Of a DNA stretch of 64,000 nt, positions 1 through 64,000 are shown piece by piece. Location: contig NZ_LT629971.1 in the NCBI RefSeq assembly GCF_900108565.1, positions 186,001 through 250,000 of the forward strand, read 5' to 3'. How positions within the stretch are numbered: the first letter of the stretch is position 1; each line of letters starts with the position of its first letter. The notes beneath the pieces are model-generated. The model saw only the letters and a list, made by a program, of their open reading frames with translations, did not search any database and was not told the origin of the DNA. The position numbers and the translations under genes are program-made. Source of the stretch: Mycolicibacterium rutilum (GTDB lineage Bacteria; Actinomycetota; Actinomycetes; Mycobacteriales; Mycobacteriaceae).

Positions 1-342
1 ACCGAAGTGCTCGGCCTGCGTGATGAGCGCTTCGTAGAGGTCGGCCCGCGGCGGCAACAGCAGGCGATCACTGGCAGTGGTGTAGCGCGACATCAAGGGG
101 CGTCCGTTGTGGTCGGCGATGCGCCATTCGGCGATCGTCCGAGCGCGCGCGACCGCCTGGTCGTAGGCGCCCACGACCTCCAGCGCGCGCAGTCCGCTTT
201 CCCAGATCCAGATTCCGGCGCCGAACATGCGGAGGTCGGGGTTGCGCTCATGCAGCCGCACCTGCCATCCGAGCTGAGCCAATCTGGTCGCCAGGAGCAG
301 TCCTGACAAGCCCGCACCAGCGATTTCCGCAGTTCGTCGCAT
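1..342 (-). CDS. FAD-dependent monooxygenase (partial, N-terminal part)
   Basis: The reading frame is open from an ATG at 342 to the window edge, so 114 N-terminal residues are present and the rest lies outside. The protein starts MRRTAEIAGAGLSGLLLA, with the dinucleotide-binding GxGxxG motif at residues 9–14, and continues with an acidic residue at the end of the second strand (LHERNP). It then has WIWESGLRALE and RADLYEAL segments typical of group A aromatic (UbiH/PHBH-like) flavin monooxygenases. Such enzymes hydroxylate aromatic substrates using NAD(P)H and oxygen in the cytoplasm. The substrate cannot be told from this fragment. The fold call is firm; the precise function is open. Confidence 0.85.
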   Translation of the reverse strand, partial: MRRTAEIAGAGLSGLLLATRLAQLGWQVRLHERNPDLRMFGAGIWIWESGLRALEVVGAYDQAVARARTIAEWRIADHNGRPLMSRYTTASDRLLLPPRADLYEALITQAEHFG

Positions 343-372
343 GCTTCTCCTGCCGTCGAGCTGTCGTTCGGA

Positions 373-423
373 TCCTGGATCCAGGATTCCGGACCCGGGA
401 TCCTGCGAGCGTAAGTCGACTTA
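373..423. promoter_or_regulatory. Two perfect palindromes upstream of the FAD monooxygenase
   Basis: The 194-base gap 343–536 holds a perfect 14-bp palindrome TCCTGGATCCAGGA (373–386) and a perfect 12-bp palindrome TAAGTCGACTTA (412–423), 31 and 70 bases upstream of the monooxygenase start. Both could be repressor operators, but no regulator gene lies beside them in the window. The rest of the gap shows nothing else. Confidence 0.35.
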
Positions 424-536
424 ATTGACTCCGCAACAGGAACGGCGAAATTGGTTGTTACGTTTTTGTTGACTGCGAAATTCGCGGTGAGTTAAGCGGT
501 TTCGCCTCGCCTGATCCCGCGAGCGCCAGGAAAGGG

Positions 537-1472
537 TCAGCGCACCGGCGTGACCAACGCACCCGACGACAGGAACGACGCGACGTTGCGCAACGTCAGC
601 TCCGCCATCGCCGCGCGGGTCTGCGTCGTGGCGCTGCCGACGTGGGGCAGCAGCACGACGTTGTCGAGCGCGAACAGCGCTTCGGGCACGTTCGGCTCAT
701 CGGCGTAGACGTCCAGACCCGCGCCGGCGAGCCGCCTCTCCGTCAGCGCGGCCACCAACTCGGCCTCGTCGACCACGCTGCCGCGCGCGATGTTGATGAG
801 ATACCCGTCGGGGCCCAGCGCGTCGAGCACGGCACGATCGACCAACCCGCGACTGGAATCACCGCCGGCCGCCGCGACCACGAGCACGTCCGCGTTCCGT
901 GCCAGCTCCTCCGGCGACGACGCATACTCGTACGGTACGTCGACCCGGTGTCGATTGTGGTAGCTGATCGTGCAGCCGAATGCGCTGAGCCGCAACGCGA
1001 TCGCGCGACCTATCCGCCCCAGCCCGAGGATGCCGACCCGCGATCCGCTCACCTCGCGGGTCAGCGGGAACATCTTGTCCACCGGCCACCGGCCGGCCCG
1101 CACGAACCGGTCCGCCGCCGAGAACCCGCGCAACGTGTCGAGCAGCAACCCGACCGCGGTGTCGGCCACCGCGTCGTTGAGCACCTCGGGGGTGTTGCTG
1201 ACCCCGATCCCCCGCGCGAACGCCGCGTCGACGTCGACCGTGTCGTATCCGACGCCGAAGTTCACGATCGCGCCGAGGTTGGGCAGCGCATCGATCAGTG
1301 CGGCGTCGACCACCGCGGAGCCCGACGTCACGACGACAGTGATGTCGCCGCCGTGCGTCGCCAGGAATTCGGCCGGCTCATCGGGCAGGACGTAGGCGTC
1401 GTAGTCGTCGCGCAGGCCCTGCGCCACCGCGGGCATCAGCGGGCCGACCTGCAGGACCTGGGAAGTACTCAT
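537..1472 (-). CDS. D-isomer-specific 2-hydroxyacid dehydrogenase
   Basis: A 311-residue protein with the two-domain fold of NAD(P)-dependent D-2-hydroxyacid dehydrogenases (glyoxylate/hydroxypyruvate reductase type). Visible marks are the Rossmann motif GILGLGRIGRA, the NIARGSVVDEAEL segment carrying the catalytic Arg, the DVYADEPNVPEAL segment with the catalytic Glu, and LLPHVGSAT with the catalytic His. The family reduces 2-keto acids or oxidises D-2-hydroxy acids in the cytosol. The frame stays open far upstream over an unrelated gene, so the ATG at 1472 (MSTSQVLQVGP) was chosen because the conserved N-terminal domain begins there. It is transcribed away from the SRPBCC gene. The exact substrate is unknown. 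Confidence 0.9.
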   Translation of the reverse strand: MSTSQVLQVGPLMPAVAQGLRDDYDAYVLPDEPAEFLATHGGDITVVVTSGSAVVDAALIDALPNLGAIVNFGVGYDTVDVDAAFARGIGVSNTPEVLNDAVADTAVGLLLDTLRGFSAADRFVRAGRWPVDKMFPLTREVSGSRVGILGLGRIGRAIALRLSAFGCTISYHNRHRVDVPYEYASSPEELARNADVLVVAAAGGDSSRGLVDRAVLDALGPDGYLINIARGSVVDEAELVAALTERRLAGAGLDVYADEPNVPEALFALDNVVLLPHVGSATTQTRAAMAELTLRNVASFLSSGALVTPVR

Positions 1473-1607
1473 AGCCGCCACGATGGCGACCCGAGGCCGC
1501 GGTGTCCAGCGAGAACCGCGCTGTTTGAAGGTAGCCGGTACCGCCTTCTGCAACCACCCGGAGCCCAACTGCCTGACGCTGTCGTCATTTTCGCGTAGCG
1601 TGAGGTC

Positions 1608-2060
1608 GTGGCCGAGATCGACCGCAGCCGCACCCTCGCGGCAACCCCGACACAGATCTGGACCGTGCTGTCCGATTTCGGTGCGCTCAGCGCCTGGGTC
1701 GACAAGGTCGACCACTCGTGCATCCTCGAGCGTGGCCCCGACGGCGAGATGGTCGGCACGACTCGTCGCGTGCAGATGGGCCGCAACACCGTCGTCGAAC
1801 GCGTCACCGAGTGCGACCCGCAGTACGTGCTGGCCTACGCCATCGAGGGGCTGCCGAAATTTCTGGGCCGGCTCGGCAACCGCTGGACCCTCGAAGCCAC
1901 CAGCGCCGGCGACACCGTCGTCACGATCACCAGCAGCGCGCGCATCGGCGCAGGCAAAACCCAGCAACTCGTCGAGCGGTTGGCGTGCCGGCTGGTGGCC
2001 CGCGAGTCCGACGGCATGCTCGCCGGGCTGGCCCAGCGATTGGAGAACACCCGTGACTGA
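1608..2060 (+). CDS. SRPBCC family protein (polyketide cyclase/dehydrase-like)
   Basis: A 150-residue START/Bet v1-type (SRPBCC) protein beginning at GTG 1608 (MAEIDRSRTLAATPTQIW). The opening pattern, a strand of polar residues then TPTQIWTVLSDFGALSAWV, is typical of the family, as is the closing helix around residues 125–148. These small domains bind hydrophobic ligands in a deep pocket; a few are cyclases but most have no known reaction. It overlaps the start of the downstream sulfatase by 8 bases, which indicates translational coupling. No catalytic residue can be assigned from sequence alone. Confidence 0.8.
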   Translation: MAEIDRSRTLAATPTQIWTVLSDFGALSAWVDKVDHSCILERGPDGEMVGTTRRVQMGRNTVVERVTECDPQYVLAYAIEGLPKFLGRLGNRWTLEATSAGDTVVTITSSARIGAGKTQQLVERLACRLVARESDGMLAGLAQRLENTRD

Positions 2061-3789
2061 CCGGCCCGACATCGTCATCGTGATGACCGACGAAGAGCGT
2101 GCGACCCCGCCGTACGAGGCGCCCGAGGTGCTGGCCTGGCGCGACTACACGCTGACCGGCCGCAAGTGGTTCGACGATCACGGCGTCAGCTTCCAACGGC
2201 ACTACACCGGGTCACTTGCCTGCGTGCCCAGCCGCCCGACGATCTTCACCGGCCACTACCCCGACCTGCACGGCGTGACGCAGACCGACGGCATCGGCAA
2301 GTCCGCCGACGACTCCCGCATGCGCTGGCTGCGCGCAGGCGAGGTGCCGACGCTGGGCAACTGGTTCCGCGCGGCCGGATACGACACCCACTACGACGGC
2401 AAGTGGCACATCTCGCACGCCGATCTCACCGACCCCGGCACCGGCGCTCCGCTGGCGACCAACGACGACGACGGCGTCGTCGACCCCGCCGCCGTGCAGC
2501 AGTACCTCGACGCTGATCCGCTTGCCCCGTACGGGTTTTCGGGCTGGGTCGGCCCCGAACCGCACGGCGCGCTGCTGGCCAACGCGGGTGTGCGGCGCGA
2601 CCGCCTGATCGCCGACCGGGTGGTCGCGTGGCTGACCGACCGCTATCAGCGCCGCCAAGCCGGCGACCCCGACGCTCTGCGCCCGTTCCTGCTCGTCGCC
2701 AGCTTCGTCAATCCGCACGACATTGTGCTCTTCCCGGCCTGGCAACGCCGCAGCCCGGTGCGGCCCTCGCCGCTGGATCCGCCGCACGTGCCGCCGGCGC
2801 CGACGGCCGACGAGGATCTGTCTGACAAACCCGCCGCGCAGATCGCGTTCCGCGAGGCCTATTACTCCGGCTACGGCCCGGCCCCGGCGATCGACCGCAC
2901 CTACACCCGCAAGGCCCAGCAGTACCGCGACCTGTACTACCGGCTGCACGCTGAGGTCGACGGGCCGATCGACCGGGTGCGGCGCGCGGTCACCGACGGC
3001 TCGACGGACGCGGTGCTGGTGCGCACGGCCGACCACGGCGATCTGCTCGGCGCGCACGGCGGCCTGCACCAGAAGTGGTTCAACCTCTACGACGAGGCCA
3101 CCCGCGTGCCGTTCGTCGTCGCCCGCGTCGGCGCCCACCAGACCGAGCCGCGCACCGTGACCGCGCCGACCAGCCACGTCGACATCGTGCCCACGCTGCT
3201 CGGCGCTGCCGGCATCGACGTCGACGCCACGGCGGCCAGACTGGCCGAAACCTTCACCGAGGTGCACGAGCTGCCGGGCCGCAACCTGATGCCGGTGGTC
3301 GACGGGGCACCGGCCGACGAGTCGCGCGCGGTCTACCTGATGACCCGCGACAACGTGCTCGAAGGTGACACCGGAGCCTCCGGACTGGCACGCAAGCTCA
3401 AGCGGTCGACGAATCCGCCTGCGCCGCTGCGGATCCGGATACCCGCGCACGTGGCGTCGAACTTCGAGGGGTTGGTGACGCAGGTCGACGGGCAGCTGTG
3501 GAAGCTGGTCCGCACCTTCGACGATCCGGCGACGTGGACCGAACCCGGGGTTCGTCACCACGCGGCGAACGGTATCGGCGGCGACGCCTACCGCTCGACG
3601 CCGCTCGACGACCAGTGGGAGCTCTACAACCTGACCGCCGACCCGGCCGAGAGCACCAACCGCTGGGTCGATCCGGATCTGCACGAGCTGCGTCAACACC
3701 TGCGCACGCAGCTCAAGCAGGTGCGGGCGGCCTCGGTGCCCGAGCGCCACCAGCCGTGGCCGTACGTCACGCGCCGGTCACAAGTGTGA
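2053..3789 (+). CDS. Type I sulfatase (arylsulfatase-like)
   Basis: A 578-residue sulfatase starting at GTG 2053 (MTDRPDIVIVMTDEERATPP). The first strand carries the metal-binding Asp (MTDEE). The formylglycine motif is CVPSR, with Cys57 as the residue converted by the formylglycine-generating enzyme. A second metal-binding cluster, TADHGDLLGAHG, lies near residue 320. The family hydrolyses sulfate esters (or sometimes phosphonates) using Ca2+. There is no signal peptide, so it is expected to act in the cytoplasm. It overlaps the SRPBCC gene by 8 bases. The substrate is unknown. It could feed sulfate to the organism in keeping with the sulfur genes at 16–26 kb, but that is inference. Confidence 0.92.
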   Translation: MTDRPDIVIVMTDEERATPPYEAPEVLAWRDYTLTGRKWFDDHGVSFQRHYTGSLACVPSRPTIFTGHYPDLHGVTQTDGIGKSADDSRMRWLRAGEVPTLGNWFRAAGYDTHYDGKWHISHADLTDPGTGAPLATNDDDGVVDPAAVQQYLDADPLAPYGFSGWVGPEPHGALLANAGVRRDRLIADRVVAWLTDRYQRRQAGDPDALRPFLLVASFVNPHDIVLFPAWQRRSPVRPSPLDPPHVPPAPTADEDLSDKPAAQIAFREAYYSGYGPAPAIDRTYTRKAQQYRDLYYRLHAEVDGPIDRVRRAVTDGSTDAVLVRTADHGDLLGAHGGLHQKWFNLYDEATRVPFVVARVGAHQTEPRTVTAPTSHVDIVPTLLGAAGIDVDATAARLAETFTEVHELPGRNLMPVVDGAPADESRAVYLMTRDNVLEGDTGASGLARKLKRSTNPPAPLRIRIPAHVASNFEGLVTQVDGQLWKLVRTFDDPATWTEPGVRHHAANGIGGDAYRSTPLDDQWELYNLTADPAESTNRWVDPDLHELRQHLRTQLKQVRAASVPERHQPWPYVTRRSQV

Positions 3790-3909
3790 CCGTTTTCCGA
3801 ATCTCCGTGCCCAATCACGTTTTGCCGCCACGCTGACGGCTACAGTCGGCACGTCCGGTCAACCCGCTTCAGCCGAAGCCAGGGCGAACCGGAGGCTCGG
3901 AGGGGCGAT

Positions 3910-5544
3910 GTGAGCCGATTTACCGAGACGATGTACAGCAATGCCCAGTGGAGCACCCACGGCATGATCACCGGCGAACCGGTCGCACCCGTGCGGCACA
4001 CCTGGGCCGAAATCCACGAACGCGCCCGCCGGGTCGCGGGCGGCTTGGCGGCCGCCGGGGTCGGACATGGTGACGCCGTCGCGGTGCTGGCCGGCCTGCC
4101 CGTCGAGATCGCGCCTGTGGCACAGGGTGTTTGGATGCGCGGCGCCAGCCTGACGATGCTGCACCAGCCCACGCCGCGCACCGACCTGGTGCGGTGGGCA
4201 GTCGACACGGCCGCGGTCATCGACATGATCGAGGCGAGCACCGTCGTCGTCTCCGACCCGTTCATGGCCGCCGTACCCGCGTTGTCCGGCCTCGGGTACT
4301 CGGTGGTCACCGCTGAACACCTGCTGGCCAGCGCCCCCTGCGACCCGCTGCGGTCCGATGATGACGACGTCGCGCTGCTGCAACTGACCTCGGGTTCGAC
4401 GGGCAGCCCCAAGGCTGTCCAGATCACGCACGCCAACATCGTGGCCAATGCCGAGGCGATGACCGTCGGCTGCGATTTCGATCTGGACACCGACGTGATC
4501 GTGAGCTGGCTGCCGTGTTTCCACGACATGGGCATGACCGGCTACCTGACGGTCCCGATGTACTTCGGCGCTGAACTGGTCAAAGTGACGCCGATGGACT
4601 TCCTCAGCGATATCTTGTTGTGGCCCAGGCTGATCGACAAGTACCGCGGCACCATGACGGCCGCGCCGAACTTCGCCTACAACCTGCTCGCGAGCCGGCT
4701 TCGTCGACAGGCGACGCCCGGCGACTACGACCTGTCGTCGCTGCGATGGGCGCTGTCGGGGGCCGAGCAGGTCGACCCGCGCGACGTCGAGGCGCTGTGT
4801 GAGGCGGGCGTACCGTTCGGGTTGCGGCCCGAGGCGATCGTCGCCGCCTACGGGATGGCGGAGACGACGGTCGCCGTCTCGTTCTCCGAATGCGGGCGCG
4901 GTGTGCTCGTCGACGAGGTGGACGCCGATCTGCTCGCGCTGTTGCACCGCGCGGTGCCGTCGACCAAGGGCCGCACCCGGCGGCTCGCCACGCTCGGGCA
5001 GCCGCTGGAGAACCTGCAGGTGCGCATCATCGGCGACGACGGCGCCGAACTGCTGTCGCGGGGCGTCGGCGTGATCGAGGTCCGCGGTGACGCGGTCACC
5101 AGGGGATACACCACGACCGCCGGGTTCATCGCCGCCCAGGACGGCCAGGGCTGGTACGACACCGGCGACCTCGGCTACCTCACCGAGACGGGCAAGGTGG
5201 TGGTGTGCGGACGACTCAAAGACGTGATCATCATGGCCGGCCGCAACATCTACCCCGCCGACATCGAACGCGCCGCCGGCCGCGTGCCCGGAGTGCGGCC
5301 GGGGTGCGCCGTCGCGGTGCGGCTCGACGCCGGCCAATCGCGCGAGACGTTCGCCGTCGCCGTCGAGTGCACGGACCACGCCGACCAAGACGCGGTCCGC
5401 CGAGTCGAGCGCCAGGTCGCGCACGAGGTGTTCGCCGAGGTCGACGTCCGGCCCCGCAATGTGGTGGTCCTCGCGCCGGGAACGATCCCGAAGACACCGT
5501 CCGGCAAGCTGCGACGCGCCCACGCGTTGTCGCTGGTGAACTAG
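3910..5544 (+). CDS. Fatty acyl-AMP/acyl-CoA ligase (FadD-like, FAAL-type)
   Basis: A 544-residue adenylate-forming enzyme. It has the P-loop-like motif [16 protein letters not shown], the [11 protein letters not shown] and [12 protein letters not shown] stretches that resemble fatty acyl-AMP ligases, YGMAETT, the hinge [23 protein letters not shown] and the C-terminal catalytic Lys in [11 protein letters not shown]. It activates a fatty acid with ATP. Whether the acyl-AMP goes to CoA or to a carrier protein cannot be settled without checking the FAAL insertion. The GTG at 3910 is the only usable start, because the ATG two bases before it runs into a stop. The gene converges on the desaturase with a 4-base overlap at the 3' ends. 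No polyketide synthase is adjacent, unusual for a FAAL. Confidence 0.85.
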
Positions 5545-6674
5545 CGGTCGGCGAACTTGCGCTCGGACGCTGTCTCGGGGGCATCGTCGCTGGTCGCGGA
5601 CAGGAATTGATCCGGAAGGGCGAGCTTGAGGATCGTCCGCATCGTCAGCAGGTACTGACGCGGCAGCGGGCCGGTGGTGTACGGCAGGTCGTACTTGTCG
5701 CAGATCGCCCGCACACGCACGGCAATCTGCGCGTACCGGTTGCTGGGCAGGTCCGGGAAGAGGTGATGCTCGATCTGGTAGCACAGGTTGCCGGTCGAGA
5801 ACGCCAGCACCGGGCCCGCGGTGAAGTTGGCCGCGCCCAGCATCTGGCGCAGGTACCACTCGGGGCGGGTCTCCTCGTCGAGCACGTCGGCGGTGAATTT
5901 CTCGGCGCCGTCGGGAAAATGGCCGCAGAAGATCACCACGTACGTCCACAGGTTGCGCAGCAGGTTCGCGGCGACGTTGGCGCCCAACGTCCGGCGCCAC
6001 CGCCGTCCGCTCAACGCGGGCGCCACCGCGTAGTCCTTGACCGCCTGGCGGGTGATCTTGCGGATCAGCCGCGTCCGCTCCCGCGTGACGCGCTGGGTGT
6101 CGCCTTCGGCCCGGTCGCGTTCGGCGTGCACGCCGTGTAGCGCGATGCCCCACTCGAAGATCAAGGCCAGCAACGCGTTTCGCAGCGGCTGCAGCAGATG
6201 GACCGGCTGCCAGGGCACGTCACGTGAGATCCGCATGATGCCGAAACCCAGGTCGTCGTCGACGCCGACCACATTGCTGAACACGTGGTGGCGGTAGTTG
6301 TGCGAGTACCGCCACTGCGACGACGCCGCGACCATGTCCCACTCCCACGTATTGGAGTGGATCTCGGGGTCGTTCATCCAGTCCCATTGACCGTGGCCGA
6401 CGTTGTGGCCGATCTCCATGTTCTCGACGCTCTTCGCGTACGCCAGCGTCGCAGTGCCCAGCAGCCACCCCGCCCTCGACCGGGTGCCGGCGATCAGCAG
6501 CCGCCCCGCGACCTCGAGTAAGCGCTGGACGACGATCGTGCGCCGGATGTAGGCGGCGTCCTTCTCCCCCAGCGACTCTTCGATGTCGCTGCGGATCGCG
6601 TCCAACTCGGTGCCCAGCGCCTCGATGTCGGCATCACTGAGGTGCGTGTAGGCGGCGATATCGCTGATTGCCAA
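5541..6674 (-). CDS. Acyl-CoA/lipid desaturase, DesA3-like
   Basis: A 377-residue membrane fatty acid desaturase. All three histidine boxes of the di-iron centre are visible: GHNVGH (His90/His94), HNYRHH (His125–His130) and QIEHH (Gln300–His304). The region around [21 protein letters not shown] and [13 protein letters not shown] closely resembles mycobacterial DesA3, the stearoyl-CoA delta-9 desaturase. It ends at the [10 protein letters not shown] motif, so the basic C-terminal tail of DesA3 (as I remember it) is missing. Work with NADH/NADPH and a ferredoxin-type reductase is expected, but no reductase gene is next to it. It converges on the acyl ligase at 3910–5544. Confidence is high for the family and moderate for the DesA3 assignment versus another paralogue. 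Confidence 0.92.
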
Positions 6675-6802
6675 GAATTTTCCGTTCGCGCGGGTGGTGC
6701 AGGTCGGAACTCGCGGTGACGGCCGAAGAACGCGGACGACGGCAACGCGTCGAAAGTAATTCCAGCCTAGAGAAGCCGTCGGCGGGTGTCGATGCCATGG
6801 AC

Positions 6803-7606
6803 TCAGCCGATCGACACGAGATCGTCGATGGAATCGCCGGGCAGGTCACCGTCGACGACCGCGGTCACCAGCAGCTTGTCCAGCGAGATGGTGCCGCCGT
6901 GGTTGGTCAGGAAGGCGGTGTCGGCCGCATCGCGGCCGGTGGCGATGCGCACCAGCGACGACCGCGGAGCCAGCAGGGTGCCGTCGACCACCCGCCAGTG
7001 GCCCTCGATGAACGCCTCGACCACCGCGTGGAAGTCCATCGGATACAGGCCCGGCGCGTAGACCGAGACCATCCTCGCCGGCACGTTGACCGCGCGCAGC
7101 AGCGCGACCACCAGATGGGCGAAGTCGCGGCACACCCCGGCGCCGGAGAGCAGGGTGTCGACCGCGCCGTCGATCGGGTCGCTGGAACCGGGCACGTAGT
7201 TGAGCCGGGTGCCGACCCAGGAGGAAACCCGCTCGAGCAGCGTCGCCGAATCGGCGTAGCTGCCGAATTCGGTTGCGGCGAAACCATAGAACTTGTCCGC
7301 CTCGGCGTAGCGGCTGGGTCGCCGGTAGGCGAGCAGGTCGTACGCGGTGACCGGCGGCGGTGCGGTCCGGCCCTCGATCGCTGCGCTGTACTGCACCGCC
7401 AACGTGCCCGTGGCCGCCGGCATCGTGTGGACGCGGGTGCCGTGCGGCCCGCTGATCTCCTCCGGCTCAATCGGCTCACCGTCCAGGACGAACGACAACC
7501 GCTCGGTCACCTCGGTGCCCGGATGCGGCGCGACCGCGATCTGGAATTCCAGCAGGGTCGGTTCGGTGATCTCCACCTGCAACTCGACGCCGACCTCCCG
7601 CCTCAT
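6803..7606 (-). CDS. Transglutaminase-like domain protein
   Basis: A 267-residue protein with an N-terminal beta domain and a transglutaminase/cysteine-protease-like core. The catalytic triad is visible: Cys159 in GAGVCRDFAHL, His193 in MDFHAVVEAF and Asp208 in WRVVDGT. Proteins of this kind in mycobacteria are cytoplasmic (no signal peptide here) and are of uncertain substrate; some act as peptidases or amide hydrolases. It lies 10 bases downstream of the stop of the DUF5994 gene at 7617 and in the same direction, so the two are likely cotranscribed. Confidence 0.85.
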   Translation of the reverse strand: MRREVGVELQVEITEPTLLEFQIAVAPHPGTEVTERLSFVLDGEPIEPEEISGPHGTRVHTMPAATGTLAVQYSAAIEGRTAPPPVTAYDLLAYRRPSRYAEADKFYGFAATEFGSYADSATLLERVSSWVGTRLNYVPGSSDPIDGAVDTLLSGAGVCRDFAHLVVALLRAVNVPARMVSVYAPGLYPMDFHAVVEAFIEGHWRVVDGTLLAPRSSLVRIATGRDAADTAFLTNHGGTISLDKLLVTAVVDGDLPGDSIDDLVSIG

Positions 7607-7616
7607 GAGTAAAACG

Positions 7617-8075
7617 TCAGGCGCCGGTCGAGAGCAGTGCGTCGACGGTCGAGGTGTTGTCGGCGGAGGCCGCAGCCATCGAGATGGTGTGGGCGAGATC
7701 GGCCTCGGTGCGCGACGGCACCACCAGCAGGACCAGTCGATTTCCGCGCCCGTCGAGGACGCCGATCGTGTTGGCCGGTTGCCGCTGATAGCCGTCGAGT
7801 TTGACGAATCGGTCGTTGACCAGCATCTTGCGCGGCGCTTCCGCCCATTCGCCGAGGTGGTAGGTCACTCGGGCCACGCCCCCGAGGCGAACCGCAAGAA
7901 CGCTCACCAGATCGGGGAGTTCGTGCGGCAGATCGTCGCTGTGCGGCCACCAGGCGCCGTCGACGTAGCCGCTGGCCGGAGCCTTCCGCTTGAGCCGAAG
8001 CCGCGGGCTGTTGTCGGGCCCGTCGTGCGGCCCGTCGTGGCGCCTCGAGTCAGTGGAAGTTTCTTGTCGTGCCAT
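7617..8075 (-). CDS. DUF5994 family protein
   Basis: A 152-residue protein of the actinobacterial DUF5994 family, recognised by the LRLKR...GYVDGAWWPHSDDLPHELP opening and the internal YHLGEWAEAPRK segment. The function is unknown. The first 25 residues are polar and His/Asp-rich and probably disordered. A second member of the same family lies at 8686–9156 on the other strand, and the cold-shock gene sits between them. It is the first gene of a likely two-gene unit with the transglutaminase-like gene. Confidence 0.8.
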   Translation of the reverse strand: MARQETSTDSRRHDGPHDGPDNSPRLRLKRKAPASGYVDGAWWPHSDDLPHELPDLVSVLAVRLGGVARVTYHLGEWAEAPRKMLVNDRFVKLDGYQRQPANTIGVLDGRGNRLVLLVVPSRTEADLAHTISMAAASADNTSTVDALLSTGA

Positions 8076-8250
8076 GGGGTTGATCCCGCCTGAGCCGACG
8101 CGCGGCTCATCTATCGAATCGGCGACGACACGATCTCAACCTTCGTATGCGAGGAATCGCCGATACCTACAGCCTACGGCACCGGTCAACCGTTCCCCGA
8201 CCGTCGCGGTTTCCGTTGGCGCACTATGCATTTGGGCGCTCAAACGAAAA

Positions 8251-8280
8251 GTGGGCCGGTGGGATAACCCACCAGCCCAC
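8251..8280 (-). terminator. Intrinsic-type terminator of cspA
   Basis: A 13-bp stem with one mismatch (arms GTGGGCCGGTGGG at 8251–8263 and CCCACCAGCCCAC at 8268–8280) and a 4-base loop. It sits 15 bases beyond the cspA stop. Read on the minus strand the stem is followed by CTTTTCGTTT, a T-rich tract, as in rho-independent terminators. Confidence 0.75.
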
Positions 8281-8294
8281 AATGTTCGATCTGA

Positions 8295-8498
8295 CTAGAC
8301 GGCGCTTACGCCGACTGCCTGAGGTCCTTTGGCGCCCTGTTCGATCGTGAACTCGACGCGCTGGTTCTCCTCCAACGACCGGAAGCCGTTACCTTGGATT
8401 TCCGAGTAGTGGACGAACACATCCTTGTCGCCGCCGTCGGGGGCGATGAAGCCGAAGCCTTTTTCGCCGTTGAACCACTTCACAGTTCCCTGTGCCAT
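8295..8498 (-). CDS. cspA: Cold-shock protein, CspA family
   Basis: A 67-residue single cold-shock domain. Both nucleic-acid-binding motifs are present: KGFGFI (RNP1, residues 13–18) and DVFVHY (RNP2, residues 26–31). The protein starts [20 protein letters not shown], the usual mycobacterial CspA beginning. It acts as an RNA/single-stranded DNA chaperone. The next upstream gene is divergent and starts at 8686, so the message can carry a leader of up to about 180 bases, in line with the long regulatory 5' UTRs of csp genes. A strong hairpin terminator follows the stop. Confidence 0.97.
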
Positions 8499-8685
8499 AC
8501 TTTTCCAACTTCTTTCATCGTGATGGATGTAGAAGAACATCCAGGTAGAGGCTAGCACGGCCGACGGAAAACGCGGGTGTAGTGTCAGCAGGGAACCGTT
8601 TCGTCTGTCGACGTGGTCCACCCCGTGCGGTGTTGAACATGATCAATCTGCGATCCGATTCGTCGATTACAAACGAAGGATTGCA

Positions 8686-9156
8686 GTGAATCAGGCGACT
8701 CAGCGGCGCAGCGCCAGCCCGATCCGGCTCACCATGGTCAACGCTCCCGGCGAGGGTCTCGACGGCGCCTGGTGGCCCCGCACCCCTTCTATCGCGCGTG
8801 AGTTGCCCCAACTGATCGACGCGCTGCGCGCCTCGCTGGGGCAGATCGTCGACCTCAACGTCAACTGGTCCTCGGCCAATGCCGTTCCCGATCTCGACAT
8901 GCTCACCCGCCGCGGCATCGGCGCCCTTCCCGGCTGGAAGGACCGCCCCCAGCGGGTGATGTGCGTGACCGGCGAGACGGCGAAGGCGAAACTGTTGGTG
9001 GTCCCCTGCCACACCACGCCGGCGCTGGCGGTCATGGTGCTTCGGCACGCGGCAGGCCTCCCTGTCGACAGCAAGCATTACGACTCGGCGCGGTATCTGG
9101 CCGCGTTCGACATCGTCGAGGCCGCTCGCACCGTGTGCGCGCAGCAGGCGACCTGA
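8686..9156 (+). CDS. DUF5994 family protein
   Basis: A 156-residue protein starting at GTG 8686 (MNQATQRRSASPIRLTMVNA). The GEGLDGAWWPRTPSIARELPQL segment is the same signature seen in the DUF5994 protein at 7617–8075, but the rest differs, so the two are old paralogues. The function is unknown. It points away from cspA and stands 146 bases before the nitrilase cluster. That gap shows no obvious terminator, so read-through into the cluster is possible but not shown. Confidence 0.8.
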   Translation: MNQATQRRSASPIRLTMVNAPGEGLDGAWWPRTPSIARELPQLIDALRASLGQIVDLNVNWSSANAVPDLDMLTRRGIGALPGWKDRPQRVMCVTGETAKAKLLVVPCHTTPALAVMVLRHAAGLPVDSKHYDSARYLAAFDIVEAARTVCAQQAT

Positions 9157-9291
9157 GCGCTGTTACGCGCACATTTCCGCGGTGAGCGCTTTCTAACGCA
9201 GACGTAGTCCATCGCTAACCACCCGGACATCGTCCAGGCCTGTAATCGGTAGAGCCGAACTTCACTCGGCCCGCGACCTGCTACCGAATCC

Positions 9292-9303
9292 TGGAGATCT
9301 CCA
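9292..9303 (+). promoter_or_regulatory. Palindrome covering the ribosome binding site of the nitrilase cluster
   Basis: A perfect 12-bp palindrome TGGAGATCTCCA ends on the A of the ATG at 9303 and contains the Shine–Dalgarno GGAG. It could be a protein-binding site at the start of the operon, or chance. No clear GlnR-type site was identified in 9157–9291. Confidence 0.3.
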
Positions 9304-9824
9304 TGCCATTTGACGCCGCCATCGACGAGAACATCAAGACCTCGCTCGCCGAGATCCCCCACCCCGCGCTGCCCAAAGGGTCGAACATCTACGGCGGCAC
9401 CAAGATTTTCCCCGACTACAAGGCCGAGGACGGCGAGACCTACTTCACCCTCGTGCACGGCATCGCCCACGAGTCGTCGGTGAGCTTCGTCGCGGTGCTG
9501 CAGGCGACCCGCGCCCTGCGCAAGGGCTTCGAATCGGCCATCTACTTCTACGGCCCCGGCGCCATCAACTGCCTTGCCACCCGCGGCTTTCCGAAGACCG
9601 GCGACTCCGGGTTCCCGGGCGAGCAGAACATCAACGACGCACTCGAGACCTTCATCGGCGAGGGTGGCACCGTGTTCTGCTGCCGCTTCGGCCTGGCTCT
9701 GCACGGTGGCCGCGAGGAGGACCTCATCGCCGGGGTGATCCCCGCCCACCCGCTCGACGTGCAGGACGCGATCATCCACTACGCCCGCAAGGGCGCGATC
9801 ATCAACTCCACCTACATGGTCTGA
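9303..9824 (+). CDS. MSMEG_0572/Sll0783 family nitrogen starvation response protein
   Basis: A 173-residue cytoplasmic protein matching, by recall, the family named after MSMEG_0572 and cyanobacterial Sll0783, which opens the conserved Nit1 nitrilase cluster in mycobacteria and cyanobacteria. Features seen are PHPALPKGSNIYGGTKIFPDYK near the start and GFPKTGDSGFPGEQN in the middle. The biochemical role is unknown; members are tied to nitrogen starvation and, in related bacteria, to cyanide assimilation. It is the first gene of a seven-gene run with gaps or overlaps of at most 15 bases, so it is probably cotranscribed with the nitrilase 13 bases downstream. Confidence 0.88.
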   Translation: MPFDAAIDENIKTSLAEIPHPALPKGSNIYGGTKIFPDYKAEDGETYFTLVHGIAHESSVSFVAVLQATRALRKGFESAIYFYGPGAINCLATRGFPKTGDSGFPGEQNINDALETFIGEGGTVFCCRFGLALHGGREEDLIAGVIPAHPLDVQDAIIHYARKGAIINSTYMV

Positions 9825-9837
9825 AAGCCGCTGCGAG

Positions 9838-10710
9838 ATGACCACTTTGGCCGCCGTATCGGCGAACTTCACCCGCGACCTCGAACAAAACTACGCGCTG
9901 ATCTCCTCACTGGCGGCCGAAGCCCGCGACCGGAACGTCGACTTCCTGGTCTTGCCGGAGGCCGCGATCGGCGGGTACCTGTCGTCGCTCGGCAACCACG
10001 GTGACACCGTCAAGACCACGCAGCGGTCGCTGCCGCCGGCGATCCGGCTCGACGGCCCGGAGATCGCCCGCGTGCAGTCGATCGTCGGTGATCTGGTGGT
10101 CGCGATCGGATTCTGCGAACTGGCCGACGACGGTGAAACCCGCTACAACGCCGCCGCGGTGCTCGACGGCGGCACCGTCTACGGCAGCTACCGCAAGGTC
10201 CACCAGCCGCTCGGCGAGGGCATGTCGTATTCGGCGGGCGCGCGCTACGACGTCTTCGACACCCCGGTCGGCCGGGTGGGCCTGCAGATCTGTTACGACA
10301 AAGCGTTTCCCGAGGCGGCCCGTGTCATGGCGTTGCAGGGGGCGCAGATCATCGCCAGCCTGTCGGCCTGGCCCGCGGCGCGCACCGCGACCGCCGAGAA
10401 CCTGCAGGAGGACCGCTGGACCTACCGGTTCAACCTGTTCGACATGGCCCGCGCCCTGGACAACCAGGTGTTCTGGGTCGCGTCGAATCAGAGCGGCACG
10501 TTCGGGTCGCTGCGCTACGTCGGCAACGCCAAGGTCGTCGATCCCGGTGGAAATGTCTTAGCGACAACGCTTCTCGGTAGCGGCATGGCCGTGGCCGAGG
10601 TGGACGTCGACGCCACGTTCCGCACCATGCGGGCGGGCATGTTCCACCTGCGCGACCGTCGCCCCGACGTCTACACCGCGCTCACCGAGTGGCAGGAGCT
10701 GGTGTCGTGA
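9838..10710 (+). CDS. Nitrilase (Nit1/Nit6803-type carbon–nitrogen hydrolase)
   Basis: A 290-residue nitrilase-superfamily enzyme with an intact catalytic triad: Glu41 in VLPEAAIGGYL, Lys120 in YRKVHQPLGEG and Cys152 in QICYDKAFPEA. The family hydrolyses nitriles (and, in the related Pseudomonas NitC system, is needed for cyanide use) to acid and ammonia. It is the catalytic core of the Nit1-type cluster. The start ATG 9838 follows the previous stop by 13 bases, and its own stop overlaps the GTG of the flavoprotein gene by 4 bases. A paralogue at 14438–15289 in the same cluster lacks Cys and Glu. Confidence 0.93.
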   Translation: MTTLAAVSANFTRDLEQNYALISSLAAEARDRNVDFLVLPEAAIGGYLSSLGNHGDTVKTTQRSLPPAIRLDGPEIARVQSIVGDLVVAIGFCELADDGETRYNAAAVLDGGTVYGSYRKVHQPLGEGMSYSAGARYDVFDTPVGRVGLQICYDKAFPEAARVMALQGAQIIASLSAWPAARTATAENLQEDRWTYRFNLFDMARALDNQVFWVASNQSGTFGSLRYVGNAKVVDPGGNVLATTLLGSGMAVAEVDVDATFRTMRAGMFHLRDRRPDVYTALTEWQELVS

Positions 10711-11969
10711 CCAAGGTGGCGATCATCGGTGCCGGGCAGGCGGGCCTGTCGGTCAGCTGGTACCTCGGCCGCGCCGGGATCGACCATGTCGTGCTCGAGG
10801 CCGCGACGCCGGTGCACGCCTGGGCCGACAGCCGATGGGACAACTTCACGTTGGTGACACCGAACTGGCACTGCCGGCTGCCCGGCTACCACTACGACGG
10901 CCCGGACCCCGACGGGTTCATGACCCGCGACGAGGTGGTGCAGTGGCTCGCGGGCTGGCTGGACACCTTCGCTCCGCCGGTGCGCACCCACACCCGCGTC
11001 ACGAAGTTGCGTCCCGCCCCCGACGGCGGTTTCGAGCTCACGCTGCACACAGCGACGGGCGAAGAGACGCTGAGCTGTGAGCACGCGGTCGTCGCCACCG
11101 GCGGCTACCCGCTACCCGTGACACCGCCGTTCGCGAGCGCGCTTGACCCGTCGATCACCCAGATCCACTCCGAGCAGTACCGCAACGCCGACCAGTTGCC
11201 CGACGGCGCCGTCCTCGTCGTCGGCACCGGCCAATCCGGCGCACAGATCGCCGAGGACCTGCACCTCGCCGGCCGCCGAGTCCACCTCGCGGTGGGCAAC
11301 GCGCCGCGGGTCGCCCGGTTCTACCGCGGCCGCGACTGCATGACCTGGCTGTCGGACATGGGCCTCTACGACCGCGCAGCCGGCGAGTACACCGGCGGCA
11401 AGGCCGCGATCGAGAAGACCAACCACTACGTCACCGGCCGCGACGGCGGACGCGACATCGACCTGCGCCAGTTCGCCGTCGAGGGGATGCGCCTCTACGG
11501 CACGCTCGACGACGGCAAGGACACCACCCTGCGGTTCGCGCCGACGCTGCGCGCCGCACTCGATCACGCCGACGCGGTGTACAACTCCATCTGCGCCGAC
11601 ATCGACGCCCACATCGACGCCACCGGCGTCGACGCCGGTCCGCCCTCGCGGTACACGCCGGTGTGGGAGCCCGAAAACGAGGCGACGACACTGGATCTCG
11701 CCGCCGAGGGCGTCACCAGCATCGTGTGGGCGATCGGCTACCGCCCCGACTACCGGTGGATCGAGGCCAGCGCGTTCGACGGCGCCGGCCGCCCGATGCA
11801 GAACCGTGGCATCACCACCGTGCCCGGCTTGAGTTTCATCGGGCTGCCGTGGATGCACACCTGGGGCTCGGGCCGGTTCCTCGGCATCGACCGCGACGCC
11901 CGGCACATCGCCACAACGATCGTGGCCGACTACGACGACTCCCTACTGCGCCTGGCCGCCGGCCACTGA
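10707..11969 (+). CDS. MSMEG_0569-type FAD-dependent oxidoreductase
   Basis: A 420-residue flavoprotein. The N-terminal FAD motif is GAGQAGLSVSWYLG (GxGxxG) and a second nucleotide-binding motif is VVGTGQSGAQIAEDL near residue 175, a layout shared with flavin-containing and Baeyer–Villiger-like monooxygenases. It ends with a LPWMHTWGSGRFLGI segment typical of the MSMEG_0569 family found only in Nit1-type clusters. The reaction is unknown; oxidation of an intermediate in nitrile/cyanide metabolism is a guess. The GTG at 10707 was preferred over an in-frame GTG-type start upstream because it gives the normal FAD-fold N-terminus and a GTGA overlap with the nitrilase. Confidence 0.9.
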   Translation: MTKVAIIGAGQAGLSVSWYLGRAGIDHVVLEAATPVHAWADSRWDNFTLVTPNWHCRLPGYHYDGPDPDGFMTRDEVVQWLAGWLDTFAPPVRTHTRVTKLRPAPDGGFELTLHTATGEETLSCEHAVVATGGYPLPVTPPFASALDPSITQIHSEQYRNADQLPDGAVLVVGTGQSGAQIAEDLHLAGRRVHLAVGNAPRVARFYRGRDCMTWLSDMGLYDRAAGEYTGGKAAIEKTNHYVTGRDGGRDIDLRQFAVEGMRLYGTLDDGKDTTLRFAPTLRAALDHADAVYNSICADIDAHIDATGVDAGPPSRYTPVWEPENEATTLDLAAEGVTSIVWAIGYRPDYRWIEASAFDGAGRPMQNRGITTVPGLSFIGLPWMHTWGSGRFLGIDRDARHIATTIVADYDDSLLRLAAGH

Positions 11970-11978
11970 GGAGGTCCG

Positions 11979-13034
11979 ATGTCCGTATCGACCCGCGTCG
12001 ACCTCGCCCTGCTGGGCATCCGCGGCCGGCCACCGGTCACCCGCACCGCCGGCGCAGGCCCCAGCGACGACGGGCACCTCGTCATCGACGGCCTCAACGC
12101 GGCGATTCCGCGAAACCCGCAGAGCCCGTTCGTGTTCGACGGTGATCAGATCCTGTTCGACGGGCAGGACACCGGCCTCGACGTGCAGGTGATCGAGCGT
12201 CCGAAGTTCTACGATCTGGTCACCGCCGACGGTGTGCCCTACGAGAAGCTGGCGCGGCTGCACGGACGCAACGTGCTGGCCACCACCGTCGTGCAGACCT
12301 GCATCCGGTACTCCCCCGACCAGCGCTGCCGCTTCTGCTCGATCGAGGAGTCGCTGCGCGCCGGCGCCACCACCGCGGTCAAGCGGCCGGCCGAGCTCGC
12401 CGAAGTCGCCGAAGCCGCAGTGCGATTGGACGGCGTGACGCAGATGGTGATGACGACCGGCACCTCCGCGGGCACTGATCGCGGCGCGCGCCACCTCGCC
12501 CGCTGCGTCGCCGCCGTCAAGGCCGCGGTGCCGTCGCTGCCGATCCAGGTGCAGTGCGAGCCACCCGCCGACCTCGCCGTCCTCCAGGACCTGCGCGACG
12601 CCGGAGCCGACGCCATCGGCATCCACGTCGAGTCGCTCGACGACGAGGTGCGCCGGCGGTGGATGCCCGGCAAGGCAACGGTCCCGCTCGCGCAGTACCG
12701 CGCCGCGTGGCGGGAAGCGGTGCGGGTGTTCGGCCGCAACCAGGTGTCGACGTACCTGCTCGTCGGGCTCGGCGAGGATCCCGACGAGTTGATCGCCGGC
12801 GCCACGGAACTGATCGCGATGGGGGTGTACCCGTTCGTCGTGCCGTTCCGGCCGCACCCGGGCACGCTGGCCGTCGACGTCGACGACGCCCGCGCGCCCG
12901 ACGCCGCGCTTGTCGAGAAGGTGTCCCGCGAGGTGGCGACGCAGCTGCGGCTCGCGGGCATGTCCGGCGCCGACCAACGCGCGGGCTGCGCGGCGTGCGG
13001 GGCCTGCGGCGTCCTGCAGAATTTCGGCGGGTGA
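11979..13034 (+). CDS. Radical SAM protein, MSMEG_0568 family
   Basis: A 351-residue radical SAM enzyme of the Nit1-type cluster. The cluster-binding cysteines appear as C108-x8-C117-x2-C120 (TCIRYSPDQRCRFC), a wider spacing than the standard Cx3Cx2C. Residues 140–150 (MVMTTGTSAGTDRG) fit the SAM-binding GGE-like region. The C-terminus holds a second cysteine set, Cys337, Cys340 and Cys343 (GCAACGACG), which could bind an auxiliary iron–sulfur cluster. A biotin-synthase/ThiH-like fold is likely. The product is unknown. The gene follows the flavoprotein by 9 bases, with GAGG in front of ATG 11979. Confidence 0.9.
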   Translation: MSVSTRVDLALLGIRGRPPVTRTAGAGPSDDGHLVIDGLNAAIPRNPQSPFVFDGDQILFDGQDTGLDVQVIERPKFYDLVTADGVPYEKLARLHGRNVLATTVVQTCIRYSPDQRCRFCSIEESLRAGATTAVKRPAELAEVAEAAVRLDGVTQMVMTTGTSAGTDRGARHLARCVAAVKAAVPSLPIQVQCEPPADLAVLQDLRDAGADAIGIHVESLDDEVRRRWMPGKATVPLAQYRAAWREAVRVFGRNQVSTYLLVGLGEDPDELIAGATELIAMGVYPFVVPFRPHPGTLAVDVDDARAPDAALVEKVSREVATQLRLAGMSGADQRAGCAACGACGVLQNFGG

Positions 13035-13038
13035 CACC

Positions 13039-14427
13039 ATGATTCGTGAGTTGTCGATCCTGGCGGGCCGCGCCGCGGACCCGCAGCCGCAGTTTCTCAT
13101 CCACCCCGCCGACAACCATGAGGTCGCGGCGTACCGGCGGTTGCGGCGCGACGAGTTCGTCGTCACCCAGAACCTGTTCGACGGCAGCGACCGCGACGAC
13201 ATCGACGACGACCCGCGCGCCGTCGTCCTGGTCGCCACCGCGGCCGACGGTGCGGTGCTCGGCGGCGTTCGGCTGGCGCCCTGCTGCGCCGACGACATCG
13301 GCTGGTGGGCTGGCAGCCGGTTGGTCGTCGACGCGCGGGCCCGGGCCGCCGGTGTCGGGCCGGCGCTGATCCGCGCGGCCTGCGCGCACATCGAATCCGC
13401 GGGGGTGCTGCGCTTCGAGGCGACCGTGCAGCGACGCTATCGCGACCTGTTCATCGGGCTGGGCTGGGAGGTGCTCGGGGACTGTGCGGTCGCCGGGCAA
13501 CCGCATGTCCGAATGAGGTATCCGCTCAACCAGTTCGAACGCCTGGCGGGCGCGACGAAGGCGTTCCTTGGTGAGACCTTGGCGCCGTTGCGGTCGGTGC
13601 CCGGTGCGCTCGGCCCGGCCGGCTTCGTCGGCGACGACGGGGTGCCGCTGCCGGGCAGCGACATCGTCGCCGCCTGCGACGCGATCATCCCGTCGATGGT
13701 CGAGCGCGACCCGGAGTGGGCGGGCTGGTGCTCGGTGCTGGTCAACGTCAACGACCTGAGCGCGATGGGCGCCGCGCCGATCGGTCTGCTCGACGCGGTC
13801 GGCGCGCCGACGCGGTCTCTGCTGACCCGCATCATGCGCGGCGTCGCCCGCGGATCGCAGGCCTGGCGGGTGCCCGTCCTCGGCGGGCACACCCAGCTCG
13901 GCGTGCCCGCCGCGCTGTCGGTGACGGCGCTGGGCCGCACCGCGAATCCGGTCCCGGCGGGCGGCGGTCGCGTCGGCGACGATGTCCGGTTGACGACGGA
14001 CGTGACCGGTCGCTGGCGCGCGGGTTATCCGGACAGACAATGGGATTCGACCAGCACACGCTCCTCCGACGAGCTGGTGCGGATGGCGGGACTGGTCGCG
14101 TCGATGCAGCCCAGCGCCGCCAAGGACGTCAGCATGGCCGGTGTCGTCGGGACCGCCGGGATGCTCGCCGAGGCCGGCGCGACCGGCGTCGAACTGGACG
14201 TGGCGGCCATCCCGAAACCCGCCGCCGCGGACATGGGCGCGTGGCTGACCTGTTTCCCCGGTTTCGGGATGCTGACCGTCGGCGGCGAGGCGGTGCCCCT
14301 GCCCGACGGCGTGGCCGGCGCGGACTGCGGACGGTTGACCGCGCAGCCCGGGGTGCGGTTGCGGTGGCCGGACGGTGCGGTCACGACCGTTATCGGCGCC
14401 GGTGTGACGGGGTTGGGTTGCGCGTGA
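13039..14427 (+). CDS. GNAT acetyltransferase–AIR synthase-like fusion (MSMEG_0567/Sll0787 family)
   Basis: A 462-residue two-domain protein. Residues 1–160 form a GNAT-like domain (RLVVDARARAAGVGPALIRAA as the acetyl-CoA loop region, then RRYRDLFIGLGW). Residues 175–460 resemble PurM/AIR synthase-related ATP-binding proteins (SDIVAACDAIIPSMV, VLVNVNDLSAMGAAPIGLLDA, VLGGHTQLGVPAALSVTALG, DVSMAGVVGTAGMLAEAGATG). As in MSMEG_0567, the two parts are one polypeptide; in some bacteria they are separate genes. The substrate is unknown, but an ATP-dependent ligation or phosphorylation plus acyl transfer is suggested. ATG 13039 starts 4 bases after the radical SAM stop. Confidence 0.9.
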   Translation: MIRELSILAGRAADPQPQFLIHPADNHEVAAYRRLRRDEFVVTQNLFDGSDRDDIDDDPRAVVLVATAADGAVLGGVRLAPCCADDIGWWAGSRLVVDARARAAGVGPALIRAACAHIESAGVLRFEATVQRRYRDLFIGLGWEVLGDCAVAGQPHVRMRYPLNQFERLAGATKAFLGETLAPLRSVPGALGPAGFVGDDGVPLPGSDIVAACDAIIPSMVERDPEWAGWCSVLVNVNDLSAMGAAPIGLLDAVGAPTRSLLTRIMRGVARGSQAWRVPVLGGHTQLGVPAALSVTALGRTANPVPAGGGRVGDDVRLTTDVTGRWRAGYPDRQWDSTSTRSSDELVRMAGLVASMQPSAAKDVSMAGVVGTAGMLAEAGATGVELDVAAIPKPAAADMGAWLTCFPGFGMLTVGGEAVPLPDGVAGADCGRLTAQPGVRLRWPDGAVTTVIGAGVTGLGCA

Positions 14428-14437
14428 CGGTGTCCGC

Positions 14438-15289
14438 ATGGCGGTGGTGACGATCGGGGCGGTCGCGGCGCACTTCGGCCGCGACGTCGACCGCTGCGTC
14501 ACCAAGGTCGTCGGCATCATCGAGTCGGCGGCCCGAGAAGGTGTGCAGCTGTTGGTGTTTCCCGACGCCTGCCTCGGCGGCTATCTGGGCGACCTGCGCT
14601 CACCGGATCCGGCCGACCCGCCGCCGGCGCTCGACCCCGACGGCCCGGAGATCGAAGCGGTGATCGCCGCAGCGGGTCCGATGACGGTGTGCGTCGGCTA
14701 CGCGGAAGCGACCGTCGGTGGCGGACGGTACAACTCGGCGATCTGCGTGTCCGGCGACGGTGTGCTGGGCACCCATCGCAAGGTGCACCAGCCGGCCGGC
14801 GAATCGTTGGCGTATCTACCCGGTGACGCGTTCACCGCGTTCGACACCCCGGTCGGACGGGTCGGCATGCTGATCGACTACGACAAGACGTTCCCCGAGT
14901 CGGTGCGCGCGCTGACGCTCGACGGGGCGTCGATCATCGCGGCGCTGTCGGCGTGGCCGGCCAGCGTCACCGACCGCGCGTCGCGGCTGCCCGCCGACCG
15001 GCAGTCGCGGCTGTTCGACCTCTACGACTGCGCGCGGGCCGCCGAGAACCAGGTGGTGCTGGTGTCGGCGAACCAGACCGGGGTGATGGGGTCGCTGCAG
15101 TTCCTCGGGCAGGCCAAGGTCGTCGGCCCGGGCGGCGACATCGTGGCCACCACGCGGTCGAAGGGCGGGCTGGCAAAGGTGGCGCTCGACGTTGACGCCG
15201 AGATCGCCCGCGCCAGAAAGGTGTTGAACCACGTGGCCGAGCTGCGGCTGGACGCCTACCGAGGAGCCGACCGGTGCGCGTCGCCCTGA
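14438..15289 (+). CDS. Nitrilase-fold protein lacking catalytic Cys and Glu
   Basis: A 283-residue nitrilase-superfamily protein that aligns well with the nitrilase at 9838–10710 (GGYL, HRKVHQPAGE, YDKTFPES, ALSAWPAS, ENQVVLVSANQTG, LGQAKVV). However, Cys is replaced by Asp147 (LIDYDKTFPE) and Glu by Asp43 (VFPDACLGGYL); only Lys115 of the triad remains. It should therefore not be a conventional nitrilase. It may be a structural or regulatory partner that co-assembles with the active enzyme (nitrilases form helical oligomers), or have another activity. ATG 14438 lies 10 bases after the previous stop, and the 3' end overlaps the glycosyltransferase gene by 16 bases. The frame is intact, so it appears to be under selection. 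Confidence 0.85.
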   Translation: MAVVTIGAVAAHFGRDVDRCVTKVVGIIESAAREGVQLLVFPDACLGGYLGDLRSPDPADPPPALDPDGPEIEAVIAAAGPMTVCVGYAEATVGGGRYNSAICVSGDGVLGTHRKVHQPAGESLAYLPGDAFTAFDTPVGRVGMLIDYDKTFPESVRALTLDGASIIAALSAWPASVTDRASRLPADRQSRLFDLYDCARAAENQVVLVSANQTGVMGSLQFLGQAKVVGPGGDIVATTRSKGGLAKVALDVDAEIARARKVLNHVAELRLDAYRGADRCASP

Positions 15290-16347
15290 TCACGTACTCG
15301 ACCAAGCCGCGCGGTGGCGTCGTGCACACGCTGAACCTCGCCGAGGCGATGGCCGACCTCGGCGCCGACGTCACGGTGTGGTCGCTCGCGCGACAGGGTG
15401 ACCGCGGGTTCTTCCGCACGGTCGACCCGAAGGTGGCCGTGCGGCTGGTCGATTTCCCGGAGGTCGACGGTGAGACGGTGACCGAGCGGATCGTGCGGTC
15501 GATCGACATGCTCGCGCACGCGTTCACCGCCGCAGACTACGACGTCGTGCACGCCCAGGACTGCATCAGCGCCAACGCCGTCGGCCCGTGCATCCGCACG
15601 ATCCACCACCTCGACACGTTCACCACACCGATCCTCGTCGAGTGTCACGAAAAGGCCGTCGTCGCACCGTATGCGCGGATCTGCGTGTCGGCGGCCGTCG
15701 CCGCCGAGGTCGCCGCGGGCTGGGGGCTGAATCCGACGGTGATCCCGAACGGCGTGCGCGCGGACCGGTTCATCGCGGCGGCCGCCGACGTCGACGGCCA
15801 AGCGTCATGGCGGCGGCGACTGGGCCGCTACGTGTTGGCCGTCGGCGGGATCGAGCCGCGCAAGGGCACGCTGGACCTGGCGGCGGCGTTCCATCTGTTG
15901 CAGCGGCGGTACCCGGAGCTGTCGCTGGTGCTGGCCGGCGGTGAGACGCTGTTCGACTACCGGGACTACCGCGCGGAGTTCGACCGGTTGTGCGCCGACC
16001 TCGGCGTCGCGCCGGTGATCCTCGGGGCGGTGCCCGACGACGACCTGCCGAGCCTGGTCGCCGCGTGCGAGGTGTTCGCGTTCCCGTCGACCAAGGAGGG
16101 CTTCGGGCTCGCGGCGATGGAGGCGCTGGCGGCAGGCCGGCCCGTCGTCGCGCGCGATCTGCCGGTGCTGCGCGAGGTGTTCGGCGCGACGGTTCGCTAC
16201 GCCGCCGACCCGGCGGGGTTCGCGTCGGCGCTGGCCGACAGCGTCGGCGACGACAGCCGGGCCGCCGCCGGCCGTGCGCTGGCGTCGGCGCTGACGTGGG
16301 AGAACGCCGCCCGCGCGCACCTGGACTTCTACGCCGGCCTGCTTTGA
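15274..16347 (+). CDS. Glycosyltransferase, MSMEG_0565 family (GT4-like)
   Basis: A 357-residue GT-B glycosyltransferase. It has TKPRGGVVHTLNLAEAM at the N-terminus (GG loop), VLAVGGIEPRKGTLDLAAAF at the start of the donor domain, and EVFAFPSTKEGFGLAAMEALAAGRPVV, the E-x7-E donor-binding motif of family GT4. It is the last gene of the Nit1-type cluster. A sugar transferase in this cluster suggests that the pathway ends in, or passes through, a glycosylated compound, but the acceptor is unknown. It begins at GTG 15274 inside the preceding gene (16-base overlap). Confidence 0.9.
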   Translation: MRVALITYSTKPRGGVVHTLNLAEAMADLGADVTVWSLARQGDRGFFRTVDPKVAVRLVDFPEVDGETVTERIVRSIDMLAHAFTAADYDVVHAQDCISANAVGPCIRTIHHLDTFTTPILVECHEKAVVAPYARICVSAAVAAEVAAGWGLNPTVIPNGVRADRFIAAAADVDGQASWRRRLGRYVLAVGGIEPRKGTLDLAAAFHLLQRRYPELSLVLAGGETLFDYRDYRAEFDRLCADLGVAPVILGAVPDDDLPSLVAACEVFAFPSTKEGFGLAAMEALAAGRPVVARDLPVLREVFGATVRYAADPAGFASALADSVGDDSRAAAGRALASALTWENAARAHLDFYAGLL

Positions 16348-16401
16348 ATCGCGCTGAACCTAACCGGTGACGCGCACGCCTCCGGTAGGCAGCCTTTCCG
16401 G

Positions 16402-17847
16402 GTGACCCGTGTGATCCGCTTCAACGCCTTCGACTGGGGGCACCACCCGCTTGCGGGGGAGAACTGCGTCGCCCATCAGTCCCCCGGGTTGTGGAAGCAC
16501 CCCGACGACCAGTCGTGGCGGTACAAGGACCTCGAGTACTGGACCGAGCTGGCCAAGCTGCTCGAGCGCGGCCGGTTCGACGGGCTGTTCATCGCCGATG
16601 TGCTCGGCACCTACGACGTGTACGGCGCCAGCGACGAGGCCGCCATCCGGCAGGCCGCGCAGATCCCGGTCAATGATCCGCTGCTGCTGGTGTCGGCGAT
16701 GGCGCTGGTGACCGAGCACCTCGGCTTCGGCATCACCACCGGTACGGGTTTCGAGCACCCGTATCCGTTCGCGCGGCGCATGTCGACGCTCGACCACCTC
16801 ACCAAGGGCCGCATCGGCTGGAACGTCGTCACCGGCTACCTGCCCGCGGCTGCGCGCAACATGGGCCAGACCGACCAGCCCGCGCACGACGCCCGCTACG
16901 ACCACGCCGACGAGTACCTCGAGGTGCTCTACAAGCTGTGGGAAGGGTCGTGGGAGGACGACGCGGTGGTCCGCGACGCCGCCCGCGGGGTGTTCACCGA
17001 TCCGGACAAGGTGCATCACATCGGCCATCAGGGAACGCATTTCAGCGTCCCGGGGGTACACCTGTCCGAGCCGTCGCCGCAGCGCACACCGGTGATCTAC
17101 CAGGCCGGGTCGTCACCGCGCGGGGTGCGGTTCGCCGCCGAGAACGCCGAGGCGATCTTCACCGCGTCGCCGACCAAGGAGATCCTGCGCCAGACGGTCA
17201 GCACCATCCGTCAGGAACTCGAAATCGCCGGCCGCGACCCGTATTCGGTGAAGATCTTCAACCTGTCGACGATCGTCACCGCCGCCACCGACGAGGAGGC
17301 GCACGCCAAGCACGCCGAATACCTGTCCTACGGCGATCCCGAGGGTGCGCTGACGTTCATGTCCGGATGGATGGGCGTGGACCTGTCGCGCTACGGGCTG
17401 GACGAACCGGTCGGCAACGTCGACTCCAACGCGATCCTGTCGGCGGTCGCGGCGTTCCAGTCCGCCGATCCTGACGGCCGCGAGTGGGCGGTCCGCGACA
17501 TCGCCGAGTGGGGCAAGATCGGCGGTATGGGTCCGCGCTTCGTGGGATCCGGTGTCAGCGTGGCGGATTCGGTGCAGGAGTGGGTCGAGGAGACCGACGT
17601 CGACGGGTTCAACCTGGCGTATGCGATCACGCCCGGCTCCTTCGCGGAGTTCGTCGACCATGTGGTGCCGGTGCTGACCGAGCGCGGCGCGTACCAGCCG
17701 TCGTACACGCCCGGCACGCTGCGCCACAAACTGCTCGGCAACGGCGACCGGCTGCCCGACGACCATCGCGGCTCCCGCTATCGTGTCGGCGGGCCCCTCT
17801 CGACGGTCATCGACCGGCCCGCCACCGTGCCCTCGACAGGACTCTGA
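16402..17847 (+). CDS. LLM-class FMN-dependent monooxygenase, NtaA/SnaA/DszA type
   Basis: A 481-residue luciferase-like monooxygenase. The DGLFIADVLGTYDVY, TGTGFEHPYPFARRMSTLDHLTKGRIGWNVVTGY and YLEVLYKLWEGSWEDD segments are those of the NtaA/SnaA/DszA group, which oxidises substrates such as sulfones and nitrilotriacetate with FMNH2 supplied by a separate reductase. It is followed one base later by an SsuD-like gene and then an SfnB-like gene, so a role in organosulfur desulfurisation is likely. A GTG at 16402 was used; a GTG at 16411 is also possible. It lies 54 bases after the glycosyltransferase and may be a separate transcription unit. Confidence 0.9.
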   Translation: MTRVIRFNAFDWGHHPLAGENCVAHQSPGLWKHPDDQSWRYKDLEYWTELAKLLERGRFDGLFIADVLGTYDVYGASDEAAIRQAAQIPVNDPLLLVSAMALVTEHLGFGITTGTGFEHPYPFARRMSTLDHLTKGRIGWNVVTGYLPAAARNMGQTDQPAHDARYDHADEYLEVLYKLWEGSWEDDAVVRDAARGVFTDPDKVHHIGHQGTHFSVPGVHLSEPSPQRTPVIYQAGSSPRGVRFAAENAEAIFTASPTKEILRQTVSTIRQELEIAGRDPYSVKIFNLSTIVTAATDEEAHAKHAEYLSYGDPEGALTFMSGWMGVDLSRYGLDEPVGNVDSNAILSAVAAFQSADPDGREWAVRDIAEWGKIGGMGPRFVGSGVSVADSVQEWVEETDVDGFNLAYAITPGSFAEFVDHVVPVLTERGAYQPSYTPGTLRHKLLGNGDRLPDDHRGSRYRVGGPLSTVIDRPATVPSTGL

Positions 17848-17848
17848 C

Positions 17849-19018
17849 ATGACGATTCAACTGCACTGGTTCCTGCCCACCTACGGCGACAGCCGACTGA
17901 TCGTCGGCGGCGGCCACGGCATGCCCGCCGGCGCCGCGCACGGCGACCGCGACGCGTCGATCGACTACCTCGGCTCGATCGTGCGGGCCGCCGAGTCGTT
18001 CGGCTTCACCGGCGCCCTGATCCCGACCGGCGCCTGGTGCGAGGACGCGTTCATCACCGCGGCGCTGTTGGCGCGCGAGACAACGTCATTGGCGTTCCTC
18101 GTGGCGTTCCGGCCGGGACTGGTCAGCCCGACCCTGTCGGCGCAGATGGCCGCAACGTTCGCGCGGCACGCGCCGGGTCGCATCCTGCTCAACGTGGTCG
18201 TCGGCGGCGAGGCCCACGAACAGCGCGCGTTCGGCGACCACCTCGACAAGGACGGCCGCTATCAACGCTGCGACGAGTTCCTCGAGGTGGTCCGCCGGCT
18301 GTGGGCCGGCGAGACGGTGTCGCTGAACGGCGAGCACATCAGCGTCGAGGACGCGACGATCCCGACATTGCCGAACCCGGTGCCGCCGTTGTACTTCGGC
18401 GGCAGCTCGGCAGCGGCGGGCCCGGTGGCGGCGCGGCACGCCGACGTGTACCTGACGTGGGGTGAGCCGCCGGCCGCGGTGCGCGAGAAGATCTCGTGGA
18501 TCCGCGGGCTGGCCGCCGAGGAAGGCCGCGACGTGCGGTTCGGCATCCGGCTGCACACGATCTCACGCGACACCGCCGACGAGGCGTGGGCGCAGGCCGA
18601 CCGGCTGGTCGCCGCCCTCGACGAGGAGACCGTAGCCAACGCGCAGAAAGGGTTGCACCGCAGCCAGTCCGAGGGTCAGAAGCGGATGCTCGCGCTGCAC
18701 GAGCAGGCCCGCAGCAGCGGCAGCTGGCACGACGCGCGGTCGCTGGAGATCGCGCCGAACCTGTGGGCGGGTGTCGGCCTGGTGCGTGGCGGCGCGGGCA
18801 CAGCGCTCGTCGGCAGCCACGCCGAGGTCGCCGAGCGCATCGCCGAATACGCCGACATCGGCATCGACGAGTTCATCTTCTCGGGCTACCCGCATCTGGA
18901 GGAGCTGTACTGGTTCGGCGAGGGTGTGGTGCCGATCCTGCGGGAGCGCGGGCTCTACAAGGGTGCGGCGACGACGGTGACGCCGGCCTCGATCCCGTTC
19001 GTGAGCGGTTCGCGATGA
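17849..19018 (+). CDS. SsuD-like FMNH2-dependent (alkanesulfonate-type) monooxygenase
   Basis: A 389-residue LLM-class flavin monooxygenase. The MTIQLHWFLPTYGDSR start, the LLNVVVGGEAHEQRAFGD motif, YFGGSSAAAGPVAARHADVYLTWGEP and FSGYPHLEELYWFGEGVVP near the end match SsuD/SfnG-like alkanesulfonate or dimethylsulfone monooxygenases. It would release sulfite from a sulfonated carbon using FMNH2 from a partner reductase, which is not encoded in the window. ATG 17849 was chosen over an upstream in-frame start because the conserved fold begins there. It overlaps the next gene by ATGA. Confidence 0.9.
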   Translation: MTIQLHWFLPTYGDSRLIVGGGHGMPAGAAHGDRDASIDYLGSIVRAAESFGFTGALIPTGAWCEDAFITAALLARETTSLAFLVAFRPGLVSPTLSAQMAATFARHAPGRILLNVVVGGEAHEQRAFGDHLDKDGRYQRCDEFLEVVRRLWAGETVSLNGEHISVEDATIPTLPNPVPPLYFGGSSAAAGPVAARHADVYLTWGEPPAAVREKISWIRGLAAEEGRDVRFGIRLHTISRDTADEAWAQADRLVAALDEETVANAQKGLHRSQSEGQKRMLALHEQARSSGSWHDARSLEIAPNLWAGVGLVRGGAGTALVGSHAEVAERIAEYADIGIDEFIFSGYPHLEELYWFGEGVVPILRERGLYKGAATTVTPASIPFVSGSR

Positions 19019-20214
19019 CGCAGATCGCTTCGGCGGACGAGGCGCTCGACGTCGCGGCGAAGCTGTCGGCCGAGTTCGAGGCGGAGGCGTCGACGCGCGA
19101 CGCCGAACGCCGGTTGCCGCACGAACAGGTCGCCGCGCTCAAGAAATCAGGGCTGCTGGCGGTGACGGTGCCGGTCGACTACGGCGGTATCGCGGCGCCG
19201 GCGGCGGTGCTCGCCGAGGTGTTCCGGCTGATGGCCCACGCCGACCCGTCGCTGGCGCAGATCCCCCACTCGCACTTCGTGTTTCTCGAGGCGCTGCGAT
19301 TGCAGGGCACCGACAGTCAGAAGGCGTACTTCTACGGGCAGGTGCTCGGCGGCGCGTTGCTCGCGAACGCGCAGTCCGAACGCGGTCCGCATACCATCGA
19401 CGTCGACACCACCACGCTGGTGCGGCGCCCATCGGGTGACTACCTGCTGTCCGGCCGCAAGTTCTATTCGACCGGAGCGTTGTTCGCCGACTGGGTGTTG
19501 GTGCGGGCGTCGCTGACCGACGGATCGACGGTGCCGACGGCGCAGACACCGAAGGCGATCGCGTTCGTCGCGCGTGACGCCGACGGCGTCGAGGTGGTCG
19601 ACGACTGGGACGGCATGGGCCAGCGCACCACCGCGTCGGGCACCGTCACACTCGACGACGTCGCGGTGCCCGTCGAGCATGTGGTGCCGTTCTCGCCGAT
19701 CTTCGCCGGGCCGTCGGTGTACGGCGCACGAGCGCAGTTGATACACAGCGCGATTGACGTCGGCATCGCGACCGGCGCGTTGGCAGCCGGGGTGCGTCAG
19801 GCCGAACGGGCGCGACCGCACTTCGAAGCGGGCGTCGCGACCGCGGTCGAGGACCCGACGCTCGTCGCCCTGGCGGGCGAGCTGGCGGTGACGGTGCGCG
19901 GCGCGCAGGCGCTGCTAGCCGAGGCCGCGCGGGCCGTCGATCACGCGGCAGCGCACCTGAGCGACGAGTCGGCCGCCGAGGCGTCCATCGCGGTCGCCGT
20001 GGCCAAGGTCGCGGCGGTGCGGGCCTCGCTGGAGGCGTCGAACGTGCTGTTCGACTTGGGCGGCACCAGAAGCGCTTCGGCGTCGGGCAACCTCTCGCGC
20101 TACTGGCGCGACGCCCGCACGCACACGTTGCACGACCCGACGCGGTGGAAGGTGCAGCACATCGGCCGGTACACGCTGTCCGGCACACCGCCGCCGCGGC
20201 ACGGCCAGCTCTGA
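19015..20214 (+). CDS. SfnB-like acyl-CoA dehydrogenase family sulfur-acquisition oxidoreductase
   Basis: A 399-residue protein of the acyl-CoA dehydrogenase fold, in the SfnB/DszC group of FMN-dependent oxygenases. Visible parts are the N-terminal helical domain, ANAQSERGPHTIDVDTT and LSGRKFYSTGALFADWVLVRA in the middle beta domain, DWDGMGQRTTASGTVTLDDVAVP, and a C-terminal helical bundle ending HDPTRWKVQHIGRYTL. The family takes part in dimethylsulfone or sulfonate use. The frame is open far upstream, but ATG 19015 overlaps the SsuD-like stop (ATGA) and gives the normal family length. It is the last gene of the plus-strand sulfur operon; a hairpin repeat follows. Confidence 0.9.
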   Translation: MTQIASADEALDVAAKLSAEFEAEASTRDAERRLPHEQVAALKKSGLLAVTVPVDYGGIAAPAAVLAEVFRLMAHADPSLAQIPHSHFVFLEALRLQGTDSQKAYFYGQVLGGALLANAQSERGPHTIDVDTTTLVRRPSGDYLLSGRKFYSTGALFADWVLVRASLTDGSTVPTAQTPKAIAFVARDADGVEVVDDWDGMGQRTTASGTVTLDDVAVPVEHVVPFSPIFAGPSVYGARAQLIHSAIDVGIATGALAAGVRQAERARPHFEAGVATAVEDPTLVALAGELAVTVRGAQALLAEAARAVDHAAAHLSDESAAEASIAVAVAKVAAVRASLEASNVLFDLGGTRSASASGNLSRYWRDARTHTLHDPTRWKVQHIGRYTLSGTPPPRHGQL

Positions 20215-20233
20215 GTCAGGCGCCCGCCTTACC

Positions 20234-20288
20234 GATTTCTACACCAGGGCTGCGATCGATCGGAGATCGCGACCCTGGTGTAGAAATC
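20234..20288. repeat. Dispersed hairpin repeat, copy 1
   Basis: A near-perfect stem-loop between convergent genes. The outer arms are GATTTCTACACCAGGG (20234–20249) and its exact complement (20273–20288). The inner arms are GCGATC (20252–20257) and GATCGC (20265–20270), separated from the outer stem by a 2×2 internal loop (CT/GA), with a 7-base terminal loop. The same architecture recurs at 25811, 38137 and 55525. It may end transcription from both sides. Confidence 0.85.
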
Positions 20289-20304
20289 GCGCGCTACACG
20301 GCAC

Positions 20305-20724
20305 CTACTCCTTGGAGTAGTCCAGGCTGATCCAGCGCTGCGGCCGCATCCGGATCGCGATCGAGGTCTGCGTCAGGTTCTCGTCGGTGAACGCGTTACC
20401 GGCTTCCTCGCCGAGGTAACGGATAGCCAGCCGGCGCACGTCGGCGTCGACCGCCGGGCCGATGCTCGTGACGTCGCCCTCTGCCGAGACGTACTTGTAC
20501 GGCGGCGCCTCGTCCTGCGCGGTGATCGAGAACCGGCCGGCGTCGCGGATCAGCCGATGCTTCAGCGAATCGGACTCGGTCCACAGCAGCACCTCACCGC
20601 CCGGCTCGTAGCCGTACCAGATCGGCACGCTCAACGGCGCCCGACCTGGCCGTTCGACCGCTATGACGCCCACGTGCACGTCGGCTAGAAACTTCTCCCG
20701 CTCGTCATTGGTCATCTTGGCCAT
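20305..20724 (-). CDS. Pyridoxamine 5'-phosphate oxidase family protein (FMN or F420 split-barrel)
   Basis: A 139-residue split-barrel protein. It begins MAKMTNDEREKFLADVHVGV, continues with VPIWYGYEPGGEVLLWTESDSLKHRL and FSITAQDEAPPYKYVSAEGDVT, and ends with RMRPQRWISLDYSKE. This pattern is that of small mycobacterial PPOX-class proteins that bind FMN or F420. The substrate is not known. The start at 20724 is 3 bases from the stop of the LLM gene on the same strand, so it is likely the last gene of the MetQ–LLM–PPOX operon. A reductase supplying the adjacent flavin monooxygenases is possible but unproven. Confidence 0.85.
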   Translation of the reverse strand: MAKMTNDEREKFLADVHVGVIAVERPGRAPLSVPIWYGYEPGGEVLLWTESDSLKHRLIRDAGRFSITAQDEAPPYKYVSAEGDVTSIGPAVDADVRRLAIRYLGEEAGNAFTDENLTQTSIAIRMRPQRWISLDYSKE

Positions 20725-20727
20725 GAC

Positions 20728-22089
20728 TCAACCAACCGCTGCGACGCCGATCACATTCCCGCGCCGGTCCGGCACCCGCGACAACCCGAGGTGGCCGCGC
20801 AGCGTCGTGTGCCGATACTCGCGGCGGAACAACCCGCGATCGCGCAGGATCGGCACCACATGGTCGACGAACAACTCCAGGCCCGACGGGAACACGTCCG
20901 GCATCAGGTTGAACCCGTCGACCGCGCCCGCGACGAACCACTCCTCGATCGCGTCGGCGATCTGCTCGGGCCCGCCGATCACCAACCGGTGCCAGGTGAT
21001 GACGCGGTCGAGCAGTTGCCGCACCGTCAGGTTCTCCCGCCGCGCCAGATTCACCACGATGTCGCGGGCGCCCTGCGAACCGGTGTCGGTCACCGCGCCA
21101 TCGAGCAGATACCGCGGCAGCGGCTTGTCCCAGGACAACTCCGACGGGTCGACCGACAACTGTGACGCGAAGTGCGCCAGCCGCCGCTCCCCCGCCAACG
21201 CGTTGAGTTCATCGTTGCGCCGACGCGCCTCCTCCTCGGTGCTGCCGAGCACGAACGACAAGCCGGGCATGATCCGCACCGCGTCCCGCGGTCGGCCGTA
21301 TGCCGCTGTGCGCGAACGTAAATCGTCGGCGTTGCGCAACGCGTCCGGCAGCGACGCCTGCGCCGCGAACACCCCGTCGGCGTACTTGGCCGCCAGATCC
21401 AGTCCACCCGCGGACCCGCCGGCCTGGAACAGCACCGGATGCCCCTGCGGGGACCGCGGCAGCGTCAGCGGCCCGTCGACGCTGTAGAACTCGCCGCGGT
21501 GGTCGATGGTGCGGATCGCGCCGACCCGACTGAACGCGCCAGCAGCCTTGTCGGCGAGCACGGCGTCGTCGTCCCACGAATCCCACAGCGCCCGAACGAC
21601 ATCAATGAACTCCGCGGCCTGGCGGTACCGGTCCCGTCGGTCCGGCTGCCCGGAGACCCCGCCGCCACGGCCGAAGTTGTTCCACGCATACGGGTCGCTA
21701 CTGGTGACGACGTTCCACGCCACCCGGCCGCGGCTCAGATGGTCCAGCGTCGCGAACCGTCGCGCCAGGTTGTACGGCTCCTCGAACGACGTCGACACCG
21801 TGCCGATGAGCCCCAGATGCGTGGTCGCCGACGCCAGCGTCGACAGCAGCACAATCGGGTCGAGCGCCAGCGGCGGCGCCGTCAACGGCGCGTCCGGCGG
21901 CTGGAACAGCGACGGGCTGTCGGCCAGGAACAACGCGTCGAGTGTGCCGCGCTCGGCGATGCGCGCCAGCTCGATCCAGTAGGCGGGGTCGGTGAACCAG
22001 TTCGGGTCGGCGTCGGGATGCTGCCACGCCGCCGGGTGCATCCCGTCGGACAGTACGTTCACCCCGAGGTGCAGTTCCCGGTCGGTCAT
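20728..22089 (-). CDS. LLM-class FMN-dependent monooxygenase, NtaA/SnaA/DszA type
   Basis: A 453-residue luciferase-like monooxygenase. LDALFLADSPSLF, TVSTSFEEPYNLARRFATLDHLSRGRVAWNVVTS and VDGFNLMPDVFPSGLELFVDHVVPIL are diagnostic of the NtaA/SnaA/DszA group. It is encoded directly after a MetQ-like binding protein, with a 4-base overlap (22086–22089). This suggests it oxidises the sulfur compound that the binding protein captures. It is related to, but clearly distinct from, the enzyme at 16402–17847. Confidence 0.9.
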   Translation of the reverse strand: MTDRELHLGVNVLSDGMHPAAWQHPDADPNWFTDPAYWIELARIAERGTLDALFLADSPSLFQPPDAPLTAPPLALDPIVLLSTLASATTHLGLIGTVSTSFEEPYNLARRFATLDHLSRGRVAWNVVTSSDPYAWNNFGRGGGVSGQPDRRDRYRQAAEFIDVVRALWDSWDDDAVLADKAAGAFSRVGAIRTIDHRGEFYSVDGPLTLPRSPQGHPVLFQAGGSAGGLDLAAKYADGVFAAQASLPDALRNADDLRSRTAAYGRPRDAVRIMPGLSFVLGSTEEEARRRNDELNALAGERRLAHFASQLSVDPSELSWDKPLPRYLLDGAVTDTGSQGARDIVVNLARRENLTVRQLLDRVITWHRLVIGGPEQIADAIEEWFVAGAVDGFNLMPDVFPSGLELFVDHVVPILRDRGLFRREYRHTTLRGHLGLSRVPDRRGNVIGVAAVG

Positions 22090-23006
22090 GCCGGATTCCC
22101 GGGCAGCGCCAGCTTTTTCACCTCGGGATCCTCGGCGATATAGGCCTGCACCCGCGGATCCTTGAACGCCTTGATGAGGTTCTGGATGTTCTCAGTGTCG
22201 ACGTAGTCGCTGCCGACGGTCAGCACGGAGGCGAACTCGTCGGGCGATTCCGGCGCGAAGATCAGCTCGTCCTCGGGCACGCCGGCCGCCAGGAACGACT
22301 CGGCGTAGCCGACGATCGCGTCGAGGTCGCGTAGCGCGCGCGGCTGAGCGGCCAGGTCGAGCAGCGTGAACTTCAGGTTCTTCGGGTTGTCGACGATGTC
22401 CTTCTGCGTCAACGCGGTGATGTCGGCGTCCGGGCGCAGCGTGATCAGCCCGGCCTGCCCGAGGTACCACAGCGCCTGCGCGTTGTTGGCCGGATCCGAC
22501 GGCAGCGACACGCTCGCCCCGTCCGGAAGGGCCTGCGGCGTCGGGTACTTGTCCGACCAGATGCCGAACACCCAGTGGAAGAACGGCCCGGTGACCGCCT
22601 CCTCACGGAAACCGGGATTGGCGTCGAGCACCTGCTGCAGCCAGTGCCGATGCTGGAAAATCGTTCCGGCGTAACGCCCGTCGCTGACCGCCTGGTTGAT
22701 CTGGGTGCTGTCGCCGAGACCGACGGCGCCGACCTTCACGCCGTAGTCGGGCGCGATGTTCTCGGCGATGTACTCGATGATCAGCTTTTCGGCAGGGTTG
22801 GAGTCGAGGTAGACGACGTCGAGGGTGGCGCCGGCCGTTTCGTTGGGTGACGCGCTGCCGCTGAAGCGCGCGATGACGAACGCGGCGACGACCGCGGCCA
22901 CCACGACGGCGCCGATCACCAGATACGGCCACTTGCGGCGCCTGGCGATCGTGAAGCCGTGCGGATCGTCGCTGACGGAGACAGACTCGTCGATGCTCAT
23001 GCCCAT
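22086..23006 (-). CDS. MetQ/NlpA-type substrate-binding protein, membrane-anchored
   Basis: A 306-residue MetQ/NlpA-family binding protein. It has a single N-terminal membrane helix (about residues 28–47, VIGAVVVAAVVAAFVIARF) and no lipobox Cys, so it seems to be held by a signal anchor rather than by lipid. The binding domain starts at about residue 60 (ATLDVVYLDSNPAEKLIIEY). The family feeds D/L-methionine or related organosulfur compounds to a MetNI transporter; here the ATPase and permease are on the divergent operon. ATG 23000 is an equally good start. Its 3' end overlaps the LLM gene. Confidence 0.88.
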   Translation of the reverse strand: MGMSIDESVSVSDDPHGFTIARRRKWPYLVIGAVVVAAVVAAFVIARFSGSASPNETAGATLDVVYLDSNPAEKLIIEYIAENIAPDYGVKVGAVGLGDSTQINQAVSDGRYAGTIFQHRHWLQQVLDANPGFREEAVTGPFFHWVFGIWSDKYPTPQALPDGASVSLPSDPANNAQALWYLGQAGLITLRPDADITALTQKDIVDNPKNLKFTLLDLAAQPRALRDLDAIVGYAESFLAAGVPEDELIFAPESPDEFASVLTVGSDYVDTENIQNLIKAFKDPRVQAYIAEDPEVKKLALPGNPA

Positions 23007-23042
23007 GACAGTGGGGCGCGGACACGCTCCCGGCCATGGTTT

Positions 23043-23080
23043 GAATCAGGGTGAATGCCTTATGACCGGCATTGATTCAC
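23043..23080. promoter_or_regulatory. Palindromic operator region between divergent sulfur/Met operons
   Basis: The 173-base divergent gap contains TGAATCA (23043–23049) paired with TGATTCA (23074–23080), and within it AATGCC (23055–23060) paired with GGCATT (23069–23074). The nested symmetry between two operons of related function suggests a shared regulator site, possibly for a sulfur-responsive repressor. No regulator gene lies beside it. Confidence 0.45.
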
Positions 23081-23179
23081 GGTGAGCGCAAAGGTATTGG
23101 CCGCGACGGCCGTTTGGCACCGTCGATCCGGCGGCGATGCTGCCTGCGTACTTTCCCTTCCCACAAGGATTTCTCTCGC

Positions 23180-24187
23180 ATGATTGAGCTGACCGATCTG
23201 ACCAAGGTCTACGGGCACGGCGACGACCGCACGGTGGTGCTCGACCGGATCAACTTCCGCGTCGAGGAGGGCGAGATCCTCGCCGTCGTCGGCCCCAGCG
23301 GTGCCGGCAAGAGCACGCTGGCGCAGTGCATCAACCTGCTGACACTGCCCACCTCGGGGTCCGTCGTCGTCAACGGCGAAGATTTGACCACACTGTCGTC
23401 ACAGAAGCTGCGGGTGGCGCGCCGACGGATCGGCACGGTGTTCCAGTCGTCGGGGCTGTTCGAACGGCGCACCGCGGCCGAGAACGTCGCACTGCCACTG
23501 GACTACCTCGGGGTGACGGCGGCCGAATCACACAAGCGGGTGGCCGAACTGCTCGACCGGGTGGGGTTGAGCGCCCGCGCGAACCACTACCCGTTCCAGC
23601 TGTCGGGGGGTCAGCGGCAGCGCGTCGGGATCGCGCGGGCGCTCGCGCTGCGGCCGTCGGTGCTGCTGTCCGACGAGGCGACGGCCGGGCTGGATCCGAC
23701 GACGACGTCCTCGGTGGTCGACCTGCTGCGCGAACTGCGCGACGACCTCAACCTGTCGATCGTGTTCATCACCCACGAGATGGACACCGTGCTCAAGATC
23801 GCCGACTCGGTGGCACGGCTGGACCACGGCAGCATCGCCGAGTCCGGCCGACTGGTCGACCTGCTGACCAACCCGGCGTCGTCGTTGGGCGCCGAGCTGC
23901 GCCCGCAGGGCGTGGCCGCCGACGCGGGCACCGGCCAGCGGGTCTGGCAGGTGGTGTACGACGCGCCGGATGTGCCGTCGGACTGGATCTCTCGCGCGTC
24001 TGCCGACCTCGGTGCACCGGTGTCGGTGCTGGGCGCGTCGGTGCAGTCGGTCGGCGGCGTGACGGTCGGCAGCGCGACGCTGGGCATCGCCGACCGATTG
24101 AGCGCACGGGTCCCCGAAGTGTTGGGCCGCTACGGGCTGGCCACCGCCGGAGCTGAAGCCGCGAAAGAACTGGAGGGCGTGGCGTGA
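23180..24187 (+). CDS. metN: MetN-type ABC transporter ATPase
   Basis: A 335-residue ATPase of the methionine uptake family. Walker A is GPSGAGKS (38–45), the signature is LSGGQRQRV, and Walker B is VLLSDEATAGLD followed by the switch His in FITHEMD. The last 80 residues match the NIL domain that senses methionine and trans-inhibits MetNI transporters. It powers import of methionine or another organosulfur substrate with the permease and MetQ-like genes downstream. ATG 23180 was chosen over an upstream in-frame start because it opens directly with MIELTDLTKVYG. The permease start overlaps its stop (GTGA). Confidence 0.92.
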   Translation: MIELTDLTKVYGHGDDRTVVLDRINFRVEEGEILAVVGPSGAGKSTLAQCINLLTLPTSGSVVVNGEDLTTLSSQKLRVARRRIGTVFQSSGLFERRTAAENVALPLDYLGVTAAESHKRVAELLDRVGLSARANHYPFQLSGGQRQRVGIARALALRPSVLLSDEATAGLDPTTTSSVVDLLRELRDDLNLSIVFITHEMDTVLKIADSVARLDHGSIAESGRLVDLLTNPASSLGAELRPQGVAADAGTGQRVWQVVYDAPDVPSDWISRASADLGAPVSVLGASVQSVGGVTVGSATLGIADRLSARVPEVLGRYGLATAGAEAAKELEGVA

Positions 24188-24894
24188 CCGAGACCGTGCT
24201 GGCCAACGCCAAGGTTCCGGTCAACGAGCTGCCCGGCCTGCTGTTTCCCGCCCTGCTCGACACGCTGATCATGGTCGGCATCGTGATGACGATCGTCGTG
24301 CTCGTCGGCGTGCCGCTCGGTGCGCTGATCCACAACCTTGCCCCCGGCGGGCTGTTCGAAAACCCCACGCTGCACACGATTCTGAGTTGGGTCATCAGCA
24401 TCGGACGGTCGCTGCCGTTCCTGATCCTGATGGCGTCGATCATGCCGTTCACCCGGTTCATCACCGGCACGAACATCGGTATCGCCGCCGCGGTGGTGCC
24501 GATGTCGTTGGCGGGTATCGCGTTCTTCACCAGGATCGTGGAGAACTCGCTGCGCTCGGTGCCGCCGTCGGTGGTGCAGGTGGCGCGCGCGTCGGGCGGA
24601 TCGCGACTGCAGATCATCCGCACCGCGCAGGTCAGCGAGGCGGTGCCGTCGATCCTCGGCGGCCTGACCATCAACATCATCGCGATGATCGAGTACTCCG
24701 CGATCGCCGGCACCATCGGCGCGGGCGGAATCGGTTATGTCGCAGTCACATACGGATACCAGCGCTTCGATCAGGGCGTCATGCTGGCCACCATCGTCAT
24801 CCTCGTCATCACCGTCGCCATCGTGCAGTTGACCGGCGACGCACTCGTCCGATTCACCACCCCGCACGCGCGGATCCGCGCGGCAGCAGCCTGA
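24184..24894 (+). CDS. metI: MetI-type ABC transporter permease
   Basis: A 236-residue inner-membrane permease with about five to six predicted helices. The EAA-like cytoplasmic loop (VARASGGSRLQIIRTAQVSEAVPSI) couples to MetN, and IEYSAIAGTIGAGGIGYVAVTYGYQRFD is a hallmark of MetI proteins. It starts at GTG 24184 inside the metN stop. It is the middle gene of a metN–metI–metQ operon. The substrate may be methionine or an alkyl sulfonate-like compound, given the neighbouring monooxygenases. Confidence 0.92.
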   Translation: MTETVLANAKVPVNELPGLLFPALLDTLIMVGIVMTIVVLVGVPLGALIHNLAPGGLFENPTLHTILSWVISIGRSLPFLILMASIMPFTRFITGTNIGIAAAVVPMSLAGIAFFTRIVENSLRSVPPSVVQVARASGGSRLQIIRTAQVSEAVPSILGGLTINIIAMIEYSAIAGTIGAGGIGYVAVTYGYQRFDQGVMLATIVILVITVAIVQLTGDALVRFTTPHARIRAAAA

Positions 24895-24905
24895 AAGAGG
24901 TAATC

Positions 24906-25802
24906 ATGGCAACGACAACGACACCGGTCGACGGCGATCACGGTTTCGAACTCAAACGCAGACCCAAATGGCTGTGGATCGCGGTGAGCCTGCTCGTCGT
25001 GGTCGCGCTGGTGATCGCGGCGCGGTTCATCTTCTTCGGAAAAGCACAGTCGCCGAACGAGATTCCGGGCGCGACGCTGATCGTCGCCACCAACGAGGGC
25101 AACGCGGCCGAACAGGCTCTGATCGAGTACATCGCCCGCGAGGTGGCGCCGCGGCACGGCATCACCGTGGCCTTCCGCGGCCTGGCCGACAGCAACACGA
25201 TCAACCGCGCGGTCAGCGACGGCGAGGTCGCGGGCACCATCTACCAGCACAAGCTGTGGCTCGGGCAGGTGCTCGAGGCGAACCCCGACTTCCGCGAGGA
25301 GGCCGCAACGCCGGTGTTCCGCTGGGGCTTCGGGATCTGGTCGGACAAGTACACCGACCCGGCGCAATTGCCCGACGGCGCGACGGTGTCGCTGTACTCT
25401 GACCCGGCCAACGAGGCGCAGGGGCTGTGGCTGCTGGAGCGCGCGGGGCTGATCACGCTGGACCCCGCCAAGGACAAGTGGACCGCCACGCAGAAGGACA
25501 TCGTCGCGAACCCGAAGAACCTGAAGTTCACCCTGCTCGACTTCGCCGCGCAGTCCCGGTCACTGCCGGACCTCGACGCCGCGGTCGGCTACACCGAGTA
25601 CTACTTGGCCGCGAAAGTGCCGCTGCAGTATCAAATCTTCGCGCCGCCGGCCCCCGACGAGTTCGCCGGCCAGTTGACGATCGGCAGCCGCTGGGCCGAC
25701 ACCGACAACATCAAGAAGCTCGTCGAGACGTTCAAAGACCCGGCGGTGCAGCAGTTCCTGGCCACCGACCCGAGCGTCAAGGACATCCTGCTGCCGCTGT
25801 AG
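24906..25802 (+). CDS. metQ: MetQ-type substrate-binding protein, membrane-anchored
   Basis: A 298-residue MetQ/NlpA-like binding protein with an N-terminal membrane helix (residues 21–39, LWIAVSLLVVVALVIAARF) and no lipobox. The binding domain includes the LIVATNEGNAAEQALIEYIAREVAP start. It is clearly paralogous to the protein at 22086–23006; both share the segment FGIWSDKY and NPKNLKFTLLD. It follows metI by 11 bases with an AAAGAGG ribosome site. A hairpin repeat lies 8 bases past its stop. Confidence 0.9.
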   Translation: MATTTTPVDGDHGFELKRRPKWLWIAVSLLVVVALVIAARFIFFGKAQSPNEIPGATLIVATNEGNAAEQALIEYIAREVAPRHGITVAFRGLADSNTINRAVSDGEVAGTIYQHKLWLGQVLEANPDFREEAATPVFRWGFGIWSDKYTDPAQLPDGATVSLYSDPANEAQGLWLLERAGLITLDPAKDKWTATQKDIVANPKNLKFTLLDFAAQSRSLPDLDAAVGYTEYYLAAKVPLQYQIFAPPAPDEFAGQLTIGSRWADTDNIKKLVETFKDPAVQQFLATDPSVKDILLPL

Positions 25803-25810
25803 AACCCTAT

Positions 25811-25877
25811 TGCGCCGAGTTCTACGTCAGGGCTGTGAAATGTCGAGAATCGCTACCCTGGCGTAGAACTCGGCGCA
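25811..25877. repeat. Dispersed hairpin repeat, copy 2
   Basis: A 22-bp stem with a single G·U-type mismatch; arms at 25811–25832 and 25856–25877, containing the family core GAGTTCTAC / GTAGAACTC. It sits between the convergent metQ and Ddn-like genes and leaves only 8 and 3 bases to their stops. This copy has the weakest inner stem. Confidence 0.85.
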
Positions 25878-25880
25878 GGA

Positions 25881-26303
25881 TTAGGCCAGCTCGAACACCG
25901 GGATGACGCGGTCGGTGCGCTGCTGGTACTCGCCGAAGCCCGGCGCCCGCTCGACGACGATCGCGTAGATCCGATCGCGCTCGTCGCGCGGCAGCTCGCG
26001 AGCGGTAACGGTGCGCGGCGGGTCGGCGCCGATCTCGACCGAGGCGCTCGGATTGGCGCGCAGGTTGAACACCCAGCCGGGGCTGGCGTCGCGGCCGGCG
26101 GCGGAGCCGACGATGTAGATGCGGCCGTCGATGTCGAAATACGCGACAGGGCTGACGCGCCGCTTGCCGCTCTTGGCGCCGGTCGAGGTGAGCAGCAGCA
26201 GCGGGAACCCCTCGAACGGCCCACCGACCTTGCCGCCGTTGCGGCGGAACTCCTCGATGTTGCGTTCGTTGAACTCGCGCTCGGCGGACATGTCGTCGGT
26301 CAT
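25881..26303 (-). CDS. Ddn-like F420-dependent nitroreductase family protein
   Basis: A 140-residue split-barrel protein of the deazaflavin (F420)-dependent nitroreductase family. Marks are EREFNERNIEEFRRNGGKVGGPFEGFPLLLLTSTGAKSGKRRVSPVAY near the N-terminus, with the T-GAKSG-R motif that contacts F420. RDASPGWVFNLRANPSASVEIG follows in the middle and GEYQQRTDRVIPVFEL at the end. Members reduce quinones or nitro compounds at the membrane with F420H2. The frame runs further upstream; ATG 26303 was chosen, with 26312 and 26291 as alternatives. It stands alone between the repeat and the ERCC4 gene. Confidence 0.87.
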   Translation of the reverse strand: MTDDMSAEREFNERNIEEFRRNGGKVGGPFEGFPLLLLTSTGAKSGKRRVSPVAYFDIDGRIYIVGSAAGRDASPGWVFNLRANPSASVEIGADPPRTVTARELPRDERDRIYAIVVERAPGFGEYQQRTDRVIPVFELA

Positions 26304-26340
26304 GCGGTTCATCGTGGCAGACGACGGCCGCCGGCGGGGC

Positions 26341-27318
26341 TCACTCGTTGTCGTTGGCCTCGCGCCAGGCCTGCCAGATCTCGGGACGCAGCCGCCCGCG
26401 GTCCGGCACAGACAACCCGGCGCCGCGCGCCCAGGCACGAACGGCGGCGGTGCTGGGCCCGGAATCGTTTGCCGGGATCGCGGCAGTCGGCACGTGTCCG
26501 ATGCGCTGCAGTACGGCCTCTTCAGTGACAGCCCACGCGTGAGCAGCAGCGAGGAATCGATACGTCCATTCCTCGGCCAGCTGCCGGGTCTCGCAGAAGA
26601 CGACCGGCACTGTGGGCCAACGGATCTGCAACTCAGCCAAGTTGTCGGCAGCCAGCGCCGGCCGGATGAAGCTGTTTCGGAAGAGTTGCGAGTACCGGTC
26701 CTCGACCACGACGGCCGCCCGTGGCAGCGACGCCAGATGCCCGACCTGGTATCGCAGCTTGCCGTTGGTCAGGCTCGACGTGAGGTCCGACAACGACTTT
26801 CGTTCCACGCTCGCCACCATCGATCCCTCGACGGCGACCCCGTAGTCGCCACACGGCAACGCCTGTTTGACGAGGTCGACCTGCTGAGTGGCGAACGTGT
26901 ACGCGTAGCGCTCACGCGCGTCGACCAGGATCTGTAAGCGCTCGATGCCCTGTGCGCGCGCGGTCGGGGTGCGCACGTTGGGTCGTGCCTGCTTGCGGGT
27001 GCGCGGCGACTGCCAGAAGACCGTCTCGCGTCCGCGCGCGGTGGTGAACACGATCTGCGATCGGTTCTCCCGCCCGCGCGTCAGGATGACGTCGATCGCG
27101 GCGCCTCGGCGTTGGCACGACTGCAGCGGCAGCCGTTCGACGATCTCGGCGTCGGCGGGCCACTCGTCGATACTCATCGGGTGGCAGTAGAGCGCCTTGA
27201 CCCGCGGCCAGGTGCCCGACGTTCGAAACAGCAGGTCACCGCCGGGCTGCGGAAGCCGCAGCAGGTACGGCAGCCGGGAGTCCTGCTGGGGATTGACTGC
27301 GATCAGCAGCTCTGCCAC
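26341..27318 (-). CDS. ERCC4-type nuclease with Lsr2-like DNA-binding C-terminus
   Basis: A 325-residue protein. Residues 120–250 carry an ERCC4/XPF nuclease core: ILVDARERYAYTF, CGDYGV and the catalytic VERKSLSDL, then AAVVVEDRYSQLF. The last 45 residues (VRAWARGAGLSVPDRGRLRPEIWQAW) look like the AT-rich DNA-binding domain of Lsr2, the mycobacterial xenogeneic silencer. The protein may thus cut or process branched or AT-rich DNA. GTG 27318 (MAELLIAVNPQQDSRLPYLL) was chosen because the conserved start begins there; an ATG 99 bases upstream would overlap the MarR gene. It is divergent from the MarR gene, with 49 bases between. Confidence 0.85.
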   Translation of the reverse strand: MAELLIAVNPQQDSRLPYLLRLPQPGGDLLFRTSGTWPRVKALYCHPMSIDEWPADAEIVERLPLQSCQRRGAAIDVILTRGRENRSQIVFTTARGRETVFWQSPRTRKQARPNVRTPTARAQGIERLQILVDARERYAYTFATQQVDLVKQALPCGDYGVAVEGSMVASVERKSLSDLTSSLTNGKLRYQVGHLASLPRAAVVVEDRYSQLFRNSFIRPALAADNLAELQIRWPTVPVVFCETRQLAEEWTYRFLAAAHAWAVTEEAVLQRIGHVPTAAIPANDSGPSTAAVRAWARGAGLSVPDRGRLRPEIWQAWREANDNE

Positions 27319-27367
27319 GCGTTCAGTGTTGCATCGGGACTCGGATTTGGCCGTCATACTGACCGAC

Positions 27368-27868
27368 GTGGCGGCAAAGCGGGACACATCACCTAAACGG
27401 GGCTGGTTGACAGCCAAACAGCAGCGCGCCTGGCTCGCCTACATGCGGGTGCAGCTGCGGATGAACTACGAGATGAACCGCCAGCTGCAGGCGGACTCCG
27501 GGCTGTCGCTGACCGACTACGACGTGCTGGTGGCGCTCAGCGAGAACAAGCAGGGGATGCGGGTCAGCGACCTGGCCGCGCACATCGGCTGGGAACGCAG
27601 CAGGCTGTCACACCACTTGCGGCGCATGGAGGAACGCGGCCTCACCGCACGGCGTCCCGGGACCGAAGACGCCCGCACCACCACCGTCGTGCTCACCGAC
27701 GGCGGGTGGCAGGCGATCGTCGACGCCGCGCCCGCGCACGTCGATCTGGTGCGCCGCCTGTTCTTCGACCCGCTGCCCGACAACCTGCTCGGTCCGTTCA
27801 CCGCCGCGCTGGAACACATCCACGTCAACCTCAACCACAACAGCTCGCTGCCGCCGTCACCGCGCTGA
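27368..27868 (+). CDS. MarR family transcriptional regulator
   Basis: A 166-residue MarR-type winged-helix repressor. The DNA-binding region is LSLTDYDVLVALSENKQGMRVSDLAAHIGWERSRLSHHLRRMEERGLTARR (about residues 47–97), followed by the wing (TEDARTTTVVLTDGG) and the dimerisation helix. GTG 27368 is used. It is followed by an SDR gene whose promoter region holds a perfect palindrome, TAGGTGA-CATA-TCACCTA; a TCACCTA half site also lies at 27389–27395 near its own start. It therefore most likely controls the SDR gene and itself. Confidence 0.9.
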   Translation: MAAKRDTSPKRGWLTAKQQRAWLAYMRVQLRMNYEMNRQLQADSGLSLTDYDVLVALSENKQGMRVSDLAAHIGWERSRLSHHLRRMEERGLTARRPGTEDARTTTVVLTDGGWQAIVDAAPAHVDLVRRLFFDPLPDNLLGPFTAALEHIHVNLNHNSSLPPSPR

Positions 27869-27896
27869 CCACGTTTCAGTCCCGACCACACGGGAA

Positions 27897-27914
27897 TAGG
27901 TGACATATCACCTA
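27897..27914. promoter_or_regulatory. Palindromic operator upstream of the SDR gene (MarR-type)
   Basis: Perfect inverted repeat TAGGTGA (27897–27903), spacer CATA, TCACCTA (27908–27914), 50 bases before the SDR start and 28 bases after the MarR stop. The size and symmetry are those of MarR operators. Confidence 0.7.
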
Positions 27915-27964
27915 TGTTGCAGTGCGCGAACGCACGAAACACGCAGACGAAACGGAGCGCACTC

Positions 27965-28705
27965 ATGGGACAACTCGACGGCAAGACAGCACTGGTCACC
28001 GGGGGAAACTCGGGCATCGGGCTGGCCTCGGGCAAGCGGCTCGCCGCAGAAGGCGCGTACGTCTTCATCACCGGCCGTGACCGCACCCGCCTCGACGAGG
28101 CCGCTGCGACGATCGGCGCCCAGGCCGTGCAGAGCGACATCAGCAAGCCCGAAGACCTCGACCGCCTGGCCGACGAGATCGCCAAGCACGGCAAGGGACT
28201 CGACATCCTGTTCGCCAACGCCGGCGGCGGCGACTTCGCCACCCTCGAACAGGTCACTCCGCGGCACTACGGCGACAACTTCGACCGCAATGTCGCCGGC
28301 ACCGTGTTCACCGTGCAGAAGATGCTGCCGCTGCTCAACGAGGGCGCGTCGATCGTGCTCACGGGGTCCACCGCCGCCGCCGAGGGCGATGCGGCGTTCG
28401 GGCTCTACGCCGCGTCGAAGGCGGCCATCCGGTCGTTGGGCCGCACCTGGGCAGCCGAGTTGGCCGGCCGCAAGATCCGCGTCAACACCCTCATCCCCGG
28501 CCCCGTCGACACCCCCGGGCTCGCCGGGCTAGCCCCCGACGAGGAGCGGCAGAGTCTGCACGACAGCCTGGCCGCGCAGACGCTGATGAAGCGGCTCGGC
28601 CACCCTGACGAGATCGCCGCCGCGGTGCTGTTCCTGGCGTCCGACCAGAGCAGCTTCATGACCGCGGCCTCACTCGTCGTGGACGGCGGGCAGATCAAGC
28701 TCTGA
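27965..28705 (+). CDS. Short-chain dehydrogenase/reductase (SDR)
   Basis: A 246-residue classical SDR. The cofactor motif TGGNSGIG (residues 11–18), NAGGG, and the catalytic Tyr–Lys pair in YAASKAA with Ser in TGS are all present. The C-terminus ends SLVVDGGQIKL as in small reductases. It would act in the cytosol with NAD(P)H on a carbonyl compound, often an electrophile detoxified under MarR control. ATG 27965 was chosen over an in-frame ATG at 27914 because that one overlaps the operator; GGAG lies in front of 27965. Confidence 0.92.
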   Translation: MGQLDGKTALVTGGNSGIGLASGKRLAAEGAYVFITGRDRTRLDEAAATIGAQAVQSDISKPEDLDRLADEIAKHGKGLDILFANAGGGDFATLEQVTPRHYGDNFDRNVAGTVFTVQKMLPLLNEGASIVLTGSTAAAEGDAAFGLYAASKAAIRSLGRTWAAELAGRKIRVNTLIPGPVDTPGLAGLAPDEERQSLHDSLAAQTLMKRLGHPDEIAAAVLFLASDQSSFMTAASLVVDGGQIKL

Positions 28706-28746
28706 CACTCGCGGGATTGTCGTACCCCGTCTCTACAGTCCCGGAC

Positions 28747-29694
28747 ATGAACAGCGACACCATCGACACCACAGCGCCCAAGCCGGTGGCCAGGCGGCGT
28801 CCGGCCGACGTCGTGCCGGCTCGTCCTCGGCCGGTCACGACGGTCGCGGTCGTGGTCGCCGGACGCGGCGGTGAAGCTCGCTACTCGGCGTGTTCGGCGA
28901 CGCGCAGCTGGACCGGCGCGGTGACGGTCGATTCGGCCGAGACCGCGATCCTCGATGTGATGCGGCTGGTCCGTGCCGAGTCGCCGGCGACCGCACGGCT
29001 GCGGTTCGTCGTGCAGTTGCCGCCGCGCAGCACGCTGTGGGCGCTGCGCGACGAGATCCCGGTGCTGATGCCGGGGGTGTGCATCGAGCGGCCGACGCTC
29101 GCGGACGACGCGTTGATGACGGCCGCGCGCACCGGGCTGCTGCGTCGGCCGGCCACGCAGGCGCCGGTGACGGTGGCGACGGACGGCTCGGTGCGCGGCA
29201 AGGTGACCGGATACGGCTGGCTGGCGTCGACGGGCGAGTACGGGCTGATGGGATTTCGCCACTCGCGCAAGCAGATTGGGCCGAGGGTCGTGCTGGTCGC
29301 CGAGCTGCGGGCGATCGCGAAGGCGGTGCAGTATCTGCGCGGCCGCGACATCACGGTGCTCAGCGACAGCAAGCTGGCGATCGCGATGGTGCAACGCTGG
29401 AAGGCCGGCGACGACGTGCTGCCCGACGGCTACAGCCTGATCCGGGAGAGCGGCAAAACTCCAGGACTGGTGACAGCCCAGCGGATGATCTACGCCGAGC
29501 GCGACCGGATCCATCCGGTGTGGGTCAAGGCGCACACCGGAGAGCCGCTCAACGAGGGCGCCGACGCCCTGGCCCGGCTGGCGTCGCGGTACGTGCTCGG
29601 CGACAGCGGACTCGACAGCGCCGAATACCGCCGTCGCGCCGAGGATCTCGCCGAAACCTTCGCGGCCGAGTTCACGCGGCGCAGGTCCGCCTGA
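28747..29694 (+). CDS. RNase H family protein with N-terminal extension
   Basis: A 315-residue protein whose C-terminal half is an RNase H fold. VATDGSV carries the first Asp, VAELRAI the Glu, VLSDSKLA the second Asp, and HTGEPLNEGADALARLA the last Asp with a His nearby. The first 145 residues form an extra domain of unknown role, so it is roughly twice the length of RNase HI. It probably degrades RNA in RNA/DNA hybrids. ATG 28747 was preferred to an upstream alternative because of its position 41 bases after the SDR stop. Confidence 0.85.
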   Translation: MNSDTIDTTAPKPVARRRPADVVPARPRPVTTVAVVVAGRGGEARYSACSATRSWTGAVTVDSAETAILDVMRLVRAESPATARLRFVVQLPPRSTLWALRDEIPVLMPGVCIERPTLADDALMTAARTGLLRRPATQAPVTVATDGSVRGKVTGYGWLASTGEYGLMGFRHSRKQIGPRVVLVAELRAIAKAVQYLRGRDITVLSDSKLAIAMVQRWKAGDDVLPDGYSLIRESGKTPGLVTAQRMIYAERDRIHPVWVKAHTGEPLNEGADALARLASRYVLGDSGLDSAEYRRRAEDLAETFAAEFTRRRSA

Positions 29695-30297
29695 TCAGCG
29701 GGTCAGACGCACGGCGCCGAGGGAGCGGAGCACCCCGTCGGTGAGCCGCTGGGCGAAGTCGGTCGGGAAATCTTCGTCGAGGATGACTCCCTTGAAGTAG
29801 AGGGGGCCGCCGAACATGTCCTGGGCCATTTCGGGGTCGCTGTCGGGGGCGATCTCGCCACGATCCATCGCCCGCTGAAACATCGCGGCACCGGCGGCCC
29901 GCCGGGGCTCGATGAACTTCTCGGTGATGACGGCGTCGAGGTCGGGTGATCGCCGGCGCTCTGCGACCAGTGCTCTGATGACGTTGCGTACCAACGGATT
30001 CTTCAGCACGTTGATGGCGTCTTCGGCGACTGCGCGCAGGTCTCCGGCCAGGCTCCCGGTGTCCGGGGGCAGGACGGCTTCCGTCGCGTAGCGCCCGACC
30101 AGGTCGATCAGCATCTCCTTTTTGGAGTGCCACCGTCGGTACAGGGCCGCTTTCCCGACACCCGCGCGTTCGGCGACCTTGTCCATGGTCAGACCCTCAT
30201 ATCCGCAACCGCCCAGCTCACCGAAGAACGCGGCGATGATCGCCTCGGTCTTCTCCGGTCGCAGAACGGCGGCACCGGCCGGGGGTCTGGCTCGCAT
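29695..30297 (-). CDS. TetR family transcriptional regulator
   Basis: A 200-residue TetR protein. The helix-turn-helix lies at about residues 14–60 (EAIIAAFFGELGGCGYEGLTMDKVAERAGVGKAALYRRWHSKKEML as spread along that stretch) and a ligand-binding domain of the AcrR-like type follows. Its stop is directly next to that of the RNase H gene. It is divergent from the Ddn-like gene at 30431, and a perfect inverted repeat ACGGAAC-N6-GTTCCGT lies in the gap. It probably represses that gene and itself. The inducer is unknown. Confidence 0.92.
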   Translation of the reverse strand: MRARPPAGAAVLRPEKTEAIIAAFFGELGGCGYEGLTMDKVAERAGVGKAALYRRWHSKKEMLIDLVGRYATEAVLPPDTGSLAGDLRAVAEDAINVLKNPLVRNVIRALVAERRRSPDLDAVITEKFIEPRRAAGAAMFQRAMDRGEIAPDSDPEMAQDMFGGPLYFKGVILDEDFPTDFAQRLTDGVLRSLGAVRLTR

Positions 30298-30358
30298 ACG
30301 GCCAGTTTAGCTGCGTCGGCACTCACCAGTTCCGACGCACGTGTACGCTGAGGATACG

Positions 30359-30378
30359 ACGGAACGAAATAGTTCCGT
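30359..30378. promoter_or_regulatory. TetR-type operator
   Basis: Perfect inverted repeat ACGGAAC (30359–30365), 6-base spacer, GTTCCGT (30372–30378), in the divergent gap between the TetR gene and the Ddn-like gene, 52 bases before the latter. A related AGTTCCG half site occurs nearby at about 30328. Confidence 0.7.
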
Positions 30379-30430
30379 TCTAACGCGCGCCAGGAACGCG
30401 CTCCACATCCGACCAGGAGGAAGTACCCGC

Positions 30431-30856
30431 ATGACTGCTCCCAACGATCTGGTGATCGCCGAGTTCCGCGCCAACGGCGGAGCCGTCGTCGAGGCCATGG
30501 GCGGCCACTTCAAGGAGGTGCACCTCCTTCTGCTGCACCACACCGGAACGCGCACCGGCCGGCGGTACGTCACACCGCTGATCTACGTCGCCGACGGTGA
30601 CTCGTACGTCCTGGTCGGCTCCAACGGTGGGGCCGCCAAGGAACCCGCGTGGGTCGCCAACCTCGCCGCCGTGCCCGAGACCGTCGTCGAAGTCGGTGAG
30701 CGAACGCTCACGGTGCGGCCGACGGTCCTGCGCGCGGGTCCGGAGTGGGATCGGCTGCACCGCTTGGCAGTTGACTACTGGCCCGACCTCGTCGAGTACC
30801 AGTCCCACACCGATCGCACGTTCCCGCTGGTCGTGCTGACACCGCTCACCGGGTAG
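30431..30856 (+). CDS. Ddn-like F420-dependent nitroreductase family protein
   Basis: A 141-residue split-barrel protein of the same family as 25881–26303. The EFRANGGAVVEAMGGHFKEVHLLLLHHTGTRTGRRYVTPLIY start, the GSNGGAAKEPAWVANLAAVPE middle and YQSHTDRTFPLVVL end are typical. It probably binds F420H2. A GGAGGAAG-like ribosome site precedes ATG 30431, and an operator for the divergent TetR lies upstream. This supports inducible expression against a small electrophile or quinone. It converges on vapC with 32 bases between. Confidence 0.88.
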   Translation: MTAPNDLVIAEFRANGGAVVEAMGGHFKEVHLLLLHHTGTRTGRRYVTPLIYVADGDSYVLVGSNGGAAKEPAWVANLAAVPETVVEVGERTLTVRPTVLRAGPEWDRLHRLAVDYWPDLVEYQSHTDRTFPLVVLTPLTG

Positions 30857-30888
30857 ACGGTCCCGGGCGTGAGTCCGCGTGACCGTAC

Positions 30889-31287
30889 TCAGGGCGTCAC
30901 GAGAATCGCGACGTCGCTGTGCAATTGAGCAAGCCCTTCGTCGAGTGTGGCCAGTCGACCCGTGCGACTCCTCGCGAGCGCCGCCAGATACGCGTCCGTC
31001 ACTTGCCGGTGCCCGATGATCCCGGCGGTGTCGATCTCTGCGTAGGACAACGAGTCCGGCCAAAACTCATGCCGGTCGCTGGCGGCCAAGGTCGTGACGA
31101 CTTCCTGAGCCACAGCCACAGTCTGGCCAGCCCGAATGAGGAACCGGACCAAACTCCCCTCGGTGATCGGGCACGTCGCGATCGCGAGGTCGCTTGCCGC
31201 CAACCACTCCGCTGCCCGGTCGTGGTGGACATGGTCAGCGACGACGAGCGCAATGAGCACGTTGGCGTCGAGCAGTGCAGTGGTCAC
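30889..31287 (-). CDS. vapC: VapC family PIN-domain toxin
   Basis: A 132-residue PIN ribonuclease. The acidic active site is visible as Asp7 (LLDANV), Glu43 (ITEGSLVRF), Asp98 (VTDAYLAALA) and Asp116 (TLDEG). VapC toxins cleave specific tRNAs or rRNA and are held in check by VapB. It overlaps the stop of the upstream vapB gene by 4 bases, the usual arrangement. All catalytic acids are intact, so the toxin looks active. Confidence 0.93.
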   Translation of the reverse strand: MTTALLDANVLIALVVADHVHHDRAAEWLAASDLAIATCPITEGSLVRFLIRAGQTVAVAQEVVTTLAASDRHEFWPDSLSYAEIDTAGIIGHRQVTDAYLAALARSRTGRLATLDEGLAQLHSDVAILVTP

Positions 31288-31508
31288 TCGTCTTCCAAGG
31301 AACGGACGTCCTCGGACGTCACCACGGTTCCCACGCTGATCACGGGCAATCCCGTCCGAGGATGCTTGGCAAGCGATGACACACCACCTGCTGCCAGACC
31401 GCGGCGCATGAGGTCAGCCACGGTCTGACTCAACGACCGGCGGGTGTCGCGCGCGATCGCGAGAGCCTGTTTATGCAGGTCATCCGGCAAGTCGATGGTG
31501 GTACGCAT
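31284..31508 (-). CDS. vapB: VapB family antitoxin (ribbon-helix-helix)
   Basis: A 74-residue antitoxin. The N-terminal ribbon-helix-helix MRTTIDLPDDLHKQALAIAR binds the operator, and the C-terminal tail (from about residue 48) should wrap around the VapC active site. It starts at ATG 31508. Just upstream are three GCATC repeats spaced every 8 bp and one inverted copy, a good candidate for the autoregulatory operator. It overlaps vapC by 4 bases. Confidence 0.93.
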   Translation of the reverse strand: MRTTIDLPDDLHKQALAIARDTRRSLSQTVADLMRRGLAAGGVSSLAKHPRTGLPVISVGTVVTSEDVRSLEDE

Positions 31509-31511
31509 ATC

Positions 31512-31539
31512 GCATCTTAGCATCAGTGCATCAAGATGC
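31512..31539 (-). promoter_or_regulatory. vapBC operator with 8-bp spaced repeats
   Basis: GCATC occurs at 31512–31516, 31520–31524 and 31528–31532, exactly 8 bp apart, with an inverted GATGC at 31535–31539. The array starts 4 bases upstream of the vapB ATG, so binding of VapBC would block transcription start. The remaining bases to 31554 show nothing else. Confidence 0.6.
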
Positions 31540-31554
31540 ATCGATGTAGAGCTG

Positions 31555-32537
31555 TTACGCCGACGGCGCCCACGACTGCCGCAACAGCGCACACGCCTGC
31601 TGAAAACGCGCCCATTCCGCGGCTGTCGGACGCACCGCAAAGTCCGCCAACGCTTCGGAACCCACCTCCATCCCCGGCGCGAGGGGCGCCAGCATCCCGG
31701 CCAACGTGGCAATTTGACCGGCCGGACTGTCTTCATAACTCTCGAAAACCCGCTTGGCGATCCATGATTCGGCAAGGTCCACGCCCCCGACCAGATCGAG
31801 TTCCGGGACGCGCATCGCGCTGCCGCATGCGGCGACGTGGTTCTCGTAGCGATCGTCCCACCGTTCGGTGCGCCAACCCGACCACAAGTCCGGCAGCGCC
31901 TCGAAGAAGCCCATTGTGTCGGCGGTCTGCCAGGCGCCGATCGTCTTGTTGGGTACATCGATGTGCGCACCACCCTCCGGGATCTTCTTCAGCCGGATCC
32001 GGCTGATCCCGGGACCGGGCAACTTGTCCAGCAGCGCCGGGCCATGCCAAGCCTTACTCAGATGCCACCACAACGGCCAGAACCGGAGCCGACCGTCGCT
32101 GTCGACGACAGAGATCAAATGACACAGGTGGTTTCGCCCCCGGGCCAGCCGCAACGTCGGATCCCGGCCCCACTTCGACGGCCACAACTGCGCGCCGACG
32201 TACTTCGCGAGCTCGGAGGTCCGAAATCGATGAGGGCCCCGCCGTCGACCCACGACGCGTCGGTCCATTCGTCCTTGTGACACTTGCGAAGCGAATTCAC
32301 GTATCGCCGCGCGAGATCGGGGCCGCCGATCAACGCGTCGAGCAGCCGACACCCGCCCCAGTGCGAGTAGTACAGCTTCCAATCCCGGTTCTCGACCACG
32401 ACGACGTTAGCTCGGTTTCCCCATATCCTTTCCCGATCGCCCAGACGCGGATGCGTCGCTGCTGCGAGTCTCGGATGGCGCCCCGACAAAATCACCTCAC
32501 CCGACCCGAGCCTGGGGATAACTAGGGCGTTGTCCAC
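31555..32537 (-). pseudogene. Conserved-type hypothetical gene interrupted by a one-base frameshift
   Basis: The 5' part (from GTG 32537) reads VVVVENRDWKLYYSHWGGCRLLDALIGG and on to KDEWTDASWVDGGALIDF, then loses sense. The 3' part continues in another frame with SELAKYVGAQLWPSKWGRD and runs to a stop at 31555. The two overlap between about 32115 and 32382. Adding one base near 32218–32223 (a G in TTCGG(G)ACC on the coding strand) joins them into a single 327-residue protein. I do not recognise the family; the His/Trp-rich YYSHWGG motif and the acidic C-terminus are the main marks. It could be a real mutation or a sequencing error. It is divergent from the Wadjet genes. Confidence 0.7.
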
Positions 32538-32626
32538 AACCTCCGCCCCACCCCGCCCGAAGGTCGGCCGCGTGCCTTATGTTGGACCATCGCGTCGAGA
32601 CAATCGAGGGACATCGAGGACACCGG

Positions 32627-34090
32627 GTGGACGACACCGCCGACAACGGGGGGCTTGCGGCCGCCGACCTGCTCGAACTCAATCGCGACCTGCAGTCCAG
32701 CCCGACGATCCGGCTGCTGGCCACCACCAACCTGAGCTCCTACGCCACGCTGATGGAGCGCCACCTGTCCGACGGGGTGAGCACCGAGACCGAGCTCGTC
32801 GTGCGGCTGGAACGCGACCTCGACGATCTCGGGCATCCCGACGGGCAGTCCGGGCTGGCGCTGATCAAGTCGTGGGCGAGCCAGGGCTGGCTGCATCGCA
32901 TCGTCGATCCGCGCACCGACCAGAACGTCTGCTACCTGACCCAGGAGGCGCGCCGGGCGCTGGACTTCCTGCGTGGGATGCGCCGCCAGGACACCATCGC
33001 GACGGGCGGCTCGATCCAGGGCATCGCGTCGCGGCTCAAGCAGGTCGCGATCCGGGTCGGCAGCGACCCGGCCCGCGTCCGCAAGCACATCGAGGCCGAA
33101 ATCGCCGCTCTGCAAGCCGAACTCGACGAACTCGACGCCGGCGAACGCCCGCAGCCCGACGTCACCGACGCCTACGACGAGGCCCGCGCGATCGCGCTGC
33201 AGATGGAACGGCTGATCACCGACATCGGCCAGTACGGCACGATGATCGAGCAGGCCACCGCCGCGCTCGACGAGCCGATCGACAGCAACGTGGCCTACCG
33301 CGACCGGCAGCGCCAGATGTACGCCGACTACCAGGCGGCATGGGATTCGCAGGGCCGCGACAGCCACCGCGCGTTCCTGCGGATGATCAACGACCCCGAC
33401 CAGCGCGCCGAGTTCGAGGCCGACGTTGCCGCGGTCGCCGAGGCGCTGCCCGCGCTGGATCCGGCGCTGCGCAAGGTGATGGCCGGATTCTTCGAACTCG
33501 TGGGCCACCAGATCGACGAGGTCGAGCGGATCCAGCAGCGGTGCGCGCAGCGGGTCAAGCGGTTCACCGCGTTCGGCACGCTCGAGCAGAGCCGCGGGGT
33601 GGCCCGCCAGCTCAACGAGGCGATCGGCGCGGCCCGCGCCCTGCTGAAGTCATCGCTGACCGATTCGCGGCTCGACATCGACGTCCCGCTGGCCCGGCAC
33701 GCGATCAGTTCCGTTGGGGCGCTGAGCTTCAAGATCGGCGACCTGTCCAACCCGAAGCCGGCCGTCGCCGCCGAGGGTGAGGTCGACCTGACCAGCTTCG
33801 CGGCGCTGACGACGCAGGTGGACGCGCCCGCGATGTCGGAGATGCTCAACGCCGCGGTCAGCTCGGGCCCGGTGTCGCTGCCCGAGGCCGTTGCAATGCT
33901 GGACAATGCATACCTCGGCCACGTCATCGTGCTGTGGTCATGGGCGTTGAAGCAGCCGAATGGGGTTGCGGCCGCGGGTAAGTCGACGACGGTGCGGTTC
34001 CGCTCCCTGGACGGCCCCGACCGCGAGATCGACGTGCCCGACCTGTTGTTCACCGAACCCATCACCACCCTGGCAGGAGTCACGCAGTGA
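32627..34090 (+). CDS. jetA: DUF3375 protein, Wadjet JetA / MksF / EptA-like
   Basis: A 487-residue mostly helical protein of the DUF3375 family, the kleisin-type subunit of Wadjet/MksBEF systems. The N-terminal winged-helix region (LLELNRDLQSSPTIRLLA, then YATLMERHLSDG) and the later long helices with FAALTTQVDAPAMSEMLNAA fit the family. With JetB and JetC it forms an SMC-like complex that extrudes DNA loops and recognises small circular plasmids. GTG 32627 preceded by GAGG was chosen; ATG 32579 is an alternative giving 16 more residues. The stop overlaps the jetB start (GTGA). It is the first gene of the jetABC operon. Confidence 0.9.
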   Translation: MDDTADNGGLAAADLLELNRDLQSSPTIRLLATTNLSSYATLMERHLSDGVSTETELVVRLERDLDDLGHPDGQSGLALIKSWASQGWLHRIVDPRTDQNVCYLTQEARRALDFLRGMRRQDTIATGGSIQGIASRLKQVAIRVGSDPARVRKHIEAEIAALQAELDELDAGERPQPDVTDAYDEARAIALQMERLITDIGQYGTMIEQATAALDEPIDSNVAYRDRQRQMYADYQAAWDSQGRDSHRAFLRMINDPDQRAEFEADVAAVAEALPALDPALRKVMAGFFELVGHQIDEVERIQQRCAQRVKRFTAFGTLEQSRGVARQLNEAIGAARALLKSSLTDSRLDIDVPLARHAISSVGALSFKIGDLSNPKPAVAAEGEVDLTSFAALTTQVDAPAMSEMLNAAVSSGPVSLPEAVAMLDNAYLGHVIVLWSWALKQPNGVAAAGKSTTVRFRSLDGPDREIDVPDLLFTEPITTLAGVTQ

Positions 34091-34770
34091 CCGCTGAGCC
34101 CGAGGTCGACTTCAGCTCGCTGCCGGAAGTCGACCAGAACGCCCGTCCCCCGCACCAGCGCCGCCCGCGCTTCGACGGCGACGTCTCCGAACTGCCCGAC
34201 CGCGCGTGCTGGGCGCTGCAGCACCTGCTGACCCGGCGCTACATCAGCGCCGACGCCGACAGCGACATCTACTCGTGGGTGCTGGAGTACCGCGACCAGC
34301 TCAGCGTGCGGCTCTCCGAACTGGACCTGATCATGCGCATCGTCGACGGGACCGACGTCGCGTTCGTCGAGCAGGCCCGCTACGAATCCGCCAGGGGCAT
34401 CAAGCTTCTGCGCCGCGAGCCGCTGGGCACCTACGACTCGATCCTGGCGCTGCACCTGGCGCAGATGATGCGGGCGTCGGGCGGGCAGGCGGTGCTGATC
34501 AGCCGCGAGGAGATGCACGGCCTGTTCTCCGGGGTGCTCAACGACACCGACCGCGACGCGGTGACCTTCGCCGCGCGCATCGACGGCGCGATCGCCCGGC
34601 TGGCCGGGCTGGAGATCCTGCGCCGCAGCCGCGACGACGAGGACAGCTACACGATCAGCCCGGTGATCACCGCGATCATGACCGCGTCGGTGATCACCGA
34701 ACTCCAGCAGCAATTCGAGCAGCTGCTGAGCGGCGGCGCACCCGCAGAGGAAGAACCCGAAAATGACTGA
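34087..34770 (+). CDS. jetB: DUF4194 protein, Wadjet JetB / MksE / EptB-like
   Basis: A 227-residue DUF4194 protein, the KITE-type winged-helix subunit that bridges kleisin and SMC head in Wadjet/Mks complexes. [34 protein letters not shown] and [22 protein letters not shown] sit in the N-terminal half and [22 protein letters not shown] in the middle. It starts at GTG 34087 within the jetA stop and its end overlaps the jetC start by 8 bases. The position and order jetA–jetB–jetC are those of type I Wadjet. Confidence 0.9.
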
Positions 34771-37700
34771 ACAGTTCCACCTGTCCCGGCTGCAGGTCAT
34801 CAACTGGGGCGTGTTCGACGGGTACCACTCGATTCCGTTCAGCGCGGGCGGCGCGCTGATCGCCGGCGCGTCGGGCAGTGGGAAATCGTCTCTGCTGGAC
34901 GCGATCTCGCTGGGCTTCCTGCCGTTCAACCGGCGCAACTTCAACGCCTCGGGCGACAACACCGCGGCGGGGTCGAGCGCGGGCCGGCGCACCGTCGACA
35001 AGTACGTGCGCGGCGCGTGGGGCCAGCGCAGCGACGGCGGCACCAGCCGGGTTATGTACCTGCGCGGCGAGGGCACCGCGTGGTCGGCGGTCGCGGTGAC
35101 CTACACCGGGGACTCCGGGCGCACCGTCACGGGCCTGGTGCTCAAGTGGCTGACCGGAGAGTCGCGCAACGACTCGTCGAGCCGGTTCGTCATCGGCGAC
35201 GGCGACCTCGACATCGAGGACGTCTGCAACCGCTGGGCGGCAGGGCGTTTCGATACCGGCGTGTTCAAGGACGGCGGCTGGCGGTTCACCACGAAGGTGG
35301 AGTCGCAGTACCTGGCGCAGCTGTACGCGACGATCGGCATCCGCGCCTCCGACGCCGCGCAGCAGCTGCTCGGCAAGGCGAAGTCGCTGAAAAGCGTTGG
35401 CGGGCTGGAGCAGTTCGTCCGCGACTTCATGCTCGACGAACCGGAGAGCCTGGCCCGGCTGCCGGAGGCGCTCAAGCAGATCGACCCACTGGTGGAGGCC
35501 CGCGAGCTGTTGGCCGTCGCGCAACGCAAGCGCAAGATCCTCGGCGACATCGACAAGATCCAGCAGCGCTACGCCTCGGAGTCGACGGATCTGGGCATCA
35601 TCGACCTGGTCGACCTGCCGATGGTGCGCGCCTACACCGACCATGTGCGGCTCGCGCAGTGCCCGGGGCAGATCGCGCAGCTCGACACCACGATCGAGCA
35701 ACTCGACAACGAGTACGAGGACGTCACCCGGTCACTGAATCTGGCCAAGGCCGAGGCGGATTCGCTCAACGCGCAGATCAGCGGGTCGAGTGCGAGCATC
35801 GGGCCGCTGCAGTCGCAGGTGACGGCGGCCGAGACCGAGGCCGAGCAGGTGTCGCGGCGGCGCGGCGCCTGCGAGGACATGCTGACCGCGCAGGGCCTCG
35901 ACGTCCCGGAGACCGCCGAGGACTTCTGGAACTTGCGCGAGGAGCTGCTCGCCGAGGCCACCGAGCTGCTGGCCAAGGTGGAACGCAACCGCGAGGCCTC
36001 CACCGACGCCGAGTACGCGCAGAAGGCGGCGCGCATCACCCGCGACGACGCGGCCAAGGAGCTCAAGCGCGTCGAGCACGTCGGATCGGCGCTGCCGGAG
36101 TTCGCGCTGGTGATGCGCGAGCAGATCAGCGCCGCGGTCGGGGTGGACCCGAGCGAGCTGCCGTACATCGCCGAGCTTTTGGATCTGCGGCCCGACCAGA
36201 CCCGGTGGCGCACCGCGGTGGAGAAGGTGCTGCGCGGCGCCGGGTTGCGGCTGCTGGTGCCGGATCAGCACTGGGATGCGGTGCTGCGGTTCGTCAACGA
36301 GACGAATATGCGGGGCCGGCTGCAGCTGCACCACGTGCGGGCCCGCTTCCTCGGCGCCGAGCCGGTCGATCCGGAGCCGAACACCCTGGCGGGCAAGCTG
36401 TTCGCGGTCGACCCGGCGCACCCGTGCGCGGCCGAGGCCGTCGACGTGGTGACGTCGGCGGGCGATCACGTGTGCGTCGACACCCCCGACGTGTTCGCGC
36501 GGTTCCGTCGCGCGGTCACCGACACCGGCCTGTACAAGGACAGCGACCGGTTGGCGGTCAAGGACGACCGTCGTCCGCTCAAGCAGTCCGACTACCTGTA
36601 CCAGGGCGACGTGTCGGCGAAGATCAATGCGCTGACGATGGATCTGGCCGCCGCCGAGGAGGCCTACCAGAAGGCCCGCCGCGTCGCCGACGACATCGCC
36701 GCGCAGCGCCAGCAGTGGCGGGACCGGGCCGCGGCGTGCAAGGCGATCTGCGAGCAGTTCCCGCAGTGGAGCCAGATCGACATCGAGACCGCCGACGGGC
36801 ACGCCGACCGGCTGCGCGAGCAGTACGAGCTGCTGATGGCCGACCATCCCGACATCGAGGCGCTCAATGCGCGCGCCGACGAATGCTGGTCGCAGATCCA
36901 GACATTGATGACCCGGCGCGGCGCGATCCAGACGCGTCGCGACGACCTCGACGCGCGTCGCACCGCGGTGCTAGAGCTCTCGGAGCGGCTGTCGCCGGCG
37001 TTCGTGTCCGAGCCGCTGACCGAGTTGTTGACGCGGTATGCCGCGCAGTTGCCGGTGTCGCTCGAGTTGCTCGACCCCGAGCCGCACCGGGATGCGTTGT
37101 TCACCGCGATCAAGAAGGAGCGCGAACAGTTGCGGGAGAGCCGCCGTCGCTCCTACGACGAGCTGGCGCGCATCCTCAACACGTTCGACACCGCGTTCCC
37201 CGACGCGATCCCGAACGACAGCGACAATTTCGACGAGCGGGTGCACGACTACGTCGCGCTGTGCCGGCACATCGACGAACGCGAGCTGCCCGAAGCCTAC
37301 GAGCGGATGATGCGGCTGGTGACCGAGCAGGCGCCCGACGCGATCCTGACGCTGCACCGGGTCGCCGAGCAGGAGGCGCGGCGCATCGCCGAGCAGATCG
37401 ACCGGGTCAACACCGGTCTGGGCGCGGTCGAGTTCAACCGCGGCACCCGGCTGACGCTGCGGGCCACGCCGCGGTCGCTGACCGCGGTGTCGGAGCTGAC
37501 CGAGATCGTGCGGGCGATCTCGCGGCGCATCGCCGAGGTGGGGCTGGGCGACAAGCAGGCGATCCTCGACCAGTACGCCGACATCCTCCGGCTGCGCAAC
37601 CGGCTGGCGTCGACGGCGCCGGAGGACAAGGCGTGGACGCGCGACGCGCTGGATGTGCGCAACCGGTTCACGTTCGACTGCGCGGAATGGGATGTGTCAT

Positions 37701-38119
37701 CCGACGAGCTGATCCGCACGCACTCGAATGCCGGCGACAACTCCGGTGGTGAGCAGGAGAAGCTGATGGCGTTCTGCCTCGCGGGCGCGCTGAGCTTCAA
37801 CCTGGCCAGCCCCGAAAGTTCGGACAACCGACCGGTTTTCGCCCAGCTCATGCTCGACGAGGCGTTCTCCAAGTCCGACCCGCAGTTCGCGCAGCAGGCC
37901 CTGCAGGCGTTCCGCAAGTTCGGGTTCCAGTTGGTGATCGTGGCGACCGTGCAGAACGCGACGACGATCCAGCCCTACATCGACAGCGTGGTGATGGTGT
38001 CGAAGACGGAGCCGACGGGCCGCAACGCGCGCCCGGTCGCGACCGTCGCCACGCGGACGATCTCGGAGTTCTCCGCGCTGCGCCGGGAGATGCGGGAGAA
38101 GGTGCCGGCCGGCGTCTAG
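34763..38119 (+). CDS. jetC: SMC-like ATPase, Wadjet JetC / MksB / EptC-like
   Basis: A 1,118-residue SMC-like protein. Walker A is GASGSGKSS (residues 35–43); a long coiled coil occupies about residues 290–850 with a hinge-like part in between. The C-terminal head has the signature [12 protein letters not shown] and Walker [12 protein letters not shown] followed by the D-loop. In type I Wadjet, ATP-driven loop extrusion by this subunit detects circular DNA that JetD then cuts; in M. smegmatis the homologue EptC limits plasmid transformation. All ATPase motifs look intact. The expected jetD gene is not found downstream; a hairpin repeat and a helicase gene follow. Confidence 0.92.
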
Positions 38120-38136
38120 CGTTCGCGCGCCGCTTT

Positions 38137-38200
38137 GCGCCGAGTTCTACGCCAGGGCTGCGATCCGCGACTGATCGCGACCCTCATGTAGAACTCGGCG
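38137..38200. repeat. Dispersed hairpin repeat, copy 3
   Basis: Left arm from 38137 (core GAGTTCTACGCCAGGG to 38157), inner GCGATC/GATCGC-like pair, right arm CCCTCATGTAGAACTC and beyond (38181–38200). It lies between the co-directional jetC and helicase genes, 17 bases after the jetC stop, at the point where jetD would be expected to start. Confidence 0.82.
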
Positions 38201-38218
38201 ACCGGTAACGTGCCAAGC

Positions 38219-40567
38219 GTGAGCGAGTTGATCCTCACCGACGAGTTCCGGGAGGCGCTGGCGCTGCTGGCCGGCGGTCGCCACCTGTTCCTGACCGGTA
38301 AGGCGGGCACCGGCAAGTCGACGCTGATCCGGCGGTTCATGGCCGAGACCGAGCGCAACGTGGTGGTGGTTGCGCCGACGGGCATCGCGGCGCTCAACGT
38401 CGACGGCTACACCATCCACCGGCTGTTCGGGTTCCGCACCACGACCACCCTGCACGACGTCACCGGCGGTGAGTACCGACCGGGCCGGTTCGCCAAGACG
38501 CTGGCGTCGCTGCAGACGCTGATCATCGACGAGGCGTCGATGATGCGCGCCGACGTGTTCGACATGGTGGCCACCGCACTCGAGCGGTTCGGCCCGCAGC
38601 CGGGTGAGCCGTTCGGCGGGGTGCAGATCGTGCTCGTCGGCGACCTCTACCAGTTGCCTCCGGTGGTCGCCGACGGCGAAGAGGGTTACTTCACGAGCGT
38701 CTACGACACGCCGTACTTCTTCTCCGCCCGCAAGTTCTCCCGCGACGACTTCCCGACGATCTCGCTGACGACGGTGTTCCGGCAACTCGGTGATGACCGG
38801 ATGACCGCGATCCTCAACGAGATTCGCGAGGGTGTGCTGCTCGGCCACGCGCAGGAGCAGCTCAACGCCCGCGCCGACAAAGATTTCGTGCCGCCCGACG
38901 ACGAGTTCTGGCTGACGCTGGCGCCGACGAACCGGCTGGTGACCGCGCGCAACCGCCAGCAGCTCGAGCGGCTCGACGGCGACGAGATGCTGCACCGCGC
39001 CCGCGAGTCCGGCGACCTGTCGCTGTTCGACAAGCCGATCGAGGATGAGCTGCGTTTCAAGGTCGGCGCGCAGGTGATGATGCTCAACAACGACCAGGGC
39101 GACCGCTGGGTGAACGGCTCGATCGGCCGCGTCATCGGCGTCGGCTACGACCGCTACGGCGTCGTGGTGGAGATCGAGTTCGCCGACGGGACGTGCTCGG
39201 AGGTCACGCCGTTCACGTGGGAGGCGACGCGGCCGGTCATCGACGGCGGCTCGCTGCGGCGTGAGGTCATCGGGACGTTCACGCAGTTGCCGTTCAAGCT
39301 GGCGTGGGCAATCACGATCCACAAGAGCCAGGGGCAGACGCTGGAGCGTGTCGTCGTCGACCTGACCGGCGGCATGTTCTCGACGGGCCAGCTGTACGTC
39401 GCGTTGAGCCGCTGCACATCGCTGGCGGGGCTGGTGCTCAAACGCCCTGTGCTGCCGAAGGATCTGAAGACCGACCGGCGGATCGCGCGGTTCCTGCGCA
39501 GGTCGGTCGGCGGTGCGACGGCCCGCCGGTACTGCGCGATCGGCATGCTGACCGTCGGCGACGAGGGCCGGATGTCGCGGCCGCGGCCGGTGGAGCTGGC
39601 GGTGGTGTTCGACGACGGCACCGCGGTGTCAACATTGATCAACCCGCAGCGTGATCTGGCCGATGCGCGAAATGCGTACGGCATCACCGTGTCCGATGTG
39701 CTGCTGGCGCCGACGCTGCGCGAGGCGTGGGCGGTGATCGCGCCGATGCTGGCGGGATGCACCCCGGTCGGCCCCGGGGTGGACGAGACGCTGGGGTTGA
39801 TCGACTTTGAGCTCAAACGCCTGGGCCATGTGGCGGTCATGCCGCTCGGCGTCGAGATGCGGCGCGTGCAGGTGTTCGGGCGCACAGCGCTGGAGCGGGC
39901 GCAGTCGGTTCTGGGGGCGTTGGCGTCGGCGACGGTCGAGGAGGGGTCGTCGGCGTTCGAGGAACCCGAACCGGCGGAGTCGGTTTCGGGTCTGCTGGTG
40001 ACCCGCGATCCGGCCGTGCCGACGCCGACGGCCGACCATCTGCCGGGGCTGTCGGCGTTGCTGCGGATCAGCCGCGACGTGGGAGCGGTGCTGCTGGGGG
40101 CGACGGTGCACCGCGACCTCGATTCGTCGTGGGATGCGGCGGCGCGGTCGGCGGTGGCCGATCAGCTGCGCGCGGCGGCGAGCCGGGCCCTGTTGCCGGA
40201 CGAGGTGGTGGCGCGGCTGCACAAGGCGTCGGAGCTGCTCGGTGTCGACGTGATGGCTGATATCGCGACGGTGGTCCGCCATGACATCAACGAGGCTCTG
40301 GTGCCCGGCGCGCGGATCTGTTTCACCGGAACGGCTTTGGACCCGGCGGGCCGGGTGGTGGAGCGCGACGAGATCGAGCGGATGGCCGAGTCGGCAGGCC
40401 TCAAGCCGGTGCGGTCGGTGACCAAGACACGGTGCGAGGTGCTGGTGACGGCGGAGGCCGGTACGCAGTCGGGCAAGGCACGCAAAGCGGTCGAGTACGG
40501 CAAGGCGGTGTTCACCGCCGACGAGTTCTTCGCCTGGCTGTCGGAACGTGTCGGACCGCGGACGTAG
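38219..40567 (+). CDS. Pif1-like helicase with degenerate exonuclease region and C-terminal BRCT domain
   Basis: A 782-residue protein. Residues 1–430 form a PIF1/RecD-type superfamily 1 helicase: Walker A FLTGKAGTGKST, VVAPTGIAALNV, Walker B TLIIDEASMM, and motif VI VALSRC with IHKSQGQTLE. About residues 455–570 look like a DnaQ-type exonuclease that has lost the DxE metal site (PVELAVVFDDG in its place). Residues 695–780 fit a BRCT domain (ARICFTGTALD, then RMAESAGLKP). The family unwinds DNA 5' to 3' and may act at repair or replication forks. GTG 38219 was used (38210 possible). It begins 18 bases after the hairpin repeat. Confidence 0.88.
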   Translation: MSELILTDEFREALALLAGGRHLFLTGKAGTGKSTLIRRFMAETERNVVVVAPTGIAALNVDGYTIHRLFGFRTTTTLHDVTGGEYRPGRFAKTLASLQTLIIDEASMMRADVFDMVATALERFGPQPGEPFGGVQIVLVGDLYQLPPVVADGEEGYFTSVYDTPYFFSARKFSRDDFPTISLTTVFRQLGDDRMTAILNEIREGVLLGHAQEQLNARADKDFVPPDDEFWLTLAPTNRLVTARNRQQLERLDGDEMLHRARESGDLSLFDKPIEDELRFKVGAQVMMLNNDQGDRWVNGSIGRVIGVGYDRYGVVVEIEFADGTCSEVTPFTWEATRPVIDGGSLRREVIGTFTQLPFKLAWAITIHKSQGQTLERVVVDLTGGMFSTGQLYVALSRCTSLAGLVLKRPVLPKDLKTDRRIARFLRRSVGGATARRYCAIGMLTVGDEGRMSRPRPVELAVVFDDGTAVSTLINPQRDLADARNAYGITVSDVLLAPTLREAWAVIAPMLAGCTPVGPGVDETLGLIDFELKRLGHVAVMPLGVEMRRVQVFGRTALERAQSVLGALASATVEEGSSAFEEPEPAESVSGLLVTRDPAVPTPTADHLPGLSALLRISRDVGAVLLGATVHRDLDSSWDAAARSAVADQLRAAASRALLPDEVVARLHKASELLGVDVMADIATVVRHDINEALVPGARICFTGTALDPAGRVVERDEIERMAESAGLKPVRSVTKTRCEVLVTAEAGTQSGKARKAVEYGKAVFTADEFFAWLSERVGPRT

Positions 40568-40576
40568 CGTCGATGC

Positions 40577-41197
40577 ATGGGGGTCAGGCACGCCAAGGAG
40601 GCGTCGCACGCGCTGGAGTGCGCCAAGTGTCGCAGCGCGGGTGATGTGCTGCTCGAGTCCAGGGGTAGTGAGGCGCTCTGCCTCGACTGTCTCGAGCTCG
40701 GTCATCTGCAGTTCCTGCCGGCGGGTAGCGCGCCGCTGACCCGTCGTGTGGTGAAAGCCAGCGCAGAGCCGATCGGCGTGATGCGGTGGAATCCTCGGTG
40801 GTCTCGCTTCGAACGGCAGGGGATCCTGGCCGAACCGGCGGTGATCGAGGCGGCGGCGCGGGCGAGCCTGGTCGACGCCGACGTCCGCGGCCGCGACGAG
40901 GTCACTGCGCAGATCCGGGAGCAGTTTCCCGGCTGTCCGGTGGAGCGCGCGGAGGCGATCGCGTTGCACACGGCCGTCCGGTTCCGCGGCCGCGGCCGGT
41001 GGCGACGCGGCCTGCGGGAGGTCGGCCCCGAGGAGGTCCGCCAGGCCGTCGAGGAATCCGTGCTCCATGTGGACACCGACTACGACGAGCTGGTCCGATC
41101 GGGCGTCGACCGCGCTGCAGCCCTGGCGCAGGTGAGTGGTCGGTTGGGAAACGTCCTCAGCGCGTGGCGCGGCGGCGTCACCATGCTCGACCCCTGA
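40577..41197 (+). CDS. DUF2293 protein with N-terminal zinc ribbon-like CxxC pairs
   Basis: A 206-residue protein. An N-terminal Cys cluster (CAKCRS at residues 15–20 and CLDCLELG near 35) may bind zinc. The central WSRFERQGILAEPAVIEAAARASLVDADVR and the FPGCPVERAEAIALHTAVR segment match DUF2293, which is of unknown function in actinobacteria. It begins 9 bases after the helicase stop, so it is probably cotranscribed with it. Confidence 0.82.
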   Translation: MGVRHAKEASHALECAKCRSAGDVLLESRGSEALCLDCLELGHLQFLPAGSAPLTRRVVKASAEPIGVMRWNPRWSRFERQGILAEPAVIEAAARASLVDADVRGRDEVTAQIREQFPGCPVERAEAIALHTAVRFRGRGRWRRGLREVGPEEVRQAVEESVLHVDTDYDELVRSGVDRAAALAQVSGRLGNVLSAWRGGVTMLDP

Positions 41198-41199
41198 CT

Positions 41200-41685
41200 C
41201 TACTGCCCGCGAGCCAACATCTCTCGGAGCGTCGGAAGCACGCGTTGGTCCTTCGGCCGATTGGCAGCTTGTTTGGAACGGATCACATCGGCCAGTGAGG
41301 CAATCTCGACGGTGACGTCATAGATCTCCGTCACAACGGCATCGCGATGCAGATCGGCGTAGCCATGGGTTCCCGACGGCCGAAACGCGATGTCGATGTC
41401 GCCGGTGTCGGTGACGAGGTTCCACGTCTGAGCAGCCGCCAAAGACTTCGCGTCACAGATGAATTCGACGCCTTCGCGGACACCGTCGACACGGATCCGT
41501 GCGCCGAGTTCACGGAGAGCGGCCGCGAGCCTTTCGAGGTTTGCGTCATCGCTATCCGGCGTGATGTCGGCATCTTCGGTCGGGAACGGAGAGCCGTGAA
41601 AGACCGCGGCAAGTCCACCGATGAGCACATATCTCACGCCATGGTGGTCGAGCGTCGCGAGTAGCCGCGGAAGATCCAGCTCCAC
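41200..41685 (-). CDS. Nucleotidyltransferase-fold protein (candidate toxin, AbiEii/MenT-like)
   Basis: A 161-residue nucleotidyltransferase. The GGLAAVFHGSPFPTEDADI segment has the family's Gly–Gly start and the metal-binding Asp38 and Asp40; DIDIAFRP provides the third acid. Small proteins of this type paired with an XRE gene act as toxins that add nucleotides to tRNA (MenT) or GTP-dependent abortive-infection effectors. The gene follows its likely antitoxin by 1 base on the same strand and converges on the DUF2293 gene with 2 bases between. The toxin activity is inferred from the fold and pairing, not shown. Confidence 0.8.
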   Translation of the reverse strand: MELDLPRLLATLDHHGVRYVLIGGLAAVFHGSPFPTEDADITPDSDDANLERLAAALRELGARIRVDGVREGVEFICDAKSLAAAQTWNLVTDTGDIDIAFRPSGTHGYADLHRDAVVTEIYDVTVEIASLADVIRSKQAANRPKDQRVLPTLREMLARGQ

Positions 41686-41686
41686 G

Positions 41687-42007
41687 TCATCCTCGACTGC
41701 CGGCGGCGCGTAATCCGCTGAGCTGGCGTGCTATCCGAGCGTGCCGATCGAGCCGCTGCTGACCGGAGAGTCCAGCCAGCCGTGACGCTTGGGCGAGATC
41801 ACTGTTGTCACACTCGACGAGGTGCAGCTCCAAATCCAGCCCACAGAGGCGGACGAGCCGGATGACGTCGTCGAGGCTTACCGCCGTCCGGCCGGATTCC
41901 CAGCGCGCGATCGCCGGCTGAGCGGTGCCCGCGCGATCGGCGAGGTCCGCCTGCGTCAGACCGGCGCGCTTGCGGGCCTCGCGAATCAGATCACCGCCAT
42001 AGGACAT
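41687..42007 (-). CDS. XRE-type helix-turn-helix protein (candidate antitoxin)
   Basis: A 106-residue protein with a helix-turn-helix at residues 7–60 (LIREARKRAGLTQADLADRAGTAQPAIARWESGR), followed by an acidic linker and a basic C-terminal tail. It starts at ATG 42007, only 6 bases from a perfect 24-bp palindrome that carries TATAAC/TATAGT, so it likely represses its own short-leader promoter. It forms an operon with the nucleotidyltransferase gene at 41200–41685. Confidence 0.88.
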   Translation of the reverse strand: MSYGGDLIREARKRAGLTQADLADRAGTAQPAIARWESGRTAVSLDDVIRLVRLCGLDLELHLVECDNSDLAQASRLAGLSGQQRLDRHARIARQLSGLRAAGSRG

Positions 42008-42012
42008 GAACT

Positions 42013-42036
42013 CACTATAACAGAACTGTTATAGTG
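42013..42036 (-). promoter_or_regulatory. Perfect 24-bp palindromic operator/promoter of the XRE–nucleotidyltransferase pair
   Basis: Arms CACTATAACAG (42013–42023) and CTGTTATAGTG (42026–42036) with an AA spacer. It is far more AT-rich than the surroundings and contains a TATAAC-type –10 box on either strand, 6 bases from the XRE start. Binding would cover the promoter itself. Confidence 0.8.
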
Positions 42037-42063
42037 CCTCTCTGACGTTGACGCACTAACGCG

Positions 42064-45000
42064 CTAACCCGAGGCGAGTGCGAGCACTTCCTCCGGCGAC
42101 AGCGGGCTCGGCGGATGGTGGGTCAGACACCAGGGCGCGACGATGCGGTGGAACGCCTGCCCTTCGGTGGCGACGTAGAAGTTGCCGGAGCGCAGCCGGC
42201 TGATGTCGGGCACCAGTCCGCCTTTCGCCCTGGCCATTTCCTTGGCCGACTCGATCTGGGCGGGTGCGTTGAGCAGCCCGTAGAACTGGGTCGTCGCGTT
42301 GCCCGGGATCTGGTTGTGCAGCGACTTGGGTGCCTGCGTCGCGAACACCAGCCCGAGCCCGTACTTGCGGGCCTGCGACGCCAGCGCCAGGGTGCTGCGG
42401 GTGCATGCGGTGTAGCCCTTCGACGGCGCCAGCGTCTGCGCCTCGTCCATCACGAGCAGACCGCCCAGCGGCCGGTCCCCTGCCGGATTGCGTTTGATCC
42501 ACGCGAACAACGCCATCTGCAGCTGATTCACGAACCCTTGCCGCTGCTCGTCGGACGGCAGCCCGATCATGCTGATCACCGACACCCGCGCGCGGTAACC
42601 CTGCGACGGCGTCAGCAGCACGGCCGGGTCGACGGGCGTTCCCGCGCCGCCGAACAGCGGGTCGTTGACCATCGACGCCCGCAGGTTCTGCCCCAGATCG
42701 GACGCGATCTTGCGCGCGTCGGCCAGGCCGCTGGCGTCGTCGGGCAGGTCGTTGAGCACGCCGATGAATCCGGCCAGCGTCGGATCGGGCTGTCTTCCAT
42801 AGTGCTGCAACGCTTCCCGCAGCACGGCGCGGGCGCGGTGCGCCTTCTGGGTCTGTCCGGTGATCGACGCGCGGGGTTCGAGCGCGGCGGCCGCCGACTC
42901 GACCGCGTCGTTGAACTCGTCAGCGTCGTCGAGCACGCTGGCGAAGTCCGGCAGCGGCTGGAACGCCAACGGCCGTCCGTTGTTTCGCCGCGGCGTCCAC
43001 ACGACGACCTCGGTGTTGTCGAGGTAGGCGGTGGCGCGGTCGTCGTCGGAGCGTCGCCACCCGTTCGGCGGTTCGGGCCATGCGGTGCCGAGCCGGGCGA
43101 GGTCGTTGTTGGGGTCCAGCACGATCGAGGACACCCCGCGCAGCGCGCACTCCTCGACCAGACGCCGGATCAGCACCGTCTTACCCGACCCGGATCCGGC
43201 GAACACCGCGACGTGCTTGCGCAGCGTCGACAGCTCGACCGAGACGGTCGTGTCGCTGCGCAGATCGGTGCCCAGCGGTAACTCGTTGTCGGGCACGAAC
43301 TCTGGCTTGTCGTCGATGACGACGGGTTCCTCCCGCTCCCGCGGTGGCGGTGGCGGCGGCGCGACGCGCCCGTCGTCGCCGAGCACTTCTTGCAGCAGCG
43401 CCAAGCCGTGGGCGGGGCGACGGGCCCGCAGCCAGCCCGGCAGATCGGCGTCGTCTTCGGCGATGAGGTCGCGCAGCGCGATCATCGTGCGCAGGTCGTC
43501 GTCGGTCACCGCGAGCGTGCGGCCACCCGCGCGGTGGAACTCGTCGATCAGCGCGGCGGTCTTCGGCCCGGTCGGCCACGGGGTGTTGCGCAGCAGGAAG
43601 AGCCGGCGGCGGTTCGACCCCTCCCCCATTCCCGTTGCGCTCCAAGCTTTCTTGATCCGGTTCTGGGCGGCCAGGGCGTTGGTGGCGGCGATCGCGCGAA
43701 ACGCCCAGTGCCGCTCGTCCTCGGTGGTGGGGTCGAGGCTCTGGCGCAGTCGCGCGTGCAGCAGGACGTGGCTGCCCGGCGGCGGATCACAGGCATAGGA
43801 CTGGAAGTCCTCGTCGCGTTCGGCGATCCAGGCGGTGAGCGCGGCGGACAGCAGTTCGGGCATCGCGGTGTCCTCACCCTCGGCGTCGAGGGCGGCCGCG
43901 GGCACCGCGCGCTGCCGGTAGTCGGCGAAACGGCGCTCGAGCGCCGACGAAGTCGGGACGTCCACGACCGTCGTCCCGCCGCGGTGCACGGAATCGTCGC
44001 TCAAGTGGTCGAGTTCAACCACCTCACCGTCGCGCAGGCACTGGCGCACATGGGCGTCGGCGATCTTGAGCAAGTTGCGCGGGGTGCTGTCGGTCGCGTC
44101 GGCGAACGCCTCCGCCCGGATCGGCCAACTCGGGTACGGCGGGAGGAAGCCGACCTCGGCGTATCCGGCGGCGAAGCGGCGCTCGAGGATCGCGCGGCCG
44201 ATGTCGGCGGTGGGCAGACCTTTGAGCGGCTCGGGCTCGCGGAACCGGTCGGCGACGCTGGCGGTCGCGTCGCGGCGGATGCGCTCCCACACGCCGGGCA
44301 GGCAGGCGACGACACCGACCGTGCGGCGCATCGTCTGGCGCACCGCCATCAGCCCGTCGGCGACCTGGTGCAGCACGTCGTCGCTGTCGTCGCTCGTGTC
44401 GTCGGTCCGTGAGACCGATTGCGCGAGAAGCGTATCGATCTGATCGAGCGCCAACACGGCGGGCCCGGCGAGCGCGACCAGCCGGGAGATGTCGCGCACG
44501 CACTCCTGCGCGGACTCGGGCGAGGCGCGCAGGCCCCAGGTGCTGCGGTCGTCGCCGCCGAACTCGTCGCTGGCCTGCAGCCAGGCCTCGCCGACGTCGT
44601 GGGCGGTCAGGTCGGAGGCGGCGAGCAACACCAGCGCGCGCAGGGTCTGGTGACAGTCGCGGACCGGGTCGCGGTGGCTCTTGGCGAGCGCGTTGACGAA
44701 CTTGGTGAGTGTCTCGGGTTCGAGGTCGTCGTCGCCGATGATCGCGCGCCGCTCGGCGCGGCTGACGTGCGCGATCGACGACAGCTCCCACAGCAGGTCC
44801 TTGAGTTGCGTCTCGCGGGCGGCGCCGGGGCGGCCGAGGCTTTCCAGTACACCGCTGCGCACCGACTCCCAGAAGCTGGCCGCGTCGAGCAGTTCGACGA
44901 CGAAGAAGAAGCCGCCGTCGGCCTGCACGCGTTCCCGGACCTGGCCGAGCAGGTGGGTCTTGCCGGAGCCGGCCGAGCCGCGCACGACGACGCCCAGCGG

Positions 45001-45171
45001 CGCGGAGACCGGGTCCCTGGCGGCGTCGCCGAAGGCGTCCATCACATCGTCGACGGCGTACTCGTTGAGCCCGGGGACGTGGGTCCTGGCCTGCGGGCGC
45101 CACAGGTCGTCGGTGGTCGGGGCCCAGGTGAGCCGAAGCGACGCGAGCGCTTCCCGTTCCGCGTCGCGCAT
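42064..45171 (-). CDS. Large double ATPase: N-terminal AAA/STAND-like plus C-terminal HerA/FtsK-like
   Basis: A 1,035-residue protein with two P-loop domains. The first has Walker A GSAGSGKT (65–72) and Walker B VLALDQID (239–246), with a sensor-like region CLPGVWERI near residue 290, as in Orc/STAND-type ATPases. A variable middle part follows (about 400–600, with LFLLRNTPWPTGPKTAALIDEF). The second has Walker A AGSGSGKT (658–665), Walker B LLVMDEAQTL and ATQAPKSLHNQI, as in HerA/DUF87 and VirB4-like DNA translocases. No nuclease motif was recognised. It overlaps the wHTH-like gene upstream by ATGA, so the two form an operon. A DNA-processing or defence role is suspected. Confidence 0.8.
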   Translation of the reverse strand: MRDAEREALASLRLTWAPTTDDLWRPQARTHVPGLNEYAVDDVMDAFGDAARDPVSAPLGVVVRGSAGSGKTHLLGQVRERVQADGGFFFVVELLDAASFWESVRSGVLESLGRPGAARETQLKDLLWELSSIAHVSRAERRAIIGDDDLEPETLTKFVNALAKSHRDPVRDCHQTLRALVLLAASDLTAHDVGEAWLQASDEFGGDDRSTWGLRASPESAQECVRDISRLVALAGPAVLALDQIDTLLAQSVSRTDDTSDDSDDVLHQVADGLMAVRQTMRRTVGVVACLPGVWERIRRDATASVADRFREPEPLKGLPTADIGRAILERRFAAGYAEVGFLPPYPSWPIRAEAFADATDSTPRNLLKIADAHVRQCLRDGEVVELDHLSDDSVHRGGTTVVDVPTSSALERRFADYRQRAVPAAALDAEGEDTAMPELLSAALTAWIAERDEDFQSYACDPPPGSHVLLHARLRQSLDPTTEDERHWAFRAIAATNALAAQNRIKKAWSATGMGEGSNRRRLFLLRNTPWPTGPKTAALIDEFHRAGGRTLAVTDDDLRTMIALRDLIAEDDADLPGWLRARRPAHGLALLQEVLGDDGRVAPPPPPPREREEPVVIDDKPEFVPDNELPLGTDLRSDTTVSVELSTLRKHVAVFAGSGSGKTVLIRRLVEECALRGVSSIVLDPNNDLARLGTAWPEPPNGWRRSDDDRATAYLDNTEVVVWTPRRNNGRPLAFQPLPDFASVLDDADEFNDAVESAAAALEPRASITGQTQKAHRARAVLREALQHYGRQPDPTLAGFIGVLNDLPDDASGLADARKIASDLGQNLRASMVNDPLFGGAGTPVDPAVLLTPSQGYRARVSVISMIGLPSDEQRQGFVNQLQMALFAWIKRNPAGDRPLGGLLVMDEAQTLAPSKGYTACTRSTLALASQARKYGLGLVFATQAPKSLHNQIPGNATTQFYGLLNAPAQIESAKEMARAKGGLVPDISRLRSGNFYVATEGQAFHRIVAPWCLTHHPPSPLSPEEVLALASG

Positions 45172-45776
45172 CAGTGCTCGATCGCGATGAGGTGTTTGGG
45201 CTGACCGCCGATGACGACGGCGGCGGAGCGGTCGGCGTCGGTCAGCACTTTCTGGTTCTCTTCGGGGATCAGGCTGATGCCGGGTTGGCGGTACAGCGTG
45301 CGCAGGGCGGCGTCGACATCGTCGCGGCCGGCGCCGTTGAGCGCGGCGCGCAGCTTCGTCAGGCCGACCCAGCCGCCGGGGCGCGGTGCGAGGTCGGCGT
45401 ATGCAGCGCGGATGCGGTCCTCGAGCGAGGGCGGTGGTGGCGATCCGAACACGTCAGCCAGGCTCAGGTCGGCGGCATCGAGGTAGCGGCCCAGCGCGCC
45501 GAGCACGGTGTACAGCGCCTTGCCGGGGCCGGCGGCGCGGGGTGGCGGGCCGGCGGAGACCAGGTCGCGGCAGGTGCGCCAGCCCTTGTCGGTGAGTTCG
45601 TGGACGAGGCGGTTGCCCTCGCGGGTCGACTCGATGAGGCCGAGGTTGTTGAGCTTGTCGCGGCCGGGCTTGTCGAGCTTGGGCCCGAGCGCGACCAGGT
45701 CGGGGTTGGGCACGGGTCGGGACTGGGCCATGAGCACGAGAAGGACGGCTCGTTCGGTTCCGGTCAGGTCAGCCAC
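45171..45776 (-). CDS. Winged-helix-like protein paired with the HerA-like ATPase
   Basis: A 201-residue protein starting at GTG 45776 (MADLTGTERAVLLVLMAQSR). The first 70 residues (LVALGPKLDKPGRDKLNNLGLIES, then LVHELTDKGW) look like a winged-helix domain. The second half (RIRAAYADLAPRPGGWVGLTKLRAALNG and DDVDAALRTLYRQPGISLIPEENQ) resembles another small helical/wHTH unit common in HerA- or DNA-associated partners. No catalytic motif is visible. The stop overlaps the ATPase start, a strong sign of joint function. The frame is open further upstream over the YdcF-like gene, which I regard as spurious. Confidence 0.75.
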   Translation of the reverse strand: MADLTGTERAVLLVLMAQSRPVPNPDLVALGPKLDKPGRDKLNNLGLIESTREGNRLVHELTDKGWRTCRDLVSAGPPPRAAGPGKALYTVLGALGRYLDAADLSLADVFGSPPPPSLEDRIRAAYADLAPRPGGWVGLTKLRAALNGAGRDDVDAALRTLYRQPGISLIPEENQKVLTDADRSAAVVIGGQPKHLIAIEH

Positions 45777-45915
45777 CCTTGCCAACTTAACGACTCCGGC
45801 GCGACGCGGTCGTCGGGGTGCGCCTGGGAATCGACGGTCGCGTAACGATCGGCGCAGTGGCCTCGATAACACCGGCAGCAACATCAACCTCATGAACCTC
45901 AGTCGGGGAGGTCGC

Positions 45916-46488
45916 ATGCGTCGGTGGAAGACGGTCATCGGAGCGGTGGTCCTGGCGGCCGCCGCAGCACTTGGAGACGTGGGCACGGCGCAGGCGCAGC
46001 CCGCGCTCGTCGCGGCGAAGGACTTCTCGAAGCCGGCAATCGTCATCCTGGGCTACGGGCTGAACGACAACGGGACGATGCGCCCGATCCTGCGGCGGCG
46101 GGTGCTGACGGGGTTGACGGTGGCGCAGTTCTTCCCGCAGTCGCCGATCATCGTCACCGGCGGCAACCCCCGCAGCGGCAACACCGAGGCCGGCCAGATG
46201 CGGAAGATGCTGACGATGCTGGGCTTTCCGGGCAATCGAATCATCGTGGAGGACAAGGCGAACAGCACGGTGCAGAACGCGCGGTTCTCGGTCCCGCTGG
46301 CGAAGGAGGCGGGGACGTCGGGGATCATTCTGGTGACGTCGTCGACGCATCAGGACCGGGCCGACGGCAACTTCGCCGACGCGGGCGGCAACGTGCTGGC
46401 GACGGTGAGCTACCCGGACGGCAACCCGACGGTGAATGTCGTGCAGTTCGCGCGCGATGCGATGAGCCCGTTCCTCAACATCAGCTGA
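45916..46488 (+). CDS. YdcF/ElyC-like (DUF218) secreted protein
   Basis: A 190-residue protein with a cleavable signal peptide (MRRWKTVIGAVVLAAAAALG, probable cut after AQA near residue 28). The DUF218 core follows: IVILGYGLNDNGT, IIVTGGNPRSGNTEAGQMR, IIVEDKANSTVQNARFS and ILVTSSTHQDRA. Family members such as E. coli ElyC/SanA affect cell-envelope carrier recycling. The role here is unknown, but export to the cell wall is likely. ATG 45916 is preceded by GGGGAGG; upstream in-frame starts would bury the signal peptide. Confidence 0.87.
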   Translation: MRRWKTVIGAVVLAAAAALGDVGTAQAQPALVAAKDFSKPAIVILGYGLNDNGTMRPILRRRVLTGLTVAQFFPQSPIIVTGGNPRSGNTEAGQMRKMLTMLGFPGNRIIVEDKANSTVQNARFSVPLAKEAGTSGIILVTSSTHQDRADGNFADAGGNVLATVSYPDGNPTVNVVQFARDAMSPFLNIS

Positions 46489-46589
46489 CTCGTGGCGCCG
46501 AGCGTGCCGTTTCGTTCGCAACACGCCGCGCGGCCGTACCAATCCGCACACTCGCGGCGGCGATGACGCCTCGGCGTAGGGTGCGACGC

Positions 46590-47606
46590 GTGCACGTCGA
46601 CGTGATGACCACGCCCCAGCCACTGCAAGCGATCGGCGACCTGGCCCGCCAAACTCACGATGCCGGCTTCGACGGAATGTTGTTCACCGAGACCGGCCGC
46701 ACCCCGTACATGAACGCGGCGCTTGCTGCACAGGCCGCGCCGGGCCTCGAGTTGTCGACAGGCGTGGCGGTCGCGTTCCCGCGCAGCCCATTCGTCACGG
46801 CCGCGACGGCGTGGGAGCTGCAGGAAGCGACGGGCGGCAACTTCCGGCTCGGCCTCGGCACCCAGGTCCGCACGCATGTGGTGCGCCGCTACGGCGTCGA
46901 GTTCGAACGCCCCGGCCCACGGCTCCGCGATTACGTGCTGGCGGTCAAGGCCTGTTTCACGGCGTTCCGGACCGGCAAGCTCGACCATCGCGGCGACTTC
47001 TACAGCCTCGACTTCATCACCCCGCAGTGGAGCGCGGGCCCGATCGACGCACCGGACCCCAAAGTCGATGTGGCCGCGGTCAATCCGTGGATGCTGCGGA
47101 TGGCCGGCGAGGTCGCCGACGGCGTTCACGTGCATCCGCTCGGCGAGCCCGGCTACATCGCACGGCATGTCATGCCGAATCTCGCTGAGGGCGCGGCGAA
47201 GTCGGGCCGCACCGCCGACGACATCGCCGTCATCGTGCCGGTGATGACGATCGTCGGCGACACCGACGAGGAACGCCACCACGAGCGCGAGATGGTTCGC
47301 GCCAGCATGAGCTTCTACGGCAGCACCCCGAACTACGCATTCATCTGGGACGAGGCCGGTTTCGAGGGCACCACAGCGCGGATCCGCGAGAAGCAGAAGG
47401 CCGGCGACTACAAGGGCATGGCCGCCCAGATCACCGACGAGCACATCGCGACGTTCGCGACCGAGTCGACGTGGGACGGGCTGGCCGACGCGCTGGTCGA
47501 CAAGTACGGCGACACGGCGACGCGCCTCGTGCTTTACAACGCGCTGGCCGACATGGAGCGGTTCGAGCGCTACGGCGAAGTGGCGCAGCGCATCCGAGCC
47601 CGTTAG
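46590..47606 (+). CDS. LLM-class F420-dependent oxidoreductase
   Basis: A 338-residue luciferase-like oxidoreductase starting at GTG 46590 (MHVDVMTTPQPLQAIGDLAR). AFPRSPFVTAATAWELQEATGGNFRLGLGTQVR and the RYGVEFERPGPRLRDY segment resemble the TIGR03617-type F420-dependent subgroup. It should use F420H2 to reduce or oxidise an unknown substrate. It converges on an SDR gene, with the stops adjacent. No operon partner is seen. Confidence 0.88.
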   Translation: MHVDVMTTPQPLQAIGDLARQTHDAGFDGMLFTETGRTPYMNAALAAQAAPGLELSTGVAVAFPRSPFVTAATAWELQEATGGNFRLGLGTQVRTHVVRRYGVEFERPGPRLRDYVLAVKACFTAFRTGKLDHRGDFYSLDFITPQWSAGPIDAPDPKVDVAAVNPWMLRMAGEVADGVHVHPLGEPGYIARHVMPNLAEGAAKSGRTADDIAVIVPVMTIVGDTDEERHHEREMVRASMSFYGSTPNYAFIWDEAGFEGTTARIREKQKAGDYKGMAAQITDEHIATFATESTWDGLADALVDKYGDTATRLVLYNALADMERFERYGEVAQRIRAR

Positions 47607-48356
47607 TCAGGCAACGGGCCGGATGGCCGGCCGACCGCCGTCCACATCGAGGATCGCGCCGTTGATGTAGCTGGCCGCCGGCGAAGCGAGAAACGTAATG
47701 GCGCTGGCGATCTCGTCGGGATCCGCCGCTCGTCCCAGCGCCGTCGTGCGGCCCATCGCCTCGATACCATCGGGCCCGAAATCCGCCGTGCCCGCGGTCT
47801 TAGTCGGGCCGGGCGAGACCGCGTTGAACCGCACGCCGCGGGCCCCGAACTCGTCGGCCCACGACTTCGTCAGCAGGTCAAGCCCCGCCTTGCTCGCGCC
47901 GTAGATACCGGCACCGTCCGCAGGGGTGCTGGCCGCCACGGTGGACAGATTCACGACGGCGCCTTCACCGCGGGCGAGCATGCCCGGCACCAGCTTCTGC
48001 ACCAGCACATAAGGTGCCCGCAGGTTGACGTTGATCTGGGCGTCGAAATCGGCGTCGGTGGTGTCGAATGTGGGTGCCACGGGGTAGATCCCGGCGTTGT
48101 TGATCAGGATGTCGACCTCACCCGCCTCGTCAGCGAGCCGGCGGACGTCGTCGGCGTCGCTCAGATCGGCGGCGACGAAACGTGCTCTGCCCCCAGCATT
48201 CTCGATGTCCTGCACGGTCTTGGCGCCGCGCTCGGCGTCGCGGCCGTGGACGACGACCTCGGCGCCCTGGGCGGCCAGCTGCAGGGCGACGGCATACCCG
48301 ATGCCCGCGGTCGCGCCGGTGACGAGGGCGGTCCTGCCAGAAAGTCCGTTGCTCAT
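47607..48356 (-). CDS. Short-chain dehydrogenase/reductase
   Basis: A 249-residue classical SDR with TGATAGIG (cofactor motif), NNAGIYP, the catalytic triad in NLSTVAAS and YGASKAG, and the C-terminal INGAILDVDGG. It would use NAD(P)H in the cytosol on an unknown substrate. The frame is open upstream, but ATG 48356 matches the normal SDR start (MSNGLSGRTALVTGATAG). It is monocistronic. Confidence 0.93.
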   Translation of the reverse strand: MSNGLSGRTALVTGATAGIGYAVALQLAAQGAEVVVHGRDAERGAKTVQDIENAGGRARFVAADLSDADDVRRLADEAGEVDILINNAGIYPVAPTFDTTDADFDAQINVNLRAPYVLVQKLVPGMLARGEGAVVNLSTVAASTPADGAGIYGASKAGLDLLTKSWADEFGARGVRFNAVSPGPTKTAGTADFGPDGIEAMGRTTALGRAADPDEIASAITFLASPAASYINGAILDVDGGRPAIRPVA

Positions 48357-48425
48357 GACGGCTTCAAGCCGGCTCCTGGCGCGTTTATTCCGCGGCACAC
48401 GACGTGCGACCCCTAGACTCCGCTC

Positions 48426-48827
48426 ATGTCGCAGGGGGTTTACGACGACCTGGCCCGGTCGTGGCAGCAGCGGTTCGCGTTCTATGACCAGTACGGAGTG
48501 CCGAACACCTCGCCGCAGAGCCGCGAGGCGTACCGGCGGCTGCCGTTCGGGCAGAAGCTGCGGCTCAACACCAACATCTGGGGATTTCTGTTCGGCCCCT
48601 TCTACTTCTTCGTGAAAGGCATGTGGCGCAAGGGACTCGTGCTGCTGGCGGCGGCGATCGTCCTCGGGACGTTGATCGTCGGGCTCGATGCGCCGGACAT
48701 CGTCAGCCGCGCGCTGTCGATCGTCGTCCCGGTGTTCGCAATGACCACCGCCAATTACGCCTACTACCTGCACGTGGTGCGGGGCAGCCAGTCGTGGAAC
48801 GTCTTCGAAGGCCTCGGCCGGCGTTAG
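48426..48827 (+). CDS. DUF2628 membrane protein
   Basis: A 133-residue protein with a cytoplasmic N-terminal part and three hydrophobic segments after about residue 48 (NIWGFLFGPFYFFVKGMW, LLAAAIVLGTLIVGL and IVVPVFAMTTANYAYYLHV). The FGPFYFFVKGMWRKG motif is typical of DUF2628. The function is unknown. It converges on the four-helix membrane protein gene with one base between stops. Confidence 0.85.
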   Translation: MSQGVYDDLARSWQQRFAFYDQYGVPNTSPQSREAYRRLPFGQKLRLNTNIWGFLFGPFYFFVKGMWRKGLVLLAAAIVLGTLIVGLDAPDIVSRALSIVVPVFAMTTANYAYYLHVVRGSQSWNVFEGLGRR

Positions 48828-48828
48828 G

Positions 48829-49182
48829 TCACCACACGACGGCGATGGCGGCCGCGGCGAAGGACAGCACGCCGATCGTCCAGAACATCGCGCGCGGAAT
48901 CGGCTCACCGGTGCGCTTCTGTCGCGCGCTGCCCATCCCGAGGAGCCCGCCGAGCACGATCAGGATGACGAGCTTGATGCCGATCTTCGGGTAGTTGAGC
49001 TCGATGCCCGCGGGCCACGGCGCCGCCAGCGCCAGGCCGGTGAGCAGGGACAGCAGCAGGCCGTAGTCCATGGCGCGGGTGGTGCGGAAGCGCTGGGCCA
49101 GGGCTTCGGCGGCCCAGCCACCGAACGTGATCGCAAAGCCGACGATGTGCAGCAGTACAACTACGTTGCGTAGTAGCTCCAT
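48829..49182 (-). CDS. Small four-helix membrane protein
   Basis: A 117-residue hydrophobic protein with four membrane segments (about residues 5–24, 40–58, 67–83 and 98–116). His12 and Glu26 are in or near the first helix. It resembles a widespread mycobacterial protein sometimes labelled an Fe–S protein, but there are no cysteines, so that label is not supported here. A CopD-like or integral membrane role is possible. Confidence 0.75.
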   Translation of the reverse strand: MELLRNVVVLLHIVGFAITFGGWAAEALAQRFRTTRAMDYGLLLSLLTGLALAAPWPAGIELNYPKIGIKLVILIVLGGLLGMGSARQKRTGEPIPRAMFWTIGVLSFAAAAIAVVW

Positions 49183-49230
49183 GGGCTGAGCTTAGCGTCA
49201 AATGTCGGATTCGAGGATTACCGTCACCTC

Positions 49231-49815
49231 GTGCCGCTGCAGAACCGCGTGACGCCGAGCGGAGAGCTCATCGCGACCCGTGCGCGCGGGACCGTCATGG
49301 GCAACCGCGGGATCCTGCACGACGACCGCCGGCGCATCGTGCGGTCTACGCGCAACAGGGCATGGCTGATCTGCCGACTCGAGTTCCAGGGCCGCAGGCG
49401 CGCCGTGATGAGCCCCGGCTCGTACACCGAGCTGTTCTTCCTCGACGAGACCGTCGCCCTGGCCGCGGGTCACCGGCCGTGCGGTGAGTGCCGACGCTCC
49501 GCCTACCGCGCGTTCCTCGACGCCGTCAACGCCAGCGGTGCAGTCGAGCTCGATCGCCGGCTCAACACGTCGCGACGGGCCCCGAACGAGGTGGCGCGTA
49601 TCGCCGACCTTCCCGACGGCGTCTTTCTCCGCATCGACGGCGACCGCCTCAAGTGGCAAGGCGCCCTACACCGTTGGACTCCCGGCGGATACGTCGATCC
49701 CGTTCCCGTCGCGGATGCCGGCGCCAACACCGCGATGGTGTTGACGCCGGCATTGTCGGTCGACGCGTTACGCCATGGCTATGCCGTCGAGGTGCACCCC
49801 ACGGTCAAACAGTGA
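49231..49815 (+). CDS. Conserved hypothetical protein with CxxC motif
   Basis: A 194-residue protein starting at GTG 49231 (MPLQNRVTPSGELIATRARG). It contains MGNRGILHDD, a conserved YTELFFLDETVALAAGHRPCGECRRSAYRAF segment whose HxPCxEC part suggests a metal-binding site like that of Ada-type proteins, and a C-terminal beta-rich domain. No enzymatic family is assigned. It overlaps the convergent SDR gene by 11 bases at the 3' ends. Confidence 0.8.
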   Translation: MPLQNRVTPSGELIATRARGTVMGNRGILHDDRRRIVRSTRNRAWLICRLEFQGRRRAVMSPGSYTELFFLDETVALAAGHRPCGECRRSAYRAFLDAVNASGAVELDRRLNTSRRAPNEVARIADLPDGVFLRIDGDRLKWQGALHRWTPGGYVDPVPVADAGANTAMVLTPALSVDALRHGYAVEVHPTVKQ

Positions 49816-50551
49816 AGCCGCCGTCGACGTTGAGCGTAGCGCCCGTGATGTAGCCGGATTCCGGGCCGGCGAGAAAACCGACCAACGCCGCGATATCAGC
49901 GGCGCTACCGTAACGGCCCTGTGTGGTAACGGCTTTCATGATCGCGGCGAAGTCACCCTCATCCGGGTTCATATCCGTGTCGATCGGCCCCGGCTGGACG
50001 TTGTTGATCGTGATGCCGCGGTCACCGAGGTCGCGGGCGAGGCCGCGCGTGAAGGAGGCGACCGCCCCCTTGGTCATGCCGTAGACCGACAACCCGGGGC
50101 CGGGGATGCGGTCAGCGTTGACGCTGCCGATGTTGACGATGCGCGCGCCATCCCCGAGGTGCTTCATGGCGGTGCGCGTCGTCCAGAACACACCGCCGAT
50201 GTTGATGGCCATCAGGCGCTCGAACTCCTCGGCCGGGAAGTCCTCGACCGCGGCCCAGTACACGGCGCCCGCGTTGTTCACCACGATGTCGAGGCCGCCG
50301 AGTTCGGCGGCGGCCCGGTCGACAGCGGCGACGCTCTGCTCACGGTCGGCCGCATCGGCCTGGATCGCCAGCACCTTGGCGCCGTCGGCGGTCAGTTCAG
50401 CGACGAGTTTGTCGGCGTGCGCGCTCGACGCCGAGTAGGTGAAGGCGACGGCCGCGCCGTCCGTGGTCAGTCGCCGCACGATCTCGGCGCCGATGCCGCG
50501 CGATCCTCCGGTCACATACGCGCGACGCCCCGTCAGGGGTGCAGTACTCAT
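49805..50551 (-). CDS. Short-chain dehydrogenase/reductase (tandem copy A)
   Basis: A 248-residue SDR with TGGSRGIGAEIV, NNAGAVYW, the YGMTKGA catalytic motif and the family's PESGYITGATLNVDGGFTV end. It is a close paralogue of the gene at 50647–51393 (roughly four residues in five identical by eye), with most differences clustered around the substrate pocket (residues 93–102 and 205–226). The pair is a tandem duplication. Its 3' end overlaps the convergent gene at 49231. Confidence 0.93.
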   Translation of the reverse strand: MSTAPLTGRRAYVTGGSRGIGAEIVRRLTTDGAAVAFTYSASSAHADKLVAELTADGAKVLAIQADAADREQSVAAVDRAAAELGGLDIVVNNAGAVYWAAVEDFPAEEFERLMAINIGGVFWTTRTAMKHLGDGARIVNIGSVNADRIPGPGLSVYGMTKGAVASFTRGLARDLGDRGITINNVQPGPIDTDMNPDEGDFAAIMKAVTTQGRYGSAADIAALVGFLAGPESGYITGATLNVDGGFTV

Positions 50552-50646
50552 CTGTAAGGCCTTTCGCGATAACGAATCGATGTCGTGATCTGTACGTTCA
50601 AGCCGGACGTTTCATTCGCTGCGTGAGCGGCGTCATAACCCGTCGG

Positions 50647-51393
50647 TCAGACGGTGAAGCCGCCGTCGACGTTGAGGTTTGCGCCCGTGATGTACCCGGA
50701 TTCCGGGCCGGCGAGGAAGCTGACGAACGAGGCGACATCGGCGGTCACCCCGTAACGACCCTGTGTGGTAACGACTTTCAGGCTCTCGGCGAAGTCGCCC
50801 TCGTTCGGGTTCGCGTCGGTGTTGATCGGCCCGGGCTGCACGTTGTTGACCGTGATGCCGCGGTCGCCGAGATCGCGGGCCAGACCGCGGGTGAACGAGG
50901 CCACTGCACCCTTGGTCATGCCGTAGACCGACAATCCGGGGCCGGGGATGCGATCGGCGTTGATGCTGCCGATGTTGATGATGCGCGCGCCGTCGCCGAG
51001 ATATTTCATGGCGGTGCGCGTCGTGTAGTACATGCTGCCGATGTTGATGGCGACCAGGCGCTCGAACTGTTCGGCGGGGAAGTCGTCGATCGGCGCGATG
51101 TGCGCGACGCCGGCGTTGTTCACCACGATGTCGAGGCCGCCGAGCTCGTCGGCCGCGCGCTCGACTGCCGCGGCGCTCTGCTCGGCGTTGGCGGCGTCGG
51201 CCTGGATCGCCAGCACCGTGGCGCCGTCGGCGGTCAGTTCGGCGACGAGCTTGTCGGCGTGCGCGCTCGACGCCGAGTAGGTGAAGGCCACGGCCGCGCC
51301 GTCGGCGGTCAGTCGCCGCACGATCTCGGCGCCGATGCCGCGCGAACCTCCGGTGACCAGTGCTCGACGTCCGGCCAAGGTTGCAGTACTCAT
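50647..51393 (-). CDS. Short-chain dehydrogenase/reductase (tandem copy B)
   Basis: A 248-residue SDR with TGGSRGIGAEIV, NNAGVAHI, YGMTKGA and PESGYITGANLNVDGGFTV. It is the upstream member of the tandem pair and lies next to a divergent TetR gene at 51512, which probably represses it. The 95-base gap between the two SDR genes contains no gene. Substrate is unknown. Confidence 0.93.
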   Translation of the reverse strand: MSTATLAGRRALVTGGSRGIGAEIVRRLTADGAAVAFTYSASSAHADKLVAELTADGATVLAIQADAANAEQSAAAVERAADELGGLDIVVNNAGVAHIAPIDDFPAEQFERLVAINIGSMYYTTRTAMKYLGDGARIINIGSINADRIPGPGLSVYGMTKGAVASFTRGLARDLGDRGITVNNVQPGPINTDANPNEGDFAESLKVVTTQGRYGVTADVASFVSFLAGPESGYITGANLNVDGGFTV

Positions 51394-51511
51394 GTCGACG
51401 ATGTCCTCTCCCTAATTACGAACCGTTGTGTTACTTAGTACGCTGAGGTCAAGCTAGTTTAGGCGGGAACCATTCCCGGTGTGACCGGCATCACAGGAGA
51501 GGTGGTGGGCG

Positions 51512-52069
51512 ATGGCCGTCGGACGCCCGCGCGAGTTCGACCCCGACCAGGTCGAGGACGCCGCGATGAAACTGTTCTGGGACCGCGGCTTCGACGGCGT
51601 CTCGATCTCCGACGTGACCGAGGCGACCGGCGTGAACCGACGCAGCATCTACGCCGAGTTCGGTTCCAAGGAGAAGCTTTTCGAGCGGGCGCTGAACCGG
51701 TATCTGGCCGGCCCGAGCAGTTACACGGTCGAGGCGCTGACGCGGCCGACGGCCCGCGAGGTCGCCGAGGCCATGGTGCACGGCGCGGCCGACACCGTCA
51801 GCGGTGACGTGCACGGATGCCTGACGGTCGGCGAAGCGCCGGGGCTGGCCGAGTGGCGGGATGCGACGGTGCACCGGCTCGCCGAGCGGTTCGACGCGGC
51901 GGTGGCCGACGGGGACCTGCGCGAGGTCGACACTCTGACGCTGGCCCGCTGGATCGCCGCGGTGTGTCAGGGCATCGCGATCCAGGCGCGCAGTGGCGCT
52001 AGCCGGGCCGATCTGCACGCCGTCGCGGATCTGGCGTTGCGAGGTTGGCCGTCGACTGTTCGTTCTTGA
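51512..52069 (+). CDS. TetR family transcriptional regulator
   Basis: A 185-residue TetR regulator of the type GRPREFDPDQVEDAAMKLFW, with the HTH at about residues 10–55 (ISDVTEATGVNRRSIYAEFGSKEKLF) and a C-terminal ligand-binding domain (VHGCLTVGEAPGLA). It is divergent from the SDR gene at 50647–51393, so a local repressor role on the tandem SDRs is likely. No perfect palindrome was seen in the 118-base gap. ATG 51512 was chosen, with AGAGGTGG in front. Confidence 0.9.
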   Translation: MAVGRPREFDPDQVEDAAMKLFWDRGFDGVSISDVTEATGVNRRSIYAEFGSKEKLFERALNRYLAGPSSYTVEALTRPTAREVAEAMVHGAADTVSGDVHGCLTVGEAPGLAEWRDATVHRLAERFDAAVADGDLREVDTLTLARWIAAVCQGIAIQARSGASRADLHAVADLALRGWPSTVRS

Positions 52070-52084
52070 ACCCGTACGATGTCT

Positions 52085-52114
52085 CGGTACCGTTCTGGTA
52101 CAGCGATACCGTAC
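52085..52114 (+). promoter_or_regulatory. yefM–yoeB operator with helically spaced GGTAC repeats
   Basis: CGGTACCG (52085–52092), TGGTACAG (52096–52103) and the inverted TACCGTAC (52107–52114) recur at 11-bp spacing, one helical turn, just upstream of the AAAAGGA ribosome site of yefM. This fits cooperative binding of YefM/YoeB dimers. Confidence 0.6.
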
Positions 52115-52127
52115 AAAAGGACATTGC

Positions 52128-52412
52128 ATGAGCATCAGCGCCAGTGAGGCTCGGCAGCGCCTGTTCCCGCTCCTCGAACAGGTCAACACCGACCACGAGC
52201 CAGTACGCATCACATCGAAAGCGGGTGATGCGGTGCTCATGTCTGCCGATGACTACGACTCGTGGCAAGAAACGGTCTATCTCCTGCGCTCGCCCGAGAA
52301 CGCCCGACGACTCATGGAGGCCGTCGCCCGCGACAAGGCCGGCCGGGAGGCAGCCACACAAGTCACCAAGTCGATCGACGAACTTCAGGAGATGGCCGGC
52401 GGGGAGGAGTGA
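52128..52412 (+). CDS. yefM: YefM family antitoxin (Phd/YefM)
   Basis: A 94-residue Phd/YefM antitoxin. The start [20 protein letters not shown] and the [20 protein letters not shown] segment are family marks; the acidic C-terminal tail should neutralise YoeB. It binds DNA through its N-terminal domain and represses its operon. ATG 52128 is preceded by AAAAGGA. It overlaps the toxin gene by GTGA. Confidence 0.95.
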
Positions 52413-52666
52413 GAAGCATCAGGTTCGACCCGGATGCTTGGGAAGACTTCCTGTTCTGGTTAGCCTCCGACCGCAAGACCGCTCGACGGGTCGTAAGACT
52501 TATCGGAGAGATCCAACGAGATCCGTCTGGCGGGATCGGCAAGCCAGAACCGCTCAAGGGCGAACTTTCCGGCTACTGGTCTCGGCGAATCGATCACGAA
52601 CATCGACTCGTGTACCGCGCCGACGACAACGAAATCAAGATACTGAAGGCCCGGTACCACTACTGA
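52409..52666 (+). CDS. yoeB: YoeB family mRNA interferase toxin
   Basis: An 85-residue toxin of the YoeB/RelE family that cleaves mRNA in the ribosomal A site. The residues matching the E. coli YoeB active site are present: Glu47 (KPEPLKG), Arg66 (HRLVYR) and His84 in the C-terminal RYHY. It starts at GTG 52409 inside the yefM stop. The toxin looks intact. Confidence 0.95.
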
Positions 52667-52699
52667 TCAGCGCGCACCAGTTCGCGCATAGTGAGACCC

Positions 52700-53803
52700 T
52701 TAGACGGCGTCGTCGAGATCCCAATCTCCGGCTCGCCGCAGGAGTTCTCGCTTGTAGTGCGACCGCATCGAATCAACCTTCGCGACCGTGCGCGCAGTCA
52801 GTTCTTCGCGAATCCCCGCTCGCGCATGCGCGTACGGGATGAATGCGCGCAACAGATCCGGCGCGTCGAGCGCGACCTCCAGCGGATAGTCGTAGAAGCC
52901 CTCGTCGAGATCCGGGCACCGCAGCGCAAATTTGACACGATTCTCGCTCCACCGCAACGGATCCTGGAAGTCCATGACGAGATCCCGCAGCAACTCTGGG
53001 TGGCGTTCGTGCGTGAACGGGGCGGCGAGCTCGGTTTCGAAGAACTCGTCGCAGACGCGATCCGCGTCCTTGCTGTACATGGTCAACGACCGCTCTCGGC
53101 CACCCTCGGGCATCGCACTGGCCCACCACTTGACGAGCGCGCGGTTGTGCGGCACATCGTCTGACTCGCACCCGAATGTATGCCTCGCGAGCGCACTCTC
53201 GATCCACGCCCGCGCATCAGCCAGAGACATGTCCACAAAGACGTCATCGGGCCAGTTTGCGGCTCCCCACGCGGCGATCTGGTCGATCGGCGCGGGCAAC
53301 GCACTCGCGTCCGTGACGCCCGGCAGCCCGATTCTCTCGATGCGAACGCCGAGAGTGATCTCGTGCTTGTCGCCGATACGCGCGCCCATCCACACCTCGT
53401 CGAAGTCGCCGAGGGCATCGGTTCTGTGCACCGCGCGGTACACGTCGACTTGCGGAAGAGCGCTGACCCAGCGGGGCAGGTGCTGGTCACGCTCGGCCAG
53501 TTCGCGTCGGCATCGCTGCTGAAGCGACGGCTCGTCGACGAGAAGCTCAGCGAGGACCGCGAGGAGAGCCGTCGTCTCGTGCGTTCGTATACAGATCAGC
53601 CGGCTGACGAAGTCTCCGGAGCGGGACTTCACAACGTTGATCAGGACGCTCGCCACCGTGAGCAGGCCGAGTGGGTGCCCGCCCTTCATCGCGTCTCGGG
53701 TCAAGCGCCTCACTGAACGTTCGACGGGATCTCCCCGGTAACGCTTCCGCCGAAGATCGCGCCGGGCTTGCTTGGCTTTGCGTGCTCGTCGTTTGTCCCC
53801 CAT
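52700..53803 (-). CDS. Hypothetical protein, basic N-terminus
   Basis: A 367-residue protein I do not recognise. It starts MGDKRRARKAKQARRDLRRK, a strongly basic stretch that may bind nucleic acid, then continues with a mixed helical body (PIDQIAAWGAANWPDDVFVDMSLADARAWIESAL among others) and no membrane segment. The C-terminal half holds FFETELAAPFTHERHPELLRDLVMDFQDP. It converges on yoeB with 33 bases between. An ATG at 53803 was preferred; upstream in-frame starts overlap the prfC promoter. Confidence 0.7.
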   Translation of the reverse strand: MGDKRRARKAKQARRDLRRKRYRGDPVERSVRRLTRDAMKGGHPLGLLTVASVLINVVKSRSGDFVSRLICIRTHETTALLAVLAELLVDEPSLQQRCRRELAERDQHLPRWVSALPQVDVYRAVHRTDALGDFDEVWMGARIGDKHEITLGVRIERIGLPGVTDASALPAPIDQIAAWGAANWPDDVFVDMSLADARAWIESALARHTFGCESDDVPHNRALVKWWASAMPEGGRERSLTMYSKDADRVCDEFFETELAAPFTHERHPELLRDLVMDFQDPLRWSENRVKFALRCPDLDEGFYDYPLEVALDAPDLLRAFIPYAHARAGIREELTARTVAKVDSMRSHYKRELLRRAGDWDLDDAV

Positions 53804-53899
53804 GCAGCGGACGCTACGGAAGGGGTGTGACATCGCTCACTGGTCAGTCAGGCTTCGATTACTGGTTTGCGCACCGCGGCCAATACCATCGCAGGAAGC

Positions 53900-55507
53900 A
53901 TGACCGACATCGCCCCCGCTCCGCCGAGCGCCCCACCTGCCCGTATCTCCACCGAGGCGGGTCGCCGCCGCACCTTCGCCGTCATCAGCCACCCCGACGC
54001 CGGCAAGTCCACGCTGACCGAGGCGCTGGCCCTGCATGCCCGCGTCATCACCGAGGCCGGCGCGGTCCACGGCAAGGCGGGCCGCCGCTCGACGGTGTCG
54101 GACTGGATGGAGATGGAGAAGGCCCGCGGCATCTCGATCACCTCGACGGTGCTGCAGTTCCCGTACCGCGACTGCGTCATCAACCTGCTCGACACGCCCG
54201 GCCACGCCGACTTCTCCGAAGACACCTACCGGGTGCTGACGGCGGTCGACTGCGCGGTGATGCTCATCGATGCGGCGAAAGGTCTTGAGCCGCAAACGCT
54301 CAAGCTGTTCCAGGTGTGTAAGCACCGCGGCATCCCGATCATCACGGTCATCAACAAGTGGGACCGTCCGGGCCGCCACGCCCTGGAGCTGATCGATGAG
54401 ATCCAGACCCGCATCGGCCTCAAGCCCACTCCGCTGACCTGGCCGGTCGGCATCGCCGGCGACTTCAAGGGCGTGCTGGACCGTCGCGGCGGACAGTTCA
54501 TCCGGTTCACCCGCACCGCCGGCGGTGCGACCGCCGCCCCCGAAGAACACATTCCCGCCGACGCCGCCCACGCGGCCGCCGGCGACGACTGGGACACCGC
54601 AGTCGAGGAGTCCGAACTGCTGAGCGCCGACGACGGCGACTACGACCGCGACGCGTTCCTCGCCGGAACCGCGTCGCCGACGCTGTTCACGTCGGCCGCA
54701 CTGAACTTCGGCGTGAACCAGCTGCTCGACGTGCTCGTCGAGCTGGCGCCGTCCCCGAGTGGGGCCCAGGACGTCGACGGCGAGCGGCGCGCCCCCGATG
54801 CACCGTTCAGCGCGTTCGTCTTCAAGGTGCAGGCCGGCATGGACACCGCGCACCGCGACCGCATCGCCTACGCGCGCGTCGTCTCCGGGACATTCGAGCG
54901 CGGCGACGTGCTCACCCACGCCGCCACCGGCAAGCCCTTCGTCACCAAGTACGCCCAGTCGGTGTTCGGCCAGCAGCGTTCCACGCTCGACGACGCGTGG
55001 CCCGGCGACGTGATCGGCCTGGCCAACGCCCAGGCGCTGCGCCCCGGCGACACGCTGTATCGCGATGTGCCCGTGCAGTTTCCGCCGATCCCGAGCTTCT
55101 CCCCCGAACACTTCGCGGTCGCCCGCGGCACCGATCCGAGCAAGCACAAGCAGTTCCGCCGCGGCATCGAGCAACTCGAGCAGGAGGGCGTTGTGCAGGT
55201 GCTGCGCAGCGACAAGCGCGGCGAGCAGGCGCCGGTGTTCGCCGCCGTCGGCCCGATGCAGTTCGAGGTGGCCGTGCACCGGATGGCCGCCGAGTTCAAC
55301 ACGCCGATCGCGTTGGAGTCGCTGCCGTATCAGGTCGCGCGGACCGTCGACCCCGCCGACGCCGAGTTCATGAACAAGCAGGTCTCCGCGGAGGTGCTCA
55401 CCCGCAGCGACGGCGTCATGCTGGTGCTGTTCTCCACGCCGTGGCGGCTCGAGGGCTTCCAGCGCGACAACCCCGACATCGAGCTCGGCTCACTGGTCGC
55501 CGCTTAG
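53900..55507 (+). CDS. prfC: Peptide chain release factor 3
   Basis: A 535-residue translational GTPase. G1 is SHPDAGKST, the switch region has GISITSTVLQF, G3 is DTPGHADF, and G4 is NKWDRPGR. Domains II and III follow with the RF3-specific SPEHFAVARGTDPSKHKQFRRG region. RF3 removes RF1/RF2 from the ribosome after termination. ATG 53900 preceded by AGGAAG was chosen. It converges on the serine hydrolase gene across a hairpin repeat. Confidence 0.97.
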   Translation: MTDIAPAPPSAPPARISTEAGRRRTFAVISHPDAGKSTLTEALALHARVITEAGAVHGKAGRRSTVSDWMEMEKARGISITSTVLQFPYRDCVINLLDTPGHADFSEDTYRVLTAVDCAVMLIDAAKGLEPQTLKLFQVCKHRGIPIITVINKWDRPGRHALELIDEIQTRIGLKPTPLTWPVGIAGDFKGVLDRRGGQFIRFTRTAGGATAAPEEHIPADAAHAAAGDDWDTAVEESELLSADDGDYDRDAFLAGTASPTLFTSAALNFGVNQLLDVLVELAPSPSGAQDVDGERRAPDAPFSAFVFKVQAGMDTAHRDRIAYARVVSGTFERGDVLTHAATGKPFVTKYAQSVFGQQRSTLDDAWPGDVIGLANAQALRPGDTLYRDVPVQFPPIPSFSPEHFAVARGTDPSKHKQFRRGIEQLEQEGVVQVLRSDKRGEQAPVFAAVGPMQFEVAVHRMAAEFNTPIALESLPYQVARTVDPADAEFMNKQVSAEVLTRSDGVMLVLFSTPWRLEGFQRDNPDIELGSLVAA

Positions 55508-55524
55508 CCCGAGAGCGCCGCGCC

Positions 55525-55585
55525 GCGAGTTCTACGCCAGGGTCGTGATTGCCCCAAGATCGCGACCCTCACGTAGAACTCGGCG
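55525..55585. repeat. Dispersed hairpin repeat, copy 4
   Basis: Core AGTTCTACGCCAGGG on the left (to about 55542) and CCCTCACGTAGAACTCGG on the right (from 55566). The left arm carries a 2-base insertion compared with the other copies. It lies between convergent prfC and serine hydrolase genes, 17 and 6 bases from their stops. Confidence 0.82.
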
Positions 55586-55591
55586 AACGAA

Positions 55592-56728
55592 CTAGAGCCC
55601 GGCGTAGACCGCGGCTTCGAAGCCGAGGATCGTCTCGACCATCTTGTCGTCGAAGAACGGCAGCAGCTGCGTCGCGATGATCCCGCTGATCCCCGCCGCG
55701 CGGTCGATCCAGAAGAAGCTGTTGAACAGTCCCGACCAGTCGCCCGAGCCGGCGCTGCGCATGCCGGGCAGGTCGACGTGATAGAGGTGAAACCCGAGGC
55801 CCCAGCCCTGCGGAACCGGCAGCGGCTCGACGGCTTTGGCCAGCTCGGGCATCGTCGGCTCCATCTTTTCCGGCAGCGGCGCGCCGTTGAGGTGGTCCTG
55901 CAGCGCCAGCTCGACGGTCTCCTGCTTGAGGATGCGGGTGCCGTCGAGTTCGCCGCCGTTGAGCCAGGCGCGCACGAACCGCCCGTAGTCGGTGAGCGTC
56001 CCGTACGACCCGTGCCCGCCCGCGTCCCATTCCGCGTCGCGCGGCAAATCGATCTCGCTCGGCACCAGGCTGCCGTCGGCCGCCCTCGAGTAGACCGGCA
56101 GCAGCCGCGCGCGTTGCTCGGCGGTCGGGGCGAACGTCGAATCCGTCATGCCGAGCGGTCCGTACACGTGTTCGGCGAGGTAGTCGCTCAGCGGCTGGCC
56201 GCTCACCGCCTCGACGACGACGCCGATCCAGTCGGTGTTCACGCCGTACTCCCAGACCGTGCCGGGGTCGTGGACCAACGGAGCGCTGATGCTCTGCTTG
56301 AGGCCCGTAAACGGATGCGGGAACCCGAATTCGGTGCAGTACCGGTAGAGCTTGTCATTGAGGAAGTGGTAGCCGCAGCCGGCCGTGTGGGTCATCAGCT
56401 GGCGGACCGTGGCCTGCGTCTTGGGGGCACGCAGAATCGGCTCATCGCCGTCGAAGCCGTCGAGCACCTGGAGGTCGCCGAACTCGGGCACGATCGACGC
56501 GACCGGCGCATCGAGGTCGACGCGGCCCTGCTCGACGAGCTGCAGCGCCCCGGTGGTCGCGACGGCCTTGGTCATCGACGCGTTGCGGAACATCGAGTCG
56601 GGTCCTGCGTCGCCGGCCGCGCCCTCGTACAGCACGCCGTCGCGGCCGACGACCGTGGCGGCGATGCCGTGCAGCGAACCGTCAGCGGTCACCCCCTTCA
56701 GCAGGTCGTCGATCCGCTCAAACCCCAT
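55592..56728 (-). CDS. Serine hydrolase, beta-lactamase/class C (esterase) family
   Basis: A 378-residue class C beta-lactamase-like hydrolase. The catalytic SxxK motif is SMTK (Ser51–Lys54) and YGVN provides the second Tyr motif at around residue 165; a GHGSYGTL segment follows. There is no signal peptide, so it is probably a cytoplasmic esterase rather than a secreted penicillin-binding protein. ATG 56728 was chosen; the frame is open upstream into the DsbA-like gene, whose 3' end it overlaps by 11 bases. Confidence 0.92.
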
Positions 56729-57434
56729 CTGAAGCTCCTTTGCTTTCGAATGTGACGACCTTGCCACGGTTGATCGACACCCAGTCCCTGGCCTCCAGGT
56801 ACGGGCGGAAGGTCTCGGCGATCGCCTGCTGATCGGCGGGCGTCTTGGGCCGCTGCAGCTCGTAGAGATGGGGGAACTCGGTCCACGCGACGACGGCGTC
56901 CCACAGCCGCAACGCCGCCGCACCGGTCGGCGGATCTATGAGCACCGGCCCGAACAGGCACTGCCCGTCGGGGAAGAACAGGGTCGGCACCCCGTAGCCG
57001 TCGGCATCGACGACGCGCTGGTGGTCGGCCATCACCTCGTCGTTGGTCGTCGGGTCCGCGATGGCCTGGTCGACCAGGCCGGGGTCGAGGCCGAGTTCCT
57101 CCAAAAGTGCGCGGGCGACGGACTTTTCGTGCGGTTTACGCCCCTCGACGTGCAGCGCACGCGCGGCCCGCTCGTACCACCTGTCGAGGTCGGCCATCGA
57201 GTGCCGGCGCAGCAGCGCGCCGATGCGCATCATCGACCAGCCGTAGGACCACTCCCGTTCCCAGGGGTGCTTCTTGCCGTCCTGACGGTTGATCTCCTCG
57301 AGGCTGAAGAAGCGCCAGTTCACCTCGACACCGCGCAGGTCGCGCACCTCGCGGATCCAGCGCGACGTCTGGTACGCGTACGGGCACATGACGTCGAAGT
57401 GGAAGTCGACGGCGGCGGCGAGACGGTTGTTCAC
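56718..57434 (-). CDS. DsbA-like thioredoxin-fold protein (single-Cys active site)
   Basis: A 238-residue DsbA-family protein. The active-site region is [13 protein letters not shown], with Cys17 but Ala20 where a second Cys stands in disulfide-active members such as the mycothiol-dependent Rv2466c. The helical insertion ([20 protein letters not shown]) and the cis-Pro site (GYGVPTLFF) are present. It may be a glutathione/mycothiol-transferase-like or isomerase-type enzyme rather than a disulfide oxidase. It is cotranscribed with the serine hydrolase downstream. Confidence 0.87.
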
Positions 57435-57464
57435 CGGTGTCAGTGTGCCACCGCGCCGGTGCGC

Positions 57465-58250
57465 TCAACCCGTCAACGCAAGACCCGCTCGTTTCGGGGC
57501 CCGACGGTGCAGGGCCGCGAACGCCGCACCGATCACCAGCCACATCAGCGCCTGGTTGAGCAGCGAGTAGACCCGGAAGTCGGCCAGCACCTGCGCCGGG
57601 AAGCCGTCGAGCAGCAAGCCGTCCGGCCCGCTGAGCGGTCCGGGCACCTCGTGGAAGCTCGGCAGCAGGACCATCGCGCACAGCATCACCGCGAGGTACC
57701 CGCCGACCGCGGCCGCACCCGAGCGCCACGCGCCCCACCGCCGTGCCCAAGCCACGCCGACCGCGACCGCGACGGCCGCGGCCACGACGGACACCGCCGT
57801 GATGGTCAGGAACGCCGAGCTGCGCGCCGCCACGGTGTCGTCCAGGCCGACGCTGGGCGGGTTGGCCGGGTACTTGAGTCCCGGGAACAGCGCGACGGCG
57901 ACGAACATCCCCGCCGCGAGCAGCAGCGCCAGCGCGGTCTGATCCGGCTGAAATCCGCGGCGCTCCAACACCGTGCGCAGCACGCCGTACGCGACGGCGA
58001 ACAGCACCCCCATGATCACCCCGAACATCACGATTCCTGTTGCGGCGCCGAGGTTCTCCTGCACCGCGCGGGTGAACAGCTCATGGCCGTGCGAATGGCC
58101 GCCGCCGAGGTGTTCCTCGGCGTGCTCGCGCGCGCCTTCGTACTCGATCGCGGCGGCGATCAGCGGCGCGATCATCAGCCGACTGAAGACGAATGCCACG
58201 AGACCGGCCACCAGGCCGGGCACCAGGTAGCGAACGGCGTTCAGTGGCAT
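57465..58250 (-). CDS. cbtA: CbtA family cobalt transporter subunit
   Basis: A 261-residue membrane protein with five to six helices. A His-rich loop (EHLGGGHSHGHEL, about residues 47–59) lies after the first helix and the protein contains a long C-terminal hydrophobic region. CbtA/CbtB pairs are cobalt uptake systems often linked to B12 or cobalt enzymes. Here the pair sits at the end of the cobalt-type nitrile hydratase operon, which fits supply of Co3+/Co2+ to that enzyme. It overlaps cbtB by 10 bases. Confidence 0.88.
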   Translation of the reverse strand: MPLNAVRYLVPGLVAGLVAFVFSRLMIAPLIAAAIEYEGAREHAEEHLGGGHSHGHELFTRAVQENLGAATGIVMFGVIMGVLFAVAYGVLRTVLERRGFQPDQTALALLLAAGMFVAVALFPGLKYPANPPSVGLDDTVAARSSAFLTITAVSVVAAAVAVAVGVAWARRWGAWRSGAAAVGGYLAVMLCAMVLLPSFHEVPGPLSGPDGLLLDGFPAQVLADFRVYSLLNQALMWLVIGAAFAALHRRAPKRAGLALTG

Positions 58251-58453
58251 GGGAATCCCAGCAGGTGGCGGGCGTCGTGCAGGAACTCGTGGATGTGGGT
58301 GTCGGAGCCGAACACCGACACCGCGCCCTGGTCGTAGCCGACGAAGTAGTAGGCGATCAGCGCGAGCATCGTGAGCGCCGCCAACCGGGCGGGGGTGGCC
58401 AAGGCGGCCGGGTTGACCCGCGGAGCGGCGACGGCGGGATTGAGGCTGGTCAT
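58241..58453 (-). CDS. cbtB: CbtB family cobalt transporter subunit
   Basis: A 70-residue protein with one membrane helix (about residues 23–43) and a metal-binding C-terminal tail IHEFLHDARHLLGFPCH containing four His and a Cys, the hallmark of CbtB. It works with CbtA to import cobalt. It lies 12 bases after the activator gene and overlaps cbtA. Confidence 0.92.
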   Translation of the reverse strand: MTSLNPAVAAPRVNPAALATPARLAALTMLALIAYYFVGYDQGAVSVFGSDTHIHEFLHDARHLLGFPCH

Positions 58454-58465
58454 CGTGGGGTCTCC

Positions 58466-58777
58466 CTAGTGGTCGTGGTCGTGCGCGAGGGCGTGGTCGT
58501 TGGCGTCGGTGAGCACCGGGGCGGTCAGCAGCTCGTGGCGGTCGACGAGCTGTTCGAGCGCGGCGACCCAGTGGTCGTAGTACTCCCACTGTCCCCGTTG
58601 GCTTTCCGGCTTGCTCTCCCAGTCCCCGATCGTGGCGATCAGCTCCTGCTGGAACTCGCTCCAGTCGTAGTGGCGGAACTCCGAAAGCGCGAGCGCCAGG
58701 CCGAACGCCCGGCGCTGCCACTCGTGGTCGAACTGCGGCGCGGCCTGGTCGGTGGTGCAGGTCTCGTGCAGCTTCAT
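58466..58777 (-). CDS. Nitrile hydratase activator/accessory protein
   Basis: A 103-residue protein with FDHEWQRRAFGLALALSE and WSEFQQELIATIGDWE, the signature of nitrile hydratase accessory proteins related to the N-terminal part of the beta subunit. It ends in a His/Asp-rich tail (HALAHDHDH) that can hold a metal ion. These proteins help insert cobalt into the alpha subunit. ATG 58777 overlaps the alpha-subunit stop (ATGA), giving the usual beta–alpha–activator order of cobalt-type operons. Confidence 0.9.
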   Translation of the reverse strand: MKLHETCTTDQAAPQFDHEWQRRAFGLALALSEFRHYDWSEFQQELIATIGDWESKPESQRGQWEYYDHWVAALEQLVDRHELLTAPVLTDANDHALAHDHDH

Positions 58778-59394
58778 GACGTGGGTCCCGCCGCCGCGAC
58801 GCCGATCATCGACTCGGTGGTCACCAGGTCCATCAGCATCTCGTCGGTGAAATCCTCGGTGCCGGCGGGCCGTTCGGGGATGACGAACCAGCGGGAGTGT
58901 CCGCTGGAGTCCCACACCTTGATCTCGGTGTCGGCGGGCAGGTCGAGGCCGACCTCGGCGAGCACCTTGCGCGGTTCGCGGGCGGCGCGCGACCGGAACG
59001 TCGGATCCTTGTACCAGTAGGGCGGCAGCCCGAGCACCGGCCAGGGGAAGCATGAGCACAGCGTGCAGATCACCAGGTTGTGCACGCCCGGGGTGTTGGC
59101 GACGGCCTGCAGGTGCTCCCCCTCGGCGCCGGCCATCCCGTCGGGGAAGTCGAGTTCGGCGATGGCCGCGGGGGTGTCGGTGACGACCTTCTCGGCGAAC
59201 TCCGGGTCGGTCCACGCCTTGACGACGATCTTCTTGCCGTTGAGGGGGGTCATCTCGGTCTCGAAGTAGGCGAGCACCTTGTCGACGGTCTGCGGGGTGA
59301 TGACGCCCTTCTCGATCAGCAGAGACTCCAGTGCGGCAACCTTTTTCGCGCTGGCCTCCTCGCGGTCGGGCGGGTAGGCGAACTGGGCGGTCAT
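58774..59394 (-). CDS. nthA: Nitrile hydratase alpha subunit (cobalt type)
   Basis: A 206-residue alpha subunit. The metal site is CTLCSC (Cys110, Cys113, Cys115), where Thr in second place points to the cobalt rather than the iron form; two of the cysteines become sulfenic/sulfinic acids. LPPYWYKDPTFRSRAAREPRKVL follows the site. With the beta subunit it hydrates nitriles to amides. No amidase gene is next to it in the window. It overlaps the beta-subunit stop by 4 bases. Confidence 0.97.
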   Translation of the reverse strand: MTAQFAYPPDREEASAKKVAALESLLIEKGVITPQTVDKVLAYFETEMTPLNGKKIVVKAWTDPEFAEKVVTDTPAAIAELDFPDGMAGAEGEHLQAVANTPGVHNLVICTLCSCFPWPVLGLPPYWYKDPTFRSRAAREPRKVLAEVGLDLPADTEIKVWDSSGHSRWFVIPERPAGTEDFTDEMLMDLVTTESMIGVAAAGPTS

Positions 59395-60125
59395 GCTTCC
59401 TCCTCGATCGGTTCCAGATAGGCCTCGAACAGCTCGGCGTACAGGCTCAGCGGGCCGTCCTCGGCGCGCGGGCCCCAGATCTCCGCCGGGTCGAACGCGA
59501 CGATGTAGATCGGCATGGGATCGCCGATGCCGTCGCCGGTGTGGACGAAGTAGGCGTAGTCGCCCTCGAAGACGCGTTCCACGGTGCCGGTGCGCCCGCG
59601 CAGATAACCGGGCAGGCGACTGTGGGCGTCGGCGGGCACGTTGGTGATGCGCACCGTGGAGCCGACGGCGAACTTCGGGTGCGCGACGTCGCGGCGGGGG
59701 CTGTCGCCGTGGCGCAGGTAGGCGATGACCTGGTCGTCGATCTCGGGGGCGCCGTCGGTGTCCGCGGAGGCCTGCTCGGCCATCCGCTCGGCGAGCTCCT
59801 CCTCGGTGACGTAGCCCTTGTCGAGGAAGAACTGGGTGATGCCGCCGAGCCACTTCTCGTAATAGCGGAACTTGAAGTAGTCGAACGGGTTCATCGCCTC
59901 GGCGCCGGTGCGCAGATCGGCCCACGTCCACTCGTCCTTGAACGCCGTCGGCACCTCGTCGATCGGATAAGCCGGCAACGCGTAGCCGAGATGGTTGGAC
60001 AGGCCCATCATCGCGACGTGGATGCCGAAGATGCGCTTCTCCCAATCCTGCACGAAGACACGCTTTTCCAGCGTCAGCGGTTCGGGCAGGCCTTCGAGGC
60101 CGCCGAGATAGTGCTGCAGTTTCAT
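59391..60125 (-). CDS. nthB: Nitrile hydratase beta subunit
   Basis: A 244-residue beta subunit starting MKLQHYLGGLEGLPEPLTLEKRVF, with the DEWTWADLRTGAEAMNPFDYFKFRYYEKWLGGI helical part and the C-terminal SH3-like barrel (FAVGSTVRITNVPADAHSRLPGYLRGRTGTVER). It pairs with the alpha subunit at 58774–59394. Beta-before-alpha order is typical for cobalt-type enzymes. Its start overlaps the stop of the DUF1097 gene, so both are in one operon. Confidence 0.96.
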   Translation of the reverse strand: MKLQHYLGGLEGLPEPLTLEKRVFVQDWEKRIFGIHVAMMGLSNHLGYALPAYPIDEVPTAFKDEWTWADLRTGAEAMNPFDYFKFRYYEKWLGGITQFFLDKGYVTEEELAERMAEQASADTDGAPEIDDQVIAYLRHGDSPRRDVAHPKFAVGSTVRITNVPADAHSRLPGYLRGRTGTVERVFEGDYAYFVHTGDGIGDPMPIYIVAFDPAEIWGPRAEDGPLSLYAELFEAYLEPIEEEA

Positions 60126-60646
60126 CAGGCAGGGCTTCCTTCCGGGGCTTCGGTGGTGACGGGTTTCTTGGTCATCGCGGTGGCCGCGTATTCGGAGAGG
60201 ATCCCGAACGAGGCACCGAGGATGCAGGCGACCGCGGCGACCAGGCCGGGGTGCGAGATGGTGGTGACGGTGATGGTGTTGCCGGTGCCCGCGACCGTGG
60301 AGACGGTGGAGGCGAAGCCGACGACGACGGCCGGCGTGGTCGACAGCAGCGGCACCCAGGACGCCTGCACCATGACCGCGCTGCCGACGCCGACGGCGAT
60401 CGCGGTGACCAGCAGGCTGCCGCCCATCAGGTGCGCGGCGTACAGGCTGGCCGAGGCGATGACGACGCCGGCGAGGTTCGACGACACCGAGCGCACCCAG
60501 CCGGCGGGGCCGCCGCCGACGAAGAAGAACGACGCCCACGCCAGGAACACCACCCAGATGGGTACGGTGATGACTTCGGCGGTGAACGCGACCGCGATCC
60601 CGCCGAGGACGCCGATGCTCAGCGTCAAGGCTGTCCGAGAATCCAT
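60125..60646 (-). CDS. DUF1097 membrane protein
   Basis: A 173-residue membrane protein with about five helices (residues 5–30, 32–45, 57–75, 80–110 and 130–150). The FTAEVITVPIWVVFLAWASFFFVGGG region fits DUF1097, a family of unknown role found near transport or catabolic genes. It is the first gene of the nitrile hydratase operon (ATGA overlap with nthB), which suggests a role such as nitrile or amide movement or ammonia handling. That is inference. ATG 60646 follows a GAAGG-type site. Confidence 0.85.
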   Translation of the reverse strand: MDSRTALTLSIGVLGGIAVAFTAEVITVPIWVVFLAWASFFFVGGGPAGWVRSVSSNLAGVVIASASLYAAHLMGGSLLVTAIAVGVGSAVMVQASWVPLLSTTPAVVVGFASTVSTVAGTGNTITVTTISHPGLVAAVACILGASFGILSEYAATAMTKKPVTTEAPEGSPA

Positions 60647-60666
60647 GGGCTCACCTTCTTGAAGGA

Positions 60667-60727
60667 AACGGCTGATATTCAGTGGATTCAGGTTCGCGGC
60701 AGCAGGTTTCGCCGGCGTAACGGCTGA
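60667..60727. promoter_or_regulatory. AraC-type direct repeats in the nitrile hydratase/regulator divergent region
   Basis: AACGGCTGA occurs at 60667–60675 and again at 60719–60727, in direct orientation 52 bp apart (about five helical turns), in the 196-base gap between the DUF1097–nitrile hydratase operon and the AraC/GlxA regulator gene. Such paired direct repeats are typical AraC-family sites. Confidence 0.5.
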
Positions 60728-60842
60728 ATGTCTGGGGCCGTCGCGACCGGACACGAATCGCGCAGATCCGGACCACGGCACGCGCGCAACGCGGATGTAA
60801 CACGTGCGCGCTAATTTGCTGGGATCACGGGAGGGCAGCGAT

Positions 60843-61880
60843 ATGTCCGAGGATCGAGCACGGCGGCACCACCGAACGGTCGTCTTCGCGCTGTACAACA
60901 AGGTGACGTTGCAGGACGTGGCGGCGCCGTTGGAGATCTTCGCGCGCGCCAACGACTTCGGGGCGCACTACCGGGTGATCCTGGCGTCGTTGACGGGTGA
61001 GGCGGTGAACACGACGTCGTTCGTGTCGCTGAAGGTGGACATGGCGCTCGACGAGGTGCCCGAGCGCATCGACACGTTGATCGTGCCGGGCGGCGTGCCG
61101 CCGGACTTCGACTTCACCCCCGGCGAGCACGACATCCCCGAGGAACAGACCCCCGACGTCGTCGCGGCCGCGTTGAAGATCGTGGGTGAGCTGGCGCCGC
61201 GGGCGCGGCGGGTGGCGTCGGTGTGCACGGGGGCGTTCGTGCTCGCCGCGTTGGGCCTCTTGGACGGCCGGCGCGCGACGACGCACTGGGCGCACTGTGC
61301 GGAGTTGGCGCGGGCGTATCCGGAGATCGAGGTCGACCCGGACTCGCTGTTCGTGCAGGACGGCCCGTTCATCACCGGGGCCGGGATCAGCGCCGGGATC
61401 GATCTCGGGCTGGCGATGGTGGAGAGCGACTACGGTCCCGACGTGGCGCGGCGAGTGGCGCGGTGGATGGTGGTGTTCCTGCAGCGTCCTGGCGGCCAGG
61501 CGCAGTTCAGTGTGTGGACGGAGTCGGCGGCGCCGGTGTCGCGGGGGCTGCGGGAGATCCTGGACGCGGTGGTGGCCGACCCCGGAGCGGACCATTCACT
61601 GGCGGCGATGGCGGCGCGCGCGGCGGTCAGCGAGCGGCATCTGGCGCGGATGTTTCGGATGCAGGTCGGGATGACGCCGGCGCGGTTCGTGGAGCAGGCG
61701 CGACTGGAGGCGGCGAAAGTGCTTCTGGCGACCGGTGATCACGGGCAGGAGGCGGTGGCGCGGCGGGCCGGGTTCGGATCGGCGGACACGATGCGGCGCA
61801 CGTTCCGACGGGCGCTTGGGGTGTCACCGAGCATGTACCGCAGTCGGTTTCGGACGACGGGCATTCACCAGCACCTGTAG
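60843..61880 (+). CDS. AraC/GlxA family transcriptional regulator
   Basis: A 345-residue regulator with an N-terminal DJ-1/PfpI-like (GATase1) domain (VVFALYNKVTLQDVAAPLEIF, IVPGGVPPDF, ASVCTGAFVLAALGLLDGRRATTHW) and a C-terminal AraC double HTH (MAARAAVSERHLARMFRMQVGMTPARFVEQ, then FGSADTMRRTFRRALGVSPSMYR). The Cys in SVCTGAF stands where the family nucleophile elbow lies. It is divergent from the nitrile hydratase operon and most likely activates it in response to a nitrile or amide. ATG 60843 is preceded by GGGAGGGC. Confidence 0.92.
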   Translation: MSEDRARRHHRTVVFALYNKVTLQDVAAPLEIFARANDFGAHYRVILASLTGEAVNTTSFVSLKVDMALDEVPERIDTLIVPGGVPPDFDFTPGEHDIPEEQTPDVVAAALKIVGELAPRARRVASVCTGAFVLAALGLLDGRRATTHWAHCAELARAYPEIEVDPDSLFVQDGPFITGAGISAGIDLGLAMVESDYGPDVARRVARWMVVFLQRPGGQAQFSVWTESAAPVSRGLREILDAVVADPGADHSLAAMAARAAVSERHLARMFRMQVGMTPARFVEQARLEAAKVLLATGDHGQEAVARRAGFGSADTMRRTFRRALGVSPSMYRSRFRTTGIHQHL

Positions 61881-61883
61881 CGC

Positions 61884-62429
61884 TCAGGGGCGGACGACCG
61901 GCCAGAAAAGGTCGAAGAGTCGCGCTTCCCATCCTCTTGAGAGTCGGCCGGTGCGGGCGCGCTCGGCGATGACCGCGCCGACCACGGCGTCGATGAAGGT
62001 GGTGCTGTCGACGTCGGCGCGAAACGACCCGTCGGCCTCGGCCGCGTCGATGACCGACTCCAGATCGGCGCGCTGCTCGGCGAGGATGCGGCGAAAGAGC
62101 TTGTTGAATTCGGGGTCCTCGTCGGTGAGCATCGCGGCAAGACCGCCGAAACCGATGCCGACATCGATGGCCTTGACGGCTTCGCTGATGATCCAGCGCA
62201 GTCGGTCGGGGGCGTCGGCATCCGGCTCGAGCGGGTCGGGGGTGGTGACGCGTGTCAGCGCGGCGGCGAGCATGTCGCGGCGGTCGCGGTGGCGTCGGTA
62301 GATGGTGGTTTTGGCGATGCCCGAGCTCGCGGCCACCGCTTCGACAGTGACGGCCTTGGGTCCCCGGCGGCGCAGCAGCGCGAGCGTGGCGTCGGCGATG
62401 CCGGCGTCGACGTCGGGTCGCGAGGGCAT
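61884..62429 (-). CDS. TetR family transcriptional regulator
   Basis: A 181-residue TetR protein with HTH at about residues 8–52 (ATLALLRRRGPKAVTVEAVAASSGIAKTTIYRRHRDR). It converges on the AraC gene with 3 bases between stops. Upstream it faces a small membrane protein gene across a region with stacked inverted repeats of CGCTAC/GTAGCG, so it most likely represses itself and that gene. Confidence 0.92.
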   Translation of the reverse strand: MPSRPDVDAGIADATLALLRRRGPKAVTVEAVAASSGIAKTTIYRRHRDRRDMLAAALTRVTTPDPLEPDADAPDRLRWIISEAVKAIDVGIGFGGLAAMLTDEDPEFNKLFRRILAEQRADLESVIDAAEADGSFRADVDSTTFIDAVVGAVIAERARTGRLSRGWEARLFDLFWPVVRP

Positions 62430-62471
62430 CAGACCTCCTTTGAACTGCAGGGATGCATCTTGCCGGAAAAA

Positions 62472-62507
62472 CGCTACACTAGGCGTAGCGCTACGCTACA
62501 CGTAGCG
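62472..62507. promoter_or_regulatory. Stacked TetR-type operators
   Basis: CGCTAC (62472–62477) pairs with GTAGCG (62485–62490); CGCTAC (62494–62499) pairs with GTAGCG (62502–62507); and GTAGCGCTAC (62485–62494) is a perfect palindrome linking them. The cluster sits between the TetR gene and the divergent small membrane protein gene. Confidence 0.75.
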
Positions 62508-62544
62508 TTTTATGCGAATCGGATCTTGTGAGGTGAGTGTTTTG

Positions 62545-62895
62545 ATGAGCGTGCTGCGGCGGATTCCGCCGAGGTATGCGATGTCAATCTGTCTGCTGTT
62601 GGCCTTGGCCGCGCTGGGCACGGGCGCGTACGCGCTGGTGGCGGGAAGTGCGGTGGCCGGGATGTTCGCGGCCGGCTTGGTGCTGCTGCTCGCGGCGACG
62701 GCCATCGGATTCCGGATGGTCCCACCGATCCTCGCGCAGTCCACCCGCAATTCAGCGAAAACCCCACGGCGCGAACAGGTTGGCTCGTCCAAGGCGATGT
62801 ACCGCGAGATCAGGGAGAACCACGAGCAATTGCTCCAGGCCGTCGCCGTCCCGGTCGGCGCTCCGACGACGCTCATGGCCCGCCGCAGGGCTTGA
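62545..62895 (+). CDS. Small membrane protein under likely TetR control
   Basis: A 116-residue protein with two close hydrophobic segments (residues 15–32 and 35–58, ICLLLALAALGTGAYALV and AGMFAAGLVLLLAATAIGF) and a polar C-terminal tail. No family is recognised. ATG 62545 is preceded by GAGGTGAG; an ATG at 62512 in the same frame is an alternative and falls next to the operators. A GC-rich hairpin follows the gene. Confidence 0.72.
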   Translation: MSVLRRIPPRYAMSICLLLALAALGTGAYALVAGSAVAGMFAAGLVLLLAATAIGFRMVPPILAQSTRNSAKTPRREQVGSSKAMYREIRENHEQLLQAVAVPVGAPTTLMARRRA

Positions 62896-62920
62896 GGTCG
62901 TCGCGATCGTTGCGAGCTGC

Positions 62921-62945
62921 GCGCGACCGCGCAGGGCGGTCGCGC
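62921..62945 (+). terminator. GC-rich hairpin after the small membrane protein gene
   Basis: Perfect 10-bp stem GCGCGACCGC (62921–62930) / GCGGTCGCGC (62936–62945) with a 5-base loop, 25 bases past the stop. It lacks a U-tract, so it would be a mycobacterial-type terminator at best. Confidence 0.45.
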
Positions 62946-62982
62946 GTAGTCCGCCCCCCGCGCTGAATTTGGCGCTCCGACT

Positions 62983-63027
62983 GCCTCCGCAGCGGTGTTA
63001 GTGTGCGGCTAACGCCGATGCGGAGGC
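62983..63027 (+). promoter_or_regulatory. Large hairpin directly before the ribosome site of the 63037 gene
   Basis: A 19-bp inverted repeat with two mismatches: GCCTCCGCA…GTTAG (62983–63001) and CTAAC…TGCGGAGGC (63009–63027), 7-base loop. It ends immediately before GGTGGAGGG, the likely ribosome site of the gene at 63037. It could act as an RNA switch, attenuator or protein-binding site. Confidence 0.5.
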
Positions 63028-63036
63028 GGTGGAGGG

Positions 63037-63390
63037 ATGATGGGTCTGTTCCGAAAGACGCAACGGCCAGAGCCGGCGCCTGCCGTGGAGGACAAGGTCT
63101 ATTACTCCACTCCGTTCGGTGACACGAAAGACGGTGGGCAGCGGCTGTTCTTGCTTCAACGCGAGGGTGTTCAGTACATGCCGGTCTTTCGCAGCGTGGA
63201 GTCGATGAGGGACTTCTACGAGCGGATGAACCGAGCGGCGTACATGATCCTCGAGGGGGACGTGCAGTCGGTACTCGACACGAATCGCTCCATCGACGCG
63301 ATGAGGAACGTGGGGCTCGTTATTGAGCCGTTCAGCGAGCAGCCGGTCTTGATCATGCCTTCCGGTACTGACTCGCACTCCAGGGAATAA
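63037..63390 (+). CDS. Hypothetical protein, SseB-like features
   Basis: A 117-residue soluble protein. The GQRLFLLQREGVQYMPVFRSVESMRDFY region (residues 34–61, internal part) and IEPFSEQPVLIMP near the end recall the SseB N-terminal fold, but the match is weak. No catalytic residue is visible. It is preceded by a strong GGTGGAGGG ribosome site and a large hairpin. The second ATG (63040) would serve equally well. Confidence 0.75.
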   Translation: MMGLFRKTQRPEPAPAVEDKVYYSTPFGDTKDGGQRLFLLQREGVQYMPVFRSVESMRDFYERMNRAAYMILEGDVQSVLDTNRSIDAMRNVGLVIEPFSEQPVLIMPSGTDSHSRE

Positions 63391-63519
63391 GCAACGGATT
63401 CACCAAAATGCAGCCTCAACCGAGCAGCTCGCACCATTTGTCGCTGCGGGTGGAAGCATCGCCGACACATGGACTTTCGGCTATGTCGGCGGCATCATCG
63501 GCAATATAGTTTGTCCAGA

Positions 63520-64000
63520 ATGAAGACCGTTCCCATCGCGATCCTTTGCGCGCTACTCTTCGGCCCTCTGGGTATCTTGGCGGCGATCTGGGCAGTTCTC
63601 AGCGTCGGGCGGGGCGAGTTTCTGGCAGCCGTCGTGTCGCTTGGTTTCGCGATGTTCTGCTTAGGACTCATCGTCCCGTTTGCCAAGGTCGTTCGCAAGA
63701 AAATATCCCCTGTCGGGGAGTTCGACGGTGAGGGAACAACGATTCGGCCAGATCGCGGCATCGACCTACCGATCCAGATCTCCGTGCTTGGACTGACAGT
63801 GGCGGGCGCTTTGTTCGCGATATTCGGTCCCCTTGGAATGGTGGACATTCCGGTGCCCGTGCAGATGCGCTATGCCATACCGTTCGTCAGCGCGGCGATC
63901 GCGATGATGGGTGCGCCGATCCTGTGGCGAACCCTTCGCCGCGGTAGCTTGCAGTACCTGCGCCTGACGCCTGACGGATTCGTGATCGTTCAGGGCTGGC
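63520..64000 (+). CDS. Membrane protein of unknown function (partial, C-terminus missing)
   Basis: An open frame runs from ATG 63520 to the window edge (160 residues). Two N-terminal helices (about 4–25 and 35–55, AILCALLFGPLGILAAIWAV and AAVVSLGFAMFCLGLIVPF) are followed by a polar loop, then two more (about 85–105 and 120–138). The C-terminal piece YLRLTPDGFVIVQGW looks like the start of a PH-like domain, as in many two-pair membrane proteins of actinobacteria. The full family cannot be told because the gene is cut off. The base composition here is lower in GC than in the neighbours. Confidence 0.75.
   Translation, partial: MKTVPIAILCALLFGPLGILAAIWAVLSVGRGEFLAAVVSLGFAMFCLGLIVPFAKVVRKKISPVGEFDGEGTTIRPDRGIDLPIQISVLGLTVAGALFAIFGPLGMVDIPVPVQMRYAIPFVSAAIAMMGAPILWRTLRRGSLQYLRLTPDGFVIVQGW

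Follow-up and report, generated by a model that had tools for sequence, protein, structure and literature searches.

A locus of Mycolicibacterium rutilum carries genes for the first three parts of a type I Wadjet, JetABCD, a four-part system that serves to cut circular DNA. The gene for the fourth part, the JetD nuclease, is missing from the operon, which raises the question of what the remaining genes might do, and whether their arrangement is peculiar to this genome. The window referred to below is the whole stretch of 64,000 nucleotides that was analysed, and coordinates without a locus number are positions within it.

Two jet operons in one genome

The window operon lies on the plus strand and begins with jetA (mksF; 32627-34090), which encodes a kleisin of the DUF3375 family (Pfam DUF3375, E 3.5e-103; PADLOC JetA1, E 4.5e-259). 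Its start is likely the GTG at 32627, and an ATG at 32579 is possible; the PADLOC JetA1 match begins at residue 22 of the longer reading frame. The next gene, jetB (mksE; 34087-34770), encodes a KITE protein (DUF4194, E 1.2e-36; PADLOC JetB1, E 1.9e-117), and jetC (mksB; 34763-38119) encodes an SMC ATPase of 1118 residues with AAA_29 and SbcC Walker B matches (PADLOC JetC1, E 0, 2104 bits). No NCBIfam model names jetA, jetB or jetC of the window. The JetC protein aligns over its full length with solved Wadjet JetC chains (8as8, 8bfn, 8q72; E 3.6e-62), and its Walker A (GASGSGKS), signature (NSGGEQEK) and Walker B (LMLDEAF) motifs are intact. Since jetA overlaps jetB by 4 bp and jetB overlaps jetC by 8 bp, translational coupling is plausible, in keeping with an earlier note on this DNA that had described three intact, coupled genes. 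Taken as a whole, JetA, JetB and JetC of type I Wadjet are encoded together in one operon, and the JetD nuclease (TOPRIM, PF09983) is not. The locus also has the make-up of an MksBEF-type, JetD-less SMC complex, namely SMC ATPase, kleisin and KITE genes without MksG/JetD, and intact ATPase motifs. Cleavage by JetD is not possible at this locus alone.

A scan of the whole 5.99 Mb genome with the JetD_C profile (PF09983, the former DUF2220) gave no match in the 64-kb window and a single match elsewhere, at 5,516,733-5,517,263, about 0.69 Mb from the window operon round the circle if the contig is circular. The same note had found no JetD in the window and had proposed such a genome-wide search, and its reading of the window stands. 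The sole JetD is the last gene of a complete second jetABCD operon at 5.52 Mb on the minus strand of the genome (locus L002), in which jetA occupies 13836-15284, jetB 13261-13839, jetC 9870-13271 and jetD about 8707-9879, all on that strand. This JetD matches solved MksG/JetD and retains its TOPRIM motifs (ENE, YWGDID, LEQER), and the JetC encoded beside it is 28% identical to that of the window. The genome therefore holds two JetABC sets, one with a nuclease and one without.

The insertion site and its neighbours

The place where jetD would be expected is taken, as the earlier note had also seen, by a hairpin and then a helicase gene. The hairpin has 28-nt arms (38138-38200, or 38136-38200 when counted as a repeat copy; no strand assigned) and belongs to a dispersed palindromic repeat family. 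The genome has 29 BLAST matches to it, spread over about 20 sites, and many fall within the first 250 kb of the contig. One of these is at 25813-25877; in this copy and the one at 38136-38200 the arms contain GAGTTCTAC and GTAGAACTC. The hairpin is thus one copy of a widespread repeat and was rejected as a jet-specific element. Another motif pair of the repeat is found at 55527-55581.

The helicase gene (38210-40567, plus strand) encodes a Pif1/RecD2-like protein with a C-terminal BRCT-like region. It had been suggested as a partner of the complex, and this suggestion fails: 38 of the 119 genomes surveyed in the genus have the gene and 18 of those 38 have no window-type JetABC, and in one genome (G095) the run metNIQ - vapC - Pif1 - DUF2293 is found without jetABC, so the helicase was rejected as a fourth subunit. 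Pif1-like genes flank JetABC in the window and at locus L009, and a JetABCD operon at L061. The gene may instead mark an insertion hotspot.

Further detail on the site comes from the same genome, G095 (locus L220), which aligns to window positions 30965-31546 and, after 136 bp of unrelated sequence, resumes at 38218-38359, leaving 0.4 kb between vapBC and the Pif1 gene. This clean empty site identifies jetABC as part of a presence/absence block at the window site (31547-38217; no strand assigned), which holds the hairpin and a 275-residue reading frame divergent from jetA (31555-32382, minus strand) as well as jetABC, and which is missing in G095. The 275-residue frame has no family match and is not conserved with jetABC. 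Clustering of the reading frames that surround some 50 loci left jetA, jetB and jetC as the sole families present throughout, and other families recurred only among close relatives sharing the same site; no conserved partner gene was found beside the JetABC of this clade in Mycobacterium.

At four loci (L014, L016, L017 and L019) 2-3 kb of unrelated chromosomal genes split jetA from jetBC or jetB from jetC, and the separated parts are intact. The L016 and L017 inserts have a patatin-like gene in common, and the inserted genes differ between most of the loci, for which reason the insert was rejected as an effector. Elsewhere in the window, a minus-strand gene at 42064-45171 encodes a 1035-residue protein with an N-terminal AAA domain and a C-terminal HerA/DUF87 domain, weakly matching MADS8; a frame upstream of it (45171-45860, minus strand) has no family match, and the two are a possible defence pair. 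An ERCC4-type nuclease domain fused to an Lsr2-like DNA-binding domain is encoded at 26341-27417 (minus strand), and relatives of this protein are found near Pif1 or within a split jet operon in several genomes.

Distribution, descent and selection

Window-type JetC was found in 51 of the 119 genomes of the genus. By identity to the window protein, 39 of the 51 carriers fall at 81-94%, seven at 59-60%, three at 56% and one at 50%, and one has a split copy (G026). Only the 50% carrier (G078, locus L057) has an adjacent JetD, leaving 50 of 119 genomes with JetD-less window-type JetABC. Any JetD at all is encoded in 22 of the 119 (PF09983), and its presence anywhere in the genome is unrelated to the operon, at 9 of 50 JetD-less carriers versus 12 of 68 non-carriers (Fisher p = 1); the other 41 carriers have no PF09983 match in the whole genome. 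With named genomes added to the genus set (L087-L166, nearly all mycobacteria or MAGs), an adjacent JetD was seen at none of 100 distinct loci with JetC identity of at least 80% (downstream sequence being shorter than 4 kb at five of them), at 2 of 25 loci at 45-80%, at 1 of 15 at 30-45% and at 13 of 16 below 30%. A JetD missed by the profile through divergence was rejected as an explanation: in JetD-negative loci the JetD HMM gave no match down to E 10, tblastn for JetD gave nothing at 0.1, and no conserved reading frame occupies the slot in Mycobacterium. Three-gene jetABC without jetD is the normal, conserved layout of this clade. The earlier note had treated it as an anomaly, to be refuted if the layout proved normal and a jetD were present elsewhere in the genome, and both are the case.

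The same kind of JetABC extends to other genera. It is present in all 14 genomes of genus g5, which is Tsukamurella-like by synteny with an annotated T. tyrosinosolvens record (L217), and in 37 of 56 genomes of genus g4, and no JetD adjoins it at any g4 or g5 locus examined. In a few mycobacteria the operon is broken, with interrupted copies in G026 and G039 and remnants in G023 and G102, which indicates that JetABC is dispensable there. No close homologue was found in either the mycobacterial plasmid or the mycobacterial phage collection, and carriage on such elements was rejected. DUF3375 and DUF4194 are among the domains reported to separate rapid- from slow-growing mycobacteria (PMC10551460).

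Trees of JetC and JetD were built from actinobacterial sequences only and were midpoint-rooted, with long branches. The window type falls in a large JetC clade together with g4, g5 and several other genera, and JetD occurs in this wider clade only in three scattered lineages, at L057/L067, L198, L207 and L241 (from the genus of L207). Specifically, the JetD-positive L057, L198 and L207 are nested, with starred support, within JetD-negative clades, and the JetDs of these three group in a single clade (100/97) mirroring the corresponding JetC clade (100/100). Because the two trees mirror each other, vertical inheritance with at least four losses fits better than repeated regain. The ancestor probably had JetD, which Mycobacteriales then lost four times or more, with some doubt left by the midpoint rooting and long branches. 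The rare operons of the wider clade that keep JetD (L057:8347-9657, L198, L207) encode a fast-evolving form of it with intact TOPRIM motifs.

The genes that stayed behind are well preserved. Estimates of dN/dS (omega) are 0.05-0.14 for jetC and 0.09-0.21 for jetA and jetB, and omega is low also in L016 and L017, where jetA is about 3 kb from jetBC. Every wider-clade row of the JetC alignment retains intact Walker A, signature and Walker B motifs. Judged by these ratios and alignments, jetA, jetB and jetC are under purifying selection and not decaying.

Candidate roles and known systems

The reading that best accommodates these results, to which we give a probability of roughly three in four, is that the window jetABC encodes a nuclease-free, Wadjet-derived (MksBEF-like) SMC loop extruder operating without JetD, most likely as an accessory, non-essential condensin. 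Starting from a JetABCD ancestor, several branches of Mycobacteriales would each have lost the nuclease gene on their own, with selection keeping the three-gene form. On grounds of homology, dimers of JetC, together with the kleisin JetA and the KITE protein JetB, are expected to load on DNA and to hydrolyse ATP in extruding loops. If JetD is absent, a complex stalled on a small circle could not go on to cut it, and its output would then have to be DNA compaction or occupancy itself. The likeliest role would be that of an accessory, non-essential condensin resembling MksBEF of Pseudomonas aeruginosa, with non-cleaving interference with plasmid or phage circles as second choice. The chromosome is slightly favoured over small circles as the substrate since known Wadjets need their nuclease for plasmid effects (PMC10123090) and since carriage in g5 is universal. 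A plain MksBEF-like complex had been one of three options offered by the earlier note, and is the best supported of them.

The second choice is possible, though we would not bet on it. It holds that JetABC defends without cutting, compacting or sequestering the small circular plasmids or phage genomes that it entraps and so keeping them from being replicated, transcribed or segregated. Patchy presence (50 of 119 genomes), varying location, decayed copies and a clean empty site, with vapBC on one side and the Pif1 gene on the other, fit an accessory or defence gene as well as they fit a condensin, and the neighbours include toxin-antitoxin, nucleotidyltransferase/HTH and HerA-like genes. Moreover, EptC and MksB act against plasmid maintenance in relatives (PMC10123090, PMC7083940). 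However, the nuclease is the executing part in known Wadjets, deletion of mksG having the same plasmid effect as deletion of mksB or mksF (PMC10123090), and carriage by all 14 g5 genomes together with conserved synteny in some clades looks vertical and unlike defence.

It is less likely still that a different DNA-acting enzyme, whose gene lies elsewhere in the genome, serves JetABC as a substitute effector. Mycobacterium shows no conserved neighbour, and in most genomes Pif1 and JetABC are not linked; the idea of a different nuclease encoded nearby thus finds no footing within the genus. Effector replacement may nevertheless occur in the clade, for a sister branch carries a conserved gene in the JetD slot. 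In 20 of 20 loci from five related genera (g118, g121, g123, g126 and g128), a gene for an AlkZ-like DNA glycosylase (PF06224, E 6e-78; solved AlkZ 5uuj, E 2e-5) lies directly 3' of JetD-less jetC. In one of these loci it spans L208:8391-9473, and the others are L209, L211, L212, L214-L216 and L228-L240. In all 20 the gene has the orientation of jetC, about 16 bp at most separate its plausible start from the stop of jetC, the two genes often overlap, and the encoded proteins conserve a Q-[SA]-Q motif; QxQ is the catalytic motif of AlkZ-type enzymes (PMC9040887). No such gene adjoins jetC in the g5, g4 and Mycobacterium loci examined. Synteny around the AlkZ loci is partly conserved, so common descent explains part of the linkage. 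The tight spacing across five genera suggests co-function, and the arrangement points to an effector swap, from JetD to an AlkZ-like protein, in this branch.

It is tempting to generalize, and we do so tentatively, with the odds leaning against the whole: JetABC may be a modular sensor that loops DNA and changes effectors, JetD having disappeared on four or more occasions in Mycobacteriales, with nuclease-free complexes fixed by selection and an AlkZ-like replacement acquired in five genera. If true, JetABC-AlkZ would add a new base-excision system, one guided by an SMC complex and serving against circular foreign DNA or in crosslink repair. For an effector swap, the operon of JetABC and the glycosylase offers a concrete candidate.

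Use of the second operon's JetD in trans, another option of the earlier note, is very improbable: that JetD is intact at 5.52 Mb, but the two JetCs have diverged to 28% identity, and a partnership of this kind was rejected as a general rule because 41 of 50 carriers have no JetD and carriage of the one is not associated with carriage of the other. Equally hard to credit is a decaying, functionless remnant, for which the few broken copies speak and against which stand intact operons in nearly all of about 100 distinct loci, an omega of 0.05-0.2 and invariant motifs.

A nuclease-free form of the complex would carry wider meaning. With the nuclease apparently dropped repeatedly, the motor kept under selection and every g5 genome a carrier, the JetABC motor should have a useful activity of its own, and the JetD-less clade offers natural material on how SMC motors move between defence and chromosome care. 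No description of a JetD-less Wadjet lineage in Mycobacteriales was found in the literature searched, in which older work is incompletely covered.

Among known systems, type I Wadjet (JetABCD, also MksBEFG or EptABCD) is the closest: gene order, protein families and ATPase motifs are the same for JetA, JetB and JetC, and JetC aligns with Wadjet JetC (8as8, 8q72, 8dk2) over its whole length. The window operon differs in lacking JetD, which most carrier species lack in the whole genome. For the nuclease-free reading, a review serves as precedent (PMC10586767). MksBEF of P. aeruginosa belongs to a different lineage, whereas the probable JetD losses described here are in Mycobacteriales and repeated. 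EptABCD of M. smegmatis and the second operon of this genome are of the same complex type in the same host genus, and differ by having JetD. The 59-60% JetC subclade adjoins three genes that, as named from their protein sequences, are htdX, fabG4 and fadA2. In M. smegmatis, fabG4 is MSMEG_0372 and fadA2 is MSMEG_0373 (PMC10699116), and a second MukB-like SMC is MSMEG_0370 (PMC6135046). From this synteny and the gene numbers, rather than from its sequence, MSMEG_0370 is a probable orthologue of the window-clade JetC. A strain without Smc, EptC and MSMEG_0370 is viable and its nucleoid is still condensed (PMC6135046). M. smegmatis, a laboratory species, thus probably carries both forms of the complex, with and without JetD, which makes the question directly testable.
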